From Pirellula sp. (GTDB lineage Bacteria > Planctomycetota > Planctomycetia > Pirellulales > Pirellulaceae): a stretch of 60,715 nucleotides of DNA. Numbering within the stretch: the stretch's first letter is position 1; the number at the start of each line of letters is the position of its first letter. Where the stretch lies: assembly GCA_021299695.1 (NCBI GenBank), contig JAJTEK010000015.1, positions 1 through 60,715 of the forward strand, written 5' to 3'. A program made the translations under genes and the position numbers. This document shows, in pieces, positions 1 to 60,715 of the stretch. The notes under the pieces were generated by a model that did no database searches, was not told where the DNA came from, and worked only from the letters and a program-made list of their open reading frames with translations.

Positions 1-15
1 TGTCCGGTTTATCCG

Positions 16-118
16 GTGCCTGGCACCTATGGAGCCGGGCAAGACGGCGACTTTGCTAGCAACCAGAGGCCCCCTTGGGCGGTGCCGGGCATCTATGGAG
101 ACTGTGCCTGGCACCTAT
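16..118. repeat. Two diverged copies of a 57-bp-type intergenic repeat
   Basis: The first 145 bases hold no gene. They contain the near-palindrome GGTGCCTGGCACC twice (near 16 and 103) and a variant at about 84, with GGAGCCGGG, GCTAGCAA and CAGAGGCCC blocks in the same order as in the tandem array at 24019-24357. This is therefore a second locus of the same repeat family. The function is unknown. Confidence 0.6.
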
Positions 119-145
119 GGTGATCACTACTCTTTCGCGTCGGCG

Positions 146-556
146 TTAGCTTGGCAAAATGACCGAATCGACGACATGGATCACACCGTTGGTGCAGTGA
201 ATGTCAGCCGAAACTACCGTCGCATCGTCAATCATTACTTTGCCATCTTTGACTGCGATCTTGATCGGCTTCGATGCCACCGTGGTGGCTGTCGTTAGCT
301 TCATCACGTCTGCAGCAGTCACCTTGCCTGCAACGACGTGATGCGTCAGGATGCCAACCAACTTGTCCTTGTTTTCTGGAAGTATCAGGCTCTCAACGGT
401 CCCAGCAGGCAACTTGGCAAATGCTTCGTCGGTCGGTGCGAACACCGTAAATGGTCCGGCACCCTTGAGAGTCTCCACCAAACCGGCAGCACCGAGGGCA
501 GCAGCAAGTGTCTTGAACGTACCTGCGCCAACGGCTGTATCAACAATATCTAACAT
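146..556 (-). CDS. Fasciclin (FAS1) domain protein
   Basis: This is a single FAS1 domain protein of about 136 residues. After the chosen ATG at 556 it reads [17 protein letters not shown], then has the conserved FAS1 blocks [17 protein letters not shown] and, near the end, [13 protein letters not shown]. These are the H1 and H2 signatures of the family, and the length matches one complete domain. Bacterial FAS1 proteins are usually extracytoplasmic adhesion-like proteins. No signal peptide is visible from this start; an upstream in-frame start at 652 adds 32 residues that do not look like a signal either, so location is unclear. The gene is monocistronic as far as can be seen. Confidence 0.88.
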
Positions 557-717
557 GCGTATATCCAAGGTTCTTTTGACCCAACTCGCACTGCCAGAAT
601 GTCTGGCTGTCTTCGCTGTCGGGTCCCTTTCGAACCAATAGGATGATAGCAACTTGGTAACCCCTAAGGCACCGTCTGCGGATCACAAGGTTGTGTTATC
701 GAAGCGTTCACCAAACG

Positions 718-1656
718 TCAGCCAGCTCCGTCCTCACGGTGCGCTTGGACCTGTGAGCTGTAGGAAAAGACGGACAATACGCCCAAACCGTAAAGGATAG
801 CCGTCAGTCCAACCAACAAATCGTAAGGTTTCGGCGTCGAAAGCGAAAACCGAAGTAAAACCGTCGAAATTACAAAGCCTGCGTTGCGAACGACGTAGTC
901 ATACCGCTCGAAAAACGGAATCGAAACGATCAATAAAAAAATGTCTGTAAAAATCATGAATTCAAAAAACATTGGAAAGAAGAAATAATCAAGGTTCTTT
1001 TCTCCATGACCTGTACCGCTCGACGGCCCAAAAACTCCAATAAGCCATTGAAGAACATTGTATATTGCAAGCGTCAGCAGTATCCCATAAAGCACCAGTG
1101 CAACGGATTTCTTGATCGCGACGAACTGTGCCAAATTGGAGTTTTCTGCAGAATGCCGAACGGTGCGACGCACTCTGCGAAAAATGACAATCAACCCGAA
1201 CATGACCAATGCCCCAATCATGTCCAAAAGAACGGCCCAGGCAGCATCAGTCTGCTCAAACCATAGGGCCGGGTCTCGAAACTCACCGATGTCTTTGAAC
1301 ACGCGTCGGATCACGATCAAAGAGAGGATCTCATATTGCATCGCAATCGAACTGGTGTGCGACTTAGGAATCGCAAATACCAGCAATAAAACTTCATAAA
1401 ACAAGATGAAGCTAAACGGAGTGTATACCGCGTGAAGGTAGTTTCGATCTAGTTCCGTCAGTACCCCGACGCGGAGACTCGGTACTGCTCGTACCAAAGC
1501 GATCAACGTCAGATGAATTAAAAAACCTGAAACAGCTAACCAGAGCGTCCATCGCTCGATGCGTCGCCGTTGTACCTCCGAACTACAACGATCGTAGAAA
1601 TTGACAAGTCGGCCGAGGATCGAATCAAAGGCCTGAGGATTCATTCCGGTCTGCAC
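718..1656 (-). CDS. Polytopic inner-membrane protein of unknown function
   Basis: I do not recognise the family. The 312-residue protein has about seven hydrophobic segments (for example near residues 38-58, 78-97, 140-160, 188-212, 228-250 and 285-303), joined by short basic loops such as RRVRRTVRH. The pattern suggests a multi-spanning membrane protein with a soluble N-terminus. GTG at 1656 gives the longest frame, and an ATG four codons downstream (1644) reading MNPQAFDSIL is an equally good start. No catalytic motif stands out. It lies downstream of lpdA on the same strand but separated by 268 bases, so co-transcription is doubtful. Confidence 0.7.
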   Translation of the reverse strand: MQTGMNPQAFDSILGRLVNFYDRCSSEVQRRRIERWTLWLAVSGFLIHLTLIALVRAVPSLRVGVLTELDRNYLHAVYTPFSFILFYEVLLLVFAIPKSHTSSIAMQYEILSLIVIRRVFKDIGEFRDPALWFEQTDAAWAVLLDMIGALVMFGLIVIFRRVRRTVRHSAENSNLAQFVAIKKSVALVLYGILLTLAIYNVLQWLIGVFGPSSGTGHGEKNLDYFFFPMFFEFMIFTDIFLLIVSIPFFERYDYVVRNAGFVISTVLLRFSLSTPKPYDLLVGLTAILYGLGVLSVFSYSSQVQAHREDGAG

Positions 1657-1924
1657 TTTAAACGGAGGATCGCGGCATGGACAAAGGACCTACAATACTG
1701 TCCGCAGCTGACAACTGCCTCGAGACATTAAGCACCGCACCGATTCGATCGTCCTGCACGATGGGAATCGCTCGCCTGCTCGGGCCCAAACGCAGCTTCC
1801 TGGCGGGCTGATTTAAACCGCCCAACCGCTGACGCTGGCTGGCTCACTTGTGAGCCGCCTAGGCGCAAGCCGCGGGCGATGGCCATAAGCCCCGCATCGA
1901 TTCGATCGTGCCGCACCGCAGGGA
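1657..1924. other. Non-coding gap with short direct and inverted repeats
   Basis: No convincing gene is seen. The gap holds two copies of a sequence around CGATTCGATCGT (near 1741 and 1897) about 155 bases apart, and the hairpin GGCTCA-CTTG-TGAGCC at 1841-1856. A short minus-strand frame across it (62 codons) is low in complexity and follows the repeats, so it was not called. Confidence 0.5.
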
Positions 1925-3358
1925 TCAGTGCGCCGAGTGCTTCTTGGGTTTGTAGATCTCGGTCGCCGTTCCAAAGTGCACCTCGGCTGCATTCATCAAG
2001 GTCTCGCTGAGGGTCGGATGCGGGTGAATCGATTCGGCCAAATCCCGAACTTCACAACCCATTTCGATGGCCAAGACCGCTTCGGCGATCAACTCCCCAG
2101 CTCCTGAGCCGACGATTCCACAGCCCAGAACACGATGGGTCACCGGATCGACGAGCCATTTGGTCAAGCCATCCGTACAGCCCAAAGCTTGAGCCCGTCC
2201 GCTGGCGGCCCAAGGATAGATTTCCACATCCACGGAGATCCCTTCCTTCTTGGCCCGATCTTCGGTAAGGCCGGCCCAAGCGATCTCTGGATCGGTGAAG
2301 ACGACGGCTGGAATCGCTTGCTTATCGAATGTTACATTCCGCCCAAGTATCACCTCAATAGCCACCTTGGCTTGATGGCTCGCCTTGTGCGCTAGCATCG
2401 GCTCACCGGCGATGTCGCCAATGGCCAAGATATGTGGGTCGCTCGTGCGCTGTTGGTTGTCGCAAAGAGCAAACCCCCGTTGATCGAGTTGGACTAGAGT
2501 GTTTTCCAAGCCGAGTCCTTGGCTTGCAGGCCTTCGACCGACGCTCACGAGCACCCGGTCGAAGCGCTCATGCCCGAACTTGCCAGGCCCTTCGAAGGTG
2601 ACTTCGATTTGGTTGTCCACTTCAGCGACCGAACCGACTTTGGTGCTCAAGTAGATCCGATTGTCAAAAAGTTGTTTCAATCGTCGTTGCAAGGGTGCAA
2701 CCAAGTCGCGGTCGGCGCCTGGCAAGAGGGTATCGGTCCATTCGACGACACTGACTTGGGTACCTAAATGCGCATAGACGGTCCCCATTTCCAAACCGAT
2801 GTATCCACCTCCGATGACAAGCATTTTGGATGGAATATCACTCAGGTTCAACGCACCGGTCGAATCCATAACCCGGTCCGATCCGATCTTGAAGTTCGGT
2901 GGCATGGCCGGCACGCTACCGGTAGCCAGCACGCAGTAGTCGAACGTGAGCTTCCCACCTTCGGGGATACTCGCATCGGACCCTTCGAGGATCAAAGTGG
3001 TAGAATTTTCGAATCGCCCCCGCGCACGTATGACTTTCACGTTTCTGCGCTTGGCCAGTTGGGCTAGTCCCCCGCTGAGCGTCTCGATGACTTTCTCTTT
3101 CCTGGCCCGTACTTTGTTGATGTCGATTTTTGGTTCACCGAATTCGACTCCCCAACTGCTGGTCAGCTGATGTGCTTCGTCGATGACTTTCGCGACATGC
3201 AGCAAGGCCTTGGAGGGAATACAGCCGCGAAGCAGGCAGGTCCCACCGAGTTTGGGTTCGCTCTCGACGATTACGACTTCGTGTCCCTCGTCAGCCGCGA
3301 GGAAAGCTGCTGCATATCCGCCAGGACCGCCACCTAGGACAACGATTGGAGCGTGCAT
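1925..3358 (-). CDS. lpdA: Dihydrolipoyl dehydrogenase (E3)
   Basis: This is the FAD flavoprotein that reoxidises dihydrolipoamide in 2-oxoacid dehydrogenase or glycine cleavage complexes, reducing NAD+. The protein has 477 residues, the usual length. The N-terminal FAD-binding motif is VVLGGGPGGYAAA. The redox disulfide lies in GGTCLLRGCIPSKALL, where LLR replaces the more usual LNV/LNR between the cysteines. A second Rossmann motif for NAD is VIGGGYIGLEMG near residue 185. The dimerisation domain ends with HPHPTLSETL, carrying the catalytic His-Glu pair. Here it follows rpsD by about 107 bases with a hairpin between, and no E1 or E2 genes are present in the window, so it probably serves complexes encoded elsewhere. 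Confidence 0.95.
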   Translation of the reverse strand: MHAPIVVLGGGPGGYAAAFLAADEGHEVVIVESEPKLGGTCLLRGCIPSKALLHVAKVIDEAHQLTSSWGVEFGEPKIDINKVRARKEKVIETLSGGLAQLAKRRNVKVIRARGRFENSTTLILEGSDASIPEGGKLTFDYCVLATGSVPAMPPNFKIGSDRVMDSTGALNLSDIPSKMLVIGGGYIGLEMGTVYAHLGTQVSVVEWTDTLLPGADRDLVAPLQRRLKQLFDNRIYLSTKVGSVAEVDNQIEVTFEGPGKFGHERFDRVLVSVGRRPASQGLGLENTLVQLDQRGFALCDNQQRTSDPHILAIGDIAGEPMLAHKASHQAKVAIEVILGRNVTFDKQAIPAVVFTDPEIAWAGLTEDRAKKEGISVDVEIYPWAASGRAQALGCTDGLTKWLVDPVTHRVLGCGIVGSGAGELIAEAVLAIEMGCEVRDLAESIHPHPTLSETLMNAAEVHFGTATEIYKPKKHSAH

Positions 3359-3395
3359 AAATCTTCAAGCAAAAGAGTTGGGGGTTACGTACAAA

Positions 3396-3424
3396 GGGCT
3401 CGTTTCGACGGATCGAACGAGCCC
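3396..3424 (-). terminator. Candidate intrinsic terminator after rpsD
   Basis: A perfect 9-bp stem (GGGCTCGTT pairing with AACGAGCCC) with an 11-nt loop lies 42 bases past the rpsD stop on the minus strand and is followed by TTTGT. The T tract is short, so termination may be partial. Confidence 0.5.
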
Positions 3425-3465
3425 CGTTGTTGTGAAGTATAGTCGATGGAAAAGCCGGTCAGCGA

Positions 3466-4077
3466 TTATCGCGACAGGAATTCAACGACGATATTGGCGT
3501 TGACTGGCAACGAGATATCGGAAGGTCCCGGGGCTCCAAGCATGGTGGCTCGGAGGCCTTCGGTATCGAGCGATACCCAGTCCAACGGAGTGGGAGGAAT
3601 GTTGGCGATGATTCCGCGGTAGAGGTTACGAACGGCCTCGGTGCTACGGACTTCGATCACATCCCCTGGTCGGAGGGAGAACGAAGGCGTGGTTACCTTG
3701 ACCCCATTGACTTTGAAATGTCCGTGAACGATCCCCTGGCGGGCTTGTGGGCGGGTCTTTGCAAGCCCTAGTCTACGGATGACGTTATCGAGACGTCGTT
3801 CGCACATGAGCAGGAGGGTTTCACCGGTGTTACCCTTTTTACGGACGGAATCATCGAAGTAACGACGTAGTTGTCGTTCGCCGAGTCCGTAGTAGTACTT
3901 GATCTTTTGCTTCTCAGCCAAAGCAGTTCCGTAGTTACCTGTCCGACGGCTTCGTGGGTGCATCCCTGGCGGACTATCTTTACGCTTTTCAAATGCTCGA
4001 ACGCAACCTGCGCTCTCGTAGAGCAAAGCGCCGAAGCGGCGATTGACCCGGGCCTTGGGTCCTGTATATCGCGACAT
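3466..4077 (-). CDS. rpsD: 30S ribosomal protein S4
   Basis: This is a primary 16S rRNA-binding protein of the small subunit body. The 203 residues are full length, starting MSRYTGPKARVNRRFG and containing the S4 RNA-binding domain (about residues 95-160: RLDNVIRRLG, ARQGIVHGHFKVNG, RPGDVIEVR). The central HPRSRRTGNYGTALAEKQK block is typical of S4. In many bacteria rpsD lies in the alpha operon with rpsM, rpsK and rpoA; here it sits about 200 bases downstream of rplL, separated by a terminator-like hairpin, so it probably has its own promoter or is reached by read-through. Confidence 0.96.
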   Translation of the reverse strand: MSRYTGPKARVNRRFGALLYESAGCVRAFEKRKDSPPGMHPRSRRTGNYGTALAEKQKIKYYYGLGERQLRRYFDDSVRKKGNTGETLLLMCERRLDNVIRRLGLAKTRPQARQGIVHGHFKVNGVKVTTPSFSLRPGDVIEVRSTEAVRNLYRGIIANIPPTPLDWVSLDTEGLRATMLGAPGPSDISLPVNANIVVEFLSR

Positions 4078-4199
4078 GCTGGTTTCCTATTTTAGGTGGG
4101 GCACAGTCGGCTCACTTTGCTACACCGCAAAGGTCTGCTGGCCAAGGGGATCTTAGGGGTTGTAGGTGAACCTTGGAGTGTTCACGGATTAGCAAACAA

Positions 4200-4222
4200 G
4201 AGCGGTTCGTAGTGAACCGCTC
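4200..4222 (-). terminator. Candidate terminator hairpin after rplL
   Basis: A 9-bp perfect stem (GAGCGGTTC / GAACCGCTC) with a 5-nt loop lies about 50 bases downstream of the rplL stop on the minus strand and is followed by TTGTTTGC. It sits exactly where rpoB would begin in most bacteria. Confidence 0.5.
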
Positions 4223-4273
4223 GAAGGGTGTTTGCGGGCAAAGAAAATCAACCGAGTGGGTAACCGGTGGAAA

Positions 4274-4681
4274 CTACTTGAGTTCAACCGTTGCGCCGAC
4301 TTCAGTGAGTTCCTTCTTGATCTTCTCAGCGTCTTCCTTGGAGACTTGTTCCTTGATCTTCGAAGGAGCGCCTTCGACCAATTTCTTGGAGTCGATCAGG
4401 GACAGACCGGTCAAGTTCTTGACGATCTTGACGACGTCGAGTTTCTTGTCTCCGAAGGAGGTCAAGACGACATCGAATTCGGTCTTCTCGACGACGGCAG
4501 CAGCGGCGCCACCCCCATCGGCAGGAGCGGCCATAACGACGGCACCGCCGGCGGCGGCTTCGATGCCATGGACATCTTTGAGATAATCGCTGAGTTCCTT
4601 GGCTTGCTTGAGCGTCAGGCCGACGATCTTCTCGCCTAGGGTCTGGATTTCTTCCGCGTAAGCGGTTGCTGACTCGGACAT
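4274..4681 (-). CDS. rplL: 50S ribosomal protein L7/L12
   Basis: This is the ribosomal stalk protein that recruits translational GTPases. It has 135 residues: an N-terminal dimerisation helix region (residues 8-40), an Ala/Gly-rich hinge (about 43-63) and a C-terminal domain with [21 protein letters not shown] and [15 protein letters not shown], which carries the GTPase-contact surface. It follows rplJ with a 144-nt spacer containing a hairpin. No rpoB follows it in this window. Confidence 0.96.
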
Positions 4682-4764
4682 TTCTATCGTTCCTCTATGG
4701 TAAAAACAGACAAACTAAACGCACCGGCGAGAATGGAAAACCGGTTGTTTCAAACGAATTGTTT

Positions 4765-4793
4765 AGGAAACCGACGCACGCCGTCGGCTTCCT
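4765..4793 (-). promoter_or_regulatory. Hairpin in the rplJ-rplL spacer
   Basis: A 12-bp stem with one G-U pair on the minus-strand transcript and a 5-nt loop (AGGAAGCCGACG pairing with CGTCGGTTTCCT) lies between rplJ and rplL, about 30 bases past the rplJ stop. It has no clear T tract. It could be an attenuator, a processing site or an element setting the higher L7/L12 yield; only the fold is seen. Confidence 0.4.
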
Positions 4794-4825
4794 GACTCCC
4801 GACCTTGCGGCCGGGGATTGTACGA

Positions 4826-5401
4826 CTATTCACTGGCACCTTCGGTTGCTACTGCTTCCTGGGCATCCGGTGCGGAACCTTCTTCGCGATCCTCGATCAT
4901 CTTCTTGACTTGGCCAGCGATCTTGCGAGCCGGACCGACGAGTTGACCAGAAAGGGTGCTTCCGGGCGAGAGAATCTGTCCGAGGAGCATTGCAATTTGC
5001 TCTTGGCGATTCGGCCACTTAGCGACCTTCTTGACTTGAGCCGCGTCCATGGCTTCTCCATCCATGACGCCGCCTTTGATTTCCAATTTCGGAAAGGTTC
5101 CCGAATCGGTCATCTTCGTTACGGTTTTGACCAGCGAGACGAAGTCTTCTCCGCCCCAGATAACCGCTAGGCTTCCGGATTGTTTATCGAAGGCAGGTCG
5201 CAGGGAGGACCCGTCGGTCGCCATGGCCGCAAGCGATCGCTTGACGACCATTAGGCTAAGGCCCTTGTCTCGCAACGCTTTGCGAATCGCGTAGTTTTCA
5301 TTGCCGGTCATTCCGACGATGTTGGCCACCATTGCATCGTTGACACCATCGAGGCGTCCGGAGATGTCGCGGGAGATCAGCCTTTTTACAAATTTGCTCA
5401 T
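4826..5401 (-). CDS. rplJ: 50S ribosomal protein L10
   Basis: L10 anchors the L7/L12 dimers to 23S rRNA at the stalk base. The 191-residue protein starts MSKFVKRLISRDISGRLDG, has the L10 core (NYAIRKALRDKGLSLMVVKR, AVIWGGEDFVSLVKTV) and ends in an acidic tail after the L7/L12-binding helix. It is somewhat longer than the E. coli protein (165). It is 15 bases from rplA and clearly in the same transcription unit. Confidence 0.95.
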   Translation of the reverse strand: MSKFVKRLISRDISGRLDGVNDAMVANIVGMTGNENYAIRKALRDKGLSLMVVKRSLAAMATDGSSLRPAFDKQSGSLAVIWGGEDFVSLVKTVTKMTDSGTFPKLEIKGGVMDGEAMDAAQVKKVAKWPNRQEQIAMLLGQILSPGSTLSGQLVGPARKIAGQVKKMIEDREEGSAPDAQEAVATEGASE

Positions 5402-5416
5402 GTGCTCACCTGTTCC

Positions 5417-6097
5417 TTAAGCCGACACGCGGACGCTAGGGGTCATCGTCGCGCAGATTGCGATCGACTTGATGTAAGTTCCTTTGACCGAGTTTGGTTT
5501 GATCGATTGCACATAGGAGATGAACGCCCCGATGTTTTCGACAAGCTTGGTGGCATCGAAACTCATTTTTCCGACGACGGCATGGACGTTGGAACCCTTG
5601 TCGTTTCGAAACTCGACCTTACCGGCTCGATACTCTTTGACGACGCGTGCCACGTCGGTCGTGACGGTACCGGCTCTGGGCGATGGCATGAGCCCTCGCG
5701 GGCCGAGCAACTTACCGAGCGGACCGACGATGCCCATCATGTCGGGCGAGGCAATACAGACATCAAAGTCTAACCACCCATCTTTAATTCTCTTGGAGAG
5801 TTCTTCGGCGCCAACCGCATCGGCTCCGGCTTGCTCGGCCTCTTTGGCCAGGTCGCCTTTGGCGAATACGATGACGCGTTGCGTCTTTCCAATTCCGTTG
5901 GGCAGAACGAGCGAGCCGCGAACGATCTGATCGTTTTGGGCCGGATCGATCCCAAGATTGATATGGATTTCGACCGTCTGGTCGAATTTCCGCCCGTTGA
6001 ATTGCTTGAGCACTTCAACGGCCTGCTGCAATGGCAAGGGAGTCTTTCCCGGAGCCTTCGCAAGCATGGACTTCATTGCCTTTGTTGGTTTGACCAT
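5417..6097 (-). CDS. rplA: 50S ribosomal protein L1
   Basis: L1 forms the mobile L1 stalk and in many bacteria represses its own operon by binding the mRNA. The 226-residue protein shows the family blocks [44 protein letters not shown] (the L1 signature) and [14 protein letters not shown]. It starts 19 bases after the rplK stop. I did not see a clear L1 target mimic in the short rplK-rplA spacer. Confidence 0.96.
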
Positions 6098-6116
6098 CTG
6101 AAAGTTTCCCCTGGAC

Positions 6117-6542
6117 TTAGCCTACGATCTCGATGCCCATGCTTCTCGCTGTACCTTCGATCATGCGACGAGCATGCTCCAAATCGCGGGCGTTTAGATC
6201 CGCCATTTTCTTCGTGCAAATATCATCGACCTGGGCCCGGGTTACTTTCCCGACCTTGGTCTTGTGCGGTTCACCCGAACCGCTAGCTACTCCAGCGGCC
6301 ATCTTCAGCAAGGCTGAAGCCGGTGGGCTTTTGGTGATGAATTCGAAACTACGGTCAGAATACACCGTGACGACCACTGGAATCGGAGTCCCGTTGAACT
6401 CCTTGGTTCGCTCGTTGAATTGCGAGACGAACTGACCCAAATTGATCCCGAACTTGCCCAACGACGTTCCTACCGGAGGAGCAGGTGTCGCCTTGCCCCC
6501 CGGCACTTGAAATGCCGCCTTGCCTGTGACTTGCTTGGCCAT
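6117..6542 (-). CDS. rplK: 50S ribosomal protein L11
   Basis: L11 binds the GTPase-associated 23S rRNA region and is needed for stringent factor activation. The 141-residue protein contains the flexible-linker motif [15 protein letters not shown], the rRNA-binding C-terminal domain and the ending [18 protein letters not shown]. It follows nusG by about 100 bases, the usual nusG-rplK order. Confidence 0.96.
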
Positions 6543-6643
6543 GTTTGAAAAAACCTAAATGACAAATTCCAAACGACAAACGAACAAATCGAGTAACTGC
6601 AACCCTAAAAAGGTTTGCACCTACCGAAAACTGCTCGCCAGGA

Positions 6644-7333
6644 CTACAGCGACTCGATCTGCCAGTGATCTAGCTCGACCGGGGTGCTGCGTCCGAAAAT
6701 ATTAATAATGACCGTGACTCTTCCGTTGGCTTCGTCGATCCGATCGACATCACCCTCGAGGCTCTGGAAGTTCCCTTCCTTGACCCGAACGCGATCGCCC
6801 GATCGAAACGGAATCGAAGTCTTCGGCACTTGTTCTTGATCCACATCGGGATGCACGAGCTTGATGATTCGCTCGACATCCGCGTCAGTCATCGGCGTAG
6901 GCTTGCCATACGTCCCTGTGAAATCGCCGATGCCCGGTGTCTCTCGCACAAGGAACCAAGTGTCATCATTAATGATCATTTGGATCATCAGATAGCCCGG
7001 GTAGAGCTTGCGCTTAACGATGCGCTTCTTGCCCGCCCGGGTAAACTCCACGACATCTTCGGTCGGAACGAGAATCTCGCCGAAGTACTCTTTATGATTC
7101 GACAACTTGATCCGCTTCTCAAGCGATTCGCGGATGGTGTCCTCTCGGTTGAAAGCAACCTTAAGGATGTACCACTGCGGTGCTTGTGCAAGACCTTCAG
7201 TTGTTGTGCTGTTCGTGGAATTGTTCACTCGATAACCTAGCGCCAGTACGTACGAATCATCAACCGATTCCTCAAGAGAACCGCCGATCAATCTCCTGGC
7301 TGTTGGCCGACCCTCTCGGGCCGACGCCACCAA
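6644..7333 (-). CDS. nusG: Transcription termination/antitermination factor NusG
   Basis: NusG binds RNA polymerase and couples it to Rho or the ribosome. The NGN domain starts at QWYILKVAFNREDTIRESL (about residue 53) and includes KRKLYPGYLMIQM and the TPGIGDFTGT block; the KOW domain follows (FRSGDRVRVKEGNFQSLEGDV). The first 50 residues are not conserved in character. The longest start is a TTG at 7333, only a few bases from the secE stop; an internal GTG at 7228 (VNNSTN) gives a protein closer to the normal length and may be the real start. It lies in the secE-nusG-rplK order seen in most bacteria. Confidence 0.93.
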   Translation of the reverse strand: MVASAREGRPTARRLIGGSLEESVDDSYVLALGYRVNNSTNSTTTEGLAQAPQWYILKVAFNREDTIRESLEKRIKLSNHKEYFGEILVPTEDVVEFTRAGKKRIVKRKLYPGYLMIQMIINDDTWFLVRETPGIGDFTGTYGKPTPMTDADVERIIKLVHPDVDQEQVPKTSIPFRSGDRVRVKEGNFQSLEGDVDRIDEANGRVTVIINIFGRSTPVELDHWQIESL

Positions 7334-7337
7334 AAAA

Positions 7338-7805
7338 CTAACTCACTCCAAGCGTGTCGAACAGCCATTGCCAAATTGCGTCATAGCAAAAAAGCAAAAG
7401 TGCCAACAGTGCCATCGTGAATATAACAACCATCGAAGCCCTGTAAAGCTCTGTTTTCTTGGGCCACGATACCTTATTCAATTCTGCTTCTACCGAAATC
7501 AAAAAATCGGCGAAGCGGGGCCAATTAATCAATCGGTAAGCGAGCCACATCCCCAAAGACGTAAGAACCGCTGGCATCCAGTACCGCGAGGTGCTCCAAA
7601 AGGGATTGACCGGTGTATTTCCAAGTGGGGCTGTCCAAGCACCTAAGGCTTCAAACAACTGCCAACCACCTAGCCAGCAAGCTAGCCAAATAGCCAAACA
7701 GGTCAATTGCCTTACGAGCCGACCCTGTTTGGGTTTATAGCGAGCGTTGGTAAAAAGCTCGGATCCAAAGGATCGGTTGAGGGTATCGTCAGTGATCGTT
7801 GCCAT
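7338..7805 (-). CDS. secE: Preprotein translocase subunit SecE
   Basis: SecE clamps SecY in the translocon. The C-terminal third holds the SecE signature (EAELNKVSWPKKTELYRAS followed by the membrane helix VVIFTMALLALLLFCYDAIW). At 155 residues it is longer than minimal SecE proteins and has about two extra membrane segments (near residues 35-55 and 75-92), so a three-helix form is predicted, as in E. coli. It sits between tRNA-Trp and nusG in one minus-strand unit. Confidence 0.94.
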   Translation of the reverse strand: MATITDDTLNRSFGSELFTNARYKPKQGRLVRQLTCLAIWLACWLGGWQLFEALGAWTAPLGNTPVNPFWSTSRYWMPAVLTSLGMWLAYRLINWPRFADFLISVEAELNKVSWPKKTELYRASMVVIFTMALLALLLFCYDAIWQWLFDTLGVS

Positions 7806-7925
7806 ACACGAACACTTTTCTCACGAAAAGTGCAGTTCCTTGTTCCATCCAAATTCAACCCAAGCCCCACAGCACTGGCGGTTCAAAACGCTTGGTGCTC
7901 CAAGGTCTTGAATCCTACAGAACAG

Positions 7926-7998
7926 CAGGGGCGGCAGGAATCGAACCCGCAACCCCCGGTTTTGGAAACCGGTGCTCTGCCAATTGAGCTACACCCCT
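7926..7998 (-). tRNA. tRNA-Trp (anticodon CCA)
   Basis: The cloverleaf is complete on the minus strand. The acceptor AGGGGTG pairs with CGCCCCT (one G-T), the anticodon stem CCGGT/ACCGG encloses the loop TTCCAAA with CCA, and the T arm is GCGGG-TTCGATT-CCTGC. The 3' CCA is not encoded. It lies between tuf and secE, an arrangement known from several bacterial phyla. Confidence 0.95.
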
Positions 7999-8065
7999 TT
8001 ATGACAAGTCGCGGGCAACTGACCCGCGACCGTCGCTATTGCAAATCGCTCGGCTATAGAGCCGA

Positions 8066-9262
8066 TTACTCGATGATCTTGGTGACAACACCCGATCCGA
8101 CCGTCTTGCCACCTTCGCGAATCGCGAACCGGACGCCTTCGTCAATCGCAACTGTCTTTTGCAGTTCGACGATCACCCGAACGTTATCCCCAGGCATGCA
8201 CATTTCGGCTCCTACCAACTCAGCCGATCCGGTCACGTCGGTGGTTCGGAAGTAGAACTGAGGTCGGTACCCACTGAAAAATGGTGTGTGTCGGCCCCCT
8301 TCGTCTTTGCTCAAGCAGTAGACTTCGGCTTCGAACTTCTTGTGAGGGGTGATGCTATTGGGCTTGGCCAAAACCTGACCTCGCTCGATGTCGTCACGGG
8401 CTACACCGCGAAGCAAGCATCCGACGTTTTCGCCAGCGCGAGCTTCTTTCATTTCCTTGCGGAACTGCTCGACACCCGTAACGGTTGTCTTGCGCTTTTC
8501 CTTGGTCAATCCGATGATTTCAACTTCTTCGCCCACCTTGATCAGACCGCGTTCGATCCGACCGGTTGCTACCGTTCCACGACCTTCGATGCTGAAGACG
8601 TCTTCGATCGCCATCAAGAACGGCTTGTCTTCTTCTCGGGTCGGTTGAGGGATGAACGAATCGACCGCATCGAGAAGATCCGAAATGCACTTCGAAGCTG
8701 CTGGATCGGCTGGTTTATCGTAAGCAGCCTTGGCGTTGCCTCGGACGATCGGGGTCTCTTCGCCTGGGAACCCGTACTTGGAGAGCAATTCGCGAATTTC
8801 CAACTCGACGAGCTCCAAAAGCTCTTCGTCGTCGACCAAATCGCACTTATTCAAGAACACAACGATCGCTGGCACGTCGACCTGACGGGCGAGCAAAACG
8901 TGTTCTTTCGTCTGGGGCATCGGGCCGTCGGCGGCGCTGACGACCAGGATCGCGCCGTCCATCTGGGCAGCACCGGTGATCATGTTCTTGATAAAGTCGG
9001 CGTGGCCAGGGCAGTCGATGTGAGCGTAGTGACGGTTGGCCGTCTCGTACTCGACGTGCGAGGCGGCGATCGTCACCGTCTTGGTCGCGTCGCGAACTGT
9101 TCCACCCTTGGCGATATCCGCATACGTCTTGGGGGTCGCCAGACCCTTGGCTGCCTGCACTGCAAGCAAAGCACCTGTCGTGGTGGTCTTGCCGTGGTCA
9201 ATGTGACCAATAGTTCCAACGTTGCAGTGGGGTTTCTTGCGTTCAAATACCTCTTTGGCCAT
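8066..9262 (-). CDS. tuf: Elongation factor Tu
   Basis: EF-Tu is the GTPase that delivers aminoacyl-tRNA to the ribosome. The start chosen is ATG at 9262 ([19 protein letters not shown]), giving 398 residues, the normal length; an upstream in-frame start would add 27 unconserved residues. The G motifs are visible: GHIDHGKTT (G1), DCPGHADF (G3), NKCD (G4). The effector region around [18 protein letters not shown] differs from the common RGITI form. Domains II and III follow, with the ending [14 protein letters not shown]. It is preceded by four tRNA genes and followed by tRNA-Trp. Confidence 0.97.
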
Positions 9263-9611
<349 letters not shown>

Positions 9612-9621
9612 AGGACAGGAG

Positions 9622-9692
9622 AGCGGGTGAAGGGAATCGAACCCTCGTATTCAGCTTGGAAGGCTGCTGCTCTACCATTGAGCTACACCCGC
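9622..9692 (-). tRNA. tRNA-Gly (anticodon TCC)
   Basis: The acceptor GCGGGTG pairs perfectly with CACCCGC. The anticodon loop is CTTCCAA with TCC. Four of five anticodon-stem pairs are canonical, the top pair being G-A. The T loop is TTCGATT. The 3' CCA is not encoded. Confidence 0.94.
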
Positions 9693-9805
9693 TTTTGTTC
9701 TCTTTTGCTATTTTCGCAATCCATCGCCTCAACCGCGAAAAAAATCCCGCGTTCCAGCCGACCTAATACTTTGGCCAATCCAAAAATCCATCCTAAGCGA
9801 ACCGA

Positions 9806-9887
9806 TGGGAGGTGTAGGATTCGAACCTACGTAGGCATAGCCAACGGATTTACAGTCCGTCCCCTTTAACCACTCGGGCAACCTCCC
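9806..9887 (-). tRNA. tRNA-Tyr (anticodon GTA)
   Basis: This is a class II tRNA of 82 nt with a long variable arm. The acceptor GGGAGGT pairs with ACCTCCC, and the anticodon stem ACGGA/TCCGT encloses CTGTAAA with GTA. The 3' CCA is not encoded. Confidence 0.95.
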
Positions 9888-10029
9888 TTGAAACGTCCAA
9901 CACAAGCCATTTTCGGCCAATTCTTTTGGATTTGTGCAATCCGATTCCTGCGATCCGAGTCGTTGGCCCGGAAGCCCGATTCGAATCGCCTGAGCCCCAG
10001 AGCTTCCCGTAGGACCGCAAAAGGAACTA

Positions 10030-10102
10030 AGCCGGCGATGGGACTCGAACCCGCAACCTGCTGATTACAAATCAGCTGCTCTGCCAATTGAGCTACGCCG
10101 CA
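10030..10102 (-). tRNA. tRNA-Thr (anticodon TGT), with imperfect stems
   Basis: The anticodon stem GCTGA/TCAGC encloses TTTGTAA with TGT, and the D and T loops are normal. The acceptor is odd: 5' TGCGGCG opposite 3' CGCCGGC leaves positions 1-72 (T-C) and 2-71 (G-G) unpaired, and the T stem has a C-A mismatch at 50-64. It is the first tRNA of the Thr-Tyr-Gly-Thr-tuf cluster, the same order as thrU-tyrU-glyT-thrT-tufB in E. coli. Confidence 0.85.
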
Positions 10103-10224
10103 TTTTACTGTGGCATGTTACTCTCGAGTTTCTCACCCCAGCCGAGTCGCACTAGTGTACAAATCGCCCTTTTGCCCGCAAGGCGAATTTCCCGAGAGTT
10201 TCGAAGACATTTGCCGATGGGAAA

Positions 10225-10242
10225 GACGCCCCAAGGGGCGTC
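10225..10242 (-). terminator. Candidate terminator after folE
   Basis: A perfect 8-bp GC-rich stem (GACGCCCC / GGGGCGTC) with a 2-nt spacer lies 32 bases past the folE stop on the minus strand. Only a TTT follows, so it is a weak candidate. The sequence between here and the tRNA at 10102 holds no gene. Confidence 0.4.
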
Positions 10243-10274
10243 GAAGTTCGTTTTTACCTGGAAGAATGCTAGGT

Positions 10275-10961
10275 TTAGCGGTTCTGGTTGAGAATTAGCC
10301 CGAGGATCTCGGCTCGTGACGAGAGATTTTCTCGGAAAATGCCCCGCATCGCACTGGTCGTGCACGAAGCTCCAGCCTTGCGAATTCCTCGCATGGTCAT
10401 GCACGAGTGGGAAGATTCGATCAGGACAACCACACCCCGGGCCCCGAGTTCCTGCTCGACCATGTTGGCAATCGTCTCGGTCATCCGTTCCTGGACCTGC
10501 GGACGCCTGGCGACCTCGTCGACAACCCTTGCCAATTTGCTCAGCCCGACGACTTTACCATTGGGCAAGTATCCGACGTGGGCCTTGCCTGTAAACGGCA
10601 GGAGGTGGTGCTCGCACATGCTATGGAATTCGATGTCCCGAACGAGCACGATTTCGTCATAATTCTCTGTGAATACCCGCTTGAGGTGAATGCTAGGGTC
10701 CTTGTGCAACCCAGAGAAAATTTCGGCGTACATTCGAGCCACCCTCGCTGGGGTCTCGAGCAATCCTTCGCGATCGGGGTCCTCTCCGACGGCGATAAGG
10801 ATTTCTCGGACGGCCTTCTCGATCCTGGCATGGTCGACCTTGGCCGGTTCATGCTCACCCGAGGAGACCTTCGAGGTGCGGTTTTGGATTTCTTCGTTTT
10901 TCGATGTCACAGGCTTCTTTCGCTTGGTGTTGCCAAGAAGTATTTTCTTTCCGGTAATCAT
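10275..10961 (-). CDS. folE: GTP cyclohydrolase I
   Basis: The enzyme converts GTP to 7,8-dihydroneopterin triphosphate, the first step of folate and pterin synthesis. The zinc site is intact: the Cys and second His of MCEHHLLPF plus the Cys in [10 protein letters not shown]. Other family blocks are [37 protein letters not shown] and [10 protein letters not shown]. The 228 residues include a basic N-terminal extension of about 40 residues, common in FolE-I proteins. It is transcribed away from the MazG-like gene and towards the tRNA cluster. Confidence 0.96.
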
Positions 10962-11371
10962 AATCGAACTTTCCGATTTTCTCGATTCTTATTGGATCTG
11001 GTTCTCGCGGCGTTTGCCTTTGAGTTCTCCCCCCTGGGAGTTGTTTCAGGAGCTTTTCTAGGAGCTTTTCGATGCTTCGGCATCGTCGGGGAGCGTTTGG
11101 GCGATGAATCTTAGCGGCTTGCCAAGTCCATCGGCTTATGCGCTCCTAGGCGAGATTTTCCAAACGTCACCCCCGTGGCGTTCGAGCTCTTGAGCCTCAA
11201 ACCCAACGATTTTGCTCGAACTCTAGGTGCTTAAGAGCCCCAGCGATCTGCCCGGCGGGTATACTCCAGACGGCTCGATGGGCTTGTGTTTCAACCCGCA
11301 ATTTTTCGAGCCCATGGTTGCAATCGCCTTAAATTGCAAGAACTCCATAACCCGCAAAACCACCTAACTCG
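10962..11371. other. Divergent intergenic region between folE and the MazG-like gene
   Basis: This 410-base stretch must hold the promoters of the two divergent genes. I see no RNA gene, no strong hairpin and no reading frame that is not a shadow of folE. Confidence 0.4.
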
Positions 11372-11716
11372 ATGAGCACAAGCGACCCTTTGTCCCAAAG
11401 GCCAGACCGCTCGGTCAACCTGCGGGACTTCCAAGACCTGATCCACAACATGTACTACGAGAAGGATCTCCAGCGTGGGATCCCCGGTACCTTCATGTGG
11501 CTCATGGAGGAAATCGGTGAACTGGCCTCAGCCCTCCAATCGGGAAATGATCGCGAGAACCTCGAAGAAGAGTTCGCCGATGTGCTGGCCTGGCTAACGA
11601 CCATCGCCAACGTGGCCCAAATCGATCTTGCACAAGCCATCCACAAAAAGTACGGACAAGGTTGTCCGGGCTGCAATTTACTCGTGTGTACCTGCTCGAT
11701 CGAAGAAAAGCCCTAG
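11372..11716 (+). CDS. MazG-like nucleotide pyrophosphohydrolase
   Basis: The protein belongs to the all-alpha NTP pyrophosphohydrolase superfamily, which hydrolyses (d)NTPs to monophosphates. The metal-binding EExxE...ExxxD pattern is present: MEEIGELASAL and, 20 residues on, EEEFADVLAWL. The 114 residues fit a single MazG-like domain. The C-terminus carries four cysteines (GCPGCNLLVCTCS) that could form a small metal site, an extra not part of the core fold. The downstream DUF4254, transporter and deaminase genes on the same strand suggest a nucleotide-metabolism neighbourhood. Substrate is not predictable. Confidence 0.85.
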   Translation: MSTSDPLSQRPDRSVNLRDFQDLIHNMYYEKDLQRGIPGTFMWLMEEIGELASALQSGNDRENLEEEFADVLAWLTTIANVAQIDLAQAIHKKYGQGCPGCNLLVCTCSIEEKP

Positions 11717-11794
11717 CCAAAACTCTCGGTTCAAGCTCGAAGCCACTGCTGCCTTCACTTCATTTTGCCACCTGCCTCGGAGCCTTGCTCACTC

Positions 11795-12442
11795 ATGATC
11801 AATGTCCCTGCTGTCAACTTACTCCATACCTCGACCGTGGCTCGCTGGCATATCCAGCCGGTCGATCATCCCTATGGCGATCCTCAAGAAGCACTCGCAA
11901 ACTCCAGCGATCCGGCCCCCGAACAAGTCCTTGCAATCATCTGCCAACAACACCAATTCAATTACTTGCTCTGGCATGAGGAAGACATCGCACGGTCGGT
12001 CGATGTCTCCGATTCTCAAATTGCCCAAGTCAAACGGAACATCGATAAGTACAACCAAGCTCGCAATGACTGGATCGAAAAGGTCGACGATTGGATCACT
12101 GCCGACCTGCAGAGAAAGCAAATCCATGCGGCTGCTGAGGCAAAACTCAACACCGAAACGCCAGGCTCTGCGATCGATCGGCTCTCGATCATGTCGCTGC
12201 GCATCTACCACCTAAGAGAACAGCTCGACCGCGCCGATATCGATCAAGCCCACATCGATAAAGTCTCGCACCGACTGGCCGTGTGCGGTCTGCAATTTGC
12301 CGACCTATCGAACTCCCTTGCCGAGCTCCTAGCCGACATCTACTCAGGCGCGAAACGACACAAGACCTACCGTCAGATGAAGATGTACAACGACCCGAGC
12401 TTGAACCCCTACCTCTACAATCGCCAAGCCAAAACGTCCTGA
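11795..12442 (+). CDS. DUF4254-family protein
   Basis: I recognise the pattern of the DUF4254 family, found in planctomycetes and Bacteroidetes: QHQFNYLLWHEEDIARS, DSQIAQVKRNIDKYNQARND, NTETPGSAIDRLSIMSLRIYH and the C-terminal KTYRQMKMYNDPSLNP. The protein (215 residues from the ATG at 11795; a TTG 30 bases upstream is possible) is highly helical and soluble. The family has no established function that I can state. It lies 78 bases after the MazG-like gene. Confidence 0.82.
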   Translation: MINVPAVNLLHTSTVARWHIQPVDHPYGDPQEALANSSDPAPEQVLAIICQQHQFNYLLWHEEDIARSVDVSDSQIAQVKRNIDKYNQARNDWIEKVDDWITADLQRKQIHAAAEAKLNTETPGSAIDRLSIMSLRIYHLREQLDRADIDQAHIDKVSHRLAVCGLQFADLSNSLAELLADIYSGAKRHKTYRQMKMYNDPSLNPYLYNRQAKTS

Positions 12443-12572
12443 TCTCTTCAGCAGCTACTCGCACTCGATGCAGTGATTTTCGAGCACACGAGCACGAGCA
12501 CGTCCATCGAGTATTTTCGAGCGACAATCCACGAATTTTTTAAATGACCGATACTCTCAACAGGTGCCACCG
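12443..12572. repeat. Spacer with GAGCAC hexamer repeats
   Basis: The gap between the DUF4254 gene and the transporter has a short run of GAGCAC-type hexamers at about 12482-12502. Similar hexamer runs follow other genes in the window (39234, 60111, 60401). Confidence 0.5.
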
Positions 12573-13859
12573 ATGGAACGTCTGATCCCCGTCTTAGGAC
12601 TATGCGTAATGGTTGGCATCGCTTGGTCGATCAGTTCCGACCGACGCCGTTTTCCTGTGAGAGTCGTCGTCGGTGGCTTGCTGATGCAATTCCTCCTCGC
12701 GGTTCTGGTCCTGCGATCCGAAATCGGGCAATCGATCTTCCAATCCATCGGCAACTTGTTTACCAACCTGCTCGATTGCGTCGACAAAGGTGCTGGATTC
12801 GTCTTTGGTGAAGGTGGCGTTTCGACCCCGTATGGATATAAGGATCCGGTCACCCCTGCCTACAAAGTCCACTTGGTGGCCTTCAAAGTCCTACCGACAA
12901 TCATCTTTTTCTCCTCCCTCATGTCGGTCTTGTACTACGTCGGTGCAATGCAGAAACTTGTGGGTGCAATCTCCTTTGTCATGCAGAAAACGCTCGGCAC
13001 AAGCGGCGCCGAAACCCTCTCGGCAGCGGGCAATATCTTTGTCGGGCAGACCGAAGCTCCCCTGCTCGTTCGTCCCTACATCAACACGATGACACGATCC
13101 GAACTCATGGCCGTCATGGTCGGCGGCTTTGCTACCATCGCTGGCGGTGTCATGGCCGCCTACGTCGGACTGGGTATCAGCCCGGTCCACTTGCTAACGG
13201 CCAGTTTAATGTCGGCACCCGCGGCGCTGGTGATCGCCAAAATCATGCAACCTGAAGTCGATCGACCCCTGACGCTTGGCAAGGTCGAGATCACCCCGCC
13301 CATGGAAGCCACCAACGTGATCGATGCAGCGGCCCGAGGTGCCAGCGATGGAATGACCCTAGCCCTGAACGTCGCTGCCATGCTGATCGCCTTTCTGGGG
13401 CTGATCTATATGCTCGATTCGAGCTTGGAAGCAATCACGCAATGGATGACTCTCAAAACCACCGGTACCGCCTACCGATTAAACTTCACCCAAATGATGG
13501 GCTGGATCTCTCGACCCTTCGCTTGGCTCATGGGAATCGAAAACAAGGATCTTCCAATCGCAGGCGAAATCCTCGGCAAACGAATCGTCACGAACGAATT
13601 CATCGCCTACCTGGATTTAAATGCAAAGCCTCAATCGGCCGATCAAGCCCCTGCAATCTCAGAACGAACCAAAACGATTCTCACCTACGCTCTTTGCGGT
13701 TTTGCGAATGTTGGATCGATCGGGATTCAGATCGGTGGCCTCGGACCCTTGGCCCCAGATCGCCGAGCTGATCTAGTCCGATTGGGTGTTCGCGCAATGA
13801 TCGGTGGACTGTTGGCTTGCTACATGACCGCATGCTTGGCTAGTATCCTGATCCCATAA
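12573..13859 (+). CDS. nupC: NupC-type concentrative nucleoside transporter
   Basis: This is an inner-membrane symporter that takes up nucleosides with H+ or Na+ (CNT family). The 428 residues carry the family landmarks: an N-terminal domain of three helices, FFSSLMSVLYYVGAMQKLV, the GAETLSAAGNIFVGQTEAPLLVRPYI block forming the substrate site, the gating-domain MTLALNVAAMLIAFLGLIYML, and the C-terminal YALCGFANVGSIGIQIGGLG. GTG at 12564 is an alternative start. A cytidine deaminase gene follows 43 bases later, so the pair likely imports and deaminates pyrimidine nucleosides. Confidence 0.93.
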   Translation: MERLIPVLGLCVMVGIAWSISSDRRRFPVRVVVGGLLMQFLLAVLVLRSEIGQSIFQSIGNLFTNLLDCVDKGAGFVFGEGGVSTPYGYKDPVTPAYKVHLVAFKVLPTIIFFSSLMSVLYYVGAMQKLVGAISFVMQKTLGTSGAETLSAAGNIFVGQTEAPLLVRPYINTMTRSELMAVMVGGFATIAGGVMAAYVGLGISPVHLLTASLMSAPAALVIAKIMQPEVDRPLTLGKVEITPPMEATNVIDAAARGASDGMTLALNVAAMLIAFLGLIYMLDSSLEAITQWMTLKTTGTAYRLNFTQMMGWISRPFAWLMGIENKDLPIAGEILGKRIVTNEFIAYLDLNAKPQSADQAPAISERTKTILTYALCGFANVGSIGIQIGGLGPLAPDRRADLVRLGVRAMIGGLLACYMTACLASILIP

Positions 13860-13902
13860 GAAACCTCGTTTCCATCTACCGCGATCGCCGAGGGCTCGCT
13901 CC

Positions 13903-14331
13903 ATGAATACGATCGACCATGCCCAGGCCCTGGCTTATATGGACCAAGCTCGCCAAGTGGCCAGGCGAGCTTACTGCCCCTACAGCAATTTCTCGGTCGG
14001 TTGCGTACTGGTCGATGCCCAAGGCCGCACATTTGAAGGATGCAACGTCGAGAACGCGTCGTATTCGGTCACCCTTTGCGCCGAACGCACCGCAGGCTCT
14101 CAAGCCATCGCCCAAGGCTCACGGGATTGGAAGTCGATTTACATCGTGTCCCCAACCCGCGTGAGCCCATGCGGTACGTGTCGCCAATTCCTCTTCGAAC
14201 TTGCCCCCGACCTGCAAGTCTATCTAGGGGACTTGCAAGCCGATTCCTATATCGGACCGACGCCGATCCGGGAGCTACTTCCCATGGCGATGGATCTTCA
14301 GCAGACGGTCCTGCCGCACCGCAAATCGTGA
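13903..14331 (+). CDS. cdd: Cytidine deaminase
   Basis: The zinc enzyme deaminates cytidine and deoxycytidine for pyrimidine salvage. Catalytic motifs are intact: CAERTA (zinc Cys and catalytic Glu) and PCGTCRQFLFE (the two further zinc Cys). FSVGCVLVDAQGRTFEGCNVENASY is the substrate-binding block. The 142 residues fit the short homotetrameric class. The gene follows the nucleoside transporter by 43 bases and is probably co-transcribed. Confidence 0.96.
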   Translation: MNTIDHAQALAYMDQARQVARRAYCPYSNFSVGCVLVDAQGRTFEGCNVENASYSVTLCAERTAGSQAIAQGSRDWKSIYIVSPTRVSPCGTCRQFLFELAPDLQVYLGDLQADSYIGPTPIRELLPMAMDLQQTVLPHRKS

Positions 14332-14382
14332 TCCATCGCCAAAAGCCCCATCGCTGGAAACCCCGTCGCTAGAAACTCAGGG

Positions 14383-15744
14383 CTAGACCTGGGTCTCGTA
14401 ACCTTTGCGACTCGGTCGACTGAGCATCGCGTTGGCTTGGTCGTCCCCGACGATTTGTCGCTTCTCGGGGTCCCAGGTCAAAGCGCGGCCGAATCGCATG
14501 GCGATATTGGACAAATGGCAGATCTCAAGCATCCGGTTATGGGTCCAAACATCCGAGATCGGCTGCTTGCGACTCTTCATCGCAGCTGTGAAATTCTCCG
14601 TGTGATTCTCGCTGACCTTGCCACCGTAGATCGCTTCGATGGCACCTTCGGGCAATGGCTTGTCCTTGAGCTCCTCGACCGGCTTGCCGGTGATCTTGCC
14701 ACGATTGACAAAGAAACGACCCTCGGTCCCTTCGAACAAAATCCCGTTGTCGCCTTGGCTCGTGATGACCATCAAGACATCGTTGGGCATCGCTGCATGG
14801 ATCTCAAAGTTCGTCGCCGCGTTGTAACGGTCCGAGACCGTCGGATGCCCATCCTTGTACTCAACAGGCAATTTGTAGTTCACCGGCGTGACCTTGCTCG
14901 GGCCCGTTTGGTTCGCACCGATGGCCCAACAAGCGATATCGACGTGGTGTGCCCCCCAGTCGGTCAACTTACCACCGGAATACTCATGCCAATTGCGGAA
15001 TGAGTAATGGCCGTTGCTGTACAGGGGAACTCCGCCACCGTAGCCTTGTCGAAGCTCCGGCAAGGCGCGATAAGGGACCGAAGGAGCTGGGCCTAACCAG
15101 AAGTCGTAATCGAGACCCTCGGGTACGGCCGCCTCGGGAATCATCGGCGATGCTTCCATCGCATCGATCCCGCAAGTGACCTTCTTGACTTTGCCGATTC
15201 GGCCATGCTGGACCAATGCGACGGCCAACAAAAACTGATTGTTGAACTCCGTTCGCTGCATCGTGCCGACCTGGAAGACTCGACCCGTCTGCTTGACGAT
15301 CCTCTCGATGAGCTTGCCTTCGTCGATCGTCAAGGTCAATGGCTTCTCACAATAGACGTCTTTGCCGGCGAGCATCGCCTCGACGGCGATCTTGGTGTGC
15401 CAATGATCCGGAGTGGCGATCATCACCGCATCGATGTCCTTGCGGTCAAGGATCTTGCGGTAATCTTTGTAAGCATCCGGCTTGTGACCTTGGGCCTTTT
15501 GAACCTTGCCGACGTTATCCTCAAGGACTTTGGAGTCGACGTCGGCTAATGCTGCGAAATTCGCGAACTTAAACGACTTGCTCGTGATGGCCCACCCCTG
15601 ATTGCGCAATCCAATCGTCGCAAAAACCGGCCGGTCGTTGGGTGACTGATATCCCATGGCCCGAAACGGGCAACTCGCCAGGACCGAGGCACCAGCGGCT
15701 CCAAACAAAAAATGACGCCGAGACGTCGACTGCGAACGGATCAT
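14383..15744 (-). CDS. Tat-exported Gfo/Idh/MocA family oxidoreductase
   Basis: This is a predicted periplasmic NAD(P)-binding sugar or polyol oxidoreductase. A twin-arginine signal is present at the N-terminus (TSRRHFLFGAAGASVLASC). The dinucleotide domain is altered at its start (FATIGLRNQGWAI) but has the EKPLTLTIDEGK block with the family EKP motif near residue 135. The C-terminal domain includes GGKLTDWGAHHVDIACWAIG, typical of planctomycete members. Tat export fits a tightly bound cofactor folded before transport. ATG at 15744 is preferred over a TTG two codons upstream. The real substrate is unknown. Confidence 0.9.
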   Translation of the reverse strand: MIRSQSTSRRHFLFGAAGASVLASCPFRAMGYQSPNDRPVFATIGLRNQGWAITSKSFKFANFAALADVDSKVLEDNVGKVQKAQGHKPDAYKDYRKILDRKDIDAVMIATPDHWHTKIAVEAMLAGKDVYCEKPLTLTIDEGKLIERIVKQTGRVFQVGTMQRTEFNNQFLLAVALVQHGRIGKVKKVTCGIDAMEASPMIPEAAVPEGLDYDFWLGPAPSVPYRALPELRQGYGGGVPLYSNGHYSFRNWHEYSGGKLTDWGAHHVDIACWAIGANQTGPSKVTPVNYKLPVEYKDGHPTVSDRYNAATNFEIHAAMPNDVLMVITSQGDNGILFEGTEGRFFVNRGKITGKPVEELKDKPLPEGAIEAIYGGKVSENHTENFTAAMKSRKQPISDVWTHNRMLEICHLSNIAMRFGRALTWDPEKRQIVGDDQANAMLSRPSRKGYETQV

Positions 15745-16348
15745 GCTCAAGTCTCCAAATGGTCAAAAGGTTCAAAAAAGCGGCTAAAGACTAACCGGTC
15801 GCGATTCCTACGCGATACCCACGGCTTGGCCGTGACGGACGCCCTAGCCGAGGCCTTTACGCCCTAGCGGCCGCCTTAACGGCCCAACCCAGGGGATCGT
15901 GCGCACCGTAGCGTACTATAGCACAAAACCGATGCACCCCAAAGAAAGCCCCGTGCCTGTGCTCGGCCCTCTAGGACAGCCTGAGCCCCAGCGACTCGAT
16001 ACAACGCGATGGGACTAAATGTCTACTTTGACAAATTCCAAAAAAAGCACAAAGTTCGGCGTTTTGATAGCGTTCCTTTGTATTGGGACGGCGAAGGTTT
16101 TTCGAAAAATTCTTTCCTGCCCCCTCGGCACTCTTGGGGGAACTTTAACCACCCTGCCCCGATCTGACAGGGGGGCGGAACCACCAAGAAGGCTAGCCCC
16201 GAACCACTAGGGGGGTTGGCGGTGACTTACCGTAGCGAAGAATGCTCTAGACCCATGTGGACTTGCGAATAAGATCCTTCCGATAGACCCCACCGAGTGT
16301 TTCTGTCTTCACCCCACCATCGATCGACCGACCAAACTCCGCCTGATC
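15745..16348. other. Intergenic region without a supported gene
   Basis: The 604 bases contain short repeated blocks of the ACGCCCTAGC type (about 15838-15870) and several C and G runs near 16120-16220. A 63-codon frame at 16019-16210 has no recognisable protein character and was not called. The region must hold promoters for the genes on both sides. Confidence 0.4.
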
Positions 16349-16951
16349 ATGTCAAACCACTTTCACAACGAGCCGAACCCTGACGTCCAGCGTCCGCTTG
16401 CTGCGAAACCACCGTCCTCAAGCAAGGCCAATCGCGTTTACTTCAAGTTCCTCGGACTCAAGACTTCCGAGAGCAACGAACAGGCAATCCTCGAGGCGTC
16501 CAAGAAAATGGCTCGGCTCGTCCAGGAGCGCGCACCGTTTAACGCACCGGAATTGATCGAGCGCTCACGCCAGGAAATCGCCCTTGCAACCTACCGACTC
16601 CTTGACCCCCGACGCCGCAAAAACGCTTGGGAACGGATCCAGTTGACCCGCCCGATCGACCGTGAAGACCGCGAGTACCAAATCCCCGATCCAGGAGCGT
16701 TGCTCCGACGCATGGAGCAAGGTTCCGAGGACCACTTTGAAACGATCCTCGATCCGCTTATCGACCGCGCCCTCGGGCAGACGGCTGGCAAGGCACTGAC
16801 CGTCGACTCGAAAACCGACTCGAGGAACTGGCTCGAAGAACGCCGCGAAATCGTTCGAGCGGTCCGAGCCGATTCGGACCACCCATCGCAAGCAAATCCA
16901 CTTTGGAATAAGTACGGTTTCTCTTGGTTGCGGTCGGTGTTTGGACTCTAA
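16349..16951 (+). CDS. Small planctomycete protein with a J-like helical region
   Basis: I cannot assign a function. The 200-residue soluble protein has a central part (LGLKTSESNEQAILEASKKMARLVQ ... LATYRLLDPRRRKNAW, about residues 33-95) that resembles the degenerate DnaJ-like domains common in planctomycete proteins, where the stretch ends in LLDPxRR. The HPD tripeptide of true J domains is absent, so co-chaperone activity is not supported. The rest is charged and helical. The start at 16349 is the only ATG that fits. Confidence 0.65.
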   Translation: MSNHFHNEPNPDVQRPLAAKPPSSSKANRVYFKFLGLKTSESNEQAILEASKKMARLVQERAPFNAPELIERSRQEIALATYRLLDPRRRKNAWERIQLTRPIDREDREYQIPDPGALLRRMEQGSEDHFETILDPLIDRALGQTAGKALTVDSKTDSRNWLEERREIVRAVRADSDHPSQANPLWNKYGFSWLRSVFGL

Positions 16952-17149
16952 AAGTCAGCTAGCAAAACGGACTCGTTCAAGTCCCACTGAGCTGCTAGCA
17001 TTCACCCAGTTTCTGGGACTCTATGACGACCTTGACGATCAAAACAGGTCAGGTAGGTCCGTTCATTTTTTAACGAACCTGCGTCCGATCCATACCGCAC
17101 AAGCCGCTTACTTTCTTGCGGCCCAACTGCTGGCATTGGAATCCGACCT

Positions 17150-17434
17150 ATGGACAAGACGGTCCGAAGCGAACAAGTCAATGTCATCGCTCTGGTGCGT
17201 GGCGAGGAACACTTTGTCTTTGTGTTCGATCCGAAGCGTCGCACGGAGCTACTGCGTCTGCTAGGCCGTTACGCTGCCGATCCGTCGATGAGTTTCAATT
17301 GGTACGATGCAGCGGTCTTGAGCCAAAAAATCCGGGATCTGCTCCCCGCCTCGAGCGCGATCGAAGTCCCAGTCGTGGGGCTCGAAGAAGGCGTTGAGGC
17401 TAAGCCTCAACCGCGACAAACACGCCGCTTCTAA
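17150..17434 (+). CDS. Small conserved-looking protein of unknown function
   Basis: The 94-residue protein has no recognised domain. It begins MDKTVRSEQVNVIALVRGEEHFVFVF, has an alpha/beta pattern with RRTELLRLLGRYAADP and a WYDAAVLSQKIRDLL helix, and ends in a basic tail. Amino acid composition and reading-frame usage are like the real genes around it, and I think similar short proteins occur in other planctomycetes, but I cannot verify that here. The preceding 200 bases hold nothing I can call. Confidence 0.7.
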   Translation: MDKTVRSEQVNVIALVRGEEHFVFVFDPKRRTELLRLLGRYAADPSMSFNWYDAAVLSQKIRDLLPASSAIEVPVVGLEEGVEAKPQPRQTRRF

Positions 17435-17618
17435 ATACGCGCTCGAACCTCATCCATGGGACTGGTCGAACCTGTCCAAGGGCCCGGTGGCCGAACCCAT
17501 GTCGAAATGTAGCGGTTCGATCAGGATATTCCCAGAGGTTTCGCCTTGCATTAGGATCTAAAGTCTGCCGAGCGTCCTTTGCAGATTCCCTTTTAGGCCC
17601 TCTCAGGAATTCGATCGT

Positions 17619-19259
17619 ATGAAGACTACCGCACCTTTGACGGAACGCACGAGTTGGAAATCGCTTCAAGTTCATTTTTCCAAGATCCAAGGGGTGCATC
17701 TGCGGGATTTGTTCAGCAAAGACCCTCAGCGAGGAAGGGTGTTTGGTATCGAAGCCGAGGGGATCTATCTCGACTACTCCAAAAATCGCATCGATCACGA
17801 GACGCTCAAGCATCTTTTTGCGCTTGCCGATGAGTCGGAACTTAGGCCAGCGATCGAAGCGATGTTTCGAGGCGATGCGATCAACATCACAGAAAATCGT
17901 GCCGTGCTGCATACGGCTTTGAGAGCTCCTCGAGATGCAAGGATCGAACTTGGTGGGAGAAATGTCGTTCCTGATGTCCATGAAGTCCTCGATCAAATGT
18001 CGGGTTTTTGCGATCGACTCAGGAGTCGGCAGTGGAAGGGACACACAGGAAAATCGATCGTCAACATCGTCAACATTGGAATTGGGGGTTCGGACCTAGG
18101 GCCGGTGATGGCTTACGAAGCTCTGAGAAACTACAGCGATCGGTCGTTGAATTTTCTTTTCATATCGAACGTCGACGGAACGGATTTTTCCGAGGCCGTC
18201 GAGGGCTTGGATCCAGCCGAAACCCTATTCATTGTCGCATCGAAGACCTTCACGACCCAAGAGACCATGACCAATGCCCAGACGGCCAAGGACTGGTTAC
18301 TCCATGGGCTCGGGGCAGGCCAAGAGGCGGTTGCAAAGCACTTTGTCGCCGTATCGACCAATGCTACAAAGGTTTCCGAGTTTGGAATCGATACGGCCAA
18401 CATGTTCGGCTTTTGGGATTGGGTCGGTGGCCGGTATTCGATGGACTCGGCCATTGGGCTTTCGACCATGATCGCAATTGGCCCTGAGAATTTTCATGCG
18501 ATGCTCCAGGGCTTTCGACAAATGGACGAGCATTTCCGGACAGCACCCTGGCAGAGCAACATCCCAGTCCTCATGGCGCTTTTGGGAATTTGGTACAACA
18601 ATTTTTTCCAAGCCTCATCGATCGCCGTACTTCCTTACGATCAGTACTTGAAACGATTCCCGGCTTACCTCCAGCAACTGACGATGGAGAGCAATGGGAA
18701 ACGCGTGACACTCGCAGGAAACCATGTGAACTATGACACCGGGGCGGTTTACTGGGGCGAGCCGGGTACGAATGGCCAGCACTCTTTTTATCAGTTGATC
18801 CACCAAGGCACACGTTTGATCCCGTGCGACTTTATCGCGTTTTGTCACTCGCTCAATCCGGTTGGCCGACATCACGATTTGCTCATGGCCAATGTGTTTG
18901 CCCAAGCCGAGGCGTTGGCTTTTGGCAAGACGCTCGATGAAGTCCGCAAAGAAGGAACTCCCGAATGGTTGGCTCCGCATCGGGAATTCGATGGGAACAG
19001 ACCAAGCAATGTTTTGCTGCTCGAACGTCTCACCCCCGGCTCACTCGGAAAGTTGGTCGCTTTATACGAGCATATCGTCTTTACTCAGGGGGTGATTTGG
19101 AATCTCGATTCGTTCGATCAATGGGGGGTCGAGTTGGGCAAAGTCCTCGCGCAGAGAATCGTTCCAGAGCTTGAGTCTCCTGAGGCTTTGGAATTGAATC
19201 ATGATAGTTCGACCAATGCCCTCATCGAGCGTTATCGAGCAACGCGGAAAAAAGGCTAG
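17619..19259 (+). CDS. pgi: Glucose-6-phosphate isomerase
   Basis: The enzyme interconverts glucose 6-phosphate and fructose 6-phosphate in glycolysis and gluconeogenesis. At 546 residues it belongs to the long bacterial/eukaryotic form. Signatures include [34 protein letters not shown] (the first PROSITE-type block), [11 protein letters not shown], and [11 protein letters not shown] with the catalytic Glu region nearby. The C-terminus ends with [15 protein letters not shown] secreted-protein gene begins 5 bases after the stop. Confidence 0.96.
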
Positions 19260-19263
19260 ATCG

Positions 19264-20418
19264 ATGCGCATCGGACCGTACCTTCTCGTGTTGCTTATGT
19301 GCCTGTTGTGCGAAACTTCGCCAGGCGTTTTTTCGATCCAAAACCGAGCTACGGCACAGGATGCTCTGGAGCCTAAGCTACAGCTTTTGAATGGTACGGA
19401 TCGAGCATTGGATGTTTTCTGGATCCAATCCGATACGCAGCGAGTTTTCAATCGGACGATCGAACCTGGGCAGCAAACTTCGATCAAGACAACGCTTGGA
19501 CATCGTTTTGCTCTTGCGGATCGCGATGGCGGTTTTGAAAAAGAAGTGACCAGTCAAGTTCCCGTACAGGCGTTCCGAGCCGGGGGAGTTCCTGGTTTCT
19601 ATACCCAGAGACTCGAGGCGCATGGATTTCCGATCGTCGCATCGGACCGCGTCAATCCTTATGCATTAAAGGAAGCTGCCTATCTCGTCGACTTGATGCT
19701 CGCAGAGCGTCCGGATGTGCGCAAGGCGATGATTCAGAGTGGTTCGCGGCTCTGCATATTGGCATGGAACGAATTCACCACCCAGCAGCCCGAATGGGAG
19801 TGGCTAGCTCTCAGGCCAGTGGCTGGATTCCCAGGGATCGCCCCGAACGATTACTATGACGCCCGCGCCAGGGGAATGGGTGGAAGTCAGACCGATCCCT
19901 TTTGTTCGTGTGGCGAAGAGAATCTGCTGTGCTATCCTGGGGACCCGTATTCGACAGAGAATATTCTCATTCACGAATTGGCGCACAACATTCACCTGCG
20001 GGGAATGGTCAATGTCGATCCAACCTTCGATAGCAGGGTCAAGGCAGCTTATGATGCCGCCATGCAAGAAGGGCTCTGGAAAGGCAAATACGCCAGCGTG
20101 AATCACCATGAGTACTTCGCCGAAGGTGTGCAATCCTGGTTTGATGACAATCGGCAAGACGATCACGATCACAACCACGTCAATACCCGCGAAGAACTCG
20201 TCGAATACGATGCTCGCCTAGCAGGGCTATGCCGAGAAGTCTTCGGCGAAACAGCGTTTCGCTACACCAAGCCGCCGACCCGGCTTTCCGACCACCTGAC
20301 AGGCTATGACCCCTCCTCGGCCCCTAAGTTTCTCTGGCCAGAGCGACTCAAAAAGGCACAGGCAGAGATCCTACGACAAGCTCAGTCCCGTTCGACAGAG
20401 GATCCGCAAAACGAGTAA
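19264..20418 (+). CDS. Secreted protein with VHL-beta-like domain and HExxH metallopeptidase-like site
   Basis: The protein (384 residues from the ATG at 19264) starts with a hydrophobic signal peptide ending near residue 32. Residues about 40-88 (NGTDRALDVFWIQ..., a PGQ turn, then LGHRFALAD) resemble the beta domain of the von Hippel-Lindau protein, a known but rare module in bacteria. The rest carries HELAH at 237-241, with HHEYFAEGVQ 40 residues later, a pattern typical of zinc metallopeptidases (two His and a downstream Glu), and a CSCGEENLLC cluster near 214-223. Function is not known. An in-frame start at 19201 overlaps pgi and is unlikely. Five bases separate it from pgi. Confidence 0.78.
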   Translation: MRIGPYLLVLLMCLLCETSPGVFSIQNRATAQDALEPKLQLLNGTDRALDVFWIQSDTQRVFNRTIEPGQQTSIKTTLGHRFALADRDGGFEKEVTSQVPVQAFRAGGVPGFYTQRLEAHGFPIVASDRVNPYALKEAAYLVDLMLAERPDVRKAMIQSGSRLCILAWNEFTTQQPEWEWLALRPVAGFPGIAPNDYYDARARGMGGSQTDPFCSCGEENLLCYPGDPYSTENILIHELAHNIHLRGMVNVDPTFDSRVKAAYDAAMQEGLWKGKYASVNHHEYFAEGVQSWFDDNRQDDHDHNHVNTREELVEYDARLAGLCREVFGETAFRYTKPPTRLSDHLTGYDPSSAPKFLWPERLKKAQAEILRQAQSRSTEDPQNE

Positions 20419-20541
20419 GATAGATCCTGCGTTGGCCTCGCCGGTATGCGATCGACGGCCCGGACGGCAAAGTAAAACCGGGCTGTAAAGTAAAACCGCG
20501 CGACAAAGAAAGACCGAGCACCCTTGGGCTGCATTGAGATC

Positions 20542-21711
20542 ATGAAATCAAGCCTTTTCATTTTCCGACTCCTGGTGATTGCATCACCTCTTTTCTTTGC
20601 CTTGCACCTCTATGGGCAGGAACCGACGATCCGCAAGCAAACCAACGAGCGAGGAGAAATCGAGTGGTTCCACAATTCTTCGACATTGTCTCAGGCCATA
20701 GCGATCAACTATCAAGGATCGGTCATCGGGACCCGCGAGGTTCCGGACAAGGCAGGGGCTATGTGGATTCCTCGTCCGTTCTACAGCGGGGCCTACGGCA
20801 CGAAAGATATCCCAACACCCAATGCTTACACGAATTTTGAGCCCATCGGTATCAGCGATACCGAGCTGGTCATTGGGTATGCCACGCGGCCCTCAGGTAG
20901 CAAGGACGGATCCCTTATCGGAGCCGTATGGGACCCAAAGCAAGACGCGTTTACCTTACTACCCAAAGCTCAGGGAGACAACGTCAACCATCCCCAAGCC
21001 ATCTCGGCAGACGGAAAGCGAATAACAGGTTACACCACTGGACCGAATCGACTCCGACCTGCATTGTGGGAGTACGATCCGAGCCAGCAGCAATGGTCGA
21101 TCACCGTGCTGCCTACGCAGTACGAGAACAACCCTTATTTGATGTCAGGTGGTTTGATGATATCCCCGGACGGCAAGTCGATCGCCGGCTGCTGTACCGA
21201 GGGAACGCTGCCTGATGGCAGTGTCGATAGTGCCTTGTATCGATGGGCACAGAGCGACTCAGGTGCATGGGAGCGATCGCTTTTGTCACGCGAGCAGTTG
21301 TACCTGCGAGGCATCAATGACCAAGCTGAAATGGCCGGTTCGGTGCGAGATCAGACCGGTTTACGGCAGCCTTGCTTCGTTTCTGCGAAAGGAGAATTCG
21401 TACTGCTGCCCTTGTTGCCGAACGATGTATCTGGGGAGGCCAAGGGGATCAACAACGCATCGCTCGTCGTAGGGTTCTCCGACGATCCGAATGGGGGCGA
21501 CGGGGGGCCTGAACCGTGCATTTGGGGCAAGGACCGCAAGGCTACGAGGATTGCCAAGGCGGGGTTCGCTTATGGGGCAGTCCAAGCCATCAATCAGAAA
21601 GGTCAAATCGCGGGGATGGCAGAGGTCGGGCTTAAGGACCTAGGATTGAAAGCCGACCCGCTGGCCGAGAGCGTCTCTTTGGCCTTCAGAACCTTGCATG
21701 GTTTTGAGTAG
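20542..21711 (+). CDS. Secreted HAF-repeat-like beta-propeller protein
   Basis: The predicted exported protein has 389 residues from ATG 20542, with a signal peptide ending near LYGQ. The mature part has repeated units of the type AIxxxGxxxGY...PxxWDP (for example QAISADGKRITGYTTG, GISDTELVIGYATR, GINNASLVVGFSDDPNGG, AINQKGQIAGMAEV), as in extracellular HAF-repeat proteins with beta-propeller folds. No enzyme motif is seen. The neighbouring metallopeptidase-like gene is 123 bases upstream on the same strand. Confidence 0.75.
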   Translation: MKSSLFIFRLLVIASPLFFALHLYGQEPTIRKQTNERGEIEWFHNSSTLSQAIAINYQGSVIGTREVPDKAGAMWIPRPFYSGAYGTKDIPTPNAYTNFEPIGISDTELVIGYATRPSGSKDGSLIGAVWDPKQDAFTLLPKAQGDNVNHPQAISADGKRITGYTTGPNRLRPALWEYDPSQQQWSITVLPTQYENNPYLMSGGLMISPDGKSIAGCCTEGTLPDGSVDSALYRWAQSDSGAWERSLLSREQLYLRGINDQAEMAGSVRDQTGLRQPCFVSAKGEFVLLPLLPNDVSGEAKGINNASLVVGFSDDPNGGDGGPEPCIWGKDRKATRIAKAGFAYGAVQAINQKGQIAGMAEVGLKDLGLKADPLAESVSLAFRTLHGFE

Positions 21712-22402
21712 CGTCAGAAGCTTGGGCTCACGCTCCAAGTAGGACCTGTCGCCGTAGCCACCTGTCGCCAGACGGTGGAAGCGTTACTCGCGCCGCCTCT
21801 GTCCACCGCTTGGCAGCGGATGGCTTATGCCACTTGAGTTCGCCCAAGGCGTAATTTCGTTTAACCCGCAGCCAACGGCGAGGAACTTAAATAACCCCGC
21901 CAGGATGCTGCGTTTGGGGCCGAAACGGAGAAGGTGACACCCAAGACTTTGCGATCGTCCTGGCGGCGTGTCCTTGGGTTTTGGACAGTGTTGACGTTAT
22001 TCATTGCGGACGTTTTTGACCAAGGGGCACGCATGATGTTTTCGCCGATGTTCATGTCGACACCATCACCTTGGCCACCCCAGCCGCCTTGGCAAAATCA
22101 TCCTCGGTGACCAGCAGGGAACCACGGAACACACCGAACACACGGAAGCATGACATAACGGTGGGAGGATTTATTTCCGTGTGTTCGGTGTGTTCTGTGG
22201 TTAGAAAAACGGAATAGCGAATCAGGCCTAAGATCACTTGCTAGAGCGGATTTGCCTCGCCAAGTGCTTCCCATTACAATCAGGTCGGCGGAAAAGCAAA
22301 TGACAAAAGCAAATGACACTAGAGCAAGTGCGGAGCTCGATCGGCGTTGGACCGATAGGACCAAAACAAACCTTCTTTATGCAAATTTGCTAGCGGACTG
22401 CC
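21712..22402. other. Intergenic region with a long inverted repeat
   Basis: No gene is supported in these 691 bases. The main structure is the 28-bp inverted repeat at 22120-22202. A tandem AAAAGCAAATGAC duplication lies near 22292-22318, just upstream of the next gene. Minus-strand frames across the repeat are translations of the repeat and were rejected. Confidence 0.5.
22120..22202. repeat. 28-bp inverted repeat (27/28 match) with a 27-nt loop
   Basis: The arm at 22120-22147 begins AACCACGGAACACACCGAAC and pairs with 22175-22202 with one mismatch. Its own internal repetition (ACAC-CGAACAC) is a pattern I recall from intergenic elements of many environmental bacteria, including planctomycetes. 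It could be a bidirectional terminator or a mobile-repeat remnant. Confidence 0.75.
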
Positions 22403-23707
22403 ATGAAAAAACTTCTATTGATCTGCGCAGCGAGCTGGCTTTTTGCTAACGCCGAGGTTTATGCACAGAATGAGCTGCAACGCGACGCTCTCACGGAATC
22501 GATTGAGCTTGGCATCGAACGAATTTCAGCCGGGGTGGATAATTACCCCAAGCATCGGGATTGTTTCTCGTGCCATCACCAAGCTGTCCCGCTACTTGCT
22601 TATCGACTCAATGCCGCTGAAGGCTCACAGGGAAAAATTCTATGGGGCGATCAGGCACAGCGACGCGATCGGATCCTGGACTTCACTCGCAGAAGTCTTG
22701 AGCGTGAACTGGCAAGCCTAAAACCTGAGCAGGAATTAGGTGGCCGAGGCATGACGCTTGGGTACGCCCTTTGGACTTTGTCGGTAGGCCAAACGACTTG
22801 GGGGACCCTAGGCGAAGAGTTGGTCAATAAAGCGATTTCAACGCAGATGCATGATGGGCGTTGGAGAGTCCACTCGGTTCGTCCCCCGGCAGCCTCCTCG
22901 GAGATGATGGCCACGGCGCTGGTAATCTCTGGTTTGAATCACTACGAAAAGTTTCAAAAAGACGCGTTCCAAGCTGTCTCACTCAACGCCTTTCAGAAAG
23001 CAAGATATCGAGCAATGCTTTGGCGAGCTAGGCAAGCCGAACCGACAACCACCGAGGACCTGTGCGGTGCGATTTGGTTCGATTACGAGGCTCGATCCTT
23101 GATGAATGAATGGCCCTTTCGACCTGGCGAACGCCCTCACTGGACCTTTCAAGAACCCAGATTTCTCCGTGATAAGCGTCTTCCTGAAAACCGTTGGAGG
23201 ATTACATATCCCATGATCAAAATCCCCGAGGAGCCTTTCTTCACAGAATCGCAACTCCAGGAACTGAATCGGATTTTCGATTTTGATCACGGCGAAACTC
23301 GGCGAGAGACATTGATCAAGATGCAAAACCAGGATGGTGGATGGGGTTTCGAAGCAGGCCGCGAAAGCGAAGCTTATTCAACGGCCACGGCCCTTCTGAT
23401 CCTGACGCAGACGAAGAACAACTACAGCTTGTTCGATTCGGTTCTCAAGGAGCCACACCTGAGCAAAGGACTCCAGTATCTGATCGATACACAGCACAAG
23501 GACGGTTCATGGCACGTCTCTAGCCGGGCCAATCCAGTCCAAGAGTTTTTCGATAATGGAGATCCACACGAGACCGACCAATTCATCTCGATGCAAGCGA
23601 CGGCTTGGGCCGTGGCAGCACTCGCAAGTGCCTACCATGCTCACCACGCGCCGCTGAGTACGCAAGCCTCCTACGATCCACTGGATTGGATCGAACCGGT
23701 ACCCTAA
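22403..23707 (+). CDS. Secreted CxxCH protein with prenyltransferase/squalene-cyclase-like QW repeats
   Basis: The protein has 434 residues, with a signal peptide ending near VYAQ (residue 21). A single haem-c type motif CFSCHH lies at residues 54-59. The rest is made of helical toroid repeats with QW-like motifs: STQMHDGRWRV, MQNQDGGWGFEAG and TQHKDGSWHVSS, as in squalene-hopene cyclases and related alpha/alpha barrels. The catalytic DXDD of hopene cyclases is not visible, so terpene cyclisation is not supported. A periplasmic redox or binding role is possible. Function unknown. Confidence 0.8.
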   Translation: MKKLLLICAASWLFANAEVYAQNELQRDALTESIELGIERISAGVDNYPKHRDCFSCHHQAVPLLAYRLNAAEGSQGKILWGDQAQRRDRILDFTRRSLERELASLKPEQELGGRGMTLGYALWTLSVGQTTWGTLGEELVNKAISTQMHDGRWRVHSVRPPAASSEMMATALVISGLNHYEKFQKDAFQAVSLNAFQKARYRAMLWRARQAEPTTTEDLCGAIWFDYEARSLMNEWPFRPGERPHWTFQEPRFLRDKRLPENRWRITYPMIKIPEEPFFTESQLQELNRIFDFDHGETRRETLIKMQNQDGGWGFEAGRESEAYSTATALLILTQTKNNYSLFDSVLKEPHLSKGLQYLIDTQHKDGSWHVSSRANPVQEFFDNGDPHETDQFISMQATAWAVAALASAYHAHHAPLSTQASYDPLDWIEPVP

Positions 23708-23805
23708 TCGTTGGCGTGTCATTGATTTCCGATGTCAAAAGTCCAGCGATTTAAGTATCCAACCAAATCCCAGACAAAAACCCTGGGGACATTCCCCGCG
23801 TTTTA

Positions 23806-23911
23806 ATCTCATTATGCCCCCTTGGGGCGAACGATCCGGTCACGGATCGGTGTTGATTGCACATCGCAGGCGATCCAGGTTGTGGTGGGTTATTCGGGAT
23901 GGCGTTTGCCC
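23806..23911. repeat. 106-bp direct repeat, copy 1
   Basis: The segment running from ATCTCAT through CGATCCGGT, GGATCGGTGTTGATTGCAC and GGCGTTTGCCC recurs at 24684-24789 with a few differences. The two copies flank the whole repeat island. Confidence 0.85.
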
Positions 23912-24017
23912 GATGGTTTTATGCCCCAACGGGGCGCAAGGGGATAGCCCAGGGCAAAGCGAAGCGCCGCCCTGGGATTCGGGGACGTCATAATTTCCGT
24001 TAGCCCTGAAAGAGCGG
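23911..24017. repeat. 107-bp direct repeat, copy 1 (GCCCCAACGGGGC element)
   Basis: The segment starts CGATGGTTTTATGCCCC and contains the hairpin GCCCC-AAC-GGGGC, then a GC-rich imperfect inverted repeat around CCCAGGG/CCCTGGG and the box AGCCCTGAAAGAGCGG. A second copy lies at 24457-24563. Confidence 0.85.
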
Positions 24018-24018
24018 C

Positions 24019-24357
24019 AAATCGGTGCCATGCACCCGGTGCGGAGCCGGGCCGGGTGCTAGCAAACAGGGGCCCAAATCGGTGCCAGGCACCCGGTGCG
24101 GAGCCGGGCCGGGTGCTAGCAAACAGGGGCCCAAATCGGTGCCAGGCACCCGGTGCGGAGCCAGGTCGGATGCTAGCAAACAGGGAGCCCAAATCGGTGC
24201 CAGGCACCCGGTGCGGAGCCAGGTCGGATGCTAGCAAATAGGGGGCCCCAAATCGGTGCCAGGCACCCGGTGCGACGCCAGGACGGATGCTAGCAAACAG
24301 GGAGCCAAGTCGGTGCCTGGCGCCTGGTGCGACGCCAGGTCATCGTACGTTAGCCAG
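24019..24357. repeat. Six-copy tandem array of a 57-59 bp unit
   Basis: Units begin AAATCGGTGCCAGGCACC at 24019, 24076, 24133, 24191, 24250 and (diverged) 24307. Each has a palindromic GGTGCCAGGCACC core, a GGTGCGGAGCC block and GCTAGCAAACAGGG. The spacing is constant and there are no unique spacers, so it is not a CRISPR array. The short frames across it simply read the repeat. Confidence 0.85.
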
Positions 24358-24456
24358 GGACAGTCCCCGAGTTTCTCGTCAACATGGTGCAATCGCAAGC
24401 ATGCTTACAGGGTGTCCAAACGGGGCGGCCGGTTCGCTGGTTCATTGAACGAAGCC

Positions 24457-24563
24457 CGATGGTTTTATGCCCCAACGGGGCGCAAGGGGATAGCCCAGGG
24501 CAAAGCGAAGCGCCGCCCTGGGGTTCGGGACGTCATAAATATCGCTAGCCCTGAAAGGGCGGA
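24457..24563. repeat. 107-bp direct repeat, copy 2
   Basis: Nearly identical to 23911-24017, with a perfect AGCCCTGAAAGGGCGG box at its end that forms one arm of the adjacent inverted repeat. Confidence 0.85.
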
Positions 24564-24610
24564 ACCCAACAGCGCGTAAACCCATGCGTTATGTTCCGCC
24601 CTTTCAGGGC
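24548..24610. repeat. Perfect 18-bp inverted repeat with 27-nt loop
   Basis: GCCCTGAAAGGGCGGAAC at 24548-24565 pairs exactly with its reverse complement at 24593-24610. I recall this type of CCCTGAAAGGG element from intergenic repeats of planctomycetes; it may be a REP-like or MITE-like unit. Confidence 0.85.
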
Positions 24611-24683
24611 GTTCGCGAATTGGGGCGACGGCGTACCCAGGTCGCCAGCGCACCCAGGATGCCGCTGCGCTCTACCCTGGGCG

Positions 24684-24789
24684 ATCTCATGATGCCCCGT
24701 TGGGGCGAACGATCCGGTTGCGGATCGGTGTTGATTGCACATCGCAGGCGATGAAAGTTGTGGTGGGTTAATCGGGATGGCGTTTGCCC
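24684..24789. repeat. 106-bp direct repeat, copy 2
   Basis: Second copy of the segment at 23806-23911, ending just before the stop of the PSD1 gene at 24811. Confidence 0.85.
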
Positions 24790-24810
24790 TGGGGGATTGT
24801 TTCAACATGA

Positions 24811-27360
24811 TCAATGGTTAAACAAGAACTCTCTCGATGTCATCAAACTCCAAAGCAAATCCTCCAGCGTAGCGTGGCGGTCCTCGCGGTTGCGTCCTAG
24901 CTCCTCGAGAATCGCCTGCTGCTCGCCAGGGGTCGGCCCGCGACCCAGGGTCCTCAAGTAGGCTTGTCGGATAAGTTCCGGTTCGTCTTGAGCGAATTTT
25001 TCGATCCACTGATCGATGATTCCCCCTTTTTCAGCAAGCTTGTTATTGAGAGTCTCCCCGTTGCTCAAATGCAATGCCTGAATGATACTCGGCTCGTCGC
25101 TTCGCTCGCACTCACATGTGATCCGCCGCTGATTTCGTCCAAAGGTCTTCAAGAAGTTGCTCTCGACACTCGAGTCGAATAATTGGATCGCTTTGGTCCC
25201 CTTGGGATAAAACTTCGTATCGTTCCTGTCCCCACCCAAGAAAACGATCTTGTTGAACTCGCTCGGCACCGAGGTGACACTGGCAATCGCATCATGAATC
25301 ACCTCTGCCATCAATCGCTTTGGGTAATAGTGCGAGAAGTGCTTGCGATCGGCCTGATTGCCTTCGAGAGGAACGCTCGAACGTTGATAAGTCTCCGAGT
25401 TCATGATCTGTCGCATCAAGGACCGCAAATCATATTTCTGCTCGATCAAGTACTGACTCAAATACGACATCAATGCCGGATTGCTTTCCGGATTGCTAGC
25501 CCTTAGATCATCGACCGCATTGACAATACCGATGCCGAAATAAGCCGCCCAGACTCGGTTGACAATCGAACGGGTGAAGTAGGGATTCTCCGCCGATGTC
25601 ATCCATTGGGCTAGAACCAAGCGTCGATCCTCCGTCGATTCGATATCGATCGCCGGTGCATCCAGGGGCGCAGGGGCTTGCGGTTTACCCCGTAAAGGCT
25701 GAATCAAATCGCCTCGATCCACCACGAAAACCGTTCGGTCAGAATCCCCGTTGCGAACCTCCCCGCCCCATCCCTTTGCGCGTACCCTCGCAAACAAATT
25801 GGCCATCGCATAGTATTGGTCGTTGGTCCATTTTTCGAGCGGATGGTTATGGCACTTGGCACACCCGATCGATAGCCCAAGAAACGCTTGGCATGCGTTT
25901 TCGGTCATCGTCTCAGGATCCTGGTTGATTCCATAGAAGTTCGTCGCTCCTTGGTCGAGCGAATTGCCCGTGGCCGTTAGGATCTCTCTGGCCATGGCAT
26001 CCCAAGGCTTGTTTTGCTCCACTCCAGTGCGAATCCACTGGTAATAAGCTCTCAGGCCGTCGGCTCGCAACAGATTGCTGTTGAGCATCAAAACATCGGA
26101 CCAACGGTAAGCCCAATAATCGACGTATTGAGGGCTGCTGAGCAAGCTATCGATCCAGCGAGAGCGTTTGTCGGGGGAACCATCGGCTTGAAACTGCTCG
26201 ATCTGCTCAGGGGTCGGAATCGTACCTGTGGCATCCAAGGAAGTCCGCCTTAGAAACTCCTCGTCCGTGCAGCGATCCGATGGAGGAATTCTCAGAGCAG
26301 CAAGTTGCGTTGCAACATGCTGGTCGATCGGATTGGCCAGCCCGAGTCGCTCTTGAATCGAAGCCAATGTCGGAACTCGATTCGTATCGAGCTCAAAGGG
26401 AACCCGAATGCGTGACGATGCGATGCGACTGGAAAACCAAGCGACAATCGTTCCCTCCCCAGGACCCAACACTTGGACTCGACCCTGCGGATCGACCAAC
26501 GCAATCGACTCGTCGCTCGATGTGAACTTCGCCCATCGCGTTACATCCTCACTTCGCCCATCGGAATACTTAGCCACAACGGTCAATTGATCTCGATCGG
26601 CAGTCCGGAGTGTTACAGATTGCGGCAACACCTCGACCGACTCGAGCCTGCTGTCCCCCTGGCCGATCCCCCGTGCCCCGGCACCTATCCATTCGAGCAT
26701 GATGCGATAGTCGACCGAATCGATCGGTAATCGGACCCCACCTTTGTGCGATACGACCCCAGAGGCCTTGAGCAATACCAAGGAAGCTTCTGGTTGCGCA
26801 AGCTCGACTCGCCGCGCGTTGTCTTGTTTGACAAGATTAAAATGATCGCTCGGCGGGTCATAGCCCCGGAGCGATAAACGAAAACCACCCTTGCCTGCAA
26901 GCGCTCCGTGACAAGCCCCCATGTTGCATCCGTTTCGAGCAAGAATCGGCTCGATGTGATTGGCAAACTCCCAATCGATTGGCCCTTCGGGCAACCGCAC
27001 CTCAAGGATCGCTTGCGATTGGACCTCGACTCCCTGGGGTGTTTTGCGACTGGCGAGCAATCGGGTCGTACCCGTCTGCTTGCCCTTAACAAGCCACATA
27101 CCATCGGACTGCTCGATCAACTCGGCAACTTGGGGATCCTGGACGCTGAACGTCAAGCCATCCTGCGCTCCGAGGGGCTTGGACTGTCCGCCACGGTCGA
27201 TCCCCTCGCGGACACTCACGAGGTGTTCAAGTTGGAATCCATGCAAGTCGATCTTGGATGGAACGATCTGCAAAGGTGCTTGGGCCTCGGCGCGATGCAT
27301 CCAAAGCATCGAGCCAATCGCAAAAACCAGCCACGCACTGAGAGTACACAAGCGTTGCAT
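24811..27360 (-). CDS. PSD1-type protein (Big_2-like, DUF1549 and DUF1553 domains) with haem-c-like motifs
   Basis: This is a large secreted protein (849 residues) of the planctomycete cytochrome family. A signal peptide ends near residue 27 (AEAQ). CNMGACH at 145-151 is a spaced haem-type motif of the N-terminal PSC-like part. A Big_2-like Ig segment covers about 243-312 (SVEVLPQSVTLRT ... GEGTIVAWF). The DUF1549 part follows, with CAKCHNHPLEKW giving a classical CxxCH, then the DUF1553 part to the end. The biochemical function of this family is not established. It is the last gene of the secA run, 88 bases after the adaptor gene, and its stop abuts a repeat island. Confidence 0.93.
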   Translation of the reverse strand: MQRLCTLSAWLVFAIGSMLWMHRAEAQAPLQIVPSKIDLHGFQLEHLVSVREGIDRGGQSKPLGAQDGLTFSVQDPQVAELIEQSDGMWLVKGKQTGTTRLLASRKTPQGVEVQSQAILEVRLPEGPIDWEFANHIEPILARNGCNMGACHGALAGKGGFRLSLRGYDPPSDHFNLVKQDNARRVELAQPEASLVLLKASGVVSHKGGVRLPIDSVDYRIMLEWIGAGARGIGQGDSRLESVEVLPQSVTLRTADRDQLTVVAKYSDGRSEDVTRWAKFTSSDESIALVDPQGRVQVLGPGEGTIVAWFSSRIASSRIRVPFELDTNRVPTLASIQERLGLANPIDQHVATQLAALRIPPSDRCTDEEFLRRTSLDATGTIPTPEQIEQFQADGSPDKRSRWIDSLLSSPQYVDYWAYRWSDVLMLNSNLLRADGLRAYYQWIRTGVEQNKPWDAMAREILTATGNSLDQGATNFYGINQDPETMTENACQAFLGLSIGCAKCHNHPLEKWTNDQYYAMANLFARVRAKGWGGEVRNGDSDRTVFVVDRGDLIQPLRGKPQAPAPLDAPAIDIESTEDRRLVLAQWMTSAENPYFTRSIVNRVWAAYFGIGIVNAVDDLRASNPESNPALMSYLSQYLIEQKYDLRSLMRQIMNSETYQRSSVPLEGNQADRKHFSHYYPKRLMAEVIHDAIASVTSVPSEFNKIVFLGGDRNDTKFYPKGTKAIQLFDSSVESNFLKTFGRNQRRITCECERSDEPSIIQALHLSNGETLNNKLAEKGGIIDQWIEKFAQDEPELIRQAYLRTLGRGPTPGEQQAILEELGRNREDRHATLEDLLWSLMTSREFLFNH

Positions 27361-27448
27361 AGGTGGGGTGATATCTAGGAGGGGAAGGTGGGGAGGAAAT
27401 CCTGCTCAAGACAGCCCTCTATTGTACCATTGGCCGATCGCTCAGTCG

Positions 27449-28579
27449 CTAATTCCGGAGCGATTTATCCTCGATGTATACGTCGACTTGCTGGCCAACG
27501 ATCGCTCGAAGCGAGGCCGGACTAATCGAGTAAATGACCTGCATGACTCTGGTGTCGACCCGCTCGGAGACCGTGCCGGTCAAGTTCCGTTTCGGGACGA
27601 CCAACGGTTCGGTCCGAACATACTGCAGCTTGACTCCAGGGGTGCTGCTGCCTCGGAGCGTCGCGGTGGCGACCGCGTCGGCACGGAATCTGGGAATCTC
27701 CGACTCATCGATGTCGACCCGAATATGCAGCGGATCGATCTTGCCCATCGTGATCAGAGGATTGGCCAAGACCGATGCAGGGATGAACTCACCCTCGCGA
27801 ATTTTTACACTCAGGATAGTGCCTGACTTGGGCGCTCTGATGGTGCGCAGCTCAAGATTGGTCTGCGCCCGGTCGCGATTGGCTTGCGCCTGAGCCACCG
27901 CAGCGCGTTGGACTTCCAGACTCGCAGCAACCGGCTTGGCGTCGAACATGTTCAAGCTCGCCTGTGCCTCTCGCACCCTAGCCTGCGCTTCGCGGGACCT
28001 GGCCTTTGCCGTCTCCCAGTTCATGCGCCTCGTATCGATCTCCTCCTGGGACAACGCATTGGAAACTCCGATTGAATTGGCGCGCTCGAGGTCCCGTTGC
28101 GCGTTGGTCTGTGACGCTTGGGCTTGGTCCTGAATCGATTCGGCCGCTTCCACTCTGGCTCGCAACGCTTCGACCTGTGCTTGCAACTCTAATAACTTGG
28201 ACTCCTGCGATACCAATTCGGCCTGCGCGACGGCCAGATCGGCCATGGCACTTCGAGAGTCCAACTGCAAAAGTTCCTGTCCCTGCAGGACGATCGCACC
28301 GGGCTCTACGAACACTTTCTCAACGACCCCCGGAAGTTGAGAACCGATCACCGTCGACTCTCCCTCGGGCTCGACGATCCCGACCCCGCCGATATAAGCG
28401 ACCTGGGCTTGGGGATCCCCATCGCGACTGGCAATCGGTGCCGTCGGTGGCAAGGTCTTGACCAGTACCGGTTTTTGGCTGGGCGTGTTTTTTCCGATCA
28501 AGCGAACGGCTTGGAATAACAGCCATGCAGCTCCAAAAATGGACACGATTGCAAAAAGCGTTTTCAAGTAGCGTTGCAT
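27449..28579 (-). CDS. HlyD-type periplasmic adaptor (membrane fusion protein)
   Basis: The protein bridges an inner-membrane exporter to the envelope. The 376 residues show an N-terminal membrane anchor (about 7-27), the first lipoyl half (GVVEKVFVEPGAIVLQGQELLQLD), a long Ala/Gln/Glu-rich coiled coil (about 115-225) and the second lipoyl half with TIRAPKSGTILSVKIREGEFI, then a beta-barrel domain. It lies directly downstream (14 bases) of the ATPase and permease genes. The set matches DevBCA/MacAB-like exporters; the substrate is unknown. Confidence 0.93.
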   Translation of the reverse strand: MQRYLKTLFAIVSIFGAAWLLFQAVRLIGKNTPSQKPVLVKTLPPTAPIASRDGDPQAQVAYIGGVGIVEPEGESTVIGSQLPGVVEKVFVEPGAIVLQGQELLQLDSRSAMADLAVAQAELVSQESKLLELQAQVEALRARVEAAESIQDQAQASQTNAQRDLERANSIGVSNALSQEEIDTRRMNWETAKARSREAQARVREAQASLNMFDAKPVAASLEVQRAAVAQAQANRDRAQTNLELRTIRAPKSGTILSVKIREGEFIPASVLANPLITMGKIDPLHIRVDIDESEIPRFRADAVATATLRGSSTPGVKLQYVRTEPLVVPKRNLTGTVSERVDTRVMQVIYSISPASLRAIVGQQVDVYIEDKSLRN

Positions 28580-28593
28580 GAGCTGGCTTTCGA

Positions 28594-29292
28594 CTAGGCA
28601 CTGTTTTTTCGAAAGGATTCAATACGACCATCGGACATCGTCGCGATGAAGTCAGCAAACGGAAAGATTCGATTGTCATGCGTCACAACGATCACAGCGC
28701 GATCGCTTCCCGATGCTACCTGACCGAGGAGTTCCATGACCTCATGACCCGTCTCGGCATCGAGTGAAGCCGTCGGCTCATCGCTGATGACGATCTTTGG
28801 ATTATGAACCAGCGCTCGAGCGATCGCTACACGTTGCTGCTGTCCCCCCGAAAGCTGATTCGGGTACTTTAGCTTGTTGCTCTCCATCCCCAAGCGATCG
28901 AGCAAAACCGACGCTTGACGCTTGGCGGTCGCAAGCGTGACGCCTTGGACAACCAGCGAGACGGCAGCATTTTCAACGGCCGTCAGACTCGGTAGCAAAT
29001 TGAATTGCTGGAAGATAAATCCCAAGTGATCCGCGCGAAACCTTACCACCCGACTGCGACGCATCTTGGTGATCTCCTGATCCAAGATCCGCACATACCC
29101 CTCCGTGGCGCTCAAGAGTCCTGCGATGATCGAAATCAAAGTCGTTTTGCCGCAACCACTCGGACCGACCAAGAACGTGGTGGCTCCAAGAGGAACCTGC
29201 CAATCGATCCCGTGCAAAACCCGCTGCCTGACACTCCCTGTGCCAAAATCTTTGATCACCCCTTTGCATTCGACAGCAAACTCCATCGGCAT
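28594..29292 (-). CDS. ABC transporter ATP-binding protein (DevA/LolD/MacB-like)
   Basis: This is the nucleotide-binding subunit of the exporter. It has 232 residues with Walker A GPSGCGKTT, Q-loop FIFQQFNLLPSLTAVENA, signature LSGGQQQRVAIARAL, Walker B IVISDEPTASLD and the switch His in VIVVTHD. The composition is that of the DevA/LolD group, which works with FtsX-type permeases. It is 21 bases from the permease gene and 14 bases from the adaptor gene. Confidence 0.95.
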   Translation of the reverse strand: MPMEFAVECKGVIKDFGTGSVRQRVLHGIDWQVPLGATTFLVGPSGCGKTTLISIIAGLLSATEGYVRILDQEITKMRRSRVVRFRADHLGFIFQQFNLLPSLTAVENAAVSLVVQGVTLATAKRQASVLLDRLGMESNKLKYPNQLSGGQQQRVAIARALVHNPKIVISDEPTASLDAETGHEVMELLGQVASGSDRAVIVVTHDNRIFPFADFIATMSDGRIESFRKNSA

Positions 29293-29313
29293 GATTACCT
29301 CCTAAGTTTGCTC

Positions 29314-30453
29314 TCAACCACGAAAGACGATCGCCGGGTCCACAAACAAAACCCGTCGCATCGCGATCATCGCGGCCAAAACAATGATCGCTGCAGCCAC
29401 TCCACCCGATGCCGCAGCGACATACCATGGCAAGTAGAAGCCCTGAAATGTCGGACTTTTGCCCGCCGTTTCAAAAAACATCGTCGCTCCAAAAAGACCC
29501 AAGCTAAAACCGACAAAGCCGACCACGGCGGCTTGCAAAAACACCATGCCGATCAATCGGATGTTGGTCGTCCCTATCGCCTTAAGTACCGCAAACTGCT
29601 TGAGGTTCTCCAACACAAATAGATTGAACATCAAGCCCACGACTGCGATCCCCACAAGCACTCCTAGAGCGACAACGGTTCCAATGCTGATCGGGATACC
29701 TGTATTTTGCACGACATACATGATTGCCTTCCATCGAAAGTCCTCGGCACTCATGGCCTGCAATCCAGTCCTAGCCACGATGCTCTGCGCCACATCTGCC
29801 GGAGTCGAGTCCCCAGAGCTGCGGGCAACGATAAACGACATCTGGTTGCGGCCATTGTTGGTATACTGCAAAGCCTGGGAATACCGGGTGAAAAAAGTGA
29901 TCGACGAGGTGAACTTTGGCGAGTCTTTGACGATCGCTACAACCACGGCTCGACGGTCGTTGAGCTCGGCGATATTGCCAAGCTTTAACGGCTCGTTTCG
30001 CCATATCTTGCGATAACCATCCATGCTCACGGCGACCGCATCCGGACGTCGCAAATCGTCGATGTTCCCTAAAACCACTTCGGGTGGCAATCCGATGAGC
30101 GTACTGTCGTCGACACCCATGAGCAACGAAGATTCCAACTCTCCATTTCCAGTCCGTATCGTCACGTTGGATTTATAAAGAGGTACCGCCCAAGCCACAC
30201 CGGGAACCCCGCGTACCCGCCCAAGCTCGGTGTCTCGCAGCGGGAAAATCGTGTCGAGATTCTTCACCCCAGGATCCATCACCCAGACGTCCGCCTGAGG
30301 GACGTCCACAATCACCGCCCCTGCACGTGTGATCAGACCGATAAAAATCCCCAATTGCTGGTTGATCAAGAGGGTCGAAAACGCAACTCCTAAGACCAAA
30401 CCTAAGTACTTGGCCCGGTCATGAAACAACATCTTTAATGCGATGGAGAACAT
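29314..30453 (-). CDS. ABC transporter permease (FtsX/DevC type)
   Basis: The 379-residue protein has the FtsX-like topology: a first membrane segment (about 15-38, GLVLGVAFSTLLINQQLGIFIGL), a periplasmic domain of about 220 residues, then three membrane segments (about 258-285, 308-330 and 345-368). The opening MFSIALKMLFHDRAKYLGL and PQADVWVMDPGVKNLD match DevC-type exporter permeases. Its start overlaps the end of the sulfatase gene by 19 bases, so translation is probably coupled. Confidence 0.93.
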   Translation of the reverse strand: MFSIALKMLFHDRAKYLGLVLGVAFSTLLINQQLGIFIGLITRAGAVIVDVPQADVWVMDPGVKNLDTIFPLRDTELGRVRGVPGVAWAVPLYKSNVTIRTGNGELESSLLMGVDDSTLIGLPPEVVLGNIDDLRRPDAVAVSMDGYRKIWRNEPLKLGNIAELNDRRAVVVAIVKDSPKFTSSITFFTRYSQALQYTNNGRNQMSFIVARSSGDSTPADVAQSIVARTGLQAMSAEDFRWKAIMYVVQNTGIPISIGTVVALGVLVGIAVVGLMFNLFVLENLKQFAVLKAIGTTNIRLIGMVFLQAAVVGFVGFSLGLFGATMFFETAGKSPTFQGFYLPWYVAAASGGVAAAIIVLAAMIAMRRVLFVDPAIVFRG

Positions 30454-31793
30454 TCAGGCCACCATTGGTCGATCGCAACTGCTAACTCCTGGGCAACCCT
30501 CGGGTGGGTCGTGGCAAGATTCAGTTCTTCATGCGGGTCGGCAGCCAAGTCATACAATTCCACAACCCCATCTTTTTCAATCGATGGATTCGGAACAATC
30601 AACTTCCAATTCTCCCGAATCGCCCAACGCCAACGCAAATTCTCCTTAGGTACATCAAGATTGTTGGCGTTGTGGGTGAAACACTCGCCAAAAACGATTT
30701 TTCGCGAAGCTCTTGCTTCGGCATCCAACAAATCAATTCCTGGAAGGTCCTTGGGGGATGGTATTCCAATAGCCTTTAAGAGCGTAGGCATTAAATCGAT
30801 GCTGTGTGCGAAATCACTTGAATCCTGAGCCGAAATCTTACCCGGCCAACGCAGCATGATCGGAGTTCGGACTCCACCCTCATAAGGCGACTGCTTGGAC
30901 TTGGCCGCATACCTCGATTGCACCGGATCTTGAATCCAACCGTTGTCGGTGACGTAGACTACCAAGGTGTCTTTCTCAAGCCCCTTGGACTCTAGCATGC
31001 CCAATAGATCTCCGACCGTTTGATCAAACCACTCGACGTTCGCCCAATACTTGGCGATCGTCTCGCTTGAGGTAAGCGGCTTGGTGCGATCGAGATACTT
31101 CTTCGGAGGATTGTGCGGATCATGCGGCAACATCGGTGCATACCAAACCATCCAAGGGTTCTTTTGCTCCGTGGCCATGTCGATGAACTCTTCGATCGGC
31201 TGGAGCGTTTTGCGTCCGATTTGCAAGCCGTCGTCGCCGTGGCGATCCCCACGCGTCATCCCATGGGTAAACCCACCGTGCGAATAATGCCCCTGCCAAA
31301 ATTTGCCCGTCTGCAACGTCAAATAGCCGTGGTCCTTGAGCACTCCGGGCAAAGTCGCGACAGCTTTCATGTGCTGATTCATGCGATCTCGGCCCGACCT
31401 AAAAGCCTCCGATTCCTGGAAAGCTCTGCCCGAGAGTCCTGGTACCGTCGGTGGGTCGTTGCTGGTGATCTTGTGGTCATGCGGATAGCGTCCTGTCAGA
31501 ATGGTCGCCAAGCTAGGGCAACACAAACTCGACGGAACATAGCCTCGTCGGAAGGTCAAACTATCGGCAGCAAGTCGATCTAAATGGGGAGTCTTTAGAT
31601 GCGGATGACCCATGAATCCATAGTCGGTCCAAGCTTGATCGTCCGAGACGATCAGAACGATGTTGGGTCTCGTTGCGACGGATTCCTCAGACTGAGCCGT
31701 CTGCTGTGCCAAGCAGACGAAAAGACCTACGAACAATCCGACGAAAAACCCAAGGGTGCGATACAGGTTTCGCAAGGATTGTTGGTATTGCAT
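30435..31793 (-). CDS. Secreted sulfatase with a CCPSL variant active-site motif
   Basis: This is an alkaline-phosphatase-fold sulfatase that should cleave sulfate esters in the periplasm. A hydrophobic N-terminal segment (about 12-29) exports it. The metal site is seen in PNIVLIVSDDQAWTDYG (Asp 51 and 52). The formylglycine region is SLCCPSLATILTGRYPH: the Cys at 91 has the required C-x-P, but the usual Arg of CxPxR is Leu. The rest (YVTDNGWIQDP, GGVRTPIMLRWPG, LYDLAADPHEELNLA) is typical. Its ATG shares a base with the secA stop (TAATG) and its end overlaps the permease gene. Substrate is unknown; planctomycete sulfatases often act on marine polysaccharides. Confidence 0.93.
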   Translation of the reverse strand: MQYQQSLRNLYRTLGFFVGLFVGLFVCLAQQTAQSEESVATRPNIVLIVSDDQAWTDYGFMGHPHLKTPHLDRLAADSLTFRRGYVPSSLCCPSLATILTGRYPHDHKITSNDPPTVPGLSGRAFQESEAFRSGRDRMNQHMKAVATLPGVLKDHGYLTLQTGKFWQGHYSHGGFTHGMTRGDRHGDDGLQIGRKTLQPIEEFIDMATEQKNPWMVWYAPMLPHDPHNPPKKYLDRTKPLTSSETIAKYWANVEWFDQTVGDLLGMLESKGLEKDTLVVYVTDNGWIQDPVQSRYAAKSKQSPYEGGVRTPIMLRWPGKISAQDSSDFAHSIDLMPTLLKAIGIPSPKDLPGIDLLDAEARASRKIVFGECFTHNANNLDVPKENLRWRWAIRENWKLIVPNPSIEKDGVVELYDLAADPHEELNLATTHPRVAQELAVAIDQWWPECSPSH

Positions 31794-34700
31794 TAGACTT
31801 GCTTTCGCATGCAGCAGTTTTTGAATTTCTTACCCGAGCCGCACGGGCATGGGTCGTTGCGCGAGGCCTTCTCGCCCCGATTGCGGATCGTGACAGGCTC
31901 GGCGGGAGGTGCCCCTGCTTGGTCGGCCGCTTTGATGTCTTCGATCTGCTCTTCGGACATGTATTTTGAATCGTCGAATGCATCGTGCCGAGCACTGGTC
32001 TCTACAAAGGAGCTTTCGACCATCCCTTCCTCAATGGCCTCCATGCGGAAGATCACATCGGTAATCTGCTCGCCGATCGAGAGCCACATTTGATCGAACA
32101 ATCGCATCCCTTCGCGTTTGAACTCAACCTTCGGATCCATCTGCCCCATGCTGCGGAACCCGACGCTCGACCGGACATGGTCCATCGCCAGCAAGTGATC
32201 CTTCCAGCTCGAGTCCAAGGTCTGCAATAAGACGGTGCGTTCCATCCGACGAATCTCTGGATGGTAGCGATCGTCGAAGGCCTGGCTGAGCTTGCCGCGG
32301 CATTCATCGCGGGTCATCTTGCTGAGCTCCGCTGCGCTTCCTTTCCATCCCAATTCGGTTTGCATCCACTGTGCCAACGACTCAGCAGAGTTTGAACCCG
32401 TGGCAAACTCGGACATTCGTTTCGATTCGTTGCGGCCAAAGACCCCGTCGAGCTTCGATAGGGCTGTCTCCCAAACCGAGTGCGATTTGATCGCCTGAGC
32501 CTTACTGATTTCCATCAAAACATCGAAGGGATGATCGGGATCGACCCGGAGCTTATCCAAAACATTAGGGTCCTGGAAGCGAGCCGAAGCCCATTGCGCT
32601 AAGGCTTCGCCGTCGACGGTGAAACTGTTCGGACCGGTTTGGGTACGAAAGCGATGGAAACCGACCAATACCGGGAACTGAACCTCCCGGTCGAAATAAG
32701 CTTTTTCGGCAGCATCGAGCATGATCTTTTTAATCGACTCAGGCTCGGCTCCCTTGAGCTCAGCAGGATCGACTGTGATCCCGAACTTGCTTTTCATCCA
32801 AGACGACAGCATGTTATTGCCGTACTCCGGATCGAGGAAGCTATTTCCTTCGCTCAAGTCGATCCCATCGATGAAGGAATTCGCTTTGCCGATGAACTCT
32901 TCGTCCATGCGATCCCGCTCGAACTTTTTGAGCATTCCAACGGTGTAATTGGTGTTGAAGCGATTGTTGACCCACTTGGCCATCGCATCCCAATTCCACT
33001 CGGATTGCTCCTCTTCGCTAGGCAGATTCTCATCGATCGCATCGAGGATCTGAGTCTGGGCAACGCGCTCGGCTTGATCCTTGGCGTACACAACAGCCAC
33101 CGAGGGCTCAATGCCACGGAAGTCTTTGGCTTCGAGTTGCACACCGAGTCTTGGGCTGGCCCAACGGGCATAAGACTCTGGGCCGAACATCGGGTCGCTG
33201 AATTGATCGACGTTCGATTCGATTTGCTCCCTGAGTTGCTGCATCACCAACTCGCGGCAACTTTTTCCTTCTAGGACCTGCTGGCGATAGGTGTAGACCC
33301 GCTTTCGCTGAAAGTCCATGACTTCATCGTACTCTAGGAGATTTTTGCGGGCTTCAAAATGCCGCTCTTCGACCTTCTTTTGAGCACCCGATATCCGCTT
33401 TGATACATAAGGGCTCTCGATCGCCTCTCCATTGCCCATGCCCATGCGTTGCATCATGTTTCGAACCCAGTCCCCAGCGAAGATTCGCATGAGGTCGTCT
33501 TCGAGAGACAGAAAAAAGCGGCTCGAGCCCGGGTCTCCCTGGCGGCCGCAACGACCGCGAAGCTGAAGATCGATCCGACGTGACTCATGGCGCTCGGTAC
33601 CGATGACATACAAGCCACCCAGGTCGCGCACGAAGTCCCCTTCCTGCTCCATGTTTTCGGTTTCTTTGATCTGCTTGACCAGTCCTTCCCACTCCTCCTT
33701 GGGGACATCCAGACGCGTCTGGTACTTGTTCTGGAGCTGAGCCCAAGCCTTGGTTTCGGGGTTTCCGCCCAGGATGATGTCTGTACCACGGCCCGCCATG
33801 TTCGTGGCGATCGTCACTGAATGAACGCGACCGGCTTGAGCGATGATATCGGCCTCGCGTTTGTGGGCCTTGGCATTGAGCACCTGGTGCTTGACACCTC
33901 GGCGTTCGAGCAACTCGGAGAGTTTTTCGCTTTTCTCGATCGAAACTGTGCCGATCAGAATCGGCCGACCCGCTCGCTCGATGTTTTGAATATCCGACTT
34001 GGCAATCTCGACAACCTCCTGGGAGTCCGCTTTTTTGAACGTCAAGCTCGTGTCGGTCTCGCGGCTGATATTGCCAATTAAAGAACCCTTCTTGCGGTCT
34101 TTGAACTCGATCGTGTCGTGCTTGTTGACCCGATCGATCTCCTCGGCTACCGCTTCGTACTTCTCCTTCTCGGACAAATAGATCGCGTCGGGAAACTCGA
34201 TCCGTTGCAAACGTCGGTTCGAAGGGATCTCCACGACCCCGAGATTGTAGATCTTGCTGAACTCCTGCGCTTCGGTCATCGCAGTTCCAGTCATCCCCGA
34301 TAGCTTCTTGTAAAGCTTGAAGAAATTCTGAAGGGTGATCGTCGCTAAGGTCTGTGTTTCCTCTTTGATTTTTACTCCTTCCTTGGCCTCGACCGATTGG
34401 TGCAAGCCGTCGGACCACTGGCGTCCCTCCATGAGCCGTCCGGTAAACTCGTCGACAATGATGATCTCACCGTCTCGGTTGACATAGTTCACATCCCGAC
34501 GATACAGATGGTGGGCCTTGAGCGCATTGTCGATCAAGTGGGGCCATTCCATGTTGCCGACGGTGTAGAAACTTTCTACGCCAGCTAAACGTTCTGCTTC
34601 GCGAACCCCTGCATCGGTCAGGTTGACCGTGTGGTCCTTCTCGTTGACGATGAAATGCTCCTCTCGAACAAGCCCTCTGGCAACTCGATCCGCTTCGGTG

Positions 34701-35494
34701 TATTTGGCCAAGTCTCGCATCGCCGGGCCCGAAATGATCAACGGAGTACGAGCTTCGTCGATCAAGATATTGTCGACTTCGTCGATGATCGCATAATGCA
34801 ACGGGCCTTGGACCTGCTGCATGTAACTCGGGAAGCGATCGTCCCCGCGGGATGCCATACGCATGTTGTCACGCAAGTAATCGAAACCCAATTCGTTGTT
34901 CGTCGCGTAAGTAATATCCGATGCGTAGGCCTTCTGACGCTGATCATTATCCATTCCGCTCTGGATGTTCCCGACGGTCAATCCCAAGCCCATGTACAGA
35001 GGCGCCATCCACTCCATGTCCCGACGTGCCAAGTAATCGTTGACCGTCACGACATGCACGCCTTTGCCTTCCAAGGCATTTAGGTAGGCAGGAAGTGTTG
35101 CCACGAGCGTCTTGCCCTCACCCGTGATCATTTCGGCAATATTTCCACCGTTGAGGACCATCCCGCCGACGAGTTGGACGTCGTAGTGACGCATTTTAAG
35201 GAATCGGCGGCCACCCTCGCGGCAAACCGCGAAGGCCTCGACCAAGATGTCCTCGAGAGTTTGTCCGTCGACTAGCCGTTGGCGGAAACGAGCGGTTTGT
35301 TCTTGAAGTTCCCCGTCGGAAAGGGCCATCATACGCGGTTCGAGTTCACCAACTCGCCGGGCCAATTCGCCGTAACGTTTGAGCTGGCGGGAGTTTGCAG
35401 ATCCGAAGAGGACCGTGATGCCACGGTCAAACCCGGTCAGAACCCCATTGACCGCATTGGTGGTGCCTTCCCAGATTTTCTCGATAAATTCCAT
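31793..35494 (-). CDS. secA: Preprotein translocase ATPase SecA, very long form
   Basis: SecA is the motor that pushes preproteins through SecYEG. Walker A TGEGKT (124-129) and DEVD (238-241) are intact, with the preprotein cross-linking region, [31 protein letters not shown] and the [14 protein letters not shown] arginine-finger block. The C-terminal end [17 protein letters not shown] is the zinc-binding SecB/lipid-contact tail. The length (1233 against about 900 in E. coli) comes from an insertion of about 40 residues ([16 protein letters not shown]...) before the second nucleotide-binding fold and from a large extra segment (about residues 760-1060) in the helical wing/scaffold area, before [18 protein letters not shown]. 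It opens the six-gene run. Confidence 0.96.
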
Positions 35495-35633
35495 GTTTCA
35501 AATGCCGAATGAAGGGACGAACCAAGGATCCAATGACGTCGGGACCTTGAGGATTGTAAGCAATATCTGTTTTTTTCCGAAGACCTAAGCGTCGAGGTTA
35601 TCGATTTGCACCGAGTGCGTCAATTGAAGCCCC

Positions 35634-35685
35634 GATCTTGGCCGAACCGGCCTACGCCTAGGCGTAGGCCGGTTCGGCCAAGATC
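35634..35685. repeat. Perfect 52-nt palindrome
   Basis: GATCTTGGCCGAACCGGCCT leads into the centre CCTAGG and is mirrored without a single mismatch to 35685. With no loop it would form a 26-bp cruciform or a very stable RNA hairpin. It directly abuts the 9-bp array, whose GATC starts within its last four bases. Confidence 0.95.
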
Positions 35686-35760
35686 AGACGGATCAGACGG
35701 ATCAGACGGATCAGACGGATCAGACGGATCAGACGGATCGGACGGATCGGACGGATCGGT
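35682..35760. repeat. 9-bp tandem array, eight full copies
   Basis: GATCAGACG occurs six times (35682 to 35735), then GATCGGACG twice, then a partial copy. The A-to-G change shared by the last two units shows ordinary slippage history. It lies 190 bases upstream of the secA start. Confidence 0.95.
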
Positions 35761-35862
35761 GCGGGCGAATTTCGGGACTTTGGCGGCCATCGGCCGACGG
35801 CTTCGTTGTATCATGTATCGAGCGGTTATTTGACGCTCCCGAGTGGTACTGGAGGCTCCATC

Positions 35863-36915
35863 GTGCTACGAAATTGGTTGTTCGCTCCTCTGTCCGTTGC
35901 GCAAAGAGTCCTTTCGGTCGGTATCCTTGGGTTCTTGGGTGCTTCCATGGGCCTTGCGCAGTCGACGGGTACCTTCATGCCTGCTTCGCAAGGTGCACCT
36001 TTGCTCAGCGTTGCGGCTCAGGAGTCGATCGCTCTGCAACCGGTGGCCATTCAATTGCGGGCGGCGTTTCGAGTCGAGGACCGGGAGGCTCAGCAGGCCG
36101 TAGCCGCCTTGCGAGAGCACCGTGCGACCGTGGAGAAATCGCTCGCAGAATTAGGGCGCAGCGATGGAGCTTACCGGTGGACCGTCCCGGTCTTGAACCA
36201 TACGGTCCCGTTTGTCGAGAACCCGGAATCTGCCCGGATGTGGATGCGTCGTCAAGCGGCACAGATGCAGGTTAACAATCCGCAGATGAAGGGCCGACTG
36301 CGAGAAATGCTATTGCAGGAAGAAGAGGAGCTCGACGGGGAATCCGAGCCCCTTCCGATGATCCATTCGGCGAGCAATCGGTTGATTGCCGAGTGGCCTA
36401 TTACCGATTCGAATCTCGATAGCAGTGCGGAGTTCGGTGCGAAACTTCGGCGGCTTGCACAAGCCAAAGAGTTCCGCGGGACTAGGCTTCGGGTTCAATT
36501 GACCGAAGAAGAACTCGAGCAGATCATGCCTTTGATGGGCGCGAGTGCTTATGCATCCTCGTCGAACCCTGGGGCGGCCAACAACGAAACCCAGGTCTTG
36601 TACGTGGGAGTCATGACCGATTCCCAGGAAGCAGCGGCGTTGAAAAAATGTTTTGAGAAGGCCAAGGCTCAGGCACAGCGTTTGGCCGAGGCTGCTGGCA
36701 AGCAGTTGGGCGATGTGAAAATGATCAGTTCGACGATTCAGCCTTTGGCGCCGAGTGTCAACAGCAACAGCCCGAGCTACATCAATGGAGTTCTGGTCAG
36801 TTCGCCTTACGGCGTTCAAGACGCACAGGAGAAAACAGAGCGCAGGACGCTTCAGGTCAATCCCAACGACTTGGTCCTTTCGGTCGGAATTCAGGTCGGT
36901 TTTGAAATCCGATAG
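35863..36915 (+). CDS. SIMPL-domain (DUF541-like) exported protein
   Basis: I choose the GTG at 35863, preceded by GGAGG about 8 bases upstream, giving 350 residues. The N-terminus is a signal peptide (LSVGILGFLGASMGLAQ). The C-terminal half has the SIMPL-type pattern: a run KKCFEKAKAQAQRLAEAAGKQLGDVKMISS followed by a beta segment, and the ending NDLVLSVGIQVGFEI. SIMPL proteins are periplasmic or membrane-anchored with unclear function. A TTG start at 35806 would add 19 residues. The end overlaps the minus-strand gene at 36891 by 25 bases. Confidence 0.82.
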   Translation: MLRNWLFAPLSVAQRVLSVGILGFLGASMGLAQSTGTFMPASQGAPLLSVAAQESIALQPVAIQLRAAFRVEDREAQQAVAALREHRATVEKSLAELGRSDGAYRWTVPVLNHTVPFVENPESARMWMRRQAAQMQVNNPQMKGRLREMLLQEEEELDGESEPLPMIHSASNRLIAEWPITDSNLDSSAEFGAKLRRLAQAKEFRGTRLRVQLTEEELEQIMPLMGASAYASSSNPGAANNETQVLYVGVMTDSQEAAALKKCFEKAKAQAQRLAEAAGKQLGDVKMISSTIQPLAPSVNSNSPSYINGVLVSSPYGVQDAQEKTERRTLQVNPNDLVLSVGIQVGFEIR

Positions 36916-37127
36916 GCCCGTCGGGCGGCTAGCCACACTAGGCAGGCGACTGTGGCGAGGATTGCAAGGATGACCGCCGAGTGCTCGGGAGCTGTCAGGA
37001 AGTGAGCCGGATGGCTTGCGTCGATCGGTCCGTGTCCAGCGTGGGCCAGAGGCAGAGGTGCCAAAGCACGGATCGCGGGCATTTGGATCGCGGGCATGTT
37101 GTTAGCTGCCATGTCGTAGAGTGTCAT
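36891..37127 (-). CDS. Possible small membrane protein with His-rich segment
   Basis: The 78-residue frame has an Ala/Pro-rich N-terminus, a histidine-rich segment AHAGHGPIDASHPAHFLTAPEH and a single C-terminal membrane helix (SAVILAILATVACLVWLAARR). That arrangement is protein-like and is not a shadow of another gene; the His-rich part could bind a metal. It overlaps the SIMPL gene end to end. It could still be a chance frame. Confidence 0.5.
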   Translation of the reverse strand: MTLYDMAANNMPAIQMPAIRALAPLPLAHAGHGPIDASHPAHFLTAPEHSAVILAILATVACLVWLAARRAYRISKPT

Positions 37128-37311
37128 GAAGATGGCTATCCTGTTGTAATCGCGATTAGGTTGACCGACATTATGGGGCCTGCGTTAGACTACCGAAGGT
37201 AGGGTTGGGCCCAGGCCGTCTTGTGCGTGGAGTTTTTTCGATAGGGAATATCGTACAATCCTTGGACTGTTGGCAGAACCCCGGAAGCGTTGAAAACCGA
37301 GAATACCATCG

Positions 37312-38808
37312 ATGGAACCTTCGCCGATCGAAGAATCTGTACCCCTAGCGGTCCCAATCCTCAAGAATCCTCGCCGCCTTTCATGGCTTTGGATTGGTAC
37401 TGCGTTATGCGGACTGCTTAGTTTGGTTCTGTTTGTGCGGGCGTATCAGAACGAGGGGGAGTTGATCCAAATCGAGTTTGAGGAGGGGCATGGTTTGCAA
37501 CCGGGCGAATCGCTTCGGTATCGGGGGATCGATGTTGGCCGAGTTGAAAAAATCGCCCTGCAGGAGTCCCCCTTGCAAGCGCCGTCGGCTGAGGATTCGA
37601 CCACGGGTCACAAGGGCCCAAAAATACAGGTTTCGGTCCGATTGAATCCCTCGGCAAGGCGCATCGTGACTGACGGAACGAGTTTTTGGATTGCAAGGCC
37701 GATCGTCTCGTTCGATTCGGTCCGTGGGCTCGACACGATTGTCGGTCCGAAGTACATCGCAATGGAGCCGGGGGCATCGACCAAATACAACGTCAAGCTT
37801 TTTCAGGGACTTGAGTCAGCCCCACCGATTCGCCCCAAGGAGGGCTCGGTCGAGATTATTCTCGATTCGCCCAAACGTTATGGGCTCGACAGCGGCACTC
37901 CGATCCTTCACCGAGGATTTCACGTAGGGGATGTCTTGGCAGTGAGCCTCGCGAGCGATGCTCGCAGCGTCCTGGTGCGCTGTGCGATCGATCCGGAATA
38001 TCACGAACTTGTTCGCAGCAACTCCAAGTTCTGGTTGCGGAGCGGATGGCGAGTGAACTTAGGGATTACCGGGCTGAAGCTCGAGGCCGACTCGTTGAGC
38101 GAGGTGCTTTATGGGGGCATCGAGTTTGCAACACCGAATTCGAAGGGCAAGGTCGTCGGAACGGGCGCTCATTTCATGCTCTATGAGAAACCCGAAGAGG
38201 AATGGAACGAATGGAAACCATCGCTACCTTATGGAGCGATTTGGGACAAGCTACAGCGGCAATCGCCCGTCAGTTACCGAACCAGTCTTGTATGGAAACA
38301 AAACTCCTTCGGTTTTGCGGTCACCAAGCAAAAACTTGGGTGGGGTTTGTTGCTCGACGACGGCATGCTCTTGTGCCGTGAGGATTTTGCGACCCTTTCG
38401 AAATCTGCGATCGAAAAATCTGGACAGCTTGAGGTTGCGGGGGTTTCCCAAGCGACATTCGAGCCTATCGAGAGTTTACCTCTTTCCGACGGCAGCAAGG
38501 TGCTTGGTATTCGTCTGACCGCACAGCCTTCGATCAGCGAACCGTTGCTTGACTCGCAGGAGTTTCTCAAGCCCATCGAGAGCGCTCCCCAAGACTTGCT
38601 GATCATCGGTTCGGAAACCGATCGATCGATTCTGGTCGACAGCAATCGGTTCGAAAAAAACGATCGGGGCCTGCGTCTTGAGGAAGCCATCGAACTTCCC
38701 GACGAACTCGATGGAGCATTTGTCGTCGACGTGCAGCAAGGCCGCTGGCTAGGAGTATTGCGAAGGGAATCCCGCGGTTGGCTTATTGCTCTAAGGGCAC
38801 CTCTTTAA
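37312..38808 (+). CDS. MCE-domain (PqiB/YebT-like) envelope protein
   Basis: This is a membrane-anchored periplasmic lipid-transport-type protein. It has a cytoplasmic N-terminus, one membrane helix (about residues 24-45) and MCE repeats: the first is VEFEEGHGLQPGESLRYRGIDVGRV in character (starting IQIEFEEGHGLQPGESLRYRG), the second VEIILDSPKRYGLDSGTPILHRGFHVGDV. The sequence FWIARPIVSFDSVRGLDTIVGPKYIAM is typical of PqiB-type MCE proteins. After about residue 290 there is a further soluble domain of unknown type. It is monocistronic; no PqiA-like gene is adjacent. Confidence 0.85.
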   Translation: MEPSPIEESVPLAVPILKNPRRLSWLWIGTALCGLLSLVLFVRAYQNEGELIQIEFEEGHGLQPGESLRYRGIDVGRVEKIALQESPLQAPSAEDSTTGHKGPKIQVSVRLNPSARRIVTDGTSFWIARPIVSFDSVRGLDTIVGPKYIAMEPGASTKYNVKLFQGLESAPPIRPKEGSVEIILDSPKRYGLDSGTPILHRGFHVGDVLAVSLASDARSVLVRCAIDPEYHELVRSNSKFWLRSGWRVNLGITGLKLEADSLSEVLYGGIEFATPNSKGKVVGTGAHFMLYEKPEEEWNEWKPSLPYGAIWDKLQRQSPVSYRTSLVWKQNSFGFAVTKQKLGWGLLLDDGMLLCREDFATLSKSAIEKSGQLEVAGVSQATFEPIESLPLSDGSKVLGIRLTAQPSISEPLLDSQEFLKPIESAPQDLLIIGSETDRSILVDSNRFEKNDRGLRLEEAIELPDELDGAFVVDVQQGRWLGVLRRESRGWLIALRAPL

Positions 38809-38942
38809 TGAGGGTTTCTTAATCTTTCAAAGCGACCCCATCCGTTGACAGCTTTGTATAGAATGTTGTTGTTGCAAACGAACTTGCAATGCTCGATCCG
38901 AGTCGAATTTGCCGCTAGAGTCACATCCCAGGAGCAGTTTAC

Positions 38943-39233
38943 GTGTCGAGACGCATACAAGGAAAGGTCGTTGAGGTTTCTGCTAACGGAGACTTGATCA
39001 CGGACATCGAGCCCAGAGATTGGAGGGATATACCCCGTTCGAACGAGACTCGGGTCAAGGTTGACCAGGAGCATGAGACGGTTGGGATTTTTGGCAACGA
39101 CCATGGGCAACCTGCGATGACCCTTATTGCGATCGCCGATGGGGAGAGTCCGCTGAAGCTTCATTTGGTCGACGATTCTGCGTCGATGATGTTGGGCGTT
39201 CGATCCGGTGCGAGTGTCGAGATTTGTTGGTAG
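38943..39233 (+). CDS. Small protein resembling the C-terminal domain of SAM hydroxide adenosyltransferases
   Basis: The 96-residue protein starts with GTG at 38943, with AGGAG about 8 bases upstream. It reads GKVVEVSANGDLITDIEP and, near the end, SASMMLGVRSGASVEI, which mirror the C-terminal beta domain of DUF62/SAM hydroxide adenosyltransferase (VxxIDxFGNLITNI ... AAxLLGxxxGDxVxI). The N-terminal catalytic domain is missing, so enzymatic activity is unlikely. I place it by motif resemblance only. It converges with the amylase gene across a repeat. Confidence 0.72.
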   Translation: MSRRIQGKVVEVSANGDLITDIEPRDWRDIPRSNETRVKVDQEHETVGIFGNDHGQPAMTLIAIADGESPLKLHLVDDSASMMLGVRSGASVEICW

Positions 39234-39308
39234 CCGAGCCCGAGCCCGAGCCCGTGCCCCGAGATCAACAGCGATCAACAGCGATCACCAGCGATCACCC
39301 GAGATCAC
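39234..39308. repeat. CGAGCC hexamer and GATCAACAGC decamer repeats
   Basis: The spacer between two convergent genes starts one base after the stop codon with GAGCCC repeated three times, then has a 10-bp unit (GATCAACAGC/GATCACCAGC) repeated about four times to 39302. No further element is seen. Confidence 0.8.
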
Positions 39309-41416
39309 TCTGGGAGGAGAAACACCGCGCTGGTGCGAGCCGGTAGGGTCAGGCTGGCAGCAGCTTGAGTCCCAGCGTTTTGGGGCGTTTCCGTGTCGGA
39401 AAGATTTGGGGCGAGACTTGAGGAGTGGGCCTGGACCGAGAGCCGATTCGGTCCACCTAACAAATCATCGCATTGAAAGGACCAACCTTTTAGGATCGCT
39501 TGGCTAGGCAATCCTTGGGTATTGAACTCGATGGTGGCAGGTTCGGTGTCGTTGTTCAATAAGACGATGAGCGTCTGGCGATCGCTTATTCTGGCATAAG
39601 CGTATTGCTGTTCGGCATCTATTAGATCGAGCGATTGACCGACCGCAAGTGCTGGATATTTCTTGCGTAACGCGCCGAGATTTGCGATGTGTTTCCATAC
39701 GGCCTGTTCGGACGGTTCGCGACCTGATGGGTCGAATGCATTGCGAGTATCCCCTGGAAAGCCGCCTGGGAAATCTCTTCGATTGTCTGGGTGCTCACCT
39801 CCGGGCATGGCCAATTCATCGCCGTAGTAGAGGATTGGCGTTCCACGGCTTGTCATCATCAGTGTCATCGCCGATTGGAGCCCTTGGATCGTCGCACCTT
39901 TTTCGTGCATGAAACGGGGCATGTCGTGGACACCGATGAAGGTTGCCAAACGGTTCGCATCGGCATAGATCCAGTCTCTAGCAAACATTTGATGGACCTC
40001 CCGCAGTGGCTTGCCCTTGGCAAATGCGTTTCGGATCGGAGTGAAAAGCCCGAAGTCAAAAAGGGTATCGATTTTCGTATCGATTTGGTCGTGCCCCCGC
40101 CGTCCACCTTGGTAATAGGCAACCAGCACTGGGTCTGAGTCGTACAGTTCGCCGAGGACTTTGGTATCTGGGAATTCCCGTTTGACCTCGCTGGCCCATT
40201 GCTCCCAAAAACGGCGAGGCACATGCGGCAGGGTATCCATACGGATCGCGTCATAGCCGGCCACACCGAGCCACCAGATCGAGTGTTGGATCAAGTACTT
40301 GGCGACCTCGGGATCGTCCTGGTTGAGATCCGGAAGCACATCAGCAAACCACCCATCAAGGTTCAGTTGTTGGGTTTGCCGGGTGGCTCTTGGATTCATG
40401 GCCGTCCATTTTTGCCAGTTGTTCTTCGGATGCTCAGTCGCCGTGCCGTTCCACCAAGTTGGAGTCGGTGGGTCTAGGACCCAGGGATGGTAGGGACCGG
40501 TGTGGTTAGCGACTTGATCCTGGATGACCTTCAAGCCCCTTTGGTGCAATTGGGCGATCCATGCTTGGAGTTCCTCAAGCGTTCCGAAATGCTCATCGAC
40601 CGCATAAAGATCGATTGCACCGTAGCCATGGTATCCGGTTGTCGGAACACGCTCGGATTGGCCAGGCTCGGGATGGAGTTCTTTGAGGTCTGGAGCGTCG
40701 TTGTTGTCGTAGATCGGAGTCGTCCAGATCGCGGTGGCTCCTAAGCTTTGGATGTAATCGAGTTTGCTCGCGATGCCTTGGATGTCACCACCGTGATAGA
40801 ACCGCGATTTGTTTCGGTCGTAGAGCCCTGGGGATTTTGTCGTGCGATTGTTCGCAGGATTGCCATCGCAGAATCGGTCTGGCATGAGGAAGTAGATGAA
40901 GTCCTCGGGGCCGAATCCTTGGGGGTGATGCGCCGGGGGTGCGAGGACCTCCCAAGTCAAGGCTGTTCGTTGGGGGTTGGTCGTCGGGTTTTGTTGGGAC
41001 GATTGGGACGATTGTGGCAATTGGGACAACTCGAATTGGACCGGACCGGGTTTGCAATCCGGGGCGATATGCAGATCGGCAAAGAGGTAATGTCCGTTCT
41101 GACTGGCCTTGAGATTCGTAAACTGCAGTCCCTGGCGATCGGCGGTCAAGACCAGATCCTTGCTGAGCCCCTTTCCTGCCAGGAGCAACCGGATGGGATT
41201 GGCGCTCGAGCCAGTCCACCAGGAAGGCGGATCGACCTTTGTGACGACCAAACGATCCTCGAGAGCTTGCTCATTGGGCTCGGAATCCTTGGCCGATTCG
41301 GCTCGACTCGAAACTTGGGCCTGCACTTGCAGGGGCATGATCACGCAAGCGAAAAGCAACACCAGTTTTTGCGAGGAGCAGATCCGTGGGCCCAAGGCCC
41401 TATATTTTTGAGACAT
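39305..41416 (-). CDS. Secreted GH13 alpha-amylase family glycosidase
   Basis: The enzyme acts on alpha-glucans outside the cytoplasm. The start chosen is the ATG at 41416 (MSQKYRALG), with the signal peptide ending in VQAQ. The N-terminal part (about 60-160) looks like an Ig-like domain, followed by the (beta/alpha)8 barrel from DFIYFLMPDRFCDGN. Catalytic residues: the nucleophile Asp in DAIRMDTLPH, the acid/base Glu in KVLGELYDSDP and the conserved His-Asp of FIGVHDMPRF. The C-terminal beta domain ends the protein. The upstream ATG at 41455 adds 13 residues and breaks the signal peptide. Neopullulanase-type activity is possible; the substrate is not set. Confidence 0.92.
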   Translation of the reverse strand: MSQKYRALGPRICSSQKLVLLFACVIMPLQVQAQVSSRAESAKDSEPNEQALEDRLVVTKVDPPSWWTGSSANPIRLLLAGKGLSKDLVLTADRQGLQFTNLKASQNGHYLFADLHIAPDCKPGPVQFELSQLPQSSQSSQQNPTTNPQRTALTWEVLAPPAHHPQGFGPEDFIYFLMPDRFCDGNPANNRTTKSPGLYDRNKSRFYHGGDIQGIASKLDYIQSLGATAIWTTPIYDNNDAPDLKELHPEPGQSERVPTTGYHGYGAIDLYAVDEHFGTLEELQAWIAQLHQRGLKVIQDQVANHTGPYHPWVLDPPTPTWWNGTATEHPKNNWQKWTAMNPRATRQTQQLNLDGWFADVLPDLNQDDPEVAKYLIQHSIWWLGVAGYDAIRMDTLPHVPRRFWEQWASEVKREFPDTKVLGELYDSDPVLVAYYQGGRRGHDQIDTKIDTLFDFGLFTPIRNAFAKGKPLREVHQMFARDWIYADANRLATFIGVHDMPRFMHEKGATIQGLQSAMTLMMTSRGTPILYYGDELAMPGGEHPDNRRDFPGGFPGDTRNAFDPSGREPSEQAVWKHIANLGALRKKYPALAVGQSLDLIDAEQQYAYARISDRQTLIVLLNNDTEPATIEFNTQGLPSQAILKGWSFQCDDLLGGPNRLSVQAHSSSLAPNLSDTETPQNAGTQAAASLTLPARTSAVFLLPE

Positions 41417-41576
41417 GAAAACCTGGGAACCTATGGAGATGCAATCGACGCACAAAAACCCAACGGACCGATTATACTGGATATAGTCGGAGAGCCGAAT
41501 CGCCTAGTCGACTTCCTCCCGGTCTGATCCCCTCGCGATAAACCCCTTAGCCTCAAAGACACCTTGTGCGACGAGC

Positions 41577-42935
41577 ATGAGTCTGATGAACATGAGCAAA
41601 TTTCCTATGCAACGATCGTTAAACGCCGTCCGTATCTCTAGCATGTTCCTCAGCGCCGTAGTGGCGTGTGGGACGATCAGTGACACCTTGGCCGACAACT
41701 GGCCGCAGTGGCGTGGACCAAAGAACGATGGAGTATCGAACGAAAAAAACATCGCAACCCAGTGGTCGACCAAGGAGAACGTTCTGTGGCGTTGCGAGTT
41801 GCCAGGACAAGCTGGCGCGACCCCTGTGGTATGGAACGAACGGATTTTCCTTACCAGTGCCCAAGGAGACGATCTCGTTCTCATGGCTGTGAGCACCAAG
41901 GATGGTAAGCCGTTATGGCAGCAGAAGGTCGGGTCGGGCAATCAAGACGCCCGGGCTGGCGAGGGCAACTCAGCATCTCCATCTCCGAGCACCGATGGCA
42001 AGCATGTTTGGTGTTTCTTCGGAACCGGCATCCTTGCTTGCTTTACCGTCGATGGCCAGCCGGTTTGGAAGATCGACGTGAACGAACGTTATGGCAAGCT
42101 CGACATTCAATTCGGGATGACCAGCACTCCGGTGCTCGACGGAGAGGCGCTTTACCTTCAACTGCTCCATGGTCCGATGCGCCGCGATGACAACACCCGG
42201 ACGGGCAAGGTCATCAAACTCGACAAGAAAACCGGCGATACGATCTGGTCGATCGACCGGGTGACCCAAGCCGAATTCGAGTGCAAGCACTCGTACGCTT
42301 CCCCTTTCATTTATCGGGATGGGAAACAGGAGTTTCTCGTCGTGCACGGCGCCGATTGCACCACCGGTCACGAGCTTGCCGACGGCAAGGAGTTGTGGCG
42401 ATTCGGTGAGCTCAATGGGCCAACGAAAATCAATCCGAAACAAAATGATCCCACCTTCCGGTTCGTCGCATCCCCGCTGGTTATCCCAGGCTCGATCATC
42501 CTGCCGACGGCCAAGGAGGGACCGATGGTAGCTCTGAAGGTCAACGGTTCCTTGCAGGGCAACAGCTCTGAGAAGTCGGATGTCGTCGCTTGGAACCTTC
42601 CACGCACTCCCGATGTCTCGATCCCCTTGGTTGTCGATGGACTTGTGTATGTATTGCACAAGGATGGCAAGCTCCAGTGTTTGGATCATCAAACAGGCGA
42701 GGAAATCTATTTTCAACGAACCTACACTGGCCAGCATCGCTCGAGTCCCACGTATGCGGATGGACACATTTACTTCGCATCCAATGATGGGCATTGCACA
42801 GTGGTCAAGGCCGGCAGGAATTTCCAAATCGTTTCGACGATCCCGATGGGAGAAGCGATCACAGCATCGCCTGTGGTAGCCGATGGAGTCCTCTACATCC
42901 GGTCCTACCAAGCTCTCTATGCGATCAAAAAGTAG
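41577..42935 (+). CDS. Secreted PQQ-type (BamB-like) beta-propeller protein
   Basis: The 452-residue protein belongs to the outer-membrane-protein-assembly/PQQ-propeller group. A signal peptide lies in the first 40 residues; several ATGs are close together (41577, 41592, 41607) and the third gives the cleanest signal. The start of the mature part is NWPQWRGPKNDGVSNEKN, a planctomycete hallmark, followed by repeats ending in GKPLWQQKVG, GDTIWSIDR and CLDHQTGEEIYFQRT. Such propellers are structural scaffolds, and quinoprotein activity is not implied. It is divergent from the amylase gene, with about 160 bases between. Confidence 0.88.
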   Translation: MSLMNMSKFPMQRSLNAVRISSMFLSAVVACGTISDTLADNWPQWRGPKNDGVSNEKNIATQWSTKENVLWRCELPGQAGATPVVWNERIFLTSAQGDDLVLMAVSTKDGKPLWQQKVGSGNQDARAGEGNSASPSPSTDGKHVWCFFGTGILACFTVDGQPVWKIDVNERYGKLDIQFGMTSTPVLDGEALYLQLLHGPMRRDDNTRTGKVIKLDKKTGDTIWSIDRVTQAEFECKHSYASPFIYRDGKQEFLVVHGADCTTGHELADGKELWRFGELNGPTKINPKQNDPTFRFVASPLVIPGSIILPTAKEGPMVALKVNGSLQGNSSEKSDVVAWNLPRTPDVSIPLVVDGLVYVLHKDGKLQCLDHQTGEEIYFQRTYTGQHRSSPTYADGHIYFASNDGHCTVVKAGRNFQIVSTIPMGEAITASPVVADGVLYIRSYQALYAIKK

Positions 42936-43090
42936 CTTTGGCAAAAAGTAACTTTGGCAAGGACACAGCCCGCGAATCGAACGGAACCTGTTTTTTGGGT
43001 TATACTCCTTCCTCAATTCGCTTTTGCCGCGGCTTTTCAGGATCCTCTCCGTAACTTCTCCGTAACCTTCCCTGCACTCGGAATCAGCCC

Positions 43091-44497
43091 ATGGACAGTC
43101 ACACCTCCGCCGACCTGGACCAGCAATCTGGGGGCCAGCAACCATGGTGGAAAGGTTTAACGTCCTACCACTGGTTCGTCTTTGCCATGGCCTCGATGGC
43201 TTGGGTCTTCGATTGCCTGGACCAACAAGTCTTCATTCTGGCTCGTCAGGATGCGCTCAAAGCGCTCCTTCCCAAAACGACGGAAATGTCGATTGTAATC
43301 CAGTATGCTGCCTATTCGACCTCAGTCTTCATGATCGGTTGGGCGACTGGAGGTCTGATTTTCGGAGCGATCGGCGATCGGATCGGACGCGCTCGGACCT
43401 TGGCAATCACCGTGCTGATGTACTCGCTTTGTACGGGATTGAGTGCGTTTTCGACTGGCTGGGTCGACTTTTTCATCTACCGCTTCATCACAGGCATGGG
43501 GGTAGGTGGTGTGTTTGGATTGGCAGTCGCCTTGGTCGCCGACAGTCTGCCCGAGCGTTCTAGAACACCTGCCTTAGGATTGCTTCAAGCCCTTTCGGCA
43601 ATTGGGAATATCACGGCTGGGCTCATGAGTATCGCCGTTGGCAAACTCGGTGCTGCAGGCACCATCGACCCGAGTCTGGGCTGGAAAATCATGTTCCTCT
43701 TTGGAGCCTTGCCCGCATTCTTGTGCGTGTTTATCCAATGGCGACTCAAAGAGCCTGAGAAGTGGGTCAGGGCTCGAGAAGAAGGAAAACTCACGGGGGT
43801 CAAGTTTGGTTCCTACAGCGAGTTGCTCGGAGATACCAAGTGGCGCAAGTCGGCCATTGGTGGACTGCTCTTGTGCATCGCTGGCGTGGTGGGTGTTTGG
43901 GGGATCGGCTTTTTCGCGCCTGAACTCATCAACGGCGTGATCGAGCTGAAAATGAAAAATGAGAATCCTGACGTCGAACCTGCGGTGATCAAATCCGCTC
44001 AGTCGACGTTTCGCGGGATCAATGGCATCATCCAGAACACCGGTGCGTTCTTCGGAATGCTTGCCTTCACCTACTTGTGCCAAAGCATCGGTCGCAAGAA
44101 GGCGTTCGCCATCGGGTTCATCGCCGCAATGGGAGCGACCATTCTGTTTTTCCGGACCTTCGATGGCACTTGGTCCACGATCTGGCTTAGCGGCGTGATG
44201 GGCTTTTTTCAATTGGCTCTCTTTGCAGGTTTTGCCGTCTATTTGCCCGAGCTGTTCCCGACGCGACTAAGGAGCACGGGCACGAGTTTTTGCTACAACG
44301 TCGGCCGCTATGTGGCCGCCTCGGGACCGATCACGCTCGGGGCGTTGCAAAATGGGTTGATACCTCAAGGTGCGACGGCGCAGGTCAAGCTCCAAGCCTT
44401 CCGCGATGCATGCACGTGGATGAGCGTCTTTTTCCTTGTCGGACTGATCGCACTTGCGTTCCTGCCTGAGACCAAAGATCGTCCTTTGCCCGAGTGA
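43091..44497 (+). CDS. MFS transporter (sugar/aromatic-acid type)
   Basis: This is a 12-helix inner-membrane secondary transporter of 468 residues. The motif between helices 2 and 3 is GAIGDRIGRARTLAI, the A-type motif of the major facilitator superfamily, with a matching LCQSIGRKKAFAI in the second half. ALVADSLPERSRTPALG follows in loop 4/5, and YLPELFPTRLRSTGTSFCYNVGR is typical of the SP/AAHS families. The central loop is long and charged (RLKEPEKWVRAREEG). The substrate is not predictable. Confidence 0.92.
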   Translation: MDSHTSADLDQQSGGQQPWWKGLTSYHWFVFAMASMAWVFDCLDQQVFILARQDALKALLPKTTEMSIVIQYAAYSTSVFMIGWATGGLIFGAIGDRIGRARTLAITVLMYSLCTGLSAFSTGWVDFFIYRFITGMGVGGVFGLAVALVADSLPERSRTPALGLLQALSAIGNITAGLMSIAVGKLGAAGTIDPSLGWKIMFLFGALPAFLCVFIQWRLKEPEKWVRAREEGKLTGVKFGSYSELLGDTKWRKSAIGGLLLCIAGVVGVWGIGFFAPELINGVIELKMKNENPDVEPAVIKSAQSTFRGINGIIQNTGAFFGMLAFTYLCQSIGRKKAFAIGFIAAMGATILFFRTFDGTWSTIWLSGVMGFFQLALFAGFAVYLPELFPTRLRSTGTSFCYNVGRYVAASGPITLGALQNGLIPQGATAQVKLQAFRDACTWMSVFFLVGLIALAFLPETKDRPLPE

Positions 44498-44500
44498 TCG

Positions 44501-45753
44501 CTAGCTAGCCGATAGCCATCCTGGAAGGGTGTCTTCGAGGATCTCTCGTTCGGCTCGATACTCGTCGGTTCGAAGCGTTTCTTGAAGATGTGCTCGAAGC
44601 GGCACGAGGATCTCTTTGGGCAACGCTTGGAACTCTGGGGTGTAGATCAAGTACGAGAGCCGATGGCGAAACAGCCGAGTCTGTAGATCGAACTGCCGGA
44701 GCGAGCGATTCTGCGAGTCCAAGGGGCCTTGGCCAGCAAACGTCTCGGCAAAGGAACTGGTTCCTTGCACGACTTGTTCAAGAGGCGATTCGTTTCGCAT
44801 CAAAATGGCATCGGCCAGTGAACTCGCAGCGCTTTGAATGCGTCTTTGTGTGCTTTCGCTGCGATACCCCGAGTCTCGTCCGAGAGCTTGGTTCATCGAA
44901 ACATCCATGGCGACGGCTTGGCGGGCTTCGTAATTGGCTTTGGTGATCAGATTATGGACGCGAATCTGGTGCTCGAGTACCATCAGTGCGACCAGGTCGC
45001 TATGGGGTTGAAGATGAAGTTCGCGCTGAACCCTTGAGGGCAATTTGCGTTGCCTAGGTGACGCATTTGTCCGTGCGTGCCGGTGACGTACCAGCCACCC
45101 CAACGCGTCTGAAAGAGGCTTCGGTAATCGGTCGTGTAACTGCTTGTCCCTGTGCGAGGCCTGCCGGATGCATCTGGATAAATCGAGCGGACCAGGTATC
45201 CAGGCACGTTTTCGGTCCGGCTCGTTGCATGGCAACTGAGGCACTGGCCTCGATCCCGCACCAATTGAACCCCCTGGTTCGCTTCTGCGAGGGGCGCGAA
45301 ATCTAACGTGTAAAAAACCGCGCCTAGGTCTGGGTCGTTCGCCGCAAGCTCTAGGATGGAACTGCCAGGAACATACCCGACGTAAACCGAATCGTTGAAA
45401 TACAAAGCTCGCGGGTTCGACGGAGAGATCTTGTGGATCTGCAAACTCGTCTTAGAGAACACCAGCACTTGGGACTCGACGGGCACGTTGAGTTCTTTGA
45501 GCAAGCCGGGCAGTACCCCGAATTGGGGGTCCCGAGGTAGAACGAGTTCGCCGCGTTGTATTTTTCGCTCCAAGTGAGCGACAGGATCCTTTGAAATACT
45601 ATCGGAGTATCGGATTGGAGGCAGGTCGAAACTATCCTGGCCGAGCGCATCGAGGGCCGTTAGGCCCGATAAAATCGCGGCACCTAACCAAAAACGGAGC
45701 ATCCGCAGCATGGTTCTTACCCTCCCTATCGAGGTTCGAGTGATTTGCCGCAA
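44501..45753 (-). pseudogene. Frameshifted secreted CxxCH protein
   Basis: Two overlapping minus-strand frames make one gene. The 5' frame (44983-45753) has a signal peptide (FWLGAAILSGLTALDALGQ), conserved-looking sequence and a haem motif CLSCHAT in DRGQCLSCHATSRTENVPGY. It then runs out of meaningful sequence after MRHLGNANC and stops. The 3' frame (44501-45244) is meaningful only from HSDLVALMVLEHQIRVHNL onward to the end. A frameshift, probably with loss of about 30 codons, lies near 45000-45050. It may be a broken gene or a sequencing error. The intact product would be a periplasmic cytochrome-like protein; I cannot name the family. Confidence 0.75.
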
Positions 45754-45944
45754 GCGATCTTCTGGGCGATCTTCTGGATCGTGTGCTGACCATCCATTCT
45801 ATCGAAGCCGAGGCCTACCGATCCAATGGAATCTCCCGGAAAAGGCTTAAATGCAATGCGACGAATCGAAGCAGCTTCAGGCTGGGTCGTGCTGACCTTT
45901 TGATCCTAGGAGGTTTTTTGGCGGCTCGGCGATTCCTCCTAGAA

Positions 45945-48260
45945 TTAAACCATTGTGCGAAGAACCCTAGCAGCGGCTTGGGCGCCGAGACTCGGCTCAA
46001 GAGCCGTGTGCGCGATGCCCGATACGACCCGAGTGATGTTGTGGTCGACCCTCGACTCGACACTCCAGTCTTCTCCCTGAGCACTGGTGATGTAGATCGA
46101 CAGAGTACGATGTCCGCTGCCGGGTCGCTCCCCGACGATATGAAGGATCTGCATCCGACCTTCTCTGGAGCGAAACATCCTTTCGCCAATCCGATAGCCG
46201 GCCCGAACGCGTCCGGATCGGACGACCAATACCTCGGGAGCCAATTTTTTGCCGTCTTTAGCCAGCGCGTTTCGCAGATGATCGATGAGCTCTTTAGCTT
46301 GCTGGCTTGAACTGTTGGCCAATGCATTGAGTCCATCGGATAAAACCAACAGCGTGTCGTATCGATCGGCGTGTTGGTCCCTTAATCTCTCCAACTTGCG
46401 AACAGAATCCGGATGCAATTGCTCACCGGTAACGGGGTGTAGGATGTAGTCATTACGATTGAGCGAAAGGGTTTGTATCGGAATCGCTCCTTGGATTGTC
46501 GTTTCGAAGCCTTCGGGTAATTCCGCCCAAATGCATTTCTTTGCGTCGTCGTAAATGCGATGGATGTGCAGGTCTAAATCCTTGGGAAGCTCGGATGCAC
46601 TCTCCGCGTAGCCTTCGGAGATAAACACACCTCGTTGACGAACCTGCGCGATACGATCCTTGGCCTCGCCAAGAATCTCTTCGTCGGGTCGCTTATCAGA
46701 ACGTCGTCGGCAGTAGGCCAGATAGACCCAAGCTGGATCGCCAAAATGTTCGGTGGGTTGTCCTTGCGGATCGATCACGCCTAACTGCTTATAAAAGTCC
46801 CACATCGCATCGTTGACACGATAACCAAATTTCTCGCGGATCCGGACATGGTCGTGATAGCCGGTCGTCAAATATCCGAGCATGGGATCGATACGGGTTG
46901 GCAAGGCCATGAGATATCCAGGATTCGCGGGCATGATTTGATCGATGCACCATTCCAAATCATCGAGCGTCACATCCATGTGGAGTGTCGTGCAGATATC
47001 AAGTCCGATCATCAATCCATGCAATTTACCCATGACGATGTCCTCTAGGCAGCATCGCACGAGCTGTTCGCGGTTGCGAAACACCTCTGGTCCGATGAAA
47101 CCCGCAACGTCGTTGAGGTGGACCCATGGTTCGGAACTCTCACCTCGCTGCTGCCTGGACAGTGCCAAAGTATTGTTCAAGCTTCTCGCTAGTCCGTATT
47201 TACGAGATTCATGGATGAGCATGTCGGTCCCAAACCCATGGCCATTGGTGAAATCGGCTCCTTGGCCCGTCTCAAAATACAAACCGAACTTACCCTGTTT
47301 GTTCTTTGCGTGTTGCACTAGTTTATCGACAGTCACGTCGAATGTCGCATTGGCTGCATCGGATCCCGCGATGCTCTGAAACCAAAGTGCCGTCGATCCA
47401 GGTTGCGAGAGTTCCAATGCCGCTTGAATGTCTATATGAGCCAAAACGCAATGAGGAATTGTCGAACTGATTCCAAAGGCATCGAGGATTTCTTTCAGCG
47501 TCGATTCGACGAGGGCGACGGATTCAGGTTCGCTCGACACGGGATTCGTTCCCACAAGAACATCGCCAACAGCGTATGCGAATGCATTGAACACTTGCCA
47601 GCGAATATCATCGGGATGATCTGTTGGCGAATTTGGCTGGATTCGAGCACCCATGTACCCTCGGGATCCTAGCTGAGTGCCAGGAAGTGGATTGAACACC
47701 TTGCGGCCGACTTCAATCAACTCCTGATTGCTCATGAGCTTGACCACACATGCGATCGAATCGCTGGACAAACCGGGGCGAATCGCGTGGATTTCCTGCT
47801 CGCTTTGCTCGAGTAGAAACGCCTTGAGCTCTGCCAGTTTCCAGGCTTGGATCTCTTGGGTCTGCGTTTTGCTTGGCGCCAATCCAAGCACCGAGAGCAT
47901 TTTGTCTTCAAAGGGACGATGGGAATCGATCTGTTCTAAGGTGGTTTGCTCGAGAAGCCTGCGAGCCAGTTGACGCTCAGCGGGTGTACGAGCGGACACT
48001 CCAAGGATTTCGTCCCCTTCTTTGTATTCGTTGGCTGCCCCCAGAACGCGACGGTACCAATCGACATCCCAGCCCCCTGCGATGCGATGGACGTAGGCGA
48101 TGACATCCTCGTTTTCCAAGCCTTCGGGCAAATTCTGCAGCGAGAGTTCACGAGGGCGGTCCTGTGCTGCTGCGTCCAGCCCGATGCAGCTTGCCATGCC
48201 AGCAAACATTCCCGTTTGCAATACCTTACGTCGTGTCAGTCCGATGCTCGGTGGTCTCAT
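45945..48260 (-). CDS. Tat-signal EutB-EutC fusion, ethanolamine ammonia-lyase
   Basis: The protein joins both subunits of the adenosylcobalamin-dependent lyase that converts ethanolamine to acetaldehyde and ammonia. The N-terminus is a twin-arginine-type signal (LTRRKVLQTGMFAGMASC). The EutB part (about 40-530) has GARIQPN (the Arg and Gln of the E. coli SARLQPND block), LYFETGQGADF with the conserved Glu, and FIGPEVFRNREQLVRCCLEDIVMGKLHG. The EutC part (about 613-771) has LVLSDGLNALA, GRVRAGYRIG, HIVGERPGSGH and DHNITRVVSGIAHTAL. The variable EutC N-terminus is shortened. No microcompartment, EutA or cobalamin genes are nearby. It follows the propeller gene by 9 bases. Confidence 0.9.
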   Translation of the reverse strand: MRPPSIGLTRRKVLQTGMFAGMASCIGLDAAAQDRPRELSLQNLPEGLENEDVIAYVHRIAGGWDVDWYRRVLGAANEYKEGDEILGVSARTPAERQLARRLLEQTTLEQIDSHRPFEDKMLSVLGLAPSKTQTQEIQAWKLAELKAFLLEQSEQEIHAIRPGLSSDSIACVVKLMSNQELIEVGRKVFNPLPGTQLGSRGYMGARIQPNSPTDHPDDIRWQVFNAFAYAVGDVLVGTNPVSSEPESVALVESTLKEILDAFGISSTIPHCVLAHIDIQAALELSQPGSTALWFQSIAGSDAANATFDVTVDKLVQHAKNKQGKFGLYFETGQGADFTNGHGFGTDMLIHESRKYGLARSLNNTLALSRQQRGESSEPWVHLNDVAGFIGPEVFRNREQLVRCCLEDIVMGKLHGLMIGLDICTTLHMDVTLDDLEWCIDQIMPANPGYLMALPTRIDPMLGYLTTGYHDHVRIREKFGYRVNDAMWDFYKQLGVIDPQGQPTEHFGDPAWVYLAYCRRRSDKRPDEEILGEAKDRIAQVRQRGVFISEGYAESASELPKDLDLHIHRIYDDAKKCIWAELPEGFETTIQGAIPIQTLSLNRNDYILHPVTGEQLHPDSVRKLERLRDQHADRYDTLLVLSDGLNALANSSSQQAKELIDHLRNALAKDGKKLAPEVLVVRSGRVRAGYRIGERMFRSREGRMQILHIVGERPGSGHRTLSIYITSAQGEDWSVESRVDHNITRVVSGIAHTALEPSLGAQAAARVLRTMV

Positions 48261-48269
48261 AGTCTTTGG

Positions 48270-49760
48270 TCAATTCGATTCAGGGATGAGTTCCAGACAG
48301 ATGATTCGGTCGCTTCCTCTGACAAACAATAGCCCATGCGAGAGGACCGGAGGGGCCCAGCTCGGGGGGGTCAATAAAGGTTCTTTCGAGCCCGGTTGCG
48401 GTTGGAGTTGGAGGTCCATCTCCGCGACGACCTCATGCGTGTCGGAACCGAGCTTCAGGAGATGCAATTTGCCGTTTTCGCCGAGCCAGAGCCAGTGCGA
48501 GTCGACGATCATGCCAGTACCACGGTCACGATTGCGTTGGCTCCAGACGGTTCTCGGGGGCTGGTTTCCTTGAAGCTCGATGCAGCGAATATCGGTATCG
48601 GTCGGATTGCGTCCGCTGCTGGCATAAAGCCGATTCTCATGCAGTAAAGGTGTGGTCCAGTGGGTTCGCATCGATTGATTCGATCGCATCCCTTCGTCGC
48701 GCCAAAGGAGCTTAAGCTCCGAGCCGGTAAACTCCAGCATGGCGCTGCCGATCTCGTAGGCTTCCGAGATGAAGATCTTATTGTCGTGCACTACCGGACT
48801 GGCTGCATTGACACTTTCGAGCGTTTTCGCCCGAAACGGAAAAAACTGTTCACCCGTTCCGTCCTTAGCGCGGAAAATCAACAATCCCTCTCGCATGAGA
48901 CTTACGCAGTAATCCTCGCCGTGCAATTTCGCGATGATCGGAGCTGAGTAGCTAGCAAGATAATTCCCAACGCGATAGACCTCCTTGCCGGTCCGTTTGT
49001 CCAATGCGATCATCCCCGTTCCATCGGGTTTAGCGCTGGGCATATCGTTGATCGTTGCAGAGCGCGAAAAGAAACCTCGTTTGGGACTTCCGCCGACCAT
49101 GGCGATGAGCAGGTCGTTATAAACCAAGGGACTGGCCCCAACCCCGAAAAAGTTTGGTACGACGCTATAGTCGCTGGAGAGATTTCTCTGCCAAAGCTCT
49201 TTGCCTGTTTCGATATCGACGCAAGCAATCCTGCCGGCCACACCGTAGACATACACGTACCGCCCATCGACGATCGGGCTGGATCGAGGCCCATCGTTGT
49301 ATCCGTAGGCGTCTTGGTAGACGACGCTTGCCTCCCACTTCCATAGAAACTTGCCGGTTTGGGCTTCGTAGCACGAGAGTCGTTCAACGTTTCCATGACG
49401 ATCGAATTGGAGCCAACGGCCAAGGGCCGCAACGCCGTTTCCGTATCCGGTTCCAATTTTTTCATGCCAGACGATTCGCAGTCCATCCTTGGGCCACTGG
49501 GTCAGGATCCCTGTTTCGGTATTTTTCGAATCGTAGTGAACCCCGAGCATACGAGGCCAATCTTTTCCTTTGGTACGAGTCCACAACGAGAGTTTCTCGG
49601 TTGGGTCGGACCGTTGACTCAGGACCTCTTGGCTCAGAGTCTCTTGGCTCCGGGCATTTTGAGGTCCCCAAGGATTGGCCAGCGCGCCTAAGATTCCCAG
49701 CACCGCTAGGGCGAGCCTGGGGCTTAAAATTCGGACTGAACTTGTCGCCAATACTCGCAT
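48270..49760 (-). CDS. Secreted PQQ-type beta-propeller protein
   Basis: The 496-residue protein has a signal peptide ending near residue 39 (NARSQ) and a short repeated ETLSQEVLSQ stretch. The propeller repeats are visible: TGKFLWKWEA, ETGKELWQRNLSS, KRTGKEVYRVGN and RDKGTG-like blocks with PWDP-type turns. It is a BamB-like scaffold; a quinone-dependent activity is not shown. It is the first gene of a two-gene unit with the EutB-EutC fusion and starts only 23 bases from the divergent arfB, leaving little room for a leader. Confidence 0.87.
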   Translation of the reverse strand: MRVLATSSVRILSPRLALAVLGILGALANPWGPQNARSQETLSQEVLSQRSDPTEKLSLWTRTKGKDWPRMLGVHYDSKNTETGILTQWPKDGLRIVWHEKIGTGYGNGVAALGRWLQFDRHGNVERLSCYEAQTGKFLWKWEASVVYQDAYGYNDGPRSSPIVDGRYVYVYGVAGRIACVDIETGKELWQRNLSSDYSVVPNFFGVGASPLVYNDLLIAMVGGSPKRGFFSRSATINDMPSAKPDGTGMIALDKRTGKEVYRVGNYLASYSAPIIAKLHGEDYCVSLMREGLLIFRAKDGTGEQFFPFRAKTLESVNAASPVVHDNKIFISEAYEIGSAMLEFTGSELKLLWRDEGMRSNQSMRTHWTTPLLHENRLYASSGRNPTDTDIRCIELQGNQPPRTVWSQRNRDRGTGMIVDSHWLWLGENGKLHLLKLGSDTHEVVAEMDLQLQPQPGSKEPLLTPPSWAPPVLSHGLLFVRGSDRIICLELIPESN

Positions 49761-49783
49761 GAACCGTTACCTTATGAAGAACC

Positions 49784-50206
49784 ATGGAAGACCTTAGCAT
49801 CACCCACTATTTGACGATTCCTGCAACCGAACTGCAAGCGGTTTATTCGCGTAGCGGCGGGCCTGGGGGTCAGAATGTCAATAAAGTCAACTCCAAGGCG
49901 ACGCTGATCTGGGATTTGAATCAAACGCAGGCCCTTTTTCCGATGGCTCTGATGCGTCTGAAGGCCCTGGCTGCCTCGAGGATCAACGATGAAGGTTTCT
50001 TGAAGATCCACTGCCAAGTCCATCGCGAGCAGTCCCGAAATTTGCAAGCTTGTCGCGATCTGCTTCGGGGTTTGGTTCTCGAAGCGATGAAGCCTGTTGT
50101 GGTGCGCAAGGAGACTAAGCCCAGTGCTGGGGCTCGACGCCGTCGTCTGTCCGACAAGAAGCTTACAGGCGAGAAGAAACAGGGGCGAGGCCAACGCTGG
50201 GAATGA
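49784..50206 (+). CDS. arfB: Alternative ribosome-rescue factor ArfB (YaeJ)-like
   Basis: This is a peptidyl-tRNA hydrolase of the class-I release factor family that rescues stalled ribosomes. The GGQ motif is in YSRSGGPGGQNVNKVNSKATL, the classical arrangement, and the protein ends in a basic tail (RRRRLSDKKLTGEKKQGRG), which in ArfB reaches the empty mRNA channel. The length of 140 residues matches the family and it lacks the anticodon-reading domains of RF1/RF2. It lies 151 bases upstream of the Wadjet operon on the same strand and is probably a housekeeping gene, not part of it. Confidence 0.93.
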   Translation: MEDLSITHYLTIPATELQAVYSRSGGPGGQNVNKVNSKATLIWDLNQTQALFPMALMRLKALAASRINDEGFLKIHCQVHREQSRNLQACRDLLRGLVLEAMKPVVVRKETKPSAGARRRRLSDKKLTGEKKQGRGQRWE

Positions 50207-50357
50207 TCCCTCGGATCGAGAAATTTCCCTGAAAACGACCTAAAAATCGGCTATCCCCCAAGCGATCTGTTGAAATCAACACGCATCTGTAGGAATCTGA
50301 TAAGAGACCGAAAAACCACCACACGACCGATATCTCACTTGTTCGTATCGTAATTTC

Positions 50358-51848
50358 ATGGCGCGAGAAACCGTATCGAAATACATTTCGCTCCGAAGAA
50401 ACCATCCGGCCTGGTCCTTACTAGCTTCCCCCAAGGGCCCGCTGATTCTCGCAAGCCTCAAGAGCTTGATCGACTCGAGCCCAGGAGGCGTGGTCCTTGA
50501 GGAGGCCGTCGAACGCCTGGCTACGGTCTTTGCCGATTATGCCAACGACTCGGAATTCGATCTCGGAGAGGATCACCCTTTGGCTGCCCGACGCGAAATC
50601 CGGCAATGGATTAAACGGGGTCTAATCGTCGAGCGCGACGGCAAAATTCTTGCCACCGATGCATTTCAAAGAGCGTTGCTATTCCTCGACTCGCTCGAAG
50701 ACCATTCGATGACCTCCACCGCATCGCGGCTGGCTACTGTTCAACGTGCCATCGAGTTGCTCGAAGTCCAACTCAGCCGCAGCCAAAAGGACCGAGAGCG
50801 TGCGATCCAAGCTCGTATGGAACTTCTAGCTATCGAACTCCAAGCGGTCCGAACCGGCGTGTTCGATGTGCTCGATGGGAAACAAGCCGAAGAGGGGATC
50901 CGAGAGGTGTACCAATTGGCGATGAGCCTACAAGCCGACTTTCGACGTGTCGAGGACTCCTATCGCCAAGCCGATCGCCAATTGAGGCAACGCATCATTT
51001 CGGAAAACCAAAACCGAGGACAAATCGTCGACGAGCTTCTCAACGGACATGAACAACTCGTCCAGACCGTCGAAGGCCAAGTCTTCGAGAGCTTTTACGC
51101 CCAGCTCGTCAAGTCCTCGGAGCTCCATGACATGAAGTCCCGAATCCGGTCCATTCTCGAAAATGGGAATTCCGACAAAGCGCTTTCCAGAAAGCAAAAA
51201 GCAGAGCTCAAGCAACTCGTCTCGCGACTCGTCTATGAATCCGAACGCGTCATCCAAGCGCGCTCGCACAGCGAACGCGACGTCCGCGGTTTCCTCAAGT
51301 CAGGATTGGCCAACGAACAACTCCGCGTCGGGGCCTTGCTCCAAGAAATCTTTCAAGCCGCCCTTGAGCTCGATTGGCAATCGCAAAAAATTCGCAGGAC
51401 CGATAGCCCGTTGCCTCCGATTGCCATCTCCATGGGAAACCTGCCCCTGGTCGAGCGTCTACTCCCGAAACAAATCGAAAACGACTCGGAGAGCCGACTC
51501 GAACTCGAGGAAACGCATGCGGATCCGGCCGGTATGGGGGACGAATTCTGGAACGCCTATCGCGCCATGAATCGTGAGGAAGTCTTCAGGAATACCCTGG
51601 AAATTCTTGAGCGAGACGGCCAAAAACTCACCATCGGTCAGTTGGCAAAAGCCATCCCTCCTACGCACGATCTCGAAACGCTCTCCTTTTGGCTCGCCAT
51701 GGCCCGACAAGCCGGCGTGGAACTCGGCCAAGGAGCCCAGTCCATCGACCTGCATGACCAACGCGATGGGGACACGCGGTTCGAGGTACCTTGGGTGGAA
51801 ATGGCTATCGAAGATGTCCAGGATTTGAAGGTGGAGTCTTTGGAATGA
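50358..51848 (+). CDS. jetA: Wadjet protein JetA (DUF3375, kleisin-like)
   Basis: This is the first gene of a complete Wadjet anti-plasmid system. JetA is the kleisin-like bridge of the SMC complex. The 496-residue protein opens with MARETVSKYISLRRNHPAWSL and a winged-helix-like N-terminal part (about 1-115), followed by a long helical region (about 120-310) rich in Glu, Gln and Arg (coiled-coil type) and a C-terminal winged-helix part. This order is typical of DUF3375 type I JetA. Its stop overlaps the jetB start (ATGA). Upstream there is only 151 bases to arfB, so the operon promoter must lie there. Confidence 0.92.
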   Translation: MARETVSKYISLRRNHPAWSLLASPKGPLILASLKSLIDSSPGGVVLEEAVERLATVFADYANDSEFDLGEDHPLAARREIRQWIKRGLIVERDGKILATDAFQRALLFLDSLEDHSMTSTASRLATVQRAIELLEVQLSRSQKDRERAIQARMELLAIELQAVRTGVFDVLDGKQAEEGIREVYQLAMSLQADFRRVEDSYRQADRQLRQRIISENQNRGQIVDELLNGHEQLVQTVEGQVFESFYAQLVKSSELHDMKSRIRSILENGNSDKALSRKQKAELKQLVSRLVYESERVIQARSHSERDVRGFLKSGLANEQLRVGALLQEIFQAALELDWQSQKIRRTDSPLPPIAISMGNLPLVERLLPKQIENDSESRLELEETHADPAGMGDEFWNAYRAMNREEVFRNTLEILERDGQKLTIGQLAKAIPPTHDLETLSFWLAMARQAGVELGQGAQSIDLHDQRDGDTRFEVPWVEMAIEDVQDLKVESLE

Positions 51849-52570
51849 ACAGTATCTTTGATCGATTGGCAGGAGATATCCCGGACGAAGATCCACAGAA
51901 AAACCAAGCCAATGCTTATTCGCAATCCGTCGAACCAAGCGTCTCTGCCCAGACCCTCGCCGCAGGACCGATCCGGCGCGAATTGAAGATCGCAGTCCAA
52001 GAACTCCTTCGCCAAGGCTACATCGAGGAAAGCCAACGCCACGATCTGTTCCGTAGCGTCAGCGTTCAAATCGACGCGATCAACCAAACACTCGCACCCC
52101 TGGATCTGACCCTCAGGGTCGACTCGCATCGAGGTGTGGCTTTCCTGCAGATCGCTAAATCCGACCTAGACGAGTCGAGTCAACAGGATGGCTGGAGCCA
52201 TCCGCTGGTCCGCAAACAACGACTGACCCTTGAGCAATCTCTGCTGGTTGCGATTCTACGGCAAGCCTTTGCGATGCATGAACAAGAGTATGGCGTTGGC
52301 CAGTCGGCCTCTAAACTCTCGATCGACGAACTTCTACCGACTTTCCTGACTTACTTCGGCGACACCGGAAGCGATGCAAAGAACGAAAATCGATTGCTGC
52401 AACTGCTCGACCAACTCAAGACGCACGGCATTGTATCGGAGCTCGATTCGAAACAGGAGGTCGTCATTCGACCTCTGATCGCGCATCTCGCCAACCCGGA
52501 GTCCCTTTCGGCTCTCCTGTCGGTTCTAACCGAAGCCAAGGCGACTGCAACAAACCAAGGAGACGAATGA
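51845..52570 (+). CDS. jetB: Wadjet protein JetB (DUF4194, KITE-like)
   Basis: JetB is the small KITE-type subunit that binds the kleisin. The ATG at 51845 overlaps the jetA stop (ATGA) and gives 241 residues; a longer frame from 51791 reads into jetA and is rejected. The protein holds two winged-helix-like parts: KIAVQELLRQGYIEESQRHDLF (about 40-60) and LTLEQSLLVAILRQAFAMH, then a C-terminal NRLLQLLDQLKTHGIVSELDS, as in DUF4194 proteins. It ends in an ATGA overlap with jetC. Confidence 0.9.
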   Translation: MNSIFDRLAGDIPDEDPQKNQANAYSQSVEPSVSAQTLAAGPIRRELKIAVQELLRQGYIEESQRHDLFRSVSVQIDAINQTLAPLDLTLRVDSHRGVAFLQIAKSDLDESSQQDGWSHPLVRKQRLTLEQSLLVAILRQAFAMHEQEYGVGQSASKLSIDELLPTFLTYFGDTGSDAKNENRLLQLLDQLKTHGIVSELDSKQEVVIRPLIAHLANPESLSALLSVLTEAKATATNQGDE

Positions 52571-55500
52571 TGCCACAGCGAGCCAAATCTGCCGAGGCCA
52601 GCTCCAAAACTGCGGAGATCCAATCTCCAGAGGATAGCGAGACGATGCCCATCGCCCAGGATGAGGCGTCGTTTGTATTGAGCCGACTGGAGGTCTACAA
52701 CTGGGGACCCTTTCGTGGAATGCACCGAGCGGAATTCGATCCTCGTGGCACGGCGATCATCGGGCCGACAGGCAGTGGAAAAACAACGCTTGTCGATGCC
52801 CTGATGACGCTGCTGGTTCCCTCCCCTCGCTATAACCTCGCATCGACCGGTGGTCATGAAAGCGATCGAACACTGATCGAATACGTGCGGGGCGTCTTGG
52901 GGGGCGATGGTGCCGATGGTCGCCAAGAGGTCGCACGGCCCGGCAAGACCCTCAGCGGTATTTGCGCAACCTACGCCGGGGGCAAGCAGACGATCAAAAT
53001 CGCAGGGATATTCTGGACCGAGGGGACTGGCAATGCTGCGGATGATTTGAAGCGGCGTTGGGTCTTTTCGATGGCTCCCGACCAAAGCTTGGACGTTTGG
53101 CTGCGGTTGCTCCACGAGGACGGGATCCGCGAGTTGCTCAAGGTAGGTCGAGAAACGGCCAATCTCAGGTTCTTTGAAAGCAAACGATCCTATCTTGAGC
53201 GGATTCGCAAGTTCTTTGATGTTGGCGAAAATGCCTTTACCCTTCTGAACCGCGCCGCGGGCTTGAAGCAACTTAACAGCATCGACGAAATATTTCGCGA
53301 ATTGGTCCTCGAGGATCGATCCGCTTTCGATCGGGCCGTCGAGGTCGCTGCGGAATTCGATAACCTCTCGGACATTCACGCCGAACTGCAATTGGCCGAG
53401 CGCCAACAAGAGTCGCTCCTGCCTGTGTTTGAGGAACATCAGAGGCTTCTGAAATCGCAACGCAAAACCGAGAAACTCCGGATTCTCAAACGCATTCTGC
53501 CGATCTGGTTTGCGCGAATCAGCCAACAAAAATGGGAAGCCGAGATTCTGCGACTCTCGGGGGTCATCGACCAAGGCCAGCGCGAATTGACCCAGATGGA
53601 ACAGCGAGCCTCGCTGGCGCGATCCGAGGTCGATTCCCTGCGTGAACGTTACCTGGAACTCGGTGGAAACATCATCGGTGAATTGGAAAACACCATCGCT
53701 GCCCAGCGGAAACTCGTCGACGAACGGAAAAAACAAGCGGTGCTCTATCGCCAAATGGTATCCCGTTTCGGATTGAACGACGATCTTTCAGAAGACATGC
53801 TTCGAGCCAATCAGATCGAACTGCGCAAGCAGCAGCAAGCCATGCAAGCGCAGCATGAGTCGCAGCAATCGATGACGCTCGGTTCGATGTCCAGGCTCCA
53901 AGTCCACGAACAACGCGTCGAAGAATTGACCGAAGCGATCCGAAAGGTCAAGCAGCGACCTGGCTCGAATATCCAAATTCCTTACCAGGAATTTCGCTCC
54001 GAATTGGCATCCGAATTGTCACTCTTGGAATCGGATCTTCCGTTCCTAGCCGAGCTGATTGAGGTCAAAGCCTCCGAGGCACCCTGGCGCGGTGCGATCG
54101 AACGAGCCATCGGCTCCGAACGCCTCCGAATCCTCGTTCCGGCAAACAGTATCCAAGACGCTTTGCGTTGGGTCAATCAACGCGATAACCGCTTGCACAT
54201 TCGGCTTCAATCGGCCGAGACTACCACGCAACGTGTCAGTTTCTTCGAAGATGGTTATGTCCAAAAGCTAAACATCAAGCCCCATGCGCTCAAGGATGCT
54301 GCTGTGCGATTGCTGTCTGCTCGCGATCTGCATTGCGTACCGACGAGCGATGTTCTGAGAAAGACCGAAAACGCTCTGACGATCGAAGGGATGATGTCAG
54401 GTCGGCAAGGGAAATTTGAGAAACAAGACCAGCGCAGACTCGATCGAGACTGGATGACAGGTTTCGATAACAAGGACCAACTCGATGCGCTTGCCAAGCA
54501 ATGCGTCGAGGAATCGGCCTTGGCCCAAGACGCAAAACAAACCGTGCAATCGGCGCAACTGAAACTCAAGCAAATCGAAGAAACCCTCCGTATCCTCGAC
54601 GCTCTACTGAACCTGGACTTCTCCACGATCGACTTGCCAAACGCCGAGTCGCTCATGCAGGGATCGCTTCTGCGCCTCGACGGTTTGCTCGATCCGAAAT
54701 CCGATGCGAGCCACGCGAAATTGCAATACGAAGACCAGAACGATCAGCTCGAGACGCTGCGCCAGAGAATCTCCGACCATCGCTCCGAAATCGCCGTTTT
54801 CAACGACAAGCGTAGCTCGGCAGAGCAAGCTTGCCAGGACGCTCGGATACGCTCGGAAAGTCGTCTCGAGGATCACGAAGAAGCCCTGGCGGCCAAGCAC
54901 CTGAGGGTCGAAGCAGAGGTCCCCCCGCAGCGACTGATCGAATCCGAAAGACGCTTGGCCAAAGAGATCGAATCCCAACTCGATGACCAACGCAATCGCG
55001 ATGCCGATATCGAACAACAGCTTGTCCGAAGAATGGAAAATGCAAAACGTGTCGATACCGGCGCGCTGGTCGAAGTCGGTTCGGTCCTCGACGACGTTCC
55101 GGTCTATCTTGAACGCCTAAGGGTTTTGACCGAGGAAGCGCTGCCTGAAAAACGGACGCGATTCCTGGAGTACCTCAACCGCTCGTCCGACCAAGGGGTC
55201 ACGCAATTGCTCGCGAGCATCGACGAAGAGGTCGATGCGATCGAAGAACGGATCGCAGAGCTAAACCACACGCTGGTCAAAGTCGATTTCCGTTCCGGGC
55301 GTTACCTGCAACTACTGCCTCAGCGCATGAAAGACGAACGACTTCGAACGCTCAACATCGCCATGCAAAAAGTTCGGCACGCTGCCTTGAAAGACGATGG
55401 TGGTGAGAGCCACTTCAAGGCATTGCAGGAAATGGTAGCGATCCTGCGTGATGCAGGTGAAAATCGCCGTTTACAAGGATCCAAAGCGCTTCTGGATCCA

Positions 55501-55911
55501 AGATTTCGTTTGCAGTTTTTTGTCGTCGAGGTCGATCGAAAGACCGGTGACCGCTCTCCACCTCGCACCGGGTCGCAAAGTGGTAGCGGCGGCGAAAAGG
55601 AATTGATGGCTAGCCACATCCTGACGGCCTCATTGAGCTACGCCTTGTGCCCTCCGGCCGCGACCCGACCACTCTATGGGACCGTCGTTCTCGATGAAGC
55701 GTTCTCGAAAAGCTCTCCGTCAGCCGCGACAAGAATCATCGAAGCGTTAAGAATCTTTAGCCTGCATCCAATCTTCGTGACCCCCAATAAGGAAATCGGG
55801 CTGCTGAAAAAACACACTCGAAAAGTCGTCTGCGTGCAAAGGCCAGGAAAAGAAGCCAGTTTGGCTTCCATCTCCTGGGAGAAACTCGAAGAAATCGCGC
55901 AAAGCCAATGA
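52567..55911 (+). CDS. jetC: Wadjet protein JetC (SMC-like ATPase)
   Basis: JetC is the DNA-loop-extruding motor of the system. The protein has 1114 residues. The N-terminal head has VYNWGPFRGMHRAEFD and Walker A GPTGSGKTT (66-74). Two long coiled-coil segments flank a hinge-like part (about 480-640, including SEAPWRGAIERAIGSERLRILV). The C-terminal head has the signature-like SGSGGEKELMASHIL (1005-1019) and Walker B TVVLDEAFSK with Asp 1043 and Glu 1044. The hinge-side QYQ pattern of SbcC is absent, and the order fits COG4913-type JetC. It overlaps both neighbours by ATGA. Confidence 0.93.
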   Translation: MMPQRAKSAEASSKTAEIQSPEDSETMPIAQDEASFVLSRLEVYNWGPFRGMHRAEFDPRGTAIIGPTGSGKTTLVDALMTLLVPSPRYNLASTGGHESDRTLIEYVRGVLGGDGADGRQEVARPGKTLSGICATYAGGKQTIKIAGIFWTEGTGNAADDLKRRWVFSMAPDQSLDVWLRLLHEDGIRELLKVGRETANLRFFESKRSYLERIRKFFDVGENAFTLLNRAAGLKQLNSIDEIFRELVLEDRSAFDRAVEVAAEFDNLSDIHAELQLAERQQESLLPVFEEHQRLLKSQRKTEKLRILKRILPIWFARISQQKWEAEILRLSGVIDQGQRELTQMEQRASLARSEVDSLRERYLELGGNIIGELENTIAAQRKLVDERKKQAVLYRQMVSRFGLNDDLSEDMLRANQIELRKQQQAMQAQHESQQSMTLGSMSRLQVHEQRVEELTEAIRKVKQRPGSNIQIPYQEFRSELASELSLLESDLPFLAELIEVKASEAPWRGAIERAIGSERLRILVPANSIQDALRWVNQRDNRLHIRLQSAETTTQRVSFFEDGYVQKLNIKPHALKDAAVRLLSARDLHCVPTSDVLRKTENALTIEGMMSGRQGKFEKQDQRRLDRDWMTGFDNKDQLDALAKQCVEESALAQDAKQTVQSAQLKLKQIEETLRILDALLNLDFSTIDLPNAESLMQGSLLRLDGLLDPKSDASHAKLQYEDQNDQLETLRQRISDHRSEIAVFNDKRSSAEQACQDARIRSESRLEDHEEALAAKHLRVEAEVPPQRLIESERRLAKEIESQLDDQRNRDADIEQQLVRRMENAKRVDTGALVEVGSVLDDVPVYLERLRVLTEEALPEKRTRFLEYLNRSSDQGVTQLLASIDEEVDAIEERIAELNHTLVKVDFRSGRYLQLLPQRMKDERLRTLNIAMQKVRHAALKDDGGESHFKALQEMVAILRDAGENRRLQGSKALLDPRFRLQFFVVEVDRKTGDRSPPRTGSQSGSGGEKELMASHILTASLSYALCPPAATRPLYGTVVLDEAFSKSSPSAATRIIEALRIFSLHPIFVTPNKEIGLLKKHTRKVVCVQRPGKEASLASISWEKLEEIAQSQ

Positions 55912-57068
55912 GATCGCCCGCGGAGCTTCAATCCAAACTGCGAAGGAACTGGGAACACGCCGCCTTGCGTGAATCGCGTCTGCTCGGATTCGCTGGTGCT
56001 TGGCCCTGGACCCTCTCGATCGGTAAACCCAGCTCCCGCAGGATCCGAGATCAGCTCGATGATGTCAAGCGTCACCTCGAGCGCTGGAGGCAAGTCAACG
56101 TAGGCAAGGTCCATTGGGAACAGGTCGTGTATCGACACGTAAGCCAACCCGTTGGTATTCCGGTCGCTTGGCAATTGGATAAACCATCCGAGTGGATCGA
56201 AGCCATCGGAGATCCTCGGATTCGAGCTGAGTTTCGCGATATGGGACTCTTGGTCGCCAATTCCGCAGAGGTTTTCCGTTCGCTGCTGATCCGCAGGCGA
56301 TCGCTCTGGAGCTCGAAAGCACCCGAGGAAGTTCTCCAAGCGACCCGATTGGCGCTGGCGTTGCAACCCGGCTGCGCCAGGGGCCGGCCCCTTAGGACAT
56401 TGGCGATCGAAGGGATCGACACGAAGTTCTTCGAAAGGAACCTCGCATTGATCGTCGCACTGCTCGACGCTCGGTTCGATGAAGAACCGAGCCGACTTGG
56501 ACTAGAGACCTTTTTGGGTGCACCCGAGCAAGCAGATCATTGGCTCTTGGTGGTCGATTTGGATGGAAGCCTGTTACCCTTCGAAAAGCTACGGGTCAAA
56601 TCTTCGGAGCTGGCGGCTAGGCCGCTGCCGGGCAAAAGATTACTTGTCGTTGAAAACGAAACCTCCCAGCATCAGTTGTGCTCTTTGCCGGAAACCCTAG
56701 CGGTATTGGGAGCAGGTTTCGATCTGAATTGGATGCAGGCTGCTTGGCTATCCGAAAGGCAGGTAGGATATTGGGGTGACATCGATACATGGGGGCTCCA
56801 ATTCCTATCCAAAGCTCGCTTGGCTGCCCCCCGGTTGGATGCGCTGCTGATGGGTACAGAGGTATTTGAATCGCACCGACACGCAGCGGTCAAAGAGCCA
56901 GTCAGCGCCGGTGAAGAGCCCCCGGTGGGATTAGGGCCCCAAGAGATTGAGCTCTATCGATTCTTGCTTGGGCAGGACAAGCGGCGGCTTGAGCAAGAGT
57001 ACTTGCCAACGGAATTGGTCCATCGACAGTTGCATGCTTGGGTCCAAGGAGCCGATCGCTTTGCTTAG
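55908..57068 (+). CDS. jetD: Wadjet protein JetD (Toprim-like nuclease)
   Basis: JetD is the nuclease that cleaves circular DNA held by the complex. The N-terminal half (about 1-200) is of the DUF3322 type, with the IEGIDTKFFERN block around residue 168; the C-terminal half is a DUF2220/Toprim-like domain with LLVVENE (Glu 249) and GYWGDIDTWGLQFL (Asp 291 and Asp 293), the catalytic metal site of the topoisomerase/primase fold. The length of 386 residues is normal. It is the last gene; its stop lies 8 bases from the convergent dockerin gene. Confidence 0.93.
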   Translation: MRSPAELQSKLRRNWEHAALRESRLLGFAGAWPWTLSIGKPSSRRIRDQLDDVKRHLERWRQVNVGKVHWEQVVYRHVSQPVGIPVAWQLDKPSEWIEAIGDPRIRAEFRDMGLLVANSAEVFRSLLIRRRSLWSSKAPEEVLQATRLALALQPGCARGRPLRTLAIEGIDTKFFERNLALIVALLDARFDEEPSRLGLETFLGAPEQADHWLLVVDLDGSLLPFEKLRVKSSELAARPLPGKRLLVVENETSQHQLCSLPETLAVLGAGFDLNWMQAAWLSERQVGYWGDIDTWGLQFLSKARLAAPRLDALLMGTEVFESHRHAAVKEPVSAGEEPPVGLGPQEIELYRFLLGQDKRRLEQEYLPTELVHRQLHAWVQGADRFA

Positions 57069-57076
57069 CGGTTTCT

Positions 57077-58390
57077 CTAGATGACCGGTTTGTTGATCGA
57101 GTCGAGCGACACGCCGAGGGCCTTGAGCCTAGCGATGATTTGGTCGATCGACAGGGGTTTGCCCGCTACTAGGGCGGCCTTTGCCTCCATGTAGATCCTC
57201 AATGCGACATCGCGATCGATCCCGAGACGTCCAAGGAGCGGTAGCACTTGCTCAAGGACGGCGGCACCATCGGGCCTTGGTCGTACCACGGGGAGAGTGT
57301 TTGCAGGCGGAGCGTGCAACCTTTCCCAGTCGATTCCGAGATCTTCGAGGCGGCTTCGGACCACTTGAAGATCCAGAGGCAAACCGGCATCGATGCCTGC
57401 GTAGATTTCATTGCGGATCGTTTCGAGGATCTCTGTGGAAACCCCCGCGTTTTTGAGTCGAGAGAGGATCGACTCGGCGATCGGTTCGGTCACAACGATT
57501 GTCGGCATGATCGGCCGTTCTGGACGCTCTGGCATTTCAGGACGTTCTGGCATCTCAGGACGCTCTGGCATTTCAGGACGCTCTGGCATCTCAGGACGGG
57601 CTGCTTGGGGCAAAATCGTATCGACGTCGACCCCCAACTGAGCCAATCGATCACGGACTTGCATGAGATCCAACGGGGAGCCGGATTGGTGGGCCGAGAG
57701 CAATTCGTTTGAGATCGTAGCGATGGTGCTCGGTGAGACGTTGAAGGCTTCGAGTCGGTTCGAGAGCGCGTCGATAAACTTTTCGAGACGTTTTAGTTCT
57801 CGGGATTCTTGCGGTTGTTCCGATTCGTTTTCGGACGGATCGTCGGAAGATGGGTTATCGTCTTGTCTCCATTTCAGGATTCCGTTGACGACATGGTCAC
57901 CTAGTTCGGGTCGGCCACCAGAGCGGAGCGTATCGAGGGCGGCGTGCGCGTCGTGGAGGGAGAAGTTCGGGGGTAGGAGGTTCGAGGCGATGGCTTGTTC
58001 GATGCGTTCGATTCGGCGATCGAGTTCGACGCGGCTTGCGCGTTGGGTGCCGGAGCCCAACGAAGTTTGGGCGTTTAGGTGGTTGATCACGCCGAGTGCG
58101 TCGAGGGGGGAGAGCGAATTGTCGGCATCCACATCGACAAGGGAGAGAATGGCAGTCTCGTTGGGTCGCGATGGACCGTTGGAGAACGATTGGTTGATTC
58201 GATCGATGACGACCAACGCATCGAGGGGGGTGACCGAGCCGTTTGCGTCTGCGTCTTCGGGAAGCATGAAGTTGTGGAAGCAATCGCCTGCCATCACGGT
58301 TCGGTTTTCGAGGTTTTCGAGGATCAACCGGCGATTGCTCGAACGTCGTTGGGAGCCGTCAAACTTGCTATTGGACCTGGTCGATCGCAT
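57077..58390 (-). CDS. Dockerin-type cell-surface protein with PERPEM repeats
   Basis: This is a predicted exported protein of 437 residues. The N-terminal RRLILENLENRTVMAGD is a variant of the planctomycete LExR/VMA sorting motif found just before the mature part of surface proteins. Two dockerin-like EF-hand calcium repeats follow: DADANGSVTPLDALVVIDRIN and DVDADNSLSPLDALGVINHLN. A middle helical region leads to a repeat of PERPEM (about 270-290), five or six copies, then a second helical part with conserved-looking segments RLKNAGVSTEILETIRNEI. Binding partner is unknown. It faces away from proS. Confidence 0.85.
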   Translation of the reverse strand: MRSTRSNSKFDGSQRRSSNRRLILENLENRTVMAGDCFHNFMLPEDADANGSVTPLDALVVIDRINQSFSNGPSRPNETAILSLVDVDADNSLSPLDALGVINHLNAQTSLGSGTQRASRVELDRRIERIEQAIASNLLPPNFSLHDAHAALDTLRSGGRPELGDHVVNGILKWRQDDNPSSDDPSENESEQPQESRELKRLEKFIDALSNRLEAFNVSPSTIATISNELLSAHQSGSPLDLMQVRDRLAQLGVDVDTILPQAARPEMPERPEMPERPEMPERPEMPERPERPIMPTIVVTEPIAESILSRLKNAGVSTEILETIRNEIYAGIDAGLPLDLQVVRSRLEDLGIDWERLHAPPANTLPVVRPRPDGAAVLEQVLPLLGRLGIDRDVALRIYMEAKAALVAGKPLSIDQIIARLKALGVSLDSINKPVI

Positions 58391-58598
58391 GATAAAAACC
58401 CCGTTGATAGGAACCGGTTGGAATGGAGTTCGGCCTGCAGTGAATCGATTTTTTTGTCGATCCGATTGTTTGGAGCGGACTGGTAGGCGGTGGTGAATCG
58501 TCTAAACTTCCTGTCGTGCCCGTCAATATCATAGGTGAAAATCGAACTTTTTGCCCTGTTTTGGCGACCTTTATTTTCTCGTTTTTCAAAAACTCGAT
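58391..58598. other. Divergent promoter region between the dockerin gene and proS
   Basis: The 208 bases contain no further gene. They hold the promoters of the two genes, but no clear -10/-35 pair is visible. Confidence 0.4.
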
Positions 58599-60110
58599 AT
58601 GTCCACTGCGAAAACTGCCATCACCCCTACCCGTGCCGAAGATTATCCAGAGTGGTACCAACAGGTCATTAAGGGGGCGGATTTAGCCGAAAATAGCGCG
58701 GTTCGCGGTTGCATGGTGATCAAGCCTTGGGGGTATTCCCTCTGGGAAAACATGCAAAAAGCGCTCGATCGGATGTTCAAGGACACGGGGCATCAGAATG
58801 CTTATTTCCCGTTGTTTATACCGATGAGTTTTTTGGAGAAAGAGGCCCAGCACGTCGAGGGGTTTGCCAAGGAGTGTGCGGTCGTGACCCACCATCGGCT
58901 CGAGCCCGATGGCAAGGGGGGGTTGCGACCTGCCGGTCCACTTGAGGAGCCTTTGATTGTCCGTCCGACGAGCGAGACGATCATCGGGGCGACGTATGCC
59001 AAGTGGGTTCAGTCCTACCGCGATTTGCCGATCTTGATCAATCAATGGGCCAATGTGGTGCGATGGGAGATGCGGACGCGGTTGTTTTTGCGGACCGCCG
59101 AGTTCCTTTGGCAAGAGGGTCATACGGTCCATGCCACGGCTGACGAAGCGATGGAGGAGACTCGCAAGATGCTCGACGTCTATACCGACTTTGCGGAGAA
59201 CTTCATGGCCATGCCGGTCATCCGCGGAGAGAAAACACCTGGAGAACGATTCCCCGGTGCAGTCACGACCCTTTCGATCGAAGCGATGATGCAGGACCGC
59301 AAGGCATTGCAAGCCGGCACGTCCCACTTTTTGGGTCAGAACTTTTCGAAGGCTCAAGAGATCAAGTTCCAAAGTCAAGCTGGTCAAATCGAATACGCTT
59401 GGACAACCTCTTGGGGTGTCTCGACCCGACTCATCGGTGCGTTGATCATGACCCACTCGGACGATGACGGTTTGGTCTTGCCCCCACGATTGGCTCCGAC
59501 CCAAGTCGTCTTGATGCCGATCTACCGCGACGAGCAGCAGAAGGCCGAAGTCATGGCCTACTGCGAATCCCTCCGCAAGCAGCTTCAAGCCCAAAGAGCG
59601 TTCGACGAACCGCTGCGTGTGGAGATCGACGGCCGCGAGTTGCGCGGTGGCGAGAAGAAGTGGCATCACGTCAAGCGAGGTGTCCCCATACGAGTCGAAG
59701 TCGGACCTAAGGACATGGCCAATCAAGCGGCTTTTGTGGCTCGGCGCGATACAGGCGAGAGCCGGTCGATGCCCATCGCGACGCTCGTCGAGAGCATCGG
59801 TGAGCAACTCAAAGGCATCCAAGATCATCTGTTCGCCAAAGCGCTCGCTATGCGGGAGGCGAACACGGTCGAACTGGCGAACGAAAAGGAATTTCGGGCT
59901 TATTTCCAACCCGACGACGAGCAAGGTCGCTCGGTGGGTGGTGGGTTTGCCAAATGCTGGTTCAGCAGCGAGCAAGAGGTCCAGGGGTTGCTCGATGAAC
60001 TCAAGGTCACCATCCGATGCATTCCGCTCGAGGCTGCCCAAGGCACCGGTACATGTTTTGTGACGGGCAAACCGACCAGCACCCAAGCCATCTTTGCTAA
60101 GGCGTACTGA
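58599..60110 (+). CDS. proS: Prolyl-tRNA synthetase, archaeal/eukaryal type
   Basis: The enzyme charges tRNA-Pro. The ATG at 58599 gives 503 residues; 16 upstream codons from 58551 are unlikely. The class II motifs are seen: motif 2 region NVVRWEMRTRLFLRTAEFLWQEGHT, and motif 3 SHSDDDGLVLPPRLAP. The TSETIIGATYAKW block is typical. It lacks the bacterial editing insertion between motifs 2 and 3 and resembles the ProS3 form, which occurs in archaea, eukaryotes and some bacteria. It is monocistronic. Confidence 0.95.
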   Translation: MSTAKTAITPTRAEDYPEWYQQVIKGADLAENSAVRGCMVIKPWGYSLWENMQKALDRMFKDTGHQNAYFPLFIPMSFLEKEAQHVEGFAKECAVVTHHRLEPDGKGGLRPAGPLEEPLIVRPTSETIIGATYAKWVQSYRDLPILINQWANVVRWEMRTRLFLRTAEFLWQEGHTVHATADEAMEETRKMLDVYTDFAENFMAMPVIRGEKTPGERFPGAVTTLSIEAMMQDRKALQAGTSHFLGQNFSKAQEIKFQSQAGQIEYAWTTSWGVSTRLIGALIMTHSDDDGLVLPPRLAPTQVVLMPIYRDEQQKAEVMAYCESLRKQLQAQRAFDEPLRVEIDGRELRGGEKKWHHVKRGVPIRVEVGPKDMANQAAFVARRDTGESRSMPIATLVESIGEQLKGIQDHLFAKALAMREANTVELANEKEFRAYFQPDDEQGRSVGGGFAKCWFSSEQEVQGLLDELKVTIRCIPLEAAQGTGTCFVTGKPTSTQAIFAKAY

Positions 60111-60140
60111 GCACTAGCACGGAGCACGAGCACGAAAAAA
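60111..60140. repeat. GAGCAC hexamers after proS
   Basis: The first bases after the proS stop repeat GAGCAC/TAGCAC motifs before an A-rich tract. Similar hexamer runs are found at 12482 and 39234. Confidence 0.6.
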
Positions 60141-60256
60141 AACAGCCAGAACAAAACAATCCACCAAGGTGGCCGGTCAGCCGCGCTCAATTTTAGAAAC
60201 CACTTTGGCGGCCACTCGGTGATGGTTGCCGTTCGTGCCTCGCCTCGGATTTCGTC

Positions 60257-60442
60257 GTACTCGTACTCAGCGAAGCGGTACTCAGTGAAACGGTACTCGT
60301 ACTCGATGGCTGTTTGCACTGCAGCGATGCCGATCGTTGATCGAGGCGGTTCGCGAGAACTTACGGACCAATAGGTCGGATAGCTATATTAGGTCGCTTC
60401 GAGTACGAGTACGAGTACCGCGATGCTGAGTACGAGTACGAG
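60257..60442. repeat. Inverted set of GAGTAC/GTACTC hexamer arrays
   Basis: GTACTCGTACTC occurs at 60257-60268 and 60293-60305, and the reverse-complement GAGTACGAGTAC array at 60401-60418 and 60428-60442. The two sets can pair across about 100 bases. No gene lies in the last 600 bases of the window. Confidence 0.75.
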
Positions 60443-60560
60443 AAGAAGTACGAACAAAGCATTGGACCGAAGTGCTCGATCGGGCGTTTTTGATTTGTGT
60501 AAAGTCCCCTCATCGCACTCGGTCAATTCGAAACGTTCGTGCGATCTGCCCCAGCCCGTT

Positions 60561-60593
60561 GTTCTCTTCCGCCGCCTTGCGGCGGAAGAGAAC
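60561..60593. terminator. Perfect 15-bp hairpin
   Basis: GTTCTCTTCCGCCGC pairs perfectly with GCGGCGGAAGAGAAC, leaving a 3-nt loop. It could terminate transcription in either direction, but no T tract follows on either strand. Confidence 0.5.
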
Positions 60594-60715
60594 AGACCCG
60601 GAACATGGCCTCTGTAGCTGCAAGTCTTGGCCCCGCCGGCATGAAGCCGACGGAGGCCAAGAAGAGCTCGATGGGCGCTGGGTAAGCCTACCGTCGGGCT
60701 CGTCCCGGCGGAGGC

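Follow-up and report, generated by a model that had tools for sequence, protein, structure and literature searches.

A type I Wadjet operon in Pirellula sp.

The 60,715 bp contig JAJTEK010000015.1 of a draft Pirellula sp. genome (GenBank assembly GCA_021299695.1), here called the window, almost certainly carries an intact chromosomal type I Wadjet (JetABCD) operon, judging from its sequence. The genome, in which the window is contig C79, comprises 229 contigs totalling 5.49 Mb, with 95% completeness and 2.45% contamination. ORF listing and reading of the sequence placed four intact jet genes at 50358–57068 on the forward strand, coupled via three ATGA overlaps and adjacent in the jetA-jetB-jetC-jetD order required of type I Wadjet.

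The jetA gene (50358–51848) encodes a kleisin-like subunit of 496 aa containing DUF3375 (PF11855, 302 bits; PADLOC JetA1, 653 bits; solved JetA chain PDB 9qxt_E, E=1.5e-134). The jetB gene (51845–52570), which overlaps the jetA stop codon, encodes a KITE subunit containing DUF4194 (PF13835, 101 bits; PADLOC JetB1, 281 bits; PDB 8dk1_E, E=1.4e-57); the ORF listing begins this gene at a TTG (51791–52570), and the ATG at 51845 that is coupled to jetA gives a product of 241 aa. The SMC-like ATPase of 1114 aa encoded by jetC (52567–55911, overlapping the jetB stop codon) matched PF13555 (74 bits), PF13558 (63 bits), PADLOC JetC1 (1349 bits) and the solved JetC chains 8dk2_C (1033 bits) and 8as8_A (1022 bits). 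Finally, jetD (55908–57068, overlapping the jetC stop codon) encodes a Toprim nuclease of 386 aa with DUF3322 (PF11795, 127 bits) and JetD_C (PF09983, 131 bits) domains, matching PADLOC JetD1 (523 bits) and the solved JetD chains 7til_A (E=1.9e-119) and 8q72_M (E=6.7e-110).

The best PADLOC models for the four proteins were thus JetA1, JetB1, JetC1 and JetD1 (281 to 1349 bits), and JetA, JetB and JetD matched their Pfam models at 101 to 302 bits, scores that in both collections are far above chance. An earlier sequence-only reading had proposed a complete Wadjet operon with ATGA overlaps, and this was borne out by the ORFs, PADLOC, Pfam and the solved JetA–D chains; the profile search that it put forward as a check matched all four proteins to Wadjet in Pfam and PADLOC. 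It had described the system as 'type I-like'. The assignment to Wadjet stands, and as the best models are those of type I and the highest type II or III scores were low (JetC2, 16.9 bits; JetD3, 19.3 bits), the hedge is unneeded and the operon is better called plain type I. In the NCBIfam search none of the four proteins exceeded a cut-off, JetC drew only generic ATPase names and JetD returned no row.

An alternative to a plasmid cutter, namely a housekeeping condensin (MukBEF or MksBEF) or a repair complex of the SbcCD type, was considered as JetC matches Pfam SbcC_Walker_B above its cut-off (63.1 vs 27 bits) and AAA_29, JetB has a match to MksE of 20.6 bits, below the cut-off of 27, and Wadjet and MukBEF are described as mutually related in PMC10586767. 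However, SbcC_Walker_B, AAA_29 and MksE are domain models common to the superfamily, the Pfam MukB model gave no match to the window JetC at E up to 1, and ScpA is separately present in 27 of 27 genomes of the genus. Of the models pointing to these complexes, only the shared head domain SbcC_Walker_B exceeded its cut-off, whereas the three genes for the motor are coupled to one for the JetD nuclease and each of the four proteins has its best full-length match in Wadjet, not MukBEF or SbcCD, the outcome that the earlier reading had named as speaking against it. This alternative was therefore ruled out as a family assignment and is highly improbable.

Conserved motifs and comparison with studied systems

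The JetC product contains a Walker A motif (GPTGSGKTT, residues 66–74; 52762–52788), an ABC signature (SGSGGEKE, residues 1005–1012; 55579–55602) and a Walker B motif (VVLDEAF, residues 1040–1046, including Asp1043-Glu1044; 55684–55704), all on the forward strand. On the same strand, three acidic residues of JetD fall within 56652–56786, with Glu249 at 56652–56654 and Asp291 and Asp293 at 56778–56786. The Walker A motif, Asp1043-Glu1044 and the JetD residues are all where the sequence-only reading had placed them, and the damaged JetD active site that would have spoken against a working system was not found. Glu249 falls in the stretch aligned to the 8q72 chain named JetD(E248A), and the Glu249/Asp291/Asp293 triad was identical in 63 of the 63 rows with a letter there, the window counted, in an alignment of 64 rows including the window (L001, L002 and L070 onward excluded; one row gapped at the three places). 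JetD has four essential residues according to PMC12287153, and three were checked in the window JetD. An IFDR motif was also found in the translation at the N-terminus of JetB (residues 4–7; 51854–51865, forward strand), and PMC10586767 reports it among the JetD cross-link contacts of one studied type I system. The strict form occurs in just 18 of 63 JetB rows and is perhaps not defining for type I.

The window JetC has 28–32 residues ahead of the point at which its alignment to the solved JetC chains begins, and this N-terminal extension is common to near relatives, as BLAST matches in L003, L004 and L006 (described below) start at residue 1. We take the solved structures 8dk1-3 and 7til to be from Pseudomonas aeruginosa PA14, and 8as8, 8bfn and 8q72 to be from Escherichia coli GF4-3. 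The type I Wadjet systems of these strains have the same four subunits, with near full-length alignments of JetA–D, and share the ATPase motifs, the JetD acidic residues and the JetB IFDR with the window system, whereas the host of the latter is a planctomycete. Both strains are named as sources of studied type I systems in PMC10586767. JetD is also homologous to MksG of the Corynebacterium glutamicum MksBEFG system (PDB 8b7f, E=9.3e-11; organism as given in PMC10586767 and PMC10123090), though MksG is far more distant from it than are the JetD structures 7til_A and 8q72_M (E=1.9e-119 and 6.7e-110).

Conservation, damage and loss at the same locus

The nearest named records by JetC, L003–L006 (77–91% identity), are metagenome-assembled genomes (MAGs) titled Pirellula, Planctomycetaceae or Planctomycetota. 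Three of these were equated with genus genomes by coordinates and identity (L003 with G004, L004 with G001 and L005 with G013). The jetABCD genes follow arfB in four relatives, including L003, L004, L005 and G018. In the Pirellula-group MAGs L003–L005, where JetC is 77–81% identical, EutBC, PQQ-like gene and arfB are in the same order as in the window and the four jet genes, also in order, adjoin arfB downstream. Past jetD, no match to the dockerin gene or proS of the window was found in L003 and L005 (2.8 and 6.8 kb covered).

Most of the 67 loci found using JetC are titled as Pseudomonadota lineages, which could suggest that a proteobacterial Wadjet region had been mis-binned into a planctomycete genome. 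However, EutBC, PQQ-like gene, arfB and proS are 87–99% identical and retain their order in the same-genus genomes G018 and G014, the order in L003–L005 is as above, and the closest relatives by JetC are MAGs of the Pirellula group. Mis-binning was ruled out by this synteny and has a negligible probability. The JetC tree (78 rows) was a quick tree that carried a long-branch warning, and its sequences were collected by searching with the JetC of the window itself; L001 and L002 (the window itself), L070, L071, L072, L073, L074 and L076 (copies of named loci) and rows with an open piece of 850 aa or less were excluded. The absence of L006, L063 and L066 from the printed tree is presumably due to this 850 aa filter.

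In G018, the nearest relative, jetA is in two frames (matching residues 1–67 and 95–496), as is jetC (residues 1–845 and 851–1114). In the sibling G014, a search for the jet genes found none apart from a 79-base match to the start of jetA (59 bits, whereas 300 single-base shuffles scored no higher than 26.5). A stop in jetD of G004 in the genome search was not taken as damage, since in L003 it falls at residue 383 of the 384 aligned, close to where the protein normally ends. As jetA and jetC are split in G018 and the operon is missing from G014, selection for it has not been constant, and the damaged and absent copies show that the clade can do without it. The ancestor of a small Pirellula clade probably carried the operon at this same position, with damage or loss following in some of its descendants. 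Patchy occurrence of Wadjet has been described previously, as PMC10586767 states.

The state of these two relatives could indicate that the window copy, though still reading through, is out of use and heading to loss, a reading compatible with type I membership. Against G018, dN/dS values for JetB, JetD and the first part of JetC (0.16–0.23) exceed those of three neighbouring genes (0.02–0.11). However, these raised values may reflect decay in G018 alone, the four frames in the window are intact, and against the more distant G004 dN/dS is 0.058 for JetA, 0.060 for JetB, 0.056 for JetC and 0.111 for JetD (arfB, 0.054; PQQ-like gene, 0.073), values for the jet genes that are rough because dS is 1.5–3.2, near saturation. 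Disuse is therefore unlikely, and a functional operon, which we infer from the sequence, would be consistent with the unbroken frames and with the low dN/dS values obtained against G004.

Genomic surroundings

Nine other window ORFs were compared with PADLOC and a partly overlapping set of nine with Pfam, and none in the PADLOC set was taken as a defence gene that would point to a defence island. A 'mad3' match at 28594–29292, itself outside the Pfam scan, was read as an ABC-transporter ATPase because it is flanked by a MacB/FtsX-like permease and an HlyD-like protein. PADLOC matches at 31793–35494 were also rejected as defence genes; they sit on a SecA, in its SEC-C tail. Relatives of JetC were found on 15 of 72,556 plasmid records, and as all have <60% identity, the window operon was not linked to any known plasmid.

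A second JetA/JetC lineage in the genus

All four jet genes were seen open and adjacent in 6 of the 27 genus genomes, including that of the window. A JetA/JetC lineage different from that in the window is held by 15 of the 27, and its jetD was on another contig in six of these, beside a jetC tail in one and not found in eight. The jetC of this lineage remains conserved: GENG[SA]GKS, SGGEK and VDEMF were present in all 11 rows of an alignment of second-lineage JetC. This split is the only surprising part of the results and lies outside the window. A tentative explanation, and a rather doubtful one, is that the Wadjet motor in the genus is separable from the nuclease, such that JetABC might serve a separate purpose (DNA compaction or positioning, or retention of circles for a different nuclease), with JetD an optional, swappable blade.

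Predicted function and implications

The genes, order, coupling, family, motifs and low dN/dS were read in the window; motor assembly, circle sensing and cleavage are predicted from published type I systems, using the mechanism given in PMC10586767 and PMC12647877. By analogy, the JetA kleisin, JetB KITE and JetC SMC ATPase would assemble into a dimeric motor that extrudes DNA loops. Extrusion of a small closed circle would run to completion, which is thought to activate the JetD Toprim nuclease, and JetD would then cut the circle with no sequence preference. The benefit to the host would be fewer small plasmids.

The operon is ordinary, one more example of a known Wadjet family, and matters little alone because it merely adds a well-formed type I system. 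What is new is the history of the post-arfB locus among relatives, together with the second JetA/JetC lineage. Because a single site in this genus has copies that are open, damaged or deleted, the cost of Wadjet could be tested there, and a JetABC lineage whose nuclease gene lies elsewhere or was not found would provide a test of a motor role without the nuclease. The operon may also be relevant to how plasmids become established in Pirellula-type bacteria.

The jetABCD operon and its assignment

The four genes of jetABCD (window 50358–57068, + strand) overlap pairwise at ATGA (51845–51848, 52567–52570 and 55908–55911), and encode JetA, JetB, JetC and JetD proteins of 496, 241, 1114 and 386 aa. 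They had been interpreted as a type I-like Wadjet operon in a sequence-only reading, which named DUF3375, DUF4194 and DUF3322 among the profiles to be searched. In Pfam, JetA matched DUF3375 (302 bits), JetB matched DUF4194 (101 bits), JetC matched AAA_29 (74 bits) and SbcC_Walker_B (63 bits), and JetD matched DUF3322 (127 bits) and JetD_C (131 bits), all over the cut-offs. The best PADLOC models were JetA1 (653 bits), JetB1 (281 bits), JetC1 (1349 bits) and JetD1 (523 bits), whereas the top type II or III scores were 16.9 bits (JetC2) and 19.3 bits (JetD3). Solved relatives, deposited under the names JetA, JetB, JetC and JetD, were found for all four proteins. Family and type are settled by these matches; the reading was correct, and the operon is an ordinary one.

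The positions given in that reading for the JetC Walker A motif (residues 66–74) and Walker B motif (with Asp1043-Glu1044), and for JetD residues Glu249, Asp291 and Asp293, were also right, and JetC was further found to carry the signature SGSGGEKE (residues 1005–1012). In the 64-row JetD alignment, the three JetD residues are kept in all 63 rows that have a letter there, the window included. The N-terminus of JetB in the window is MNSIFDR, and strict IFDR was found in 18 of 63 JetB rows. Cross-linking of one studied type I system places an N-terminal IFDR motif of JetB among the contacts of JetD (PMC10586767).

Genetic context and relatives

The genome containing the window (5.49 Mb, 95% complete; the window is contig C79) includes one JetC and one JetD_C match (E up to 0.001), both at this operon, and the neighbours of the operon are ordinary. 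Upstream are a fused EutB-EutC gene (45945–48260, − strand; one 771-aa ORF with EutB at residues 69–504 and EutC at 558–770), a gene recognised as PQQ-like from sequence, and an arfB-like gene encoding an RF-1 domain. Downstream are a gene for a dockerin-type protein (57077–58390, − strand), oriented towards jetD with 8 bases between the two genes, and proS, likewise recognised from sequence. Several relatives match the fused ethanolamine ammonia-lyase at the same place. The dockerin protein has RPEMPE-type repeats, and scored 25.1 bits for the planctomycete extracellular motif against a cut-off of 25.5. Elsewhere in the window, a gene for a 1233-aa SecA with a SEC-C motif (31793–35494, − strand) heads a − strand run that includes genes for a sulfatase, an FtsX-like permease and an HlyD-like protein.

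The same upstream neighbours, with jetABCD directly after arfB, were found at L003, L004 and L005 (in genomes G004, G001 and G013, respectively). In a quick tree, the JetC of the window groups with those from these loci (SH-aLRT 100), within a 13-row group (SH-aLRT 100) that is planctomycete except for L013 (Granulosicoccaceae MAG) and L007, whose title gives just 'bacterium'. The surrounding rows are mostly from Pseudomonadota, with three from Verrucomicrobiota and two from Actinomycetota, and an old transfer between phyla, in either direction, is therefore likely. The L013 contig (15.7 kb), whose JetC falls inside the planctomycete clade, represents either a transfer or a mis-binned contig.

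Selection, possible damage and probable loss in the lineage of the window

All four genes are open and adjacent in the window and at L003, L004, L005, L100 (G006) and L047 (G026). Compared with G004 (NG86 method), dN/dS was 0.058 for JetA, 0.060 for JetB, 0.056 for JetC and 0.111 for JetD at a dS of 1.5–3.2, which is near saturation, and 0.054 for arfB and 0.073 for the PQQ-like gene. JetA gave 0.050 against G001 and 0.036 against G013, where the other three jet genes are dS-saturated.

The nearest sibling, G018, with an arfB 99% identical to that in the window and matches to both operon flanks, has jetA and jetC each split between two frames (L098, contig C90, about 8761–14149, reverse). The JetA pieces match residues 1–67 and 95–496, and the JetC pieces residues 1–845 and 851–1114, with a stop at residue 837 in the first piece. 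These splits may be assembly errors and not real damage. Against G018, dN/dS was 0.10 for both JetA pieces, 0.23 for JetB, 0.17 and 0.04 for the JetC pieces and 0.16 for JetD, with 0.02 for arfB, 0.11 for the PQQ-like gene and 0.10 for EutBC. Such values would be expected of a decaying operon in G018, although they may also stem from decay on the side of the window. Of the operon, G012 (76% complete) yielded no more than the final 83 residues of jetC and fragments of jetD.

In a further sibling, G014, the gene order is EutBC, PQQ-like, arfB, dockerin and proS, and a genome search found no JetC, JetD_C or DUF3375 match. The arfB–dockerin interval at this empty site (L091, contig C114, about 4142–4283, reverse) includes a 79-base stretch that is 77% identical to the jetA-start region (window 50342–50419) and scores 59 bits, where the highest score among 300 single-base shuffles was 26.5. 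In the same test on six more distant genomes, one with 0.7 kb searchable, the top two matches after arfB reached at most 25.6 bits. The alignment between the window and G014 picks up again at window 57180, within the dockerin gene. As a match to the jetA start has been retained, deletion is favoured over a site that was never occupied, and the sequence points to removal of the operon from G014.

A second lineage with jetD elsewhere or not found

DUF3375 was found in 22 of the 27 Pirellula genomes, JetD_C in 15 and ScpA in all 27. By hand count, 15 of the 27 carry a second JetA/JetC lineage (only part of jetC in G016 and G025), whose JetC shares 24–30% identity with the JetC of the window, fragments included. 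PADLOC still assigns it to type I in the cases examined: two jetABC clusters, and the jetC and jetD genes of G053, a genome of another genus. The loci comprise jetABC at L105, L106, L107, L110, L111, L118–L120, L122, L123, L125 and L126, and jetC alone at L121. Only in G025 does jetD adjoin the jetC tail, at a contig end. In six of the 15 (G009, G015, G017, G022, G023 and G024) jetD is on a separate contig (L109 and L112–L116) among housekeeping genes, such as those for DsbD-like and glycine-zipper proteins, a PIG-L deacetylase and alkaline phosphatase.

The remaining eight (G002, G003, G007, G008, G016, G019, G020 and G021) gave no JetD_C match. Their jetD may be hidden in an assembly gap; completeness is at least 95% for five of these genomes. 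The jetC surroundings were read for 12 jetABC clusters from 11 second-lineage genomes (G003 and G016 left out), and in 10 of them more than 1 kb 3' of jetC lacks jetD; in the G007 and G008 clusters, jetC lies within 0.7 kb of the end of its contig or stretch.

The Glu, Asp and Asp residues are kept in all seven second-lineage JetDs, and detached jetD genes gave dN/dS of 0.11–0.17 (four pairs). For jetC, dN/dS was 0.046 between G020 (jetD not found) and G023 (detached jetD), and 0.13 between G019 (jetD not found) and the second G024 cluster (detached jetD). Each of these pairs includes a jetD carrier; the two comparisons between genomes that both gave no jetD are saturated. IFDR is absent from all 13 second-lineage JetB rows, including that of the G053 operon; as jetD is adjacent there, IFDR absence does not track jetD absence.

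In a hand count of 170 family genomes at least 90% complete, with adjacency defined as the same contig within 10 kb, 48 had DUF3375 over the cut-off. Outside the genus, JetD_C was adjacent in 25 of 32, on another contig in two and not found in five; inside it, jetD was adjacent in 3/3 for the lineage of the window and 0/13 for the second. Because the genomes are both related and fragmented, the counts should not be taken as independent trials. Some Pseudomonas carry MksBEF without MksG. Phrase searches of open-licence papers found none on orphan MksBEF and MksG and none on Wadjet without JetD.

Predicted activity

No title on Wadjet in Pirellula was found in the open-licence literature on Wadjet and Planctomycetes/Planctomycetota. 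In marine biofilms, Wadjet genes are reported among the systems transcribed by phyla including Planctomycetota (PMC10689801). From the mechanism described for studied Wadjet systems (PMC10586767, PMC12647877), a dimeric JetABC motor would extrude DNA, and completion of extrusion on a small circle would switch on JetD, which would then cut the circle without sequence preference, while linear DNA and much larger circles would escape. The operon in the window has the parts and motifs of such a system, and by analogy is predicted to cut plasmids.
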